From assembly GCA_021108215.1 (NCBI GenBank), contig JAIORK010000009.1, positions 1 through 35,974 of the forward strand: a stretch of 35,974 bases of DNA, read 5' to 3'. Position 1 is the first letter of the stretch. Every line of letters starts with the position of its first letter. This document shows, piece after piece, positions 1-35,974 of the stretch. The notes beneath the pieces are model-generated. The model worked only from the letters and a program-made list of their open reading frames with translations. It was not told where the DNA came from and did no database searches. Position numbers and translations under genes: made by a program. The stretch is from a bacterium (GTDB lineage: Bacteria > Oederibacteriota > JAAXVQ01 > JAUVAV01).

Positions 1-3000
1 CATCCGTATACTCAGTGATCCCGTGGAACTGGCTTGATTGAATCGCGGTCTCTGTATGCTTCGCTCCGCCCAAGCCATAGATATTATCCGATACCGAATT
101 CATAGCATTACCGATGCCATCCACATACCAGGTCTGGGTACGGCCCAGCTCATTAACCGCATCCGTATACTCCGTGATCCCGTGGAACTGGCTTGATGTA
201 ATTTCTGTCTCCGTATGCTTCGCTCCGCCCAAGCCATAAACATTATCCGAAACCGAGCGCGCCGCATTTCCCACACCTTCCACATACCATGTCTGGGTAC
301 GGCCTAAATCATTGACCGCATCCGTATACTCCGTGATGCCGTGGAACTGGCTTGATGTAATTTCTGTCTCTGTATGTTTCGATCCGGTCAATCCATAATT
401 ATTATCCGAGACCGACTTGGTCGCGTTTCCAACACCATCTTGGTACCAGGTCTGCGTACGGCCCAATTGATTGGTCGCATCTGTATATTCTGTAATGCCA
501 TGAAAATCACTGGATTGAATTGTGGTCTCAGTATGCAAAGATCCGGTCAATCCATAAATATTATCTGAGACCGACTTGGTCGCATTGCCCACGCCATCAA
601 CATACCATGTCTGAGTGCGACCCAATTCATTCACTGCATCGGTATATTCGGTAATACCATGGAAATCGCTGGACTGAATCGTCGTCTCCGTATGCTTCGA
701 ACCACCCAAACCAAAAACATTGTCTGAGACTGATCTGGCCGCATTACCCACACCGTCAACATACCAAGTCTGCGTACGACCCAGCTCATTAACCGCATCC
801 GTATATTCGGTCACACCATGGAATTCACTGGACTGAATCGTCGTCTCCGTATGCTTGGCGCCTTCCAACCCAAATACATTGTCCGAAACCGATTTGGTCG
901 CGTTCCCAACGCCATCTTGGTACCATGTCTGCGTGCGACCCAATTCATTCACCGCATCTGTATACTCATTCACACCATGGAATTCACTGGACTGAATTGT
1001 GGTCTCGGTGTGTTTCGATCCGGTCAATCCATAATTATTATCCGAGACCGACTTGGTCGCGTTTCCAACACCATCTTGGTACCATGTCTGCGTACGACCC
1101 AAGTCATTTACCGCATCGGTATATTCTGAAATACCATGAAACTCGCTGGATTGAATTTCGGTCTCCGTATGCAACGAACCCTTCAATCCATAAATATTAT
1201 CTGAAACCGATTTGGTCGAATTTCCAATTCCTTCTTGGTACCAGGTCTGTGTGCGGCCCAATTCATTGGTCGCATCCGTATACTCGGTAATACCGTGAAA
1301 ATCACTGGACTGGATTGTGGTCTCCGTATGCAACGCACCTTTTAATCCGTAAACATTGTCCGAAACCGACTTGGTCGAATTCCCAATTCCTTCTTGGTAC
1401 CAGGTTTGCGTACGACCCAATTCATTCACCGCATCTGTATACTCGGTAATACCATGGAAATCGCTGGACTGAATTGTTGTCTCAGTATGCTTCGAACCAC
1501 CCAAACCAAAAACATTGTCCGAGACTGATCTGGTCGCATTACCCACACCATCTTGGTACCAGGTCTGAGTCTGGCCCAATTCATTAATTCCCACGGTATA
1601 TTCATTCACACCGTGAAATTCGCTGGACTGAATCGTGGTCTCGGTATGCAAAGATCCTTTTAATCCAAAAACATTGTCCGAAACCGACTTGGTCGCGTTT
1701 CCGACACCTTCGCCATACCAGGTCTGGGTGCGACCCAATTCATTCACCGCATCCGTATACTCGGTAATGCCATGGAACTCACTGGACTGAATTGTGGTTT
1801 CGGTATGCAACGCGCCTTTTAAGCCATAAATATTATCTGATACTGACTTGGTCGCATTGCCTACATTTTCCTGGTACCAAGTCTGTGTGCGGCCCAACTC
1901 ATTGGTCGCATCCGTATATTCTGTGATACCGTGATAATCGCTGGATTGAATCGTGGTCTCCGTATGCAAGGCGCCTTTCAAACCATAAATATTATCTGAT
2001 ACTGATTTGGTCGCATTGCCTACATTTTCCTGGTACCAAGTCTGTGTGCGGCCCAACTCATTGGTCGCATCGGTATACTCGGTAATGCCATGAAAATCAC
2101 TGGATTGAATCGTGGTCTCCGTATGTTTGGAACCACCCAAGCCATACGTGTTATCCGAAACCGACTTCATTGCATTCCCAATACCTTCAACATACCAGGT
2201 CTGGGTACGACCCAATTCATTGGCTGCATCTGTATACTCGGTAATGCCATGAAACTCGCTGGACTGAATTGTGGTCTCCGTATGCTTGGCACCTTCCAAC
2301 CCAAATACATTGTCGGAAACCGATTTCACCGCGTTTCCAACGCCTTCGGCATACCAGGTCTGCGTACGACCCATCTCATTGACCGCATCGGTATATTCTG
2401 AAATACCATGGAACTCGCTGGACTGAATCGTCGTCTCGGTATGCTTGGATGCTTTAAGACCAAATACATTGTCGGAAATCGATTTCACAGAATTCCCCAC
2501 ACCCTCTTGATACCATGTCTGGGTACGACCTAATTCATTCACCGCGTCGGTCTGCTCTGTAATACCATGAAACTCACTGGACTGAATTGTGGTCTCCGTA
2601 TGCAAGGCACCCTTTAAACCAAAAATATTATCCGAAACTGATTTCACAGAATTCCCCACACCTTCAGCATACCAGGTCTGGGTACGGCCCAATTCATTCA
2701 CCGCGTCGGTATATTCAGTGATCCCATGAAAATCACTGGACTGAATCGTGGTCTCCGTATGCTTGGCGCCGCCAAGACCATAAACATTGTCCGTAATCGA
2801 TCGCGTAGCGTTACCGACTCCCTCGGTATACCAAGTCTGGGTGGTTCCTAATTCGTTGATTGCTTGCGTATATTCGGTAATACCGTGGAAATCACTGGAT
2901 TGAATCGTTGTCTCAGTATGTTTGGAACCGCCCAAACCATAATTATTATCTGATACTGATTTCACCGCATTCCCAACACCTTCTCCATACCAAGTCTGAG

Positions 3001-3310
3001 TCGTTCCCAACTCATTGACCGCCTCGGTATGCTCCGTGATACCATGGAATTCGCTGGATTGAATCGTCGTCTCAGTATGCAAAGATCCTTTCAGGCCGTA
3101 CGTATTGTCCGATACTGATTTATGTGCATTGCCCACACCCTCGCCATACCAAGTCTGAGTACGACCTAATTCAGTTTTGGCATCCGTATACTCAGTAATA
3201 CCATGATACTCGCTGGAGGTAATTTCGGTTTTGGTGCTGCGGGCGCCTTTCAAACCGTAAAAATTCTCGGTCTCTGATTGAATGGCATTTCCAATACCAT
3301 CTTGATATTT
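1..3310 (-). repeat. Tandem array of 159-bp (53-aa) units in giant gene A
   Basis: A Tyr-Trp landmark (TAC/ATA followed by CCA on the plus strand) recurs with its T at 126, 285, 444, 603 and so on to 3147, and in a degenerate form at 3306. That is 21 landmarks spaced exactly 159 bases apart with no insertion or deletion. One translated unit (286 down to 128) reads in pieces YVEGVGNAARSVSDNVYGLG, GAKHTETEITSSQFHGITEY and TDAVNELGRTQTW. Invariant elements are SVSDNxYGL, HTET, FHGITEYTDA and LGRTQTW. Units differ mainly by short swapped blocks, for example the YVEGVGN/YQDGVGN and GGAKH/TGSKH variants. The array continues past the left edge. Each unit should add about four short beta strands (inference). 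Confidence 0.95.
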
Positions 3311-6300
3311 GGTTTTGGTAATACCCAGGCCGTTTTTCGCTAAAGTTTCTTGTGTGATGCCATTATGCTTGCTGGCGGTAATTTCCGTTGCTGTTTCAAG
3401 CGCGCCTTTAAGACCATAAATATTTTCCGACTTACTTCTGACGGCAATTCCATAAGGACCATCGGATTGGGTATCAAAAAAAGTCTCCGTCACCCCTAAC
3501 TCATTGGTAGCTTTGGAATACCGCTGCAAACCATGGCGGACATCCATATCCACTTCGGTTACAGTATAAAGTGCACCTTTCAAACCAAAATTATTCATTG
3601 AGGTATTCACCGACTCCAAGCCTGTCTTGGGATCAAACCCCGAGCTCTCAGTTGTTCCATACGCACTCTTTGAAACCCGGTATGTGGTAATCCCGGTATC
3701 GGCATCAAATTGGGATTGAGTCACTGTCTCGCGCGAAGCGTACAAGCCAACCTTGCCGTGACGAATGGTCTCAATCGCATCGCCATGGATGTCATAGGCG
3801 CTTTCTGTTTTTCCCAAGTCATCTTCCGTGGTATTGCTCTGAATACGGCCGAATTCATCGTAAGCATAGTTATTGCTGACTTTATAGCGACCGTCAAGCA
3901 ACCCGTAATTGTCATTTTGTTCTGAATACTGAACCAACGAATCCTTATCAAATTCTTTTTTCATTGTTGTCAAAAGATTTTTACTCATAGAGGTCGTCAT
4001 AAATCCATTGCCATCATAATCATTGACCGTCAGCGTATTGCGGCTGTATTCAACACCATATTGATCGTAGCGAACATTCTGGGTAGCCAGACCGTCAATA
4101 TTAAACTCGGTCATGGTAACCCCCTTCAAATCCGTCTCCTTGCTGCTGGTCAAATATCCGCTGCCGTTATACAAGTTAACCGTCCATTGATCCCGCGCAT
4201 GTCCGTAGGTATTGACACGATGTGAAATTGCCACCAGTTCATCAATATTATAAAAATTTTCTGTCGTGCCATTGGCGTCCTCGGAACGGCTAAAGGTCAT
4301 ATAGGCATTGTTGTCGTATTCGTAGGTCGTATGTTCCGTCTTCGGAAATCCAAATTTCTTTTCTTTAGTGGTTTCCCGCATCAGGCCGTCTTTATCAAAC
4401 TTGTTGTGGTCCGTATAGCGATCTGTATCTGTAATGCTGCTAACCATTTCGCCATCATCATAAGTATATGACGTGGTCTTTTTCTTAGGAAACCCATGAA
4501 TATCCACCCGGACACTTTCTTGCGTCAAGCCATCAGCATCAAAAGAATTACGTGTTTGACCACGCTCATCCAGTTGAACACTGCTTTCAACATCTCCGCC
4601 CGCATCATAAAAATTATAGGTCCAGTGCTCACGAGGAAAACCGTGGTAATTAATGCGATGAACCTTGACCGGAAGTTCATTCTCATCATAGTAGGTAATG
4701 GTTTTACCTTTGACATCATAACTCACCGAAACCGAAAGCATCCCGTCTTTGTAGGTCCGCTCTTCCTCGGTTTTACGGGGATAACCAATCTCGTTTTCAC
4801 GCACAATTTTTTTAGGATCACCGTCTTTATTAAAGGTGGTTACCGTCTTGCCCTTGTCATCCGTCAACAAAGACTGAGCAATTTTACCTTTGGCGTATTC
4901 ATTCACCGTAAATTTTGTCCGGCCCCATTGATCCGTCAGAAAGGTTTCAATCGGCTGTCCGGAGCCATTGTATTTAGTCTCAGTAACCCCGCTCGGACCT
5001 TCCTCTTTACTCGTAATCATATGCTCGCCGGCATACTGATACTTGGTGACAATCACTTTTCCATTGTACTTGGTATAAGTTGTTTTCTCTGGTTGGTCCG
5101 AGGTTGCATCCCGGTTCACCGAAACCTTAATCCCAAACGGCCCCTGGGTATAGCTGGCGCGTTTCCCGTTGGACGTAATACCATAGGTCGTGATTTCAAC
5201 CACACCGCTGTTTTTAATCATCACCTTACGTTCTGCCAATTTGGTATCTTCATTATAATTCGTCAGTGTTCTACTTTTTCTATCCTGACTTACGCCGGAA
5301 ACCAGACGATTGGCATCATCATACGTATAGTTTGTAACCGAATCCTCATTTTTCGTCCGAATGCGGTTACCTTTGGCATCATAAGTGTTCTGGGTTTGAT
5401 TACCGTATTGATCGCTCTCTATCAGCACGTTACCATTATCATCATACTTTTTCGTTACTACTGTAGAATAAACCTGGCCGCCGAATTTATAGGTGATAAT
5501 CTCTGAAGAAAAAACCAAATTACCCTTCTCGTCAACCACGTTGGTAATCTTGGTCTCGCTATTATCGCTTTTGGTACCGACAACTTTTCCGGTTTCATCA
5601 TAAATTGTTAATTTTTCTGTCGGCTGGGTCCCGTCCTTGGGTTCGGTTTTCTCATTGCGGGCAATAATTCTGCCTTCGGCATTGGTTTCATATGTATAGG
5701 TATGACGGCCGCCGGCATTTTCCATCTCAATGACGCGTCCTTGGTCGTCATACTTCTTCGTGGTGATATCCTCAATCATCCCATCAGCCGTGGGCATCAT
5801 TTTAATCTCTTTTTTCTCTGTCAAAACACCCTTTGTGTTCACAACATTTTCAAAGGTAGTCTTGATGCCATTTCGGGTCTCTTCAACCATTTGTCCATTT
5901 TCATATTTCTTTGTAACAACCTTCCCGGCAGAATCACGTTCTACCACGCCGACTTTCTCGCCATCCTCATTGTATTGATTCTCGATATCGGTCCGGATAT
6001 TGTTGCCGTCAATTTTGGCAACCACTTCACCATTTTTAGGATCAAGAATATTTGTGACCGTTTTGTTGGTCGCAAGATCGGTTTCCACATAACTGACTGT
6101 TTTTCCATCCTCATTTTTAATATAATTAGAGAAAATTTTACTGCCCTGCGAGTCCGTCGCCTGAACCGCATTGCCATCAGAATCGAACAGTTTGGTAACC
6201 ACGCCGGCTGCCGAACGCTTAACCATTTTTTGCAATTTCCCGGTCGCTGATTTGTAGTACTTAGTACGCGATATCACCGTGCCGTTGGGATCCAGTTCCT

Positions 6301-6649
6301 CCGTCGGCATGCCGTCTTCATACAGCGTTACTTTGCCGTAGGGATCAACCGCTTTGGTGAGCTGGCCCTTCTCATTATACTGTCTGACTTCGCCGGTCAT
6401 CAACGTAATCGTAATTTCCGACTCGCCGCTCACATCCATCACCGAGGTGCTGCGAACGTTCTTTCCCTGATCTTTTAACTGTTTCATGATCTTGGGAAGA
6501 ACTTTTTCCTCCACCACTCCGGCATTGGACAGGGATACCCCTATAAATAATAATAGAGTACCCAAGAGTGCGAGCGTCCCCAGCCAATTGATCCTGCCAA
6601 AGACTAAACTCGAAGAATTCATTTTTTGATACGCATGAATGGAAGCCAT
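1..6649 (-). CDS. Giant secreted YD/RHS-like repeat protein A (3' end outside window)
   Basis: The reading frame is open from the ATG at 6649-6647 to the left edge, giving 2,216 residues with no stop in the window. The start is fixed by an AAGGAGG ribosome binding site 7 bases upstream. The N-terminus has a charged stretch, then a hydrophobic core (about residues 23-41) and a probable type I signal cleavage after SNA at 41-43, with no lipobox Cys. Residues about 50-600 hold irregular YD-like repeats (YDxxG, YNxxG). Residues about 620-1000 hold 48-52-residue units beginning GYP/GFP. From about residue 1060 to the edge runs an exact 53-residue tandem array. The protein is collinear with the giant gene at 8915-22558, sharing for example DPKTGLE/DPITGLE, GPYGIAVRS and a DQPEK/EQPEK segment, so the two are paralogues. 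YD/RHS proteins are typically large exported beta-rich shells or adhesins. The exact role here is unknown, and no enzymatic or toxin domain is visible in this part. Confidence 0.9.
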   Translation of the reverse strand, partial: MASIHAYQKMNSSSLVFGRINWLGTLALLGTLLLFIGVSLSNAGVVEEKVLPKIMKQLKDQGKNVRSTSVMDVSGESEITITLMTGEVRQYNEKGQLTKAVDPYGKVTLYEDGMPTEELDPNGTVISRTKYYKSATGKLQKMVKRSAAGVVTKLFDSDGNAVQATDSQGSKIFSNYIKNEDGKTVSYVETDLATNKTVTNILDPKNGEVVAKIDGNNIRTDIENQYNEDGEKVGVVERDSAGKVVTKKYENGQMVEETRNGIKTTFENVVNTKGVLTEKKEIKMMPTADGMIEDITTKKYDDQGRVIEMENAGGRHTYTYETNAEGRIIARNEKTEPKDGTQPTEKLTIYDETGKVVGTKSDNSETKITNVVDEKGNLVFSSEIITYKFGGQVYSTVVTKKYDDNGNVLIESDQYGNQTQNTYDAKGNRIRTKNEDSVTNYTYDDANRLVSGVSQDRKSRTLTNYNEDTKLAERKVMIKNSGVVEITTYGITSNGKRASYTQGPFGIKVSVNRDATSDQPEKTTYTKYNGKVIVTKYQYAGEHMITSKEEGPSGVTETKYNGSGQPIETFLTDQWGRTKFTVNEYAKGKIAQSLLTDDKGKTVTTFNKDGDPKKIVRENEIGYPRKTEEERTYKDGMLSVSVSYDVKGKTITYYDENELPVKVHRINYHGFPREHWTYNFYDAGGDVESSVQLDERGQTRNSFDADGLTQESVRVDIHGFPKKKTTSYTYDDGEMVSSITDTDRYTDHNKFDKDGLMRETTKEKKFGFPKTEHTTYEYDNNAYMTFSRSEDANGTTENFYNIDELVAISHRVNTYGHARDQWTVNLYNGSGYLTSSKETDLKGVTMTEFNIDGLATQNVRYDQYGVEYSRNTLTVNDYDGNGFMTTSMSKNLLTTMKKEFDKDSLVQYSEQNDNYGLLDGRYKVSNNYAYDEFGRIQSNTTEDDLGKTESAYDIHGDAIETIRHGKVGLYASRETVTQSQFDADTGITTYRVSKSAYGTTESSGFDPKTGLESVNTSMNNFGLKGALYTVTEVDMDVRHGLQRYSKATNELGVTETFFDTQSDGPYGIAVRSKSENIYGLKGALETATEITASKHNGITQETLAKNGLGITKTKYQDGIGNAIQSETENFYGLKGARSTKTEITSSEYHGITEYTDAKTELGRTQTWYGEGVGNAHKSVSDNTYGLKGSLHTETTIQSSEFHGITEHTEAVNELGTTQTWYGEGVGNAVKSVSDNNYGLGGSKHTETTIQSSDFHGITEYTQAINELGTTQTWYTEGVGNATRSITDNVYGLGGAKHTETTIQSSDFHGITEYTDAVNELGRTQTWYAEGVGNSVKSVSDNIFGLKGALHTETTIQSSEFHGITEQTDAVNELGRTQTWYQEGVGNSVKSISDNVFGLKASKHTETTIQSSEFHGISEYTDAVNEMGRTQTWYAEGVGNAVKSVSDNVFGLEGAKHTETTIQSSEFHGITEYTDAANELGRTQTWYVEGIGNAMKSVSDNTYGLGGSKHTETTIQSSDFHGITEYTDATNELGRTQTWYQENVGNATKSVSDNIYGLKGALHTETTIQSSDYHGITEYTDATNELGRTQTWYQENVGNATKSVSDNIYGLKGALHTETTIQSSEFHGITEYTDAVNELGRTQTWYGEGVGNATKSVSDNVFGLKGSLHTETTIQSSEFHGVNEYTVGINELGQTQTWYQDGVGNATRSVSDNVFGLGGSKHTETTIQSSDFHGITEYTDAVNELGRTQTWYQEGIGNSTKSVSDNVYGLKGALHTETTIQSSDFHGITEYTDATNELGRTQTWYQEGIGNSTKSVSDNIYGLKGSLHTETEIQSSEFHGISEYTDAVNDLGRTQTWYQDGVGNATKSVSDNNYGLTGSKHTETTIQSSEFHGVNEYTDAVNELGRTQTWYQDGVGNATKSVSDNVFGLEGAKHTETTIQSSEFHGVTEYTDAVNELGRTQTWYVDGVGNAARSVSDNVFGLGGSKHTETTIQSSDFHGITEYTDAVNELGRTQTWYVDGVGNATKSVSDNIYGLTGSLHTETTIQSSDFHGITEYTDATNQLGRTQTWYQDGVGNATKSVSDNNYGLTGSKHTETEITSSQFHGITEYTDAVNDLGRTQTWYVEGVGNAARSVSDNVYGLGGAKHTETEITSSQFHGITEYTDAVNELGRTQTWYVDGIGNAMNSVSDNIYGLGGAKHTETAIQSSQFHGITEYTD
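3650..4790 (-). repeat. 48-52-aa double-YD units in giant gene A
   Basis: Between the irregular YD-like region and the 53-residue array the protein is built of units starting with a G[YF]P[RK] turn. Each then has a YD..G half and a second half ending in a DGL/DEL turn and an aromatic-Gly boundary. The visible starts GYPRK (near 4785), GFPRE, GFPKK and GFPKT are followed by the more derived GHARD and GVEYSR units. Order and content match residues about 620-1000 of the paralogue at 8915-22558. Confidence 0.75.
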
Positions 6650-6656
6650 GACGGTT

Positions 6657-6663
6657 CCTCCTT
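6657..6663 (-). promoter_or_regulatory. Ribosome binding site of giant gene A
   Basis: AAGGAGG on the minus strand lies 7 bases upstream of the ATG at 6649. It decides in favour of this start over the in-frame Met at residue 10. Confidence 0.9.
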
Positions 6664-6715
6664 AACAACTGAATTATTTGTAAAAATATTAATAAATATT
6701 GTTTTTTTTCCTTTG

Positions 6716-6773
6716 ATTAAAGTATATCACACCAACCACGGGAATACAAATATCGCCGTTTCATAATATCCTT
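6716..6773 (-). promoter_or_regulatory. Conserved bipartite promoter of giant gene A
   Basis: The 17-base block GTGTGATATACTTTAAT (6732 down to 6716) contains an extended -10, TGaTATACT, with TATACT at 6726-6721. A second block, AAGGATATTAT (6773-6763), lies 30 bases further upstream. Both blocks occur with identical sequence and spacing in front of the paralogue (22633-22690). The -35 hexamer is poor, which fits an extended -10 promoter. The predicted 5' leader is about 65 bases and very AT-rich. The distal block could be an activator or repressor site. Confidence 0.72.
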
Positions 6774-7143
6774 TGTTTACAGTGATTTTGTTGAATTTTA
6801 TCTTTTTGGCAATCTATTGTAAAAAAACCGAAAAATTCTCTGCTCCGAAAAAAAACGAAAATTATCCAAAAAAACTCCAAATGGAACCTGTTTTTTTCTT
6901 AACAACAATTTCTGTGTCGGTTTTAAAAAAACACAAATTACTGAAAAACTTTATCCTGCCTGCATTTTAATGCACTCTTTCCCAAACAACTTACCGGCGC
7001 TTTGTTCCCTTACCTCAGATAATACTCCTGAGATACTATTATTTTCCAACACACCTCAAAAAAACGACTTGCAATTTTTTTATCTTTAACCTTTCCCGCC
7101 TCATCAGTATCCCGCATTCACGACTGACCTATTAAAAATATGC

Positions 7144-7184
7144 TTTATGAATAATACCCATTAAATTTATGCTATACTCATAAA
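7144..7184 (+). promoter_or_regulatory. Extended -10 promoter of lnt with flanking inverted repeat
   Basis: TGCTATACT at 7170-7178 is an extended -10 element. Transcription would start near 7186, about 17 bases before the ATG. No good -35 is present. A perfect 7-base inverted repeat, TTTATGA (7144-7150) and TCATAAA (7178-7184), brackets the element and could be an operator. A GGAG ribosome binding site (7193-7196) lies 6 bases before the ATG at 7203. Confidence 0.5.
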
Positions 7185-7202
7185 AACTATTTGGAGTAAT
7201 GC

Positions 7203-8897
7203 ATGCCTTTGACAACACCTCAGCCTTTTCATTCCAAGATACGCTTTGGTATCTTGCTGGTATCATTATCCGGTTTTCTACAAATCTTTTCGTTCCCTAA
7301 TTTTTTACTGACTGGCTATTCCGGCTGGCACAGTTTTTTGGCCTTGGTCAGTTTTATACCTTTCATATATATATGGCGGCAAAATGACTGGTTTCGTTCT
7401 TTTGGCTACGCCTGGCTTATGGGTTTTATCTATTTCACCGGCATTTTGGCCTGGGTCCGGTTGATTGGCAGAAACACCAATATTGACAATGCCTTTGCCT
7501 GGCTTCTCTTTGCCATCTTCGGCGGTGTTTACTTTGGACTGTTCAGCGCTACTGCCAAAGCCATCCGTCAGCGCCTCCACTGGCCGGACCACTTTATTCT
7601 TCCGGTTGTCTGGGTTGCTTGGGAATACCTGCGCGGACACATTCTTACCGCCGGCTGGCCCTGGGGAAGTTTGGGGCATACGCAGTATGCAAATCCGGCT
7701 TTTCGTCAGCTGGCCTCGGTCGTTGGTGTCGGCGGCCTATCCTTTCTTGTTCTTTTCATCAATATACTGGGCACTGATCTATTGGAAAAATTTGTCCGCC
7801 AAACCCGCGGTCTTCCTCCGGCATGGCGTTCCATCCCGTTTTCCCTGGCAAGCTTACAGGATGCTCTCCGAAAAAAAACCATCCAGACAGTCGTTATCGC
7901 ATCAATCATCCTGCTCGGGATTTTCTCCGGCGTCTATGTGGTTATCGAGACCCTGCTGTTTGTCAATCTCCCGAAAAATACGCTCACGGTGGCATTGCTC
8001 CAGGGTAACATCAATACACGGCAAAAATGGGATAGTACCTACCGGAAAAAAGCCATGGCAACCATGCGCGATCTCCATCAAACAGCCGCCAAGCAACACC
8101 CTGATCTGATTGTCTGGGCTGAATCCTGTTTCCCGGGTATTCTGGAATTTGAACCCCTCCAAAAATGGAATAATCAACTGCGCAGCCTTATACGTGAAAG
8201 CGGTATTCCTACACTACTGACCAGCAATGAATATCTACAGGAAAAAGATCTGGAAAAAAAACCGGTCTGGCACCATTACAACAGCGCTTTTTATCTGGGC
8301 AAACAAGGTCAAACTTTGGGGCGGTATCGCAAAATCCACCTGGTCCCTTTTGGCGAATATATTCCATATAATTTTCTAAAACGCTATCTCCAGACGGTTG
8401 TACAGGAACCCGTCCCGATTGACTTTGAACCCGGAGATGATTATTCCAATTTCCGGCTTGATCCTGTGAATTTTTCCGTACTCATTTGTTATGAAGATCT
8501 TTTCGAGGAACTTGGATATCAACTTGCGCGGGAGGGTGCTGATTTCTTCTGTGTTGTCGCCAATAACAGCTGGTCCGGCAACTCCGCCATGAGCTTCCAG
8601 CATACCGCCATGTCTGTTTTTATAGCGGTTGAGCACCGGGCCTATATCGCCAAAGCGGACATGACCGGGCCAACCTGTGTGGTGGATCCCTGGGGTAATA
8701 TCAGCGATGCCTTGCCCTATTATAAAGAAGGGGTCAAACTTGTCCAAATCCACCCCCGGCAGTTCAAAACATTCTTCACCCGTTTCGGAAATATCATCCC
8801 TTTTTCTTTATTACTATTATTTATAGGTATGCTGGCATCTCTCTTTTTTCGTCGCAAATCGAAAAATCACACTTCCCCGGAATCATTGCCTCGCTGA
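7203..8897 (+). CDS. lnt: Apolipoprotein N-acyltransferase
   Basis: This 564-residue inner-membrane enzyme should transfer an acyl chain from a phospholipid to the N-terminal Cys of diacylated, signal-cleaved lipoproteins, the last step of lipoprotein maturation before Lol sorting. Several hydrophobic segments lie in residues 15-190, including the family motif GWPWG at 151-155, with a further helix near 228-250. The periplasmic nitrilase-like domain carries the full catalytic triad: Glu307 in VWAES, Lys377 in YRKIHLVPFGEY, and Cys429 in ICYED. A last transmembrane helix lies at about 531-549. Length is slightly above the usual 500-530. A GGAG ribosome binding site precedes the ATG. The gene points away from giant gene A, and its stop lies 17 bases from the convergent stop of the next giant gene. 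It is one of two Lnt-type enzymes in the window and the more canonical one. Confidence 0.96.
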   Translation: MPLTTPQPFHSKIRFGILLVSLSGFLQIFSFPNFLLTGYSGWHSFLALVSFIPFIYIWRQNDWFRSFGYAWLMGFIYFTGILAWVRLIGRNTNIDNAFAWLLFAIFGGVYFGLFSATAKAIRQRLHWPDHFILPVVWVAWEYLRGHILTAGWPWGSLGHTQYANPAFRQLASVVGVGGLSFLVLFINILGTDLLEKFVRQTRGLPPAWRSIPFSLASLQDALRKKTIQTVVIASIILLGIFSGVYVVIETLLFVNLPKNTLTVALLQGNINTRQKWDSTYRKKAMATMRDLHQTAAKQHPDLIVWAESCFPGILEFEPLQKWNNQLRSLIRESGIPTLLTSNEYLQEKDLEKKPVWHHYNSAFYLGKQGQTLGRYRKIHLVPFGEYIPYNFLKRYLQTVVQEPVPIDFEPGDDYSNFRLDPVNFSVLICYEDLFEELGYQLAREGADFFCVVANNSWSGNSAMSFQHTAMSVFIAVEHRAYIAKADMTGPTCVVDPWGNISDALPYYKEGVKLVQIHPRQFKTFFTRFGNIIPFSLLLLFIGMLASLFFRRKSKNHTSPESLPR

Positions 8898-8914
8898 AAC
8901 ACATCTCCCCCGGT

Positions 8915-11900
8915 TTATTGCTGCAATTGGAATCGCCGGTGATCCATTTTCATTCGCTCCATGCGCGGATCCGCGAGTCCGTTTTCCTGCGAACTAAAAT
9001 CCAGCGCCTGCTCGGCAAATGAATCTTTCTTGGCAATTTTTTCCAGCTTCTCCCGTTTTTTTCCACGGGCAATCAATCTGCCGGTTTGATCGTATTTCAT
9101 ATAATGCTTGTCACCATTTCGCGCCTCAATTTCTTGGTGAATCTCCGAAATTTTTCCGGATTTATTTTTTGAATAGTGATAACGTGTGGTTGACCCGTCC
9201 AATTGGCGGCGACACGTCAGCATGCCGGAACGGTAATCCCTTTCTTCGAGAATACTGCCCTGCTCTCCATAGAGCACAACCGTATAGACATCTGTTCCCT
9301 GCCCCGTATAGTGATACGTGCGGGTTTGATCTCCTTGCGCCAACAAGATCAATCGCCCTTGGGCGTCATACTCTGATTGTGCGAGTCCATCCTCGGAACG
9401 CTGCGCCACATAGACTTTAGAAATCTCTCCTTTTGCCGTGTATTCATAATCGTAAACTTTATTCACGCCGCCTTCCGTCTCGGAAAGCAGCCGTCCTTCC
9501 AGATCATAGTGCTTGATGCAAGCGGTACTTCCTCCGCCCGAGGTCTTTTCCGTCACACCTGAAGTCTCATAAACAAATTCGTGACGCACACCTCTCCTAT
9601 CCACCACATCAAGCACACGTCCTTTTTCATCACGTTTGACATTTTTCTCAGACTGCAACTCCTTGGCCATGGTCAAGGCCTTTTTGGTTTCCTGGGGTAT
9701 CGCCTCGCCTGTCAGTGCCACCTTTAAATCTTCAAGCATGCGGCCGTTGTTCAATAAAAATTCGGTCACCTGACTCAGCCAGGATGCTTTGTATTCTTTG
9801 CCGAATATTGATTGCATGACATTGATGAGCGGTTGCATATTGGATGCTTCCAGTTCATCCAATATGCTTTCCCGGATTTTCGTAAGATCCATCTGCCGAA
9901 GTATTGCCAACATCGCTTTCCGTACCTCCCGCACACCCACACTGTTAAGAGATATTTTCCGCTTAACCGTTTTTTCCTTTTCAGGAGCATCCATTTGGGT
10001 CGATACCACCGCTCCTTTTACTGCTTGTTCATCAGCAAGCTCAGGTATTGCCGCAGACATTTTTAATGCCTTGCTGCCGACAGAAGCGGGTTCCGCCTTG
10101 TCCGCCGGAATCAAGCTGCCGCCGCCCAGCACCACACCTTTGGGATTCCGGTTGAAGGTATGCTGCCGCCGGTTGGTTTGCACACTTGCCGCCTGAACAC
10201 CGATTGACTTGTCTTTGCCGCCAATCGGACCCGCAACCACCGTGTTGGTATTCAGCGTAAGGGTTTCACTAAAAAACTGGTTGTCTTTGGTCCCGGTTTT
10301 TACCCAGGCAAATCCCAAATACTCCCGGCTATAGGCAAACTGTAAATAGCGATACTCTGTGTGCTGTTGGCCGGACTCAGGATCTGTCACAAGTCGGGTC
10401 TCAATATCATATGAATAACCACAATGCCCGACAAACTGAGGATTGTTGTAATTATCACTGTTGTAACTGTCATATTTTTGCGGGCTCTGCCGGCTCCACT
10501 CGCTGGTCATGACCGTTTCTTTCTTCCCCTCAGTCAAAACCTCCTTGGTGAACAGTGTCTGGGTAAACCGGATATTATTGAACCGGGATAAGGTTGATCC
10601 GTCGGTTTGAATATCGATTTCAACATCAGCAATCATATCCAAATCACTCTGGGTTAAGGCTTCCGCCATTTTTTCACCAAGTGTACTGTGCCCGCCGGAG
10701 GTTTCTTTTTCAGTATATTTTTGTTTGAGCAGCTGCTTAATAAAATCAATGGCAGTTTGGCCGTTTAGCGCAACCGTATTGTCGGCATTGGATTGCGAAA
10801 CATCCGCGCCCAGGGATTTTAATTGGCTGCCGGTGTAATAAAACCCGGATGTATCATAAGAAACTTCACCGACCCACTGATTGCCCGCTGTATCTGTAAA
10901 CCGTTCAATGGCGCCGGTCCAATACGATTTCACACTGGTGGTCGGTGAATAGGTGTGCACCACCCCCCGGCTATCTGTCCAGGTTTGGAGGTTCCAGTAG
11001 GCATCCAAGGTCATGGTTGTGCCATCCACTGCCACGCCGTCAATTTTTTCCATACGGTCTCCGCTGTACGTATAGACAAACGTGCCCATCCCGCCCTGGG
11101 TACGATCCCTTTTATGCGTACCGGGATTCCAAACCGTCATACCCTTGTCATCCTGACTGGATGCAATATCATTCATCCCGACAAACGTATATAATGTGGT
11201 TTGTCCGTCTTCGCGCAACCCTGCGGCACTGGTTACAAACTGCCCGTCATTGTAATAGGTGATGGTCTCATCCCAGCTATTCATGTTGCTGAGAACTTGT
11301 TTGTTTAAAATACCGGTCTCAGTATAATATTCCTGACCATGGCCGTTGTGCAATCCCCACAGATCCGTATAAGTAATATCGGCTGCCGTATGATAGCGCC
11401 CTTCCGGTGTCGATGTATACACCCACAAGGTTGTCGCACCGCCATAACTGGTACGATACCGCCTTACAGTATCCGCCTGATGGTAATCGCCATTGAGAAC
11501 CCATAATTCCGTTCCCTGGTTATCGGTCACCGTTGCGGAATAAGGGCCATCCGGTGTCACTGCATAAACAATCAGCATCTCCGTGACATACAATGCCTGA
11601 TGAAAGATAACTCTAACAATTGACGGAAAGTGTTCCTTGGCGCCATCTTTACCATACTCGGACAGCTCAAGCTGCTCCACTGTCTTGATGTCACCGTACC
11701 GGACCACTTTGCTGTTCAACTCTTTGTTATGATAATTATAATAAGTCCACTGTTCCTGCTCAGCAACCGGCTCATCATAGGCCGCCGTAGCAGATTTCTT
11801 TTCCACACCATCTTGGTCGTAATAAACAATTTTTTCATCAAACTTACAATTTTTAACAGGTACCCGGCGTTCTCGTTTCATCAAACCGGTTAAACTGTAT

Positions 11901-14900
11901 GTTTGATAATAGCTTCTCCATTTCCGCCATTTCTTCTTTTCATTCTTTCCGGAACCGCTTGAATACGCCTTATGGGTATATCCATAATAAGGACGCCCCT
12001 TGTAATCATTCCATTTCACGGTTACAAAAGAATGACATGTCCACCCGACCCTGCTCGGGCTGCGCGAGGTTATTTTGGAACCGTCATCATCAAAGGACGC
12101 GGACCAGTATGGAATCCCGGTGTCTGGATTATTGTAGTTCTCAAAACGGGATTTAGTGTATTGCGAAAAAATGGACTTATTCTTCTTAGGACTCCAGCTA
12201 GCGCCTTTGACTGCCATTCCATTCCCGTCAAACGATGTGCGTGTGTGTCCCCGGCCATTACATTTATATGTGCGGGAGCTACTATTGAGTCCGGTGGATT
12301 TATTCACATTATAGGTCGCCCATGTTCTCTGGCTCCCGTTTTCCCCAAAATCACGTGTGCTGTATGAATGGGTCACAAATCCATTTTTATCTGCATAATT
12401 TCGATTAGATCCAATTAGCGTGGTTGATAATGTCTCTGACGGAATACCGCTCCAGTGTAACGGCCCCGTAGTAACATGCGAAATACGGTCCCCGGTTCCT
12501 GCCGCGTAATTATTATACACATCTTTTTGATAACTCGCCGGCAACCCGTGTTCATTGTAATATTGCCAGATCTTGGTCATCGGGTTTTCAGAATATGTTT
12601 TCCGCTTCATTCCCGTCGCGCCGTCCCATTCAGCAGTATAAATATCCGTCTTTCTTCCGTAACGGGGGCCCAAATAACTTCTGGATATCGTTTTTGTCTC
12701 GACACCCTTTTCATTAAAAAAAGTTTCGCTCCTGCCCAGTCCGTTTCTGGACTTGGTCCTTTCTTTTATACCGGAATAGGCATTTGTCTGAATATAATAG
12801 GTCACGTTGCTCCGCCCTTTGTATGCGCCGTAATGATTTTCAGTCAGCATCTCGACGGCAAAACCATTCCGGTTATGCCTGGTTGTCGTTGTTGTCACGA
12901 GACTTCTCTTATCCTTGCGGGAATAAGATTTGGCAACGGTTGTTTTGTTTAATCCTGTGTTTTTATTGACGGCAATGGATGTCACTGTCATATATGCCAA
13001 TCCAACATTGGAATAAGTGGTGCTGGTGGCGGCAAAGCCATTGTCAGTATAGTCAGTCTGGGTTATTCCCATGCCGTTGATGGCTGTGGAACTGGACAGC
13101 AGACCGTTGTCGCGCGTTTGAAAGGTATTCTTGGTCACCTGAACACATCCCAAATTATACTGCCGGTTTAACAAAACAGTGGACTCTGTTTGGGCGCCGG
13201 TTTCAGAATGGTACCGGGTCCATGTTTGGGATAAATCAGAGTAACTAAAGGTGCTTTTATTCAACCCGGTGTTACGGTCGGCATCCACAAGGGTGTTGCT
13301 CTGGCGGCCCCCTTTCGGGCCATAGTAACTTTCCGTAACTTGACGCTCAACCACCCCATAGTGCCGGTCAAAATAGGAGGTTGTTCTCCCCATACGATTG
13401 GTGGCAACCGTCACTAAATTTTGTCCGGTGATCCTGTCTGCGGTGACACGGGTTTCTGTTTTCCGCGCATATTCCGCACCAAATTTATTTTCACTGATGG
13501 TTTTCGTCGTAATACCGTCCCGGTCATAATACATCTTGTTCTTTCCGGTTTCGGTAAACGCGACAGAACTTAAATTAATGCCCGTACGCAAATTAACCCG
13601 GTAGTAATTTGTCACTTCACGGGAGTCCTTGGCACCGTATAGGTTATTTGCCACACTCTTGGTCATAGTCCCGTAATTTGCATCATAAAACGACGTTGTC
13701 GTGCCGTACTGTGATGTTGCGATGGTCTTCGTGCTCATCCCGGAAAAATCATCCGCAAAAATTTGGGTGCTGGCATTGCGGCTGTAGAGAATGCCGAAAT
13801 TCCCTGCTGTGTCGGACTGAAATGCCGTGCCGGTGCCAAGATGATCATACTGGGTTGTGGTTGTTCCGAAGGCGCTTTTGGCAACCGTGAGGATGCTCAG
13901 ACCGGTTGTTTTATCGGCCGTGATGTCCGTCTCCGAACTCCGGCTGGCAAGGGTGCCATAATAATTTTTCGAGTATGAGCGCATGGCAGTGCCGTAGGTC
14001 TGGTCATACCACGTGGTTGTCTCGCTAAGACTGTTCGTCGCCAGCGTCTCAATATTAATGCCGGTTTTTACATTTGCTTTCATCCGGGTATGGGTCATCC
14101 GGCTGCCCCAAACACCATAGCGGCTTTCGGACCTGGAGCTGGTGGGGACACCGTGCTCGCGATCTTCATAATAAGTTGTTGTGCTGCCTTGACCGTTGGT
14201 GGAAACGATTTTTGTATTCATCCCGGTGTTCAAATCGGTTTCAATCCGCGTATGGGTGTCCCGGGTGGACAGTAGTCCGTATTTATTTCTGTCCCGGCTT
14301 TCCAGCGGTACGCCGGTATCCCATTCATCAAACGTGGTGACCGTGGTCGTGTAATCATTGTCCGTAACGGTTGTTTTATTCAAGCCGGTCCACGTATTCG
14401 AGAGAATATCCGTCAGCGTCGTTCGCGTTGACAGCAGACCGTAATGCGAGGTGGTCTCAGACTGCTGCGGCAGCCCGGTGGCCTGATCGTCAAAATAAGT
14501 CACGGTTGTATTCAATTCATTCACTGCGGTTGTCCGGCAATTGAGTCCGGTGCTGCGGTCAGCCTCAATGGCGGTTTGGGTTTCCCGTGCACCGATCAAG
14601 CCGAACTTGGCATAGCTGATGGAAGAAACCGCCACACCGCTGTCCCCGCCATCATGCCGGGTAATGATTATGTTGTTATCGTTTTCCGCCACAACCACTT
14701 CATTGAGTCCGGTGGCAATGTTCGCTGTAATCGCCGACCGGGTTGCCCGTGCGCCATAAATTCCAAAATTATTTTCCGCCAGGGACGCAACCGCCGTACC
14801 GGTCTCCTCATGATCGTAATATGTCGTGGAAGTGCCGGCGTCATTCACGGTCAGCGTACTGCGGTTCAATCCATTCCAGGCATTCGTGTCATTCACCGAA

Positions 14901-17900
14901 ACCGTGCTCCGCGCTGCTCCGATGCCGTAAACATTTTCAGCATGGCTGTATTGAACCAGACCGGTCTTGGCATCATCATAGTGACTGGTGACTGTGCTTA
15001 ACCCGTTGATGGCAACCGTTGTTTTGTTCAAACCCGTGTAGGTATTGGTTTGGATGTATGTCCTGTTTTCCCGGCTGTCCAAAAGCCCAAATTTATTTTT
15101 TCCATGGGAATACACCGGCAAACCGGTGTCCTGCGAATCAAAGAGCGTGGTCGTGGTGCTGTATTGATTGTCCGCAATTGTTTTCTTCGTCAATCCGTTC
15201 CAACCATCCGCTTCAATGATCGTGGCGGTCTCGCGCGTATACAGGATGCCGAAATGATTCCAGGCTTCCGTCGATTGTGATAATCCGGTTTTTTCATCAT
15301 CATACTTTGTCACGGTGGTGCCATAGGCATTCATGGCGGTGGTCCGGCAATTAAGCCCGGTCCAGGCATTGCCCTGAATCAGAGTATCGGTTTCAGCTGT
15401 GGCGCCCAGTCCAAAATTATTGCTGGTACGCGAAAACTGCGGCAATCCGGTATACGTATCATCAAAAAAAGTAACCGATGTACTGTAATCGGAAATCGCC
15501 GTTGTAACTTTATTAAGACCATTTTCCCTGTTGGCCACGATGGTTGTCTCCACGGTCCGGCTTGAAAAAGCGCCGAAATTACTTTCCGTGTGCGACCGCA
15601 AAGCCGACCCTGTCCGCGCGTCATCATAATAGGTCCAGGTGGTTCCTGAGCTGTTTTGCGCCTTGGTCCTGCGGTTCAATCCGTTTTTCAGGTTGGCGGT
15701 GATAACCGTTTCCGTGACACGTGCCGCCCCAATCCCAAATTGATTCCTGCTGCGGGAAAATGTGGCAACTCCCGTATGCTCATGATCATATTTCGTCTCT
15801 GTCTCACCATACGCATTCACTGCAATCGTCCTAATATTCAACCCGGTCCAAAGATCCGTTTCAATTTGAGTTTCCGTTGATTCCGCCGCACCCACGCCAT
15901 AGTTATTAATCGTTTGTGACAACCGGGCAACACCGGTTTCCTCATCATCATAATAGGTTGTCACCATGCTGTTCCGATTCACCGCCCGGGTTTCCTTATT
16001 CAACCCGTTCCAGCGGTCGGCAGTAATCGTGGAAATCGTTTCCCGGGCGCCCTCCAGCCCAAAGTGATTTGTGGCCATTGCTGTCGTGGCCGTACCGCTA
16101 TGCTCATCATCATAGAGTGTAACCGTCGTACTGTTCTCATTGGATACGACGGTCTGCGCATTCAATCCGGTCCAGGTATTGGCAGTGATATTTGAAGTGG
16201 TAATTTTAGCGCCCAGCAGACCGTACGCATTGACTGCCACTGAATATTCGGCACATCCATAAACCTCGTCATCATAATAGGTCGTGGTAATGCCGTAATG
16301 AGTGCTGGCGATTGTACTGGTATTCAATCCATTCCAATCATTGGCATTGATCTCGGTGTCGGATAGTCGTGTGGAAAACAGCCCGAAGTTATTTTCCGCA
16401 CGGGACATTTTTGCCACGCCGGTTTTTTCCGAATCAAAAAGTGTCGTCACCGTTCCATAAGCATTTTCAGCGCGTGTCATTTTATTCAAGCCGTTCCATT
16501 CACCGGCATCAATTTTCGTCCTCGTCATCTGATTGGCACCCAGCCCAAAATTACTCCGGCTTTGCGAAGAAAGCGCCACGCCCGTGTTGTCCGCATCAAA
16601 TTGGGTGGTGGTCTCGCTATGCTTGTTTTTCGAGACTGTTTCCCGGTTTAAACCATTAAACAAATCGGCCGTGATGACTGTGGCGGTTTCACGGGTGGCG
16701 CCGATTCCAAAATTATTTTCCGCCAAAGTCAGTTGCGCAACACCGGTTTTCTCCGCATCATAAATCGTATAGGTCTTCCCATACTCATTCATCGCGATCG
16801 TCATTTTATTTAATCCGTTAAATTCATCGGCAATAATACTCGTGTCGGTTGTGCGTGATGCCTTAAGACCGAAGTTATTCCACGCCCGCGACCATAGCGC
16901 CATACCGGTTGCTTGATCATCATAGCGGGTGTAGGTTTTTCCATAAGCATTGGTCGCTTCCGTACTGATATTTAAACCGCTGTGCCGGTTTGCTTCGATT
17001 TTTGTTTCCGTCGTGCGCGTTGCAAACAGCCCAAATTTGTTTTCCGCAAGTGAATACAGCGCCACGCCGGATTGCTTATCATCATAGGTCGTGAGCGTGA
17101 TGGAATAGGCATTCACGGCTTTGGTGGTACGGTTAAGACCATTCCAGGTATTGGCGCCAATTACGGTTTCCGTCTCACGTGCCGCATATAAACCATAATT
17201 CGTTTTGACCGTGGTTTTTTCCGCCACCCCGGTCAAGGCTTGATCATACTCGGTTGTGGTGATGCCGTAGGCATTCACTGCGATTGTTTCAATATTCAAC
17301 CCATTCCAGGCGCCGGCAACGATGTCCGTATGGGTTTCCGCGTTCGCGCCCAATCCGAATACCGCCGAGGTATCGGATTCAGTGGCCACGCCGCTGACAC
17401 GATCATCGTATGTTGTAATGGTCTTTGAACTTTCCGTGATTGCAACCGTCTTCCGATTCAATCCGTTCCATGTATTGGCCGTGATATCCGTATGGCTTTC
17501 CGCGTTCGCACCCAGGCCAAATCGATTAAAGGTATCCGATGAAAACGCACATCCGGTGGCGTGACTGTCATACTGGGTAACGGTCACGGCATAGTGACTT
17601 CGGGCTACGGTCATTTCATTCAATCCATTCCAGAGATTGGTTCGGATTTTCGAATGCGATTCAAGCGTCGCGCCCAGTCCGAAATTATTCCAAGTATCGG
17701 ATTCCAATGCCACACCGCTTTTTTGATCATCATACCGGGTAAGCGTCCGGTTATACGCGCTGACAGCCTCGGTTTTTTGATTCAAACCGTTTTTCGTGTT
17801 TGCCGTGATCGCGGTTTTGACTTTCCGGGCGGATGCCAATCCAAAGTTATTCAACGCCTCGGACATGACGGAGACACCGGTATCTTCTCCGTCAAAATAC

Positions 17901-20900
17901 GTCAGTGTTTTACCATAGGCACTCACCGCCTCGGTTTGCAGGTTGAGCCCATTCCACGCGCTGGCGGTGATTTTGGTCATGGTTTTCCGGGTCGCGCCTA
18001 AACCAAAATAATTATTCGCCGTCGACCGAAGTGCCTTTCCGGTCTGTTCATGGTCATACACGGTCACTGTGCGGCCATAGTGGTTGTCCGCCACGGTTTG
18101 CCGGTTTAATCCATTCCATGTATCTGCCGTAACTTTTGTTCGCGTCACCTGGGCCGCACCCAGACCGTACACATTGGTCGTAAGCGAGGACAGCGCCACG
18201 CCGCTGCCGGCATGATCGTACAGCGTCACTGTCTCGCTATGATCATTTTTCGCCACTGTTTTTTTATTCAGGCCATTATAATGATCCGCCAGGATTTGTG
18301 TCCGGGTCAGTCGCGTCGCATGCAGACCGTAATTATTCCATGCGCGTGATTGGGTCGCAACGCCTGTTTGCAGATGGTCATAGCGGGTCCATGTGCTGCC
18401 ATAGGCATTGACGGCAACCGTCTCCTCGTTCAATCCATTCCAACTATCGGCTTTAATCCGGGTATATGTTTCCCGGCTGGCAAAGAGACCGTAAAAATTC
18501 TCCGCCAGCGACTCCACCGCCACACCGGTTTTCACATGATCAAACCGTGTCGTGGTTTTCGAGTAATCATTCCGCGCAACTGTATATTGGTTCAAACCAT
18601 TCCAACGGTTCGTGTACATTTCCGTGACTGTAATACGAGTCGCCCCGAGGCCATAGTGATTGCGCGTGATCGAGGTTCGTGCCAGACCTGTATCCTGGCT
18701 GTCAAAAAAGGTCACGGCTTCACTGTAGTTATTGACCGCAATCGTTTTCTCATTTAAACCATTGCCCGTGTTTGCGAAAATAAGGGTTTGCGTACTTCGG
18801 GAAGAAAAAAGTCCGTACAAATTTTCAGTATTGGATGTCAAAGCCACGCCATATTTCCGGGCATCATACACGGTCTCGGTTTTACCGTATGCCGTGGTTG
18901 CCGTTGTATTGCGATTCAAGCCGTTCCATTGGTTGGCCACAATCTCTGTATATGTTTCCTGATTGGCTCCCAACCCAAAATTATTCCATGACATTGAATC
19001 CGTCGACACCCCGGTATGCGCACTCTCATAATTCGTATGCGTTGTGCTGAAGGCGTTTTTGGCCACCGTCTCACGATTCAAACCATTCCATAAATTTGTT
19101 TTTATGTCGGTGGCGGTTTTGCGCGTGGCATCAATGCCGAAATAATTGGCGGTGTATGATTTAACCGCCACACCATGCCGCCCCTGGCTCAACGCATCAT
19201 ATTCCGTCAACGTTGTGCTGTAACGGTTCTCTGCTTTGGTGCGCCGGTTCAATCCGGTATGGATGTCCGCTTCAATGGCGGTGACGGTATCACGGGTATA
19301 GGTCAAGCCGAATTTATTCTGCGTTCGTGAACGGACCGCAATCCCGTAAGGCCCATTGTTGATTTTCGCATCATAGTCCGTTGTTGTTACGGCATAAGCA
19401 TTTTCTGCGCGGCTGCTGCGGGACAATCCATGGCGGGGATCCATTTCCAAAAAAGTTTCCGTCAGGCAGGTGGCTCTTAAACCAAATGTATTCTTGGATA
19501 ATTGGCGTTTTTCCAAACCCGTGATGGGATCAAACTCCATGCTCTGGGTGATGCCGCCCTCATTAAATGAATTTCGTGCCGTGGTCATCCCGGTATCTGC
19601 ATGGAACCCCGACCAAGTATACGTTTTCCGTGAAGCGCCAATGCCGAGGGAGGCAACGCGCAGCGTTTCAACGGCATCTCCGTGAATATCATAGCTACTG
19701 AACGTCGTGCCCAGGTCATCAAGGGTACGGTTGCTTTGAATACGTCCCAACTCATTGTAAATATAATTGTCGGAAATTTTATGGCGCCCGTCAATGACTC
19801 CAAAGTTATCATGTTGGTCCACAAGTTGCACCAAACTGTCACGATCAAAGTTTTTTTCCGAGGTTGAAAGCAAATTTTTACTGAGGGATTTGATCAAAAA
19901 ACCCTGTTCATCATAGTGGTTGACGGTAAAAGTTTCTCTCGCATATTCAAGTCCGAATACATCATACCGAAAGTTGCAGGTTGCCAAATTATCCCGGTCA
20001 TATTCCGTCAGGGTAACGCCGCGGAGATCAAACTCTTTGCTAATGCGCAAAAAACCCTGAGCATCATATTCATTGATCGTCCATTGTTCACGCGCATGAC
20101 CGAAACGGTTTTCCCGGTAAGAACACGCGACCAATTCATCAATGTCATAATAATTTTGGGTAAAACCATTGGCATCATTTCCCAAACTATAGGTCATGTA
20201 CCCATTATAATCGTATTCATAGCGAGTGGCTTCCAGGCGGGGATAGCCAAATATCTTTTTCCTCAGACTTTTCCGCATCAGTCCGTCTACATCAAATGTA
20301 TTGTGGGCTTCGCCGCGTTTATCTTTGGTCAGACTGCTGATCAATTCACCTTTTTTATAGAGATAGGTGGTTGTTTTTCTCTTCGGAAAACCAAAACGAT
20401 CCAGACGCACCGTGAGACCGGTCAAACCATCTTCATCCATTTCGTTCCGGGTTATTCCACGATTATCGCGTTGAATCGTCCGAATGAGATCCCCGCCATC
20501 ATCATACTGATGAAACACGCGGTTTTTCCGGGGAAACCCGTGCTCATTGACCCGATGAATACTGTCGGTTTTTTCATGCTCATTATAATAAGTATAACTA
20601 CAGCCCTTAACATCCGTGGAAATACTTTCCGTAAGCATTCCGTTTTTATAAATCCGCGTTTCCTCCGAACGCCGCGGAAAACCGATACTGTTTATCCGGG
20701 TAATCTTGTAGGGGTCCTCGTACTTATTGAGCAGCGTTATTGTTTTTCCTTTGTAATCTTCCTGAACCGATTGTTTCATCCTGCCATTGCCATACTGATA
20801 AATCGTGGTGCTGCGCACACCCCATTGATTAACAGTAACCGCCGAACTGGGTTTACCCTTTAAATTATAGACAATATCCGTGATGCCTCCCAGGGATGAT

Positions 20901-22558
20901 TCATGACTGGAAATCAATTGATCACCGATATATGAGTAATCGGTGATGATCTGCCTGCCGTTAAATTTGATCAGGATCACTTTTTCCGGCTGCTCGCTTT
21001 CGGCATCCCGATCAATGGTATAACGAATTGCAAACGCTTCCGTGGTGACTGAGTAGCGTTTCCCTTCGGGATTGATGCCAAAGACCGTGAATTCGATCAC
21101 GCCGCTGTTGGTAATCCTGATTTTGTTTTTGGCTTTTTTTGTTTTAACATCATACACGGTGAGTGTCCAACTCCGGTAGTCCGTGGTCTCACTGGCAATC
21201 ATCCGATGGCTGCCATCATAAAAATACTTGGTGGTTTCCAGCTCAGTCTCGCTCTTAATTTTATTGCCCACAGAATCATACGCGTACCGCGTCTGCAGGC
21301 CGTTGCCGTCACGCTTGGAAACCACTTGTCCGGTTTCATTGAATTCTTTGCGAATGATATCGGAAAAAGACTGGCCGTTTATCCGAATGTCGACAAATTC
21401 CAATGTCGTGACCAGGTTCCCCAGCTCATCAAGAATATGTTTATACTGAATATTTTTATTTTTTTCCTTAATCGCCGTGATCCGGCCGACCGCATCATAC
21501 CGGGTCGTAATATTACGTTGTGCTTTATTTTTATCCTTATATTGAATCACCTCATGCCGCGCCACCACCTGGCCATTCGCGCCGACTTCGTATGAATAAC
21601 TGGAAATACTTGTCTGATCTTCTTTGCGCAAAACACGGCCGACATTATCGTAGTCGCGCACGATTTTTTCAGTCACCATGCCGGTTGCCGAGGGCTGTTG
21701 TTTATACTCAATGCGCTGCTTCATCACCCCGTTCTCATCCGAAATCGTTTCAAATTTAGTCAGTAATCCATTTTTTTCTTCTTCCACCACCTGCCCCTGA
21801 GAAAACCGTTTGATAATCACATTGCCGGCGGAATCCCTCTCAACCGTCTCGGTCTTTTCACCATTCAAATCGAATTTATGCGAAATATCAATCCGGATGC
21901 CGTTATTGTCAATTTTGGTGATTTCATTTCCGGTTTTAGGATCCAGAATAACTTTGTACATTTTATTGTCATTCATGTTTCTTTCAATGAAACTAACCGT
22001 CTTACCCTTGTTATTTTTAACATAATTGCTGTAAGTATGAATACCCTGAGTATTGGATGCCTGAATCACGTTGCCTTTCCGGTCGTAAATCTTGATCTCA
22101 ACACCGGTCAAGCCCTTTTTCACCATCTTTTGAATGTTCCCGGTTTTATCACGAAGGTATTCGTATTCAGCAATGACGGTTCCGCTTGCATTTCGTTCTT
22201 TGACCGGTTGGCCATCCTCGTATTGCGTGATCCGGCCCCGGGCATCCTTGCGCTCGATCATTTGACCGCCGCCATCATACTTTCTAACCTCTTTGTTACC
22301 CAAGACTACCGTAATAATTGTTTCACTGTTTTTTTCCATTGCAGACGAACTGAGGACTTTTTTCCCTTCCGTTTCAAGTTGCTGGAGTATCCTCGGCAAT
22401 ACTTTACTCTGATCAGCTGTGGCGGCAAAAAGACTTGTGCCGCTGCCAAGCAATAACAGTCCCATTATAAAAACCGCCAAAAATCTTTCGGCACCTGAAT
22501 ACAATTGAAATTTTCCGGAAAATTTTCGATCGGTTTTTCGAAGTAGTTTATTTTTCAT
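8915..22558 (-). CDS. Giant secreted YD/RHS-like repeat protein B (4,547 aa, complete)
   Basis: The gene is complete, with a ribosome binding site AAGGTGG 7 bases upstream of the ATG. A long basic n-region and hydrophobic core (residues about 26-40) end at a likely type I cleavage near Ala45, without a lipobox Cys, so the product should be exported but not lipidated. Residues about 52-600 are irregular YD-like repeats. Residues 626-1010 are 48-52-residue double-YD units (GFPRR, GFPRK, GFPKR, GYPRL, GHARE). Residues about 1012-3477 hold about 46 units, 31 of them (1157-2830) exactly 54 residues. About 3480-4190 is a Tyr/Thr/Gly-rich non-periodic stretch, about 4190-4295 a helical segment (LTKIRESILDELEASNMQPL), about 4305-4505 classical YD-like repeats again, then a basic tail. 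No hyperconserved RHS core, autoprotease site or C-terminal toxin is recognisable. It is paralogous and collinear with gene A. A surface adhesin, sheath or shell role is likely, but the function is unknown. Confidence 0.93.
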   Translation of the reverse strand: MKNKLLRKTDRKFSGKFQLYSGAERFLAVFIMGLLLLGSGTSLFAATADQSKVLPRILQQLETEGKKVLSSSAMEKNSETIITVVLGNKEVRKYDGGGQMIERKDARGRITQYEDGQPVKERNASGTVIAEYEYLRDKTGNIQKMVKKGLTGVEIKIYDRKGNVIQASNTQGIHTYSNYVKNNKGKTVSFIERNMNDNKMYKVILDPKTGNEITKIDNNGIRIDISHKFDLNGEKTETVERDSAGNVIIKRFSQGQVVEEEKNGLLTKFETISDENGVMKQRIEYKQQPSATGMVTEKIVRDYDNVGRVLRKEDQTSISSYSYEVGANGQVVARHEVIQYKDKNKAQRNITTRYDAVGRITAIKEKNKNIQYKHILDELGNLVTTLEFVDIRINGQSFSDIIRKEFNETGQVVSKRDGNGLQTRYAYDSVGNKIKSETELETTKYFYDGSHRMIASETTDYRSWTLTVYDVKTKKAKNKIRITNSGVIEFTVFGINPEGKRYSVTTEAFAIRYTIDRDAESEQPEKVILIKFNGRQIITDYSYIGDQLISSHESSLGGITDIVYNLKGKPSSAVTVNQWGVRSTTIYQYGNGRMKQSVQEDYKGKTITLLNKYEDPYKITRINSIGFPRRSEETRIYKNGMLTESISTDVKGCSYTYYNEHEKTDSIHRVNEHGFPRKNRVFHQYDDGGDLIRTIQRDNRGITRNEMDEDGLTGLTVRLDRFGFPKRKTTTYLYKKGELISSLTKDKRGEAHNTFDVDGLMRKSLRKKIFGYPRLEATRYEYDYNGYMTYSLGNDANGFTQNYYDIDELVACSYRENRFGHAREQWTINEYDAQGFLRISKEFDLRGVTLTEYDRDNLATCNFRYDVFGLEYARETFTVNHYDEQGFLIKSLSKNLLSTSEKNFDRDSLVQLVDQHDNFGVIDGRHKISDNYIYNELGRIQSNRTLDDLGTTFSSYDIHGDAVETLRVASLGIGASRKTYTWSGFHADTGMTTARNSFNEGGITQSMEFDPITGLEKRQLSKNTFGLRATCLTETFLEMDPRHGLSRSSRAENAYAVTTTDYDAKINNGPYGIAVRSRTQNKFGLTYTRDTVTAIEADIHTGLNRRTKAENRYSTTLTEYDALSQGRHGVAVKSYTANYFGIDATRKTATDIKTNLWNGLNRETVAKNAFSTTHTNYESAHTGVSTDSMSWNNFGLGANQETYTEIVANQWNGLNRNTTATTAYGKTETVYDARKYGVALTSNTENLYGLFSSRSTQTLIFANTGNGLNEKTIAVNNYSEAVTFFDSQDTGLARTSITRNHYGLGATRITVTEMYTNRWNGLNQYTVARNDYSKTTTRFDHVKTGVAVESLAENFYGLFASRETYTRIKADSWNGLNEETVAVNAYGSTWTRYDHLQTGVATQSRAWNNYGLHATRLTRTQILADHYNGLNKKTVAKNDHSETVTLYDHAGSGVALSSLTTNVYGLGAAQVTRTKVTADTWNGLNRQTVADNHYGRTVTVYDHEQTGKALRSTANNYFGLGATRKTMTKITASAWNGLNLQTEAVSAYGKTLTYFDGEDTGVSVMSEALNNFGLASARKVKTAITANTKNGLNQKTEAVSAYNRTLTRYDDQKSGVALESDTWNNFGLGATLESHSKIRTNLWNGLNEMTVARSHYAVTVTQYDSHATGCAFSSDTFNRFGLGANAESHTDITANTWNGLNRKTVAITESSKTITTYDDRVSGVATESDTSAVFGLGANAETHTDIVAGAWNGLNIETIAVNAYGITTTEYDQALTGVAEKTTVKTNYGLYAARETETVIGANTWNGLNRTTKAVNAYSITLTTYDDKQSGVALYSLAENKFGLFATRTTETKIEANRHSGLNISTEATNAYGKTYTRYDDQATGMALWSRAWNNFGLKASRTTDTSIIADEFNGLNKMTIAMNEYGKTYTIYDAEKTGVAQLTLAENNFGIGATRETATVITADLFNGLNRETVSKNKHSETTTQFDADNTGVALSSQSRSNFGLGANQMTRTKIDAGEWNGLNKMTRAENAYGTVTTLFDSEKTGVAKMSRAENNFGLFSTRLSDTEINANDWNGLNTSTIASTHYGITTTYYDDEVYGCAEYSVAVNAYGLLGAKITTSNITANTWTGLNAQTVVSNENSTTVTLYDDEHSGTATTAMATNHFGLEGARETISTITADRWNGLNKETRAVNRNSMVTTYYDDEETGVARLSQTINNYGVGAAESTETQIETDLWTGLNIRTIAVNAYGETETKYDHEHTGVATFSRSRNQFGIGAARVTETVITANLKNGLNRRTKAQNSSGTTWTYYDDARTGSALRSHTESNFGAFSSRTVETTIVANRENGLNKVTTAISDYSTSVTFFDDTYTGLPQFSRTSNNFGLGATAETDTLIQGNAWTGLNCRTTAMNAYGTTVTKYDDEKTGLSQSTEAWNHFGILYTRETATIIEADGWNGLTKKTIADNQYSTTTTLFDSQDTGLPVYSHGKNKFGLLDSRENRTYIQTNTYTGLNKTTVAINGLSTVTSHYDDAKTGLVQYSHAENVYGIGAARSTVSVNDTNAWNGLNRSTLTVNDAGTSTTYYDHEETGTAVASLAENNFGIYGARATRSAITANIATGLNEVVVAENDNNIIITRHDGGDSGVAVSSISYAKFGLIGARETQTAIEADRSTGLNCRTTAVNELNTTVTYFDDQATGLPQQSETTSHYGLLSTRTTLTDILSNTWTGLNKTTVTDNDYTTTVTTFDEWDTGVPLESRDRNKYGLLSTRDTHTRIETDLNTGMNTKIVSTNGQGSTTTYYEDREHGVPTSSRSESRYGVWGSRMTHTRMKANVKTGINIETLATNSLSETTTWYDQTYGTAMRSYSKNYYGTLASRSSETDITADKTTGLSILTVAKSAFGTTTTQYDHLGTGTAFQSDTAGNFGILYSRNASTQIFADDFSGMSTKTIATSQYGTTTSFYDANYGTMTKSVANNLYGAKDSREVTNYYRVNLRTGINLSSVAFTETGKNKMYYDRDGITTKTISENKFGAEYARKTETRVTADRITGQNLVTVATNRMGRTTSYFDRHYGVVERQVTESYYGPKGGRQSNTLVDADRNTGLNKSTFSYSDLSQTWTRYHSETGAQTESTVLLNRQYNLGCVQVTKNTFQTRDNGLLSSSTAINGMGITQTDYTDNGFAATSTTYSNVGLAYMTVTSIAVNKNTGLNKTTVAKSYSRKDKRSLVTTTTTRHNRNGFAVEMLTENHYGAYKGRSNVTYYIQTNAYSGIKERTKSRNGLGRSETFFNEKGVETKTISRSYLGPRYGRKTDIYTAEWDGATGMKRKTYSENPMTKIWQYYNEHGLPASYQKDVYNNYAAGTGDRISHVTTGPLHWSGIPSETLSTTLIGSNRNYADKNGFVTHSYSTRDFGENGSQRTWATYNVNKSTGLNSSSRTYKCNGRGHTRTSFDGNGMAVKGASWSPKKNKSIFSQYTKSRFENYNNPDTGIPYWSASFDDDGSKITSRSPSRVGWTCHSFVTVKWNDYKGRPYYGYTHKAYSSGSGKNEKKKWRKWRSYYQTYSLTGLMKRERRVPVKNCKFDEKIVYYDQDGVEKKSATAAYDEPVAEQEQWTYYNYHNKELNSKVVRYGDIKTVEQLELSEYGKDGAKEHFPSIVRVIFHQALYVTEMLIVYAVTPDGPYSATVTDNQGTELWVLNGDYHQADTVRRYRTSYGGATTLWVYTSTPEGRYHTAADITYTDLWGLHNGHGQEYYTETGILNKQVLSNMNSWDETITYYNDGQFVTSAAGLREDGQTTLYTFVGMNDIASSQDDKGMTVWNPGTHKRDRTQGGMGTFVYTYSGDRMEKIDGVAVDGTTMTLDAYWNLQTWTDSRGVVHTYSPTTSVKSYWTGAIERFTDTAGNQWVGEVSYDTSGFYYTGSQLKSLGADVSQSNADNTVALNGQTAIDFIKQLLKQKYTEKETSGGHSTLGEKMAEALTQSDLDMIADVEIDIQTDGSTLSRFNNIRFTQTLFTKEVLTEGKKETVMTSEWSRQSPQKYDSYNSDNYNNPQFVGHCGYSYDIETRLVTDPESGQQHTEYRYLQFAYSREYLGFAWVKTGTKDNQFFSETLTLNTNTVVAGPIGGKDKSIGVQAASVQTNRRQHTFNRNPKGVVLGGGSLIPADKAEPASVGSKALKMSAAIPELADEQAVKGAVVSTQMDAPEKEKTVKRKISLNSVGVREVRKAMLAILRQMDLTKIRESILDELEASNMQPLINVMQSIFGKEYKASWLSQVTEFLLNNGRMLEDLKVALTGEAIPQETKKALTMAKELQSEKNVKRDEKGRVLDVVDRRGVRHEFVYETSGVTEKTSGGGSTACIKHYDLEGRLLSETEGGVNKVYDYEYTAKGEISKVYVAQRSEDGLAQSEYDAQGRLILLAQGDQTRTYHYTGQGTDVYTVVLYGEQGSILEERDYRSGMLTCRRQLDGSTTRYHYSKNKSGKISEIHQEIEARNGDKHYMKYDQTGRLIARGKKREKLEKIAKKDSFAEQALDFSSQENGLADPRMERMKMDHRRFQLQQ
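9044..9646 (-). repeat. C-terminal YD-like repeats of giant protein B
   Basis: Residues about 4305-4505 show classic YD-type periodicity: DEKGRVLDVVDRRG, HYDLEGRLLSETEGG, YDAQGRLILLAQGD, YGEQGSILEERDYRSG and YDQTGRLIARGKK. This resembles ordinary RHS/YD repeats more than the central array does. The array is therefore bracketed by YD-like segments at both ends. Confidence 0.7.
12128..19525 (-). repeat. About 46-unit 54-aa repeat array of giant protein B
   Basis: Units share the pattern W-[NT]-G-L-N-x3-T-x-A-x-N-x-Y-x-x-T-x-T-x-Y-D-x4-[TS]-G-V-A-x3-S-x3-N-x-[FY]-G-L-x-A-x-R-x-T-x-T. From Trp1157 to residue 2830 (14069-19090) there are 31 consecutive units of exactly 54 residues (162 bases), although unit sequences are strongly diverged. 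Before this block two units are longer; after it lengths drift (50-60 residues) and the motif decays by residue about 3480. The conserved Trp/Tyr, Asn-Gly and Thr alternation suggests several short beta strands per unit (inference). Confidence 0.93.
19529..20683 (-). repeat. 48-52-aa double-YD units of giant protein B
   Basis: Residues 626-1010 are units of 48, 49, 48, 49, 49, 51 and 52 residues. Each begins at a Gly after an aromatic (GFP, GFP, GFP, GYP, GHA, GLE, GVI) and contains a YD..G or YK.G turn and a second turn (DVDGL, DRDNL, DRDSL). Units grow longer towards the C-terminal side and lead directly into the 54-residue array, sharing the same phase. Confidence 0.8.
20789..22405 (-). 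repeat. N-terminal irregular YD-like region of giant protein B
   Basis: Residues about 52-590 contain irregular YD-like repeats such as KYDGGGQMIERKDARGRI, YDNVGRVLRKED, RYDAVGRITAIKE, AYDSVGNKIKSE and FYDGSHRMIASE, characteristic of the RHS/YD superfamily. The region is matched segment by segment by the N-terminus of giant protein A. Confidence 0.8.
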
Positions 22559-22565
22559 AATATTT

Positions 22566-22572
22566 CCACCTT
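22566..22572 (-). promoter_or_regulatory. Ribosome binding site of giant gene B
   Basis: AAGGTGG on the minus strand lies 7 bases before the ATG at 22558. The spacing is the same as in paralogue A. Confidence 0.85.
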
Positions 22573-22632
22573 TTTTTGCAACTTATAAAAAAACATAAAA
22601 AAACAACACAATTTAAAAGGTTTTTTATAACA

Positions 22633-22690
22633 ATTAAAGTATATCACACTAAATCAGGCATTTCCAATTCACGAACTTTATAATATCCTT
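22633..22690 (-). promoter_or_regulatory. Conserved bipartite promoter of giant gene B
   Basis: GTGTGATATACTTTAAT (22649 down to 22633) holds an extended -10 (TATACT at 22643-22638). AAGGATATTAT (22690-22680) lies 30 bases upstream. The two blocks are identical in sequence and spacing to those before gene A, whereas the 30 bases between them differ, which indicates selection on the blocks. A TTGGAA at 18-base spacing could serve as a weak -35. The predicted leader is about 73 bases and AT-rich. Confidence 0.75.
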
Positions 22691-22830
22691 AAAATAAAAG
22701 GGTTTTGTGATTTGTTGAGATTTGTAAAAAAAATAATCTCCAGATAAAAAAAACAGCTTATAGGTAAAACCAACTAAATAGTTTGTCGTTTTCAATAGGT
22801 TGACAGGTAAAATGCAGTGAGGATGCAAAA

Positions 22831-24486
22831 TTATTTTTTTGCGATAAATTTTAAAACCATTCTATCAATGAAAAATAAACCTATGAAAAAAACACATATC
22901 CAGGGAAAAAAATCACCGAATTTGCTGTAAAAAGACCGATAGGTGAGCAACGGGACTGTTTTCACAAAAACCGACCGTTCGCCATAGGGTGCCTGACACC
23001 TTACGCGCCCGGTTGCATCCACCCAAGCAGCACTGCCCATGCTGGCCACCCGCCCAATCCAACGCCGGCTCTCAATCGCCCGAAAAACCGTTACCTGAAG
23101 CGAATAATACCAGTGAATTTGAGATGAAAACCAATTTGCCGACGCCGGCGACAGTATCACCGCGCCACCCAGTTGAATGCCTTCCCGCACATAGGGAGCA
23201 ACGGAAATTTCATCACATATTTTTAAAACCAGTTTTTGCTCCTTAAATTCAAATACTTTTTCTTCCCTCCCCCGGGTTAAATCCTGATCATCCGCTGCCA
23301 CACTGGATATTTTTTTTGCATATGAAAGCGAAACTCCATACCACTGTATTATTTTGCCAAATACGTCAACCACGCGGCGCATGGGAATATATTCACCAAA
23401 CGGGATTAAAAATCTTTTTTGATAATACCCGACAACCGAACCCTGGGCATCGGTAAAATACCACATATTGTAAGAATGCTCAGCATCCAGGTTGGTGATT
23501 ACGCCGGTAAATGCCGGCAGTTGCACCTCCTGAAAAATGCTCTTCAGATCCTGCCAAAAAGGTCCATCTTTGGGCAGTACCATCGGTACTGCGTTTTCTG
23601 TAAAAACCAACAACTCCGCCTCCTGCTTTTTGGCATCCAACGCCATGGCACGATACACACGCAATGCCGTGCGCTGGAGTTTGTGGTCCCAGCTGAGGTG
23701 AGCGGAAGGATCAAATTGAGACTGCAATAAGGCAGGCCGAATATGCTGCCGGCATTCTTTTTCCAGCTTCTGTAGGTGTTGCGCTTCCCGTGTACCGGCA
23801 ATCTCCAGAACCGCAAGGAAAACCGTTATGATCACCATCGCCGTCAGTATCTTCTTTTTCTCCGCACCGGCGAAGGCCTGCGATATTTTTTCGGAAATGA
23901 AGTTACCCGGCTTAAGAAAAATCACGACCAATAGCGCCACACTGCCGGAACAAAAATAAACCATAAAATTGGCGCATTGAATTCCGGCAATTGAACACAT
24001 CTGAACCAATGCGGGCATCCCGGCCAGGGGATTGGCGATATTGTATGACACCGGAGGCAAAAACCATAAAAAATCGATGCCCAGGACCCGCACAAAATCA
24101 TACAGTGTCAACCAACAGGGACCCAGTAAAACAAATGCCCAACGCCGGGAGCGGGTGAAAAACCGGATCATGCCGGCCTGCAGCACACCCAGCACGAACA
24201 TCTGTAAACCGACCACAAACAGTATCCACCTGCCGACGGACTGCTGGTATGCCATATCCGTTAGGTACATCCCCGCCATCACATGAATGATGCTAAAACA
24301 TATTCCGGCCATCCATAATTTTTTTCTTCCCGGAAAAATTAGAATGCTTAAAAAAAACGGGCTGTAAACCAACAAAGCCAGCAAGGCGGAAACAGGATTG
24401 GATTGAGGAATGAAATAATTGGGATAAGTAAAAAACGCGAGAACTGCTTGAATTGTAATTAGACCGATGATAATAATTCGTTGCAT
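22831..24486 (-). CDS. lnt: Divergent apolipoprotein N-acyltransferase-like enzyme (second Lnt)
   Basis: The protein has 551 residues with the Lnt layout: an N-terminal multi-helix membrane region (about 1-230), a periplasmic nitrilase-like domain, and a C-terminal helix (about 528-545). All three triad positions are present: Glu297 in VFTENAVP, Lys357 in YYQKRFLIPFGEY, and Cys424 in KICDE. It differs from the enzyme at 7203 in having Asp where canonical Lnt has Tyr directly after the catalytic Cys (CDE rather than CYE), and it lacks the GWPWG motif, with LWFLPPVSY instead. It is probably an active nitrilase-fold acyltransferase with altered substrate choice, though a non-lipoprotein acyl acceptor is possible. 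It lies between giant genes in the same direction, 170 bases after the stop of the downstream-listed motor gene. The ribosome binding site before the ATG is weak. Confidence 0.85.
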   Translation of the reverse strand: MQRIIIIGLITIQAVLAFFTYPNYFIPQSNPVSALLALLVYSPFFLSILIFPGRKKLWMAGICFSIIHVMAGMYLTDMAYQQSVGRWILFVVGLQMFVLGVLQAGMIRFFTRSRRWAFVLLGPCWLTLYDFVRVLGIDFLWFLPPVSYNIANPLAGMPALVQMCSIAGIQCANFMVYFCSGSVALLVVIFLKPGNFISEKISQAFAGAEKKKILTAMVIITVFLAVLEIAGTREAQHLQKLEKECRQHIRPALLQSQFDPSAHLSWDHKLQRTALRVYRAMALDAKKQEAELLVFTENAVPMVLPKDGPFWQDLKSIFQEVQLPAFTGVITNLDAEHSYNMWYFTDAQGSVVGYYQKRFLIPFGEYIPMRRVVDVFGKIIQWYGVSLSYAKKISSVAADDQDLTRGREEKVFEFKEQKLVLKICDEISVAPYVREGIQLGGAVILSPASANWFSSQIHWYYSLQVTVFRAIESRRWIGRVASMGSAAWVDATGRVRCQAPYGERSVFVKTVPLLTYRSFYSKFGDFFPWICVFFIGLFFIDRMVLKFIAKK

Positions 24487-24542
24487 GAAGATCAGTATCC
24501 GTTTTTTTTGAGTTGGCCAATCTTTTTACGACTGATGCAAAA

Positions 24543-24551
24543 ATTTTAGCA
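24543..24551 (-). promoter_or_regulatory. Putative extended -10 promoter of the second lnt
   Basis: TGCTAAAAT on the minus strand matches an extended -10. Transcription would start about 50 bases before the ATG at 24486. No convincing -35 was found. Read-through from the giant gene upstream is an alternative. Confidence 0.4.
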
Positions 24552-24571
24552 TACTTTACAGCCTTGGAATA

Positions 24572-24602
24572 GTGATTTCTAACCAGCCCTGGAACGAATC
24601 AC
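24572..24602 (-). other. Imperfect hairpin between giant gene C and the second lnt
   Basis: Nested inverted repeats share a centre: GTGATT (24572-24577) with AATCAC (24597-24602), and CCAG (24583-24586) with CTGG (24589-24592). No T-run follows on either strand, so it is not a standard intrinsic terminator. It lies just upstream of the putative -10 of lnt and could be an operator, a processing site or chance. Confidence 0.3.
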
Positions 24603-24656
24603 AGACATGACCCGGAGAAGGATGCGTATGCCGGACAAGCCGTATGGATTCCCGCC

Positions 24657-27600
24657 TTAGGCTGCGCTGCCGGTCGTCTTGAGCTTCGGTTGCTTCCGAA
24701 GCGGTTGCATCTCAAGTTTTATGCCTATCCCCAGATTTTCCAAACGCTTAATGATGCGTCCCAGTTTGTAATCCCGGGTCAAGCTGCGGGGCACGGCTTC
24801 CGGCGTCAATGTAACCGTCAAGTCATCCGCATATTTCTTATAGGTCATCTTAATGTCAAATTGCAAAGCGCCAAGCACCTGGATAATGTCCCGGGTAATC
24901 GCAAGCTTCATTTCCTGCGGGATGTCCGAAGCGACCATCTGCAAAAGATGCTGGAGTGCGATGCGAATCGCGCGGTTGCGCATGGTCTCGGAGATCATCC
25001 GGTCAGTCCCGGCAATACGCAAATGATTCAATGTTTTTTTGAAATAAGGATCATTGAATAACGTTTCCAGCGAAACGGTTCGGTATGTTTCATAATCAAT
25101 TTTATACTTCTGCTTAAATTCTCTGCGCCGCTTGAATTCATCCGCACCGGTGAGTCGGGCAATTTGTGAAGCCCGCGCCGCCATAACTGGATCAATTGAT
25201 GCAAAATTCTCTGCCGCCAATCTCTCTTTCACCGCCCCGGTGGGATTTGCATGAAAAGCCATATTTTCCGCCTGCAGCCAGGCGGCAGTATATACAATGC
25301 CGACACCGGCCAATCCAAGCAAAACAACCATACCGCCGATGGCCGCACCGCTCAGAACCGCCACACCCAGCGCCGCACCGATAACCGCCACGGACAGTAG
25401 ACCCACCAGTTGCAGTATGTAGGTTTTCACAGTCAAAAGCGGTTTTTCCCGATCCAACCGGTCTTGCCCAACCAAACGAACAACGACACGCTCAATCCAG
25501 GTTGGTCGAATCATCTTTAAATAGGCTGCATAACTCACCCCAAAGGTATTTGAAAATTCCTCTTCCCGTAACAGCTTTTGCGTCTTATCCGCCTGTTGAA
25601 TATCCGCGGCCTTATGCTTCATCAAGCCAAATGCCTGATTTTCCAGTTCGCCGGCCGCCTCGGTCAACTCTGTGATATCCTTGCCCGCATATTCTCTTCC
25701 AATGGCCTTGTTCACCTGGTCATAGACACTTTGCAATGCGGCATTGCCGTTGATGAGGGTGCGCAAATTTTCGCCATCGGTGATGTATTGCTTTATAAAC
25801 TCGGCCAAAGCATTGCCGCCATATTCTTTGAACATACGCTGTTGACGCAGCCGCTCATTGAGCGCATAGCTTTGTGCATCTGAAAACAAGCCGTCCACTG
25901 CCGCAAGAATCGTCTGCGTCATCAAGGTTGCTGAAAAACCCTGATCCAAATATTTTATTCTATCCGCCGTCACGGTAATTTTTTTTCCTGCTTTTCCCTT
26001 TTTCTCCGGTTTCGATCGGGCGCCGATCTCAACTGTCCGGATCCGGTCCAATGCGCCGGGCACCAAACTCAACACCGCAGCCACCATATGCATATAGCCG
26101 TAATGACTCGCTCTTTGGCCTACTGCCAATTCCACCTCAGCTTCGGTCAGCAATGCTTCCAACGCAGCAACCGCCTTTGCGCCATCTTTTTTTTCGCCGG
26201 CCATGCGCTCTTTAAATTTCTCCACCAAACTCTTGTTGGTCTCGTGGGTCTCTTTTCCAACCGTGACATTGGCAATAGGCTCTACTTCATTGACAATCAC
26301 GCGATCTGAATTTTCTTTTGAAACTGTAAAGACATGCTCCACAAATTGATTATGCAAGGCTCCGACTGATGCCATGGCCATGCCGGGCAGAAAAACAGCG
26401 CCCAGGGCCAGTCCTGCCAGAGGAAGGGCCAACTGGGAAACCGGTGATTTTTTCCGGGTGGCGGTTTGACCGGTTATGCCTGAAGGTAAAAATTTAGATA
26501 AAAAGGGCACTTGCGCCAGAAGGCCGGACAACCCCACAGCTTTGGCCGCCATCGGCAGTGCCATGCCCAACATCAAACCGGTCAGCGGCAGATTCGTGAG
26601 ACTGACCAATCCCACCAGGCCTGCACCCGCAATGATTCTGCCGACTGTCGAAGGCGTGATCCTGCCTGCCTCAATCTGCAGGGGTTCAAACAGCAACGGC
26701 ATCTTCTGAACCAAACGCAAAGTATTTTGCCAGCCCTGGCGGACAGATTGCACGAACCTGGTGAGTGGATTGTCTATCGCCGCTTGCAGTGTTCCAATCT
26801 CGCCAAACATCCGGCTGTTTGATGCAATCGCTGCGTTTTGTCCCGGCGTCCCGACCAATTGCGGCGCCAATTTGAATCCATATTGGACAGCCAAATTTTG
26901 CGCGACCATGAGATTTTTCCGGACAAACGCGGTGCTTGCTTTCAGGTCCATGGTCCGGCCCTGATAGGTCAGAGTTCTGCTTTTAGGCTCAGCTTGCAAC
27001 TCAGGCAGTTTGGCGCTCACGTTCGTCATGTCCCGGACCGCGCTCTCAAACCGGTTTTTTATATATGTTACCCCCCGGTTCATCACCCGAATTTGGCTGA
27101 AAACATTGCCCGCTTCACCGACCGCCTGATATAAACTCCAGCTCTCGCCGAATTTCTCAGTCAGCTTGGCATCCACCCAGTGATCACCGTGCTGTGCCTG
27201 GTATTGGGCAACTGTCGCAGCATTGTCATTCTGCCAGGACTCACTCTGCCAGGTCTTGGCATACTGGGTGACCAATTGGATCTGCGCACCGGATGCCTGG
27301 ATCGCGCTGGTCCGCGCCTCAAAATACCCGGCAATCTGCCTGACTCCCGGAATCCGGTGCCAACCGGACCGTGTCTGCAATTCGGCCTTCGCGTAATTCG
27401 GCATGACGAGGATCTGTGAGAGCGCGCTCCTGGGTGTCCCCACACGATGGGCTGCAATATCCGTGATGCCCTGGTATTTCCTGAGCATCTCGGGAAGACT
27501 GCGCTCAACTGTTTTTGCCATCTCCGCCATATATTTTGGGGAACTCTTTGCCACCGAGACCGAGACCGTCGTTTCGGTCTGGATGCCAGCCTGGGTATTT

Positions 27601-30600
27601 AGGGAGGCCTGCGTTTTTTGTATATCCACTTCCTGCAATATTCGCTTGGCAATACCCATTGTCTTACCGTTCTTGCCCTCACCAACCAACATATCGCTGA
27701 ATTCCGTGAACAACTTGAAATGGGTATTAGTGGATTGTAAGGTACGCTGCCCATTGACTTTTTTTGCAGAAATATCAATGGTCAATATTTTAGAATTTTT
27801 CCCGCCAGTCGCCATCGCAGTCCGGATCTGCTCAACCAGGGTTTTAAACTGTTTGATCTCGCCGCGGGTGATATTATTAATATCATTGAGATCAAGGCTC
27901 ATCCCGCCAATACCCCGGGCACGTTTGTAAGTGCCGGATTTGGCACCCGAAACATTAACCCGCTTCATGGCCTGCCGGTAAACATCGAGCGGGCGCATAT
28001 CCAACTGATGGATGGCAGCGCCCATTTTCTGCATATGCCCTTTGGTGGCCAGGGTGTTCAAACCTTCGCCCACCTTGGGGGCGAAAATCATGCGTTTCTG
28101 CTTCCATCCCAGACCGTCCTGAATAATACTCTCCAATTTACCCATGGCCACAGTCCGAAGCTCAGGTGCCATACCCTCAATCAGGACCAGCTGGACCATC
28201 TCCTTGCCCGGATGTTTGATCATTTTTTGAATCGCTGTTTCAATGGATTTTCGGGTCAGTGACCCATCTTTATTGTATTCCGCAATTTTCGGATGATTTT
28301 TAACAAAACGTTGAATGGATTCCGCATTGATCTTCACGGTCTGAGTATTATATTTCTGACCGGTCACACGACCGGTCTTCATCGCCTGCTTAATCTCCGT
28401 CATAATCTTCGCCAGCGCAGAATTGTCATTGTGCGTGAAGATCTGCTGCGTGATTTTCCGGCCGTGTGTGTCCAGCTTCACTTCCATGAGTTTGAGTGCC
28501 TCGCGTACCAGGGCCGTACGCTCGTTATAACCCTCATGACTCAGCTCCATCTTAATCCGGCCGTGGCTATCCCGGCGCATCGTGATCACATCCTGACCCA
28601 CCTTGACCTGAAAATAGGCTTCTTTTTTCACAATATCAAACATATCAATCACAGGTTCACGGTTAATCATATTCAAACGCTTGCCCCAGGTTGCCAAAGT
28701 TCCCTTGATGCCTTCAAACGTGCCGGAAAAACCCACGATGTTCTGAGCGCCCAGCAAATTAACCGCCTCAAGCATGGTCACCCGCTCTGTGGTGGTATGT
28801 ACCAATGCCTCCACCACCGCTTCAACGAACTTGCCGTTGCGTGCGCGGAAACCGGGTGACTTGATCGCATGCATGGCCGCCCGGTGCGCGCGTATGCCCT
28901 CACCCTTGCTCTGAAAGAAAACCTCAATATTGGTAAAAGCCGCCTGGAGCTGATCGCCAAAAATGGTGTTGGGCTTTCCTTCGCCGCCTTCCATGGTTCC
29001 ATAAGAAGATTTCCCCTTGCGCATTTCACCCGTCCATTCACGACCGTTCTTGGTCGAGAGCACCTTGGCCATTTTGTCCAGCATGATCCGGTCGCCGGAT
29101 TTGGCGTAATCCAGATTTGTGGCGGAACGGATTTCCTTCAGTGCTTCTGCAGTGAACTGGAGTTGATTACGCACTTCCTTTCCAACGCCGCTTTCAACAT
29201 TCTCAAAAACCTTCAGTACCTTGTTTTTCTGCACCACGCCGTTTTTCGTGACTTTTTTGACAAACCATTCCCGCACCTGGCCGTACATCTTAATGTGCTG
29301 CATGGCCACATCGCCCATCCGCGTCTGGACCTCGCTGCTCAGATACGGTGCAATACCCGATGCCCCGATGATGGTGTCCGTAACATGGAAGGCCGCATGA
29401 AATTCATCCCAGGCAACTGTCCCCAATTTGTCCTGGAGCAGCCGGGAAATCTGGATATCCGTCTTGCCGGCACTGCGCATCTCAAGCACAATATGCTTCA
29501 TGGTTTCACAATCCGTGACATACATCTTGCCTTCCTTGAAACCGTTCTTGATCACATCTGCGGAAGTCTCTTTGGTCAATTCAATCAGCATACCTTCTTT
29601 GGCCATCTGCTTAAACGCAGGCTCTCCCAAAATCTGCCTGACTAAGGAAGGATTCACCGTCATATAAAGCATGGCAGGGACCTTCATGCCCGGATGGTTG
29701 ACTTTGAAAAGCTCCATCGCCACTTTCATGGTTATCACTGAAGCGGATTTCCCACCACCCATGGCCAGCTGGAGTGCTTCGCCGATCACCGCTTTCATGG
29801 CTGGATTTTTAATATGCAGTTCCATATTGAGATAGTGCAATTCTGCCTGTCTGAACAAAAATGAGAGCATGGGCTGATCCAACGTAAAGGTGCGGTATAG
29901 GGGATCTGCCTGAAATTGTTTGATCAACTCCTTGGCGATCATTCTGGCCTGGCTGTTCATTTCTTTGGGCAGGATACGCTCAATGGCAGCTTCGATCTCC
30001 GGCATCCGCTTGGCAACTTCCGCCTGATATTTCTTTGTCAAGGCATCTATTTTAGCAGTATCCTTGGCCTCGATTGCTTTTTGCAATTCGGATCCCAGCT
30101 TGCGTATGTTTCCTTTACCCTCCAACTTCACAAGTACTTCGCCTATCTTAATTCCCACCTGTTTCAATACCGCCGGATCGCTGGTGGTGATGTCCTTCAA
30201 TCCAATGGATTCCAACAGCTCTTTAGAAAAACCCTTATCCTGCAACTTGTCCAATTGTTCCAAACGGTCTTCGATCATTTGTTTGCGCTTGGATTGCTCT
30301 TTGGGCGAGTCTTTCCTGCTGCTCTGCATACTCTTCTCAATCTTGGCCTGGAGGTCATTAATCTTTTCCAACGTTGCCTTCAATATTTTTGCACGCTTGG
30401 GATCTGTGACGCGTTCCACCGCCATATCCACATCATATCTCAACATAGCCGAATCTTGCCGCGTGGACAGACGCTTGAGCGCCAATTTGGCGCTGGTATA
30501 CAACTCCGTAACGGCATTGCCGGCAATCGGTTTTTCCAAAGCCAGTTTGCCTAAGCGGTCCACACGCGCCTCGGCCTTTGTAATCTCAGTTTTCAAACTT

Positions 30601-33600
30601 TCCCGCGCAGTCGCGTCAGATGTGCTCCGCAACTTGGCCTCAAGAAGATCGCGCGCTTTAACCGCTTCCTGCATCTGTTGACTGCGCTTGATCAATCCCT
30701 TTATCTTGGCCGGCGAAACTTTATCTCCCATGTGTTCCGCCAGGCTAACCGTTTTTTTGGCCTGAATTTCAGCTTCCCGAACAAGCTCGGCACCTTGCTT
30801 TTTCGCTTTCTCAATCAGGCGCGCCGTTGTTTTCTTGCCCGCTGCTTCCGCTGCTTTCATCATACTGGATTTTTTCACCTTTGCCATCTTCAAGCTGCGC
30901 TCAGCTGTCCGGAGTGTTTTTTGGGCTTTTTTCAATTCAACTTTGGCAGTTGTTTGTGCTTGTTTGCCTTGCGAATTCTTCAAATTTCTTCCCGCTTCCC
31001 TACTTTGCGTCTCGGCATTGAAAACACCGCTTTTAGCTTTCTGGATGTTTGCATCGGCTGTTGTCTCTGCTGTTTTATTTTGTGCCCGGGTTATTTCCGT
31101 ACCCTTGCTTTCCGCGTTTTTCACCAGTTCAGATGATTTCGCCTGGGCAGCTTCAATACCCGTGGGTTTTTGCTTGGCAATGGCCGCCTCAATTTTTGCT
31201 TCCGCCCGGTTCAATGCAAGATTCGCGGCATTGAACTTGTTGGCAATTTTCATATAGTCTGCTTCGGCTTTGATCAAATCGGTCTTAGCCTTGTTCCTTC
31301 TTGTCCGGGTCTGTTCAAGAGTTGCTTTCGCAGCCTGCAAGCCCTTGCCCGAGGTTTTGGCTGCTTCCACACCCTTCTCAGCTGCGAGCAGACCCTTTTG
31401 GGCTGTTGTCGCCTCCGCTTCAGCTTTTTGGAGATTTTCCGTTGGTTTTTTCAGCTGCCTGCGCAATTGACCTGCTTGTTTACGGATTTTGATCATCTCG
31501 CTTCTTGCATTGATAACGTCTTTAGAACCCGCAATCTCTGTTTGCAAATCAAATTCCGCTTTGGCCTGTTTCAAAACTTTCTCTGCGTTTTGTAAACCTT
31601 CGCCGCCTTGTTTCGAGAGTTTTTCCACATTGGCTTTAGCTGCGTCCAATTGTTTTTCTGCACTTTTTAATACCATCTTTGCCTGGCGTCCCATAATCTG
31701 ACTGGTCTGGGATGTCTCAAACCCCTGGATCATTTTCCTAGGATCACTGGACGTTAATAACTCGCGAACCTGGTCCGGTGTCATGCGGCGAAGCATCTCA
31801 CGAACCGCAGCCCGGCCTTTGGGGGACCGGCTCCCCATCAACTGCTCAATTATTTTACCCACCGGTGCCCGGCTCTTGATCAGACCCTCAATACGGGCAT
31901 CTGCCAGAGACATCGTTTTGCCCGCTTTACCAACATCCTTATAAAATTTCTCAATTGCCGCGCGATTCTTACCGTGCCGGACATCCAGCGAGCCGGGTTC
32001 GCGCGCTGCAGACTCCTGTATGCCTAAGATACGCTCTTTGGCCTGGGCGATATTCTTGGCACCCCCGGCCTTGGCTGGCAACTCAGACGAGAAATCCAGG
32101 CCCAGCTCTTTGGCCAATGCATTTTGCTGTGCTGGTGAAATTTTTCCTTCCGCCAGTGGCTTGGCACTTAGCTTTTCAAATATTGTCTGTGCCTGTGCTT
32201 TCATCCCATTTTCAGCCATTGCCCGGAGACGCAGCGCTGCGGCCGGGCCTTGGAACCTGGCCTTGATCATAGCATCAATATTCCCGCCCTGACTCATAGC
32301 CTTGAGCAGCTTGATCAACTGGCGCCTGCCTTCAATGGGTTTACCCCCCTCTTTGGTAAAGGCTTTGGTCAATTTCTCAATCTGGGCCTCACTCAAAAGC
32401 GGTGATTCGCCTTTGACAGGATCAGCCGTACGCCGGGCCAACTCCTGAATTCTGGTTCCGGCCTGCTCCATGGCAGCGGCATCCATGCGACCTGCTATCT
32501 CTTGGGCCTCGCTTTGCAATCCAGCTTGATCGAACAAGGTGTCGGCTTTTTTATCCAGAAATTCATAAGAACGTTTCGCATCTGTTGTATTCTCAAACTG
32601 CGCATCCAGATCCAGGATTTTCTGCTGATTCTTAACCTGTTTTTGTTGATTTTTTACACGCTCCATGGCAATTTCCAGACGCGTCACACGGGATTCCGTG
32701 CTTTTCCGCGCTTCCGGTGTCTGTGCTTTTTCCAATTTTGCTTTTAATGCTTTTGTTTGTTCGGCGATTCCTTGCTTTTTGGTCTGAAGTTTTGTTTCTG
32801 TCTTTACCAAATCCTGGCGCTGCTGCTGCCGCGATTCAATATCCATGACCATTTCCTGCTTAGCCTCCAGCTTGGCTTCCAGACTGCTGAGCTCCTTGAG
32901 CGCAGACTCATTCGCCGGGCTCTCTTTTGTTATCTCAGCTTTTAATTTCGCCACACGCTGTTTGGCTTTTTGCAGTGTCATTTCGCGGGAAACCTGCTTC
33001 AGTTCCGCTTTTGCCTCAGCGAGCTGTTTCGGTGACAGGTCTGCTTTCATCCTGGTTTTAATCTGGTTCTTCATACCGTCTAATTTCGTCAATGCCGCGG
33101 CAGGCTTACCCTTTGCCCGGAGCTGTATCTTGGCTTCCACGCCATCAATAAGTTTCTGCGCGGATTCCACCCTGGCTTCCAGTTTGGCGAGCTTCGCAGT
33201 ACGGGCTTTTGTGTCGGCACGCAGCGTTTTGATCCCATTTTGTAACTCAACTATCGCCGTTTTTCCATTTTCAACATTGAGTATCTCGTTTAAAAGCGCA
33301 CTCTCCCGGGAAGCAGCCTGACGCTCAGCCGGTTTAAGCGACGTATCCGCGGCCCGGACATTTTGATCTTGGATCCCTTGCTTTATCTCTGTTTTTAATT
33401 TTTGGACTTCCCTTATCAACCTTTTTTGATATTTCTCAGTAACAACCTTCCCGGCTTCTATTTTGGCCAACCGCTTCGCCTTCACTTTCAGCAATGCTGC
33501 TTTCTCCTGCAAAGGTGTTCCCTTCAGTGGGGCTAATTTCGCCGTATTGACCGCACCGGGAACCACAGGTTTTGCCGGGCTGATCTGACGGCCTGTGATC

Positions 33601-35974
33601 CGGGTTACAACTGTATTGCGAATACCTGTCATGCGTACCCGCATCGCGCCTGTAAAACGTCCCACCACCTTTGCGAGAGGTGCCAAACGCGGTGCAACTT
33701 CGGAAATTTTCACGGTTTCAATCTTGCCTGATTTTGTTTTGATCATGGTCTTGCCTTTTGCCAACAACTTGATCATTTTACCGGCATTAACAATCATCAT
33801 AACCTGATGTTTGCCAAAAGACGCCACCAACGTACCTGAGGCCTTCACCAAGGCCACAATGCTCTGCGCAACATATTGCAGCGCAAAACCGCGCATCGGT
33901 CTGACAGACATGGCAGCGGTTAATGATTGACCGACATGGGCACCACTCGTTATGATTAACTGAGACAGGTTAAAACCCCGGGATTTCAGCATATTAATTA
34001 ATTGGCCTTTATTGCTGGAAAACAATTTGCCAATGGTGACACCCTGACCTTTGGGAGATGTGATTTTCAGATCCTTGACCTTCGTTTTTCCCCAATTGCT
34101 CCCTTTTTTGGGTTTCAAGCCGACTTCTTTCGCGACCTGTTCCAAGGTCATCTCGAGTATTTCAGGATTGCCATTCTCAACTTCTTTGATAATCTTATTT
34201 TTAACTCTCTCCAGCCTGACTTCGCGGAATTTGGCAATGGCTTTCATCAACGGCACCTTAATCATCATATATGCAAAGTAAAGCCCGACAGCGCCGCCTA
34301 TAATTTGGGACATGCCATCCACAAAGTGCATGATATGCGATCCGGGCCGGGAGTGGTCGCCCGCATGGCGCCAACCCTCTACTACCCTGAAAACCGGCTC
34401 AACAAAAAAGTTCTTAAACATACTGCCCAATCCGTTAATTAAGGCGTCTTTTCCCAGCATCACTGCTGCGGCAATACCGCTGACCATAAGACCGACCACC
34501 GGAATAAATTTCAGGGCTATAATAAAAATAATCGTCAGACTGTCGCCCAAACCATGAAAAGCCAGTGCAACCACTGCCACTTTCCCGGCAAGGTCATGTA
34601 ATCCCATGGCTGTAAGTTTTTCTGAATACTGAATGATGTGATCGCCGACCCATTTAAGTCCCTCGCCGGCTTTCTGAAAAACAAAATCCACCGGTTTAAA
34701 TACCCATTCCACGCCTACAATAAATGTGTCCACCACCCAGGCACCCAAAGATTCTCCGGTCACGGCATAATATATCAGGCCGACTAAGCCTATTGTTAAA
34801 ATCACATCCAGGGAAACTTCAACCGAAGTGCGCAGTGCTGTCCCCACCGTATCCAAAGCACCCACCACGACTGCCAGTGTCACTCTGCCCACCAGTTTTG
34901 CGCTCTCTGCCGCGACTTTTCCCCATGTGGCTCCGGCTTCTTCACGCGTACCTTCGGCAAACTTGCTCCACGCGCTGGAAACGGAGAAAGTAAACTTTTT
35001 AAAAATATTGGTGAATTTTTGCTCAGGCTTTGTCATACGGCGTCCTTGGATAGTGTAGACCTCCCGAACGCCCCGGACATCAGTGAATATGATTTTGTCA
35101 CCCTCAACCGCAACCTTGACATCCATCCCCATTTCAATGGGCTTCTTACCCAAACCGCGAATCATGGTGGATTCATCCTCAAGGGAAAGGGTGAGTTTGA
35201 TATCCTTGCCCTCCACTGTGAAAATTTCCATCCGGCTCACTTGTCTCAGATTGCCATGTTCATCTTCGGCATACTGGTTGCCATACATGTCCGTACCCGT
35301 CACATCGCCTTTCAACAGGTCATCCAGCTTGGTGACGGTCAGGCCATTAACAACTTCCATACCGATATACTCACTAATCATCCTGAATTCGCCCATATCC
35401 CGTATGATGCCTCTTTTATCAATACCATATTGATTGCCATACATATCTGTTCCGGTCTCGGTGGCATCCTTTTCAATCAAATTCAACGTTTTGGTTACTG
35501 TCATACCATCAATCATCACGGTTCCAATGATTTTGGTTGTCATCAGAAATTCATTCTTTGCACCGAGTTTGCCTTTTTTATCAACGCTATATTGATTACC
35601 ATACATGTCCGTACCCGTAATTGTCCGTTCCCCGCTTTCAAGTGTTCCGTCCATATCCAAATCCAGCAGGGCTTCCATCTTGGTCACAGTCAGACCATCA
35701 ATCATCACGGTTTCAAAAACTTTACTGGTCATGCCAAATTCTGCTGTTCCATTCTTGTGCTCGATCATCCCATACACATTTCCGTACATGTCAGAACCTG
35801 TGATCTTCTTCTCACCCGCTTCCACTTTGCCGTTCTGATTGGTATCCAGCAGGCTTTCCATCACAGTCACGGTCATGCCGTCTTTTACAACTGTTTCCAG
35901 CACGCGCGAGGTCATCCCAAATTCTGCTGTTCCATTTTTGTGCTCGATCATCCCATACACATTTCCGTACATGT
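24657..35974 (-). CDS. Giant membrane protein C with SecA-like motor, EF-hand repeats and coiled coils (5' end outside window)
   Basis: The frame is open to the right edge, so the true start lies outside; 3,771 residues are counted from the Met codon at 35972. Residues 1-228 hold repeats starting MYGN[VQ]Y, two with EF-hand loops. Hydrophobic helices lie at about 362-430, 463-506 and 553-575. Lys/Ala/Glu-rich coiled coils cover about 820-1125 and 1425-1910. A SecA-like DEAD motor spans about 2030-2760: Walker A AMGGGKSA (Lys2075), MTVN at about 2104-2107, Walker B AWDEFH (2187-2192), and GFSGT (2414-2418). More membrane clusters lie at about 3109-3200 and 3513-3566, followed by a soluble helical tail ending GSAA. 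The motor should be cytoplasmic with the N-terminal repeats possibly outside (inference). A role in energised export or surface assembly is plausible, but no characterised protein of this architecture is known to me. Confidence 0.88.
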   Translation of the reverse strand, partial: MYGNVYGMIEHKNGTAEFGMTSRVLETVVKDGMTVTVMESLLDTNQNGKVEAGEKKITGSDMYGNVYGMIEHKNGTAEFGMTSKVFETVMIDGLTVTKMEALLDLDMDGTLESGERTITGTDMYGNQYSVDKKGKLGAKNEFLMTTKIIGTVMIDGMTVTKTLNLIEKDATETGTDMYGNQYGIDKRGIIRDMGEFRMISEYIGMEVVNGLTVTKLDDLLKGDVTGTDMYGNQYAEDEHGNLRQVSRMEIFTVEGKDIKLTLSLEDESTMIRGLGKKPIEMGMDVKVAVEGDKIIFTDVRGVREVYTIQGRRMTKPEQKFTNIFKKFTFSVSSAWSKFAEGTREEAGATWGKVAAESAKLVGRVTLAVVVGALDTVGTALRTSVEVSLDVILTIGLVGLIYYAVTGESLGAWVVDTFIVGVEWVFKPVDFVFQKAGEGLKWVGDHIIQYSEKLTAMGLHDLAGKVAVVALAFHGLGDSLTIIFIIALKFIPVVGLMVSGIAAAVMLGKDALINGLGSMFKNFFVEPVFRVVEGWRHAGDHSRPGSHIMHFVDGMSQIIGGAVGLYFAYMMIKVPLMKAIAKFREVRLERVKNKIIKEVENGNPEILEMTLEQVAKEVGLKPKKGSNWGKTKVKDLKITSPKGQGVTIGKLFSSNKGQLINMLKSRGFNLSQLIITSGAHVGQSLTAAMSVRPMRGFALQYVAQSIVALVKASGTLVASFGKHQVMMIVNAGKMIKLLAKGKTMIKTKSGKIETVKISEVAPRLAPLAKVVGRFTGAMRVRMTGIRNTVVTRITGRQISPAKPVVPGAVNTAKLAPLKGTPLQEKAALLKVKAKRLAKIEAGKVVTEKYQKRLIREVQKLKTEIKQGIQDQNVRAADTSLKPAERQAASRESALLNEILNVENGKTAIVELQNGIKTLRADTKARTAKLAKLEARVESAQKLIDGVEAKIQLRAKGKPAAALTKLDGMKNQIKTRMKADLSPKQLAEAKAELKQVSREMTLQKAKQRVAKLKAEITKESPANESALKELSSLEAKLEAKQEMVMDIESRQQQRQDLVKTETKLQTKKQGIAEQTKALKAKLEKAQTPEARKSTESRVTRLEIAMERVKNQQKQVKNQQKILDLDAQFENTTDAKRSYEFLDKKADTLFDQAGLQSEAQEIAGRMDAAAMEQAGTRIQELARRTADPVKGESPLLSEAQIEKLTKAFTKEGGKPIEGRRQLIKLLKAMSQGGNIDAMIKARFQGPAAALRLRAMAENGMKAQAQTIFEKLSAKPLAEGKISPAQQNALAKELGLDFSSELPAKAGGAKNIAQAKERILGIQESAAREPGSLDVRHGKNRAAIEKFYKDVGKAGKTMSLADARIEGLIKSRAPVGKIIEQLMGSRSPKGRAAVREMLRRMTPDQVRELLTSSDPRKMIQGFETSQTSQIMGRQAKMVLKSAEKQLDAAKANVEKLSKQGGEGLQNAEKVLKQAKAEFDLQTEIAGSKDVINARSEMIKIRKQAGQLRRQLKKPTENLQKAEAEATTAQKGLLAAEKGVEAAKTSGKGLQAAKATLEQTRTRRNKAKTDLIKAEADYMKIANKFNAANLALNRAEAKIEAAIAKQKPTGIEAAQAKSSELVKNAESKGTEITRAQNKTAETTADANIQKAKSGVFNAETQSREAGRNLKNSQGKQAQTTAKVELKKAQKTLRTAERSLKMAKVKKSSMMKAAEAAGKKTTARLIEKAKKQGAELVREAEIQAKKTVSLAEHMGDKVSPAKIKGLIKRSQQMQEAVKARDLLEAKLRSTSDATARESLKTEITKAEARVDRLGKLALEKPIAGNAVTELYTSAKLALKRLSTRQDSAMLRYDVDMAVERVTDPKRAKILKATLEKINDLQAKIEKSMQSSRKDSPKEQSKRKQMIEDRLEQLDKLQDKGFSKELLESIGLKDITTSDPAVLKQVGIKIGEVLVKLEGKGNIRKLGSELQKAIEAKDTAKIDALTKKYQAEVAKRMPEIEAAIERILPKEMNSQARMIAKELIKQFQADPLYRTFTLDQPMLSFLFRQAELHYLNMELHIKNPAMKAVIGEALQLAMGGGKSASVITMKVAMELFKVNHPGMKVPAMLYMTVNPSLVRQILGEPAFKQMAKEGMLIELTKETSADVIKNGFKEGKMYVTDCETMKHIVLEMRSAGKTDIQISRLLQDKLGTVAWDEFHAAFHVTDTIIGASGIAPYLSSEVQTRMGDVAMQHIKMYGQVREWFVKKVTKNGVVQKNKVLKVFENVESGVGKEVRNQLQFTAEALKEIRSATNLDYAKSGDRIMLDKMAKVLSTKNGREWTGEMRKGKSSYGTMEGGEGKPNTIFGDQLQAAFTNIEVFFQSKGEGIRAHRAAMHAIKSPGFRARNGKFVEAVVEALVHTTTERVTMLEAVNLLGAQNIVGFSGTFEGIKGTLATWGKRLNMINREPVIDMFDIVKKEAYFQVKVGQDVITMRRDSHGRIKMELSHEGYNERTALVREALKLMEVKLDTHGRKITQQIFTHNDNSALAKIMTEIKQAMKTGRVTGQKYNTQTVKINAESIQRFVKNHPKIAEYNKDGSLTRKSIETAIQKMIKHPGKEMVQLVLIEGMAPELRTVAMGKLESIIQDGLGWKQKRMIFAPKVGEGLNTLATKGHMQKMGAAIHQLDMRPLDVYRQAMKRVNVSGAKSGTYKRARGIGGMSLDLNDINNITRGEIKQFKTLVEQIRTAMATGGKNSKILTIDISAKKVNGQRTLQSTNTHFKLFTEFSDMLVGEGKNGKTMGIAKRILQEVDIQKTQASLNTQAGIQTETTVSVSVAKSSPKYMAEMAKTVERSLPEMLRKYQGITDIAAHRVGTPRSALSQILVMPNYAKAELQTRSGWHRIPGVRQIAGYFEARTSAIQASGAQIQLVTQYAKTWQSESWQNDNAATVAQYQAQHGDHWVDAKLTEKFGESWSLYQAVGEAGNVFSQIRVMNRGVTYIKNRFESAVRDMTNVSAKLPELQAEPKSRTLTYQGRTMDLKASTAFVRKNLMVAQNLAVQYGFKLAPQLVGTPGQNAAIASNSRMFGEIGTLQAAIDNPLTRFVQSVRQGWQNTLRLVQKMPLLFEPLQIEAGRITPSTVGRIIAGAGLVGLVSLTNLPLTGLMLGMALPMAAKAVGLSGLLAQVPFLSKFLPSGITGQTATRKKSPVSQLALPLAGLALGAVFLPGMAMASVGALHNQFVEHVFTVSKENSDRVIVNEVEPIANVTVGKETHETNKSLVEKFKERMAGEKKDGAKAVAALEALLTEAEVELAVGQRASHYGYMHMVAAVLSLVPGALDRIRTVEIGARSKPEKKGKAGKKITVTADRIKYLDQGFSATLMTQTILAAVDGLFSDAQSYALNERLRQQRMFKEYGGNALAEFIKQYITDGENLRTLINGNAALQSVYDQVNKAIGREYAGKDITELTEAAGELENQAFGLMKHKAADIQQADKTQKLLREEEFSNTFGVSYAAYLKMIRPTWIERVVVRLVGQDRLDREKPLLTVKTYILQLVGLLSVAVIGAALGVAVLSGAAIGGMVVLLGLAGVGIVYTAAWLQAENMAFHANPTGAVKERLAAENFASIDPVMAARASQIARLTGADEFKRRREFKQKYKIDYETYRTVSLETLFNDPYFKKTLNHLRIAGTDRMISETMRNRAIRIALQHLLQMVASDIPQEMKLAITRDIIQVLGALQFDIKMTYKKYADDLTVTLTPEAVPRSLTRDYKLGRIIKRLENLGIGIKLEMQPLRKQPKLKTTGSAA
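25275..25436 (-). other. C-terminal transmembrane cluster of giant protein C
   Basis: Residues 3513-3566 are almost continuously hydrophobic (YILQLVGLLSVAVIGAALGV, then VLLGLAGVGIVYTAAW), enough for two membrane helices joined by a Gly-rich turn. About 200 soluble residues follow, rich in Arg/Lys. Confidence 0.7.
26373..26660 (-). other. Second transmembrane cluster of giant protein C
   Basis: Residues about 3105-3200 contain two or three hydrophobic stretches (IIAGAGLVGLVSL, TGLMLGMALPMAAKAVGL, LALPLAGLALGAVFLPGMAM). They come directly after the motor and its downstream region and separate it from the C-terminal 570 residues. Confidence 0.7.
27693..29885 (-). other. SecA-like DEAD-type ATPase core inside giant protein C
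   Basis: Residues about 2030-2760. In order: QLAMGGGKSAS (Walker A, like SecA TGEGKT); YMTVNPSLVRQ (like SecA VTVNDYLARRD); KMYVTDCETM then VLEMR (like SecA TNNEFGFDYLRD); GTVAWDEFHAAF (Walker B, like SecA VDEVDSIL); and NIVGFSGTFEG (like SecA GMTGTA). The second lobe is less clear: SGTYKRARGIGG may match the GRGTDI region, but the arginine-finger GRSGRQGD motif is not recognisable. ATP binding and hydrolysis are likely. Protein translocation is only a hypothesis. Confidence 0.72.
30243..33515 (-). other. Long coiled-coil region of giant protein C
   Basis: Residues about 820-1125 and 1425-1910 are Lys/Glu/Ala/Gln-rich with heptad-like spacing (KLEARVESAQKLIDGVEAKI, LKKAQKTLRTAERSLKMAK). A less regular helical stretch (about 1130-1420) lies between them. 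This could form a rod of considerable length and would separate the N-terminal membrane region from the motor. Confidence 0.75.
34233..34895 (-). other. N-terminal membrane region of giant protein C
   Basis: Residues about 360-580 contain several hydrophobic helices, including LDVILTIGLVGLIYYAV, LTIIFIIALKFIPVVGLMV and IIGGAVGLYFAYMMI. Amphipathic segments separate them. The region lies between the EF-hand repeats and the coiled coils. Confidence 0.7.
35289..35974 (-). repeat. 52-61-aa MYGN repeats with EF-hand loops in giant protein C
   Basis: Units start at residues 1, 62, 123, 177 and 229 with MYGN[VQ]Y and share a [VM][VIK][NDK]G[LM]TVT core. The first two complete units are 61 residues and nearly identical at DNA level over about 55 bases at a 183-base offset, so the duplication is recent. 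Units 1 and 2 carry 12-residue calcium-loop signatures, DTNQNGKVEAGE and DLDMDGTLESGE; later units have lost the loop and are shorter. The array probably continues beyond the right edge. Confidence 0.85.

What the first reader, a model, noticed from the sequence alone, without database searches (positions are those of the whole stretch)
14069..19090. 31 consecutive units of exactly 54 residues with strongly diverged sequence
Between residues 1157 and 2830 every unit is 54 residues long, yet units share only a skeleton (WNGLN, T-x-A-x-N, T-x-T-x-YD, TGVA, N-x-FGL). The array is old and not homogenised, but indels have been purged. This is the signature of a rigid solenoid or shell with strict geometry.
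Basis: partly seen in the sequence, partly recalled or inferred. Interest (0 to 1): 0.65.

Follow-up and report, generated by a model that had tools for sequence, protein, structure and literature searches.

The report
Giant secreted RHS-like 54-residue repeat protein
An uncultured bacterium encodes a 4,547-residue, probably secreted protein built from 31 worn but length-perfect copies of a double beta-hairpin related to the RHS/teneurin "YD" repeat, and close relatives keep the array length almost to the residue even though the repeat sequences themselves have been replaced, which suggests that the physical length of the structure matters.

Summary
On the minus strand, residues 1157-2830 of a 4,547-aa ORF (window 8915-22558) are 31 consecutive 54-aa units that align with no gap at 43% mean identity; synonymous sites are near saturation, and Tandem Repeats Finder sees no array in the DNA. 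AlphaFold2 of eight units (pLDDT 84.5) gives four beta-strands, i.e. two hairpins, per unit. Its best 31 Foldseek hits in the PDB are all RHS, teneurin or TcB/TcC shells, but TM-scores are only 0.16-0.32, so the global shape is open. The N-terminal flank passes the Pfam RHS_repeat and NCBIfam YD_repeat cut-offs. No RHS-associated core, toxin or delivery domain was found. The family occurs in 7 of 8 genomes of one order of an uncultured phylum (Goldiibacteriota/FCPU426) and in none of 37 other genomes of the phylum searched. Unit length is uniform within an array but differs between arrays (53, 54, 63 aa). Three complete genes keep the anchor-to-anchor length at 2138, 2139 and 2137 aa, although at an orthologous locus the array sequence was replaced (26% identity inside, about 57% in the flanks); a fourth measures 2217. 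Best reading: an exported giant YD-strip surface fibre, tube or shell whose length is selected.

The parts
8915..22558 (-). whole ORF P0001, 4547 aa, giant YD/RHS-like protein
   Evidence: single open frame, no stop inside
22421..22558 (-). N-terminal signal-peptide-like segment (hydrophobic FLAVFIMGLLLLGSGTSLFA, then ATA); homologous segment WLGTLALLGTLLLF.GVSLS.A in paralogs
   Evidence: read from the translations; no signal-peptide predictor was run; no lipobox cysteine
19430..22411 (-). N-terminal flank, irregular YD/RHS repeats of about 48-52 aa (res 50-1043)
   Evidence: Pfam RHS_repeat in 8 of 8 members, 41 bits vs cut-off 22 for this one; TIGR01643 33.8 vs 15.8; profile hits PDB 7q97 at 1.4e-17
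21257..21343 (-). best PF05593 RHS_repeat match
   Evidence: 27.9 bits, over cut-off
19091..19429 (-). two transitional units of 56-57 aa (res 1044-1156)
14069..19090 (-). 31 units of exactly 54 aa, four beta-strands each
   Evidence: fold
13271..14068 (-). five decaying units of 52-54 aa (res 2831-3096)
11567..13270 (-). irregular YD-like flank (res 3097-3664), starting at the anchor TGLNK
10679..11566 (-). most conserved C-terminal domain (profile A1), beta-rich, no PDB sequence match; in 7 of 8 genomes of the order
9917..10210 (-). predicted disordered linker (res 4117-4214), variable in length in relatives
   Evidence: pLDDT below 50; alignment
9659..9934 (-). small helical bundle
   Evidence: helices predicted, low to moderate confidence
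9062..9646 (-). C-terminal YD-like beta hairpins
   Evidence: TIGR01643 11.2 bits, sub-threshold
8918..9052 (-). C-terminal tail with D-x-R-[MI] motif, found in this genome only at the ends of the five giant YD genes
2..6649 (-). paralog P0003, cut by the contig end; 20 units of exactly 53 aa, homogenised (80% identity)

Best explanation
P0001 is a Sec-exported (inferred) giant member of the RHS/YD beta-hairpin world. Nearly the whole chain is a strip of antiparallel hairpins, and the central 31-unit array is a regularised form of it: each 54-aa unit is two YD-type hairpins (about 26 + 28 aa). The strip forms an elongated fibre, tube or shell on or outside the cell (inferred) and acts as a structural or adhesive surface element rather than a toxin carrier. 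Indels are removed by selection because a shift in one hairpin would break the stacking of its neighbours. Arrays arise by amplifying one founder unit and then diverge, while selection holds the array near a fixed length.
For: Shown: AF2 gives four strands per unit, pLDDT 84.5. Foldseek top 31 are all RHS, teneurin or TcB/TcC. Profile-profile match of the array to the N-terminal RHS flank, 95.6%, E 1e-8. N-flank hits solved RHS structures at 1.4e-17 and passes Pfam and NCBIfam cut-offs. Zero indels in 31 units against frequent indels in residues 3300-3680 of the same protein. Anchor distance HGDA to TGLN(K/Q): 2138 (this gene), 2139 (C1), 2137 (G004), 2217 (G006). C1, G004 and G006 are syntenic: IspF upstream of the giant in C1 and G006, MurA downstream in all three, genes recognised from their N-termini. 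C1 is sister to G004+G003 in the N-flank tree (support 1.0), yet the C1 and G004 arrays are only 26% alike; all 34 G004 units have their nearest neighbour in their own array, and C1 units instead fall with this gene's and G006's units. C-terminal tail found only in these giants.
Against: No tool showed export, location or function. The array itself scores no RHS match in Pfam. TM-scores to RHS shells are low, and the C-terminal model does no better (TM about 0.1). G006 has 35 unit intervals instead of 38, so unit number is not absolute. Equal length in three genes could be frozen ancestry with in-place gene conversion rather than selection.
Confidence: 0.6

Rival explanations
1. It is a conventional RHS polymorphic toxin or TcB/C-like cage, only larger: the strip closes into a cocoon around a cleaved C-terminal toxin.
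For: N-flank homology to RhsA and relatives; local fold match to RHS/TcB cages.
Against: No RHS-associated core (TIGR03696), toxin, PAAR or VgrG domain detected. The C-terminus is conserved in all members compared, whereas polymorphic toxins have variable tips. Low TM-scores.
Confidence: 0.12
2. The equal array lengths are historical: one ancestral 38-interval array, kept because diverged units no longer recombine, with unit style spread by gene conversion in place; length itself is not selected. (This rival concerns the length claim only and is compatible with the fold and location part of the best explanation.)
For: Flanks and array of this gene and C1 align almost without gaps; arrays at 43-51% identity offer little substrate for unequal crossing-over; G006 differs (2217).
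Against: No detectable position-by-position correspondence between arrays (excess identity 0.011 and 0.006, z 1.6 and 1.3), so units have been replaced or fully diverged; G004 replaced the style completely but kept 2137 aa.
Confidence: 0.35
3. The repeats are a variable adhesin or decoy whose copy number is unimportant.
For: Giant ORFs in the phylum Omnitrophota have been proposed to be adhesins (PMC10066038).
Against: Array length agrees to within 2 aa in three genes; no DNA-level tandem repeat that could slip.
Confidence: 0.1

Closest known systems
RHS/YD-repeat proteins (PF05593, TIGR01643): T6SS RhsA/Tse5/Tre23, Tc toxin BC cages
   Same: hairpin-strip fold (local), YD-like motifs, N-flank sequence homology
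   Different: several times longer; regular 54-aa double-hairpin unit repeated 31 times; no RHS core, autoprotease, toxin or delivery domain found; fixed rather than variable C-terminus; closure not shown
Teneurins and teneurin-like protein (9ifo)
   Same: YD-shell fold match; presumed non-toxin extracellular role
   Different: no NHL, FN-plug or other teneurin domains detected; bacterial; regular array
OspA single-layer beta-sheet
   Same: weak fold hit (rank 32): stacked antiparallel hairpins in one layer
   Different: no sequence similarity found; far shorter
Giant ORFs of Omnitrophota (PMC10066038)
   Same: giant ORFs in an uncultured phylum, few annotated domains
   Different: other phylum; those are over 20 kb, this is 13.6 kb

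Membership tests
RHS/YD-repeat protein | sequence match to RHS_repeat or YD_repeat above curated cut-off somewhere in the protein | tested here: met
   27.9 and 41.2 bits vs 22; 33.8 vs 15.8; whole-protein scan only 19.3 bits
RHS/YD-repeat protein | the 31-unit array itself matches the repeat family | tested here: not met
   no RHS match for 18 array segments; only a profile-profile link to the RHS flank, E 1e-8
RHS/YD-repeat protein | antiparallel hairpin strip (local fold) | tested here: met
RHS/YD-repeat protein | strip closes into a hollow cocoon | tested here: inconclusive
   TM 0.16-0.32, pTM 0.60; coordinates not viewable
RHS polymorphic toxin | RHS-associated core with C-terminal autoproteolysis | tested here: not met
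   no TIGR03696 match at E 0.1 or, for the last 948 aa, at E 0.5
RHS polymorphic toxin | variable C-terminal toxin domain | tested here: not met
   C-terminal tail conserved; no Pfam domain in the last 948 aa
RHS polymorphic toxin | delivery by T6SS, Tc or similar | not testable with these tools
   no PAAR or VgrG domain in P0001; signal-peptide-like start read from sequence instead
Teneurin | NHL, FN-plug, TTR and YD shell in order | tested here: not met
   no such Pfam domains in the whole-protein scan of P0001; only weak TTR_TEN1-4 hits to 2 array segments, E 0.046

The most novel reading that the evidence does not exclude
A new class of fixed-length extracellular beta-spiral: selection counts the hairpins. 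The sequence of the whole array can be swapped by new founder amplification while the length is restored almost to the residue, and unit residues carry a superhelical period (4.26 units, 17 strands, in two arrays) because one face of the spiral lies against a partner or surface.
Probability: 0.2. Interest if true: 0.75.

Novelty: new variant of a known kind. Interest (0 to 1): 0.55.

Why it matters
It extends the RHS/YD fold from closed toxin cages of about 76 strands (RhsA, PMC8765631) to strips with 124 predicted strands in the 31-unit array alone, apparently without a toxin. The contrast between replaced sequence and conserved length offers a natural test of whether repeat number can be selected as a physical dimension, a question usually obscured by recombination. 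It also gives a handle on giant proteins of uncultured bacteria, most of which lack annotated domains.

Tried and rejected
A first fold alignment with overlapping windows (A2) was useless because MAFFT aligned identical parts; it was replaced by non-overlapping eight-unit rows (A3). A single-protein genome-contig scan found nothing; the profile scan worked. PDB sequence searches with the array and with the C-terminal domain gave no hit. Pfam hits such as NHase_beta_N, Dynein_light and DUF6778, and the NCBIfam FosG hit, were rejected as repeat-composition artefacts (unrelated families; no stretch passing on its own where shown). Position-by-position orthology of units was tested and not found. 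The unit count of P0003 and its relatives could not be measured because contigs break inside the arrays. An initial guess of Omnitrophota was dropped once named relatives proved to be Goldiibacteriota and FCPU426.

Full report
OBSERVATION. The finding lies on the minus strand in ORF 8915-22558 (P0001, 4547 aa). Residues 1157-2830 are 31 units of exactly 54 aa. MAFFT aligns them with no gap, mean identity is 43% and synonymous sites are near saturation (41% same codon against 37% expected). Lag-54 autocorrelation stands far above background. The units score 62-88 bits each against their own profile, with spacing exactly 54 throughout. Tandem Repeats Finder sees nothing at DNA level, so the array is not expected to mislead the assembler.

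FOLD. An alignment of non-overlapping eight-unit stretches from this gene, its paralogs and relatives (A3) gave an AlphaFold2 model with pLDDT 84.5 and pTM 0.60: four strands, two hairpins, per unit. Foldseek against the PDB returned RHS effectors, teneurins and TcB/TcC as its 31 best hits (best E 5.7e-12), then OspA, a single-layer sheet. TM-scores are 0.16-0.32, so the local strip is RHS-like but the global curvature is not established. The last 948 residues (pLDDT 71.5) also contain RHS-like sheet, a disordered linker and a helical bundle.

SEQUENCE HOMOLOGY. The flank before the array is an RHS/YD region: Pfam RHS_repeat in 8 of 8 family members, NCBIfam YD_repeat above cut-off, and PDB RHS proteins at E 1.4e-17. 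The array itself matches no RHS model, but its profile aligns with the flank profile at E 1e-8. No RHS-associated core, toxin or delivery domain was detected.

FAMILY. The genome (G000, 3.56 Mb, 67 contigs; the window is the whole of contig C9) holds five loci with the family's C-terminal tail: this gene, C1 (4821 aa), C14, C36 and a distant C49 gene. P0003 in this window and the C31 fragment are N-terminal halves cut by contig ends, probably belonging with C14 and C36 (inference). The conserved C-terminal domain occurs in 7 of 8 genomes of the order and in none of 37 other genomes of the phylum. Named relatives are Ca. Goldiibacteriota DeMMO3_7 and FCPU426 MAGs. The window's own name was not disclosed.

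ARRAY EVOLUTION. Unit length is constant inside most arrays but differs between arrays: 54 here, in C1 (one 53) and in G004; 53 in P0003; 63 in G006, where extra residues sit mainly in the loop after the YD motif. G003 mixes 54 and 55. C1, G004 and G006 are orthologs by neighbourhood: IspF upstream in C1 and G006, MurA downstream in all three; these genes were recognised from their N-terminal sequences. The N-flank tree joins C1 with G004+G003 (support 1.0), and the C1 and G004 N-flanks are 57% identical, yet the arrays are 26% identical. G004 units group together, with the G003 units, while C1 units fall with this gene and G006. Within-array identities are 43, 51, 47, 68 and 80% for this gene, C1, G004, G006 and P0003. 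No unit-by-unit correspondence is detectable between arrays (z 0.8-1.6). Nevertheless the distance from the anchor HGDA to the anchor TGLN(K/Q) is 2138, 2139 and 2137 aa in this gene, C1 and G004; G006 has 2217 with three fewer, longer units (read by hand from the sequences printed).

SUPERPERIOD. Fourier analysis of residues across units gives a shared peak at 4.26 units (17 strands) in C1 and P0003 (global permutation P 0.008 and 0.001), 2.58 units in G004 (P 0.0015), 5.06 here (P 0.049) and none in G006. In this gene, C1 and P0003 synonymous codons show no such period, so it is not an echo of block duplication; in G004 they do (z 3.7), so block duplication may explain that one. The frequencies in the test were chosen from the same data. 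This is suggestive only.

MECHANISM. Shown: double-hairpin units in a confident model, RHS ancestry of the flank, absence of indels, length agreement. Inferred: export by the N-terminal hydrophobic segment, a continuous strip, a role as surface fibre, tube or shell. A toxin cage is less likely because the C-terminus is conserved and no toxin, core or delivery domain was found. The gene neighbourhood (two apolipoprotein N-acyltransferase genes, both above the TIGR00546 cut-off; and a second giant-protein family) suggests a cell-envelope context without proving it.

CAVEATS. These are draft MAGs; only four complete genes were available for the length comparison; the fold alignment had 18 rows; model coordinates could not be inspected.

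Noticed in passing
window 2-6649 (-), P0003: Paralog with 20 or more units of exactly 53 aa, homogenised at 80% identity, cut by the contig end; a strong contrast to the worn 54-aa array of the next YD gene in the same window.
   Followed up: partly
window 24657-35972 (-), P0004: C-terminal 3771 aa of a second giant protein; its first 970 aa are 51% identical to a stretch (residues 4036-5024) of a 5026-aa ORF fragment next to the C36 YD giant. Contains a Walker-like AMGGGKS and DEFH; no Pfam or PDB family identified.
   Followed up: partly
window 7203-8897 (+) and 22831-24486 (-): Two apolipoprotein N-acyltransferase genes flank the giant gene, both above the TIGR00546 cut-off; the second is diverged but keeps the Glu-Lys-Cys triad by alignment.
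   Followed up: partly
L016; G000:C49: A 7247-aa frame with an RHS_repeat hit, followed by a 3196-aa distant relative ending in the same D-x-R tail.
   Followed up: no
arrays of C1 (L012), P0003, G004 (L033): Non-integer superperiods of residues across units (4.26, 4.26 and 2.58 units), not seen at synonymous sites except in G004.
   Followed up: partly
L034 (G006): 63-aa unit repeated about 30 times with no length change, a second unit-length solution at an orthologous locus.
   Followed up: yes
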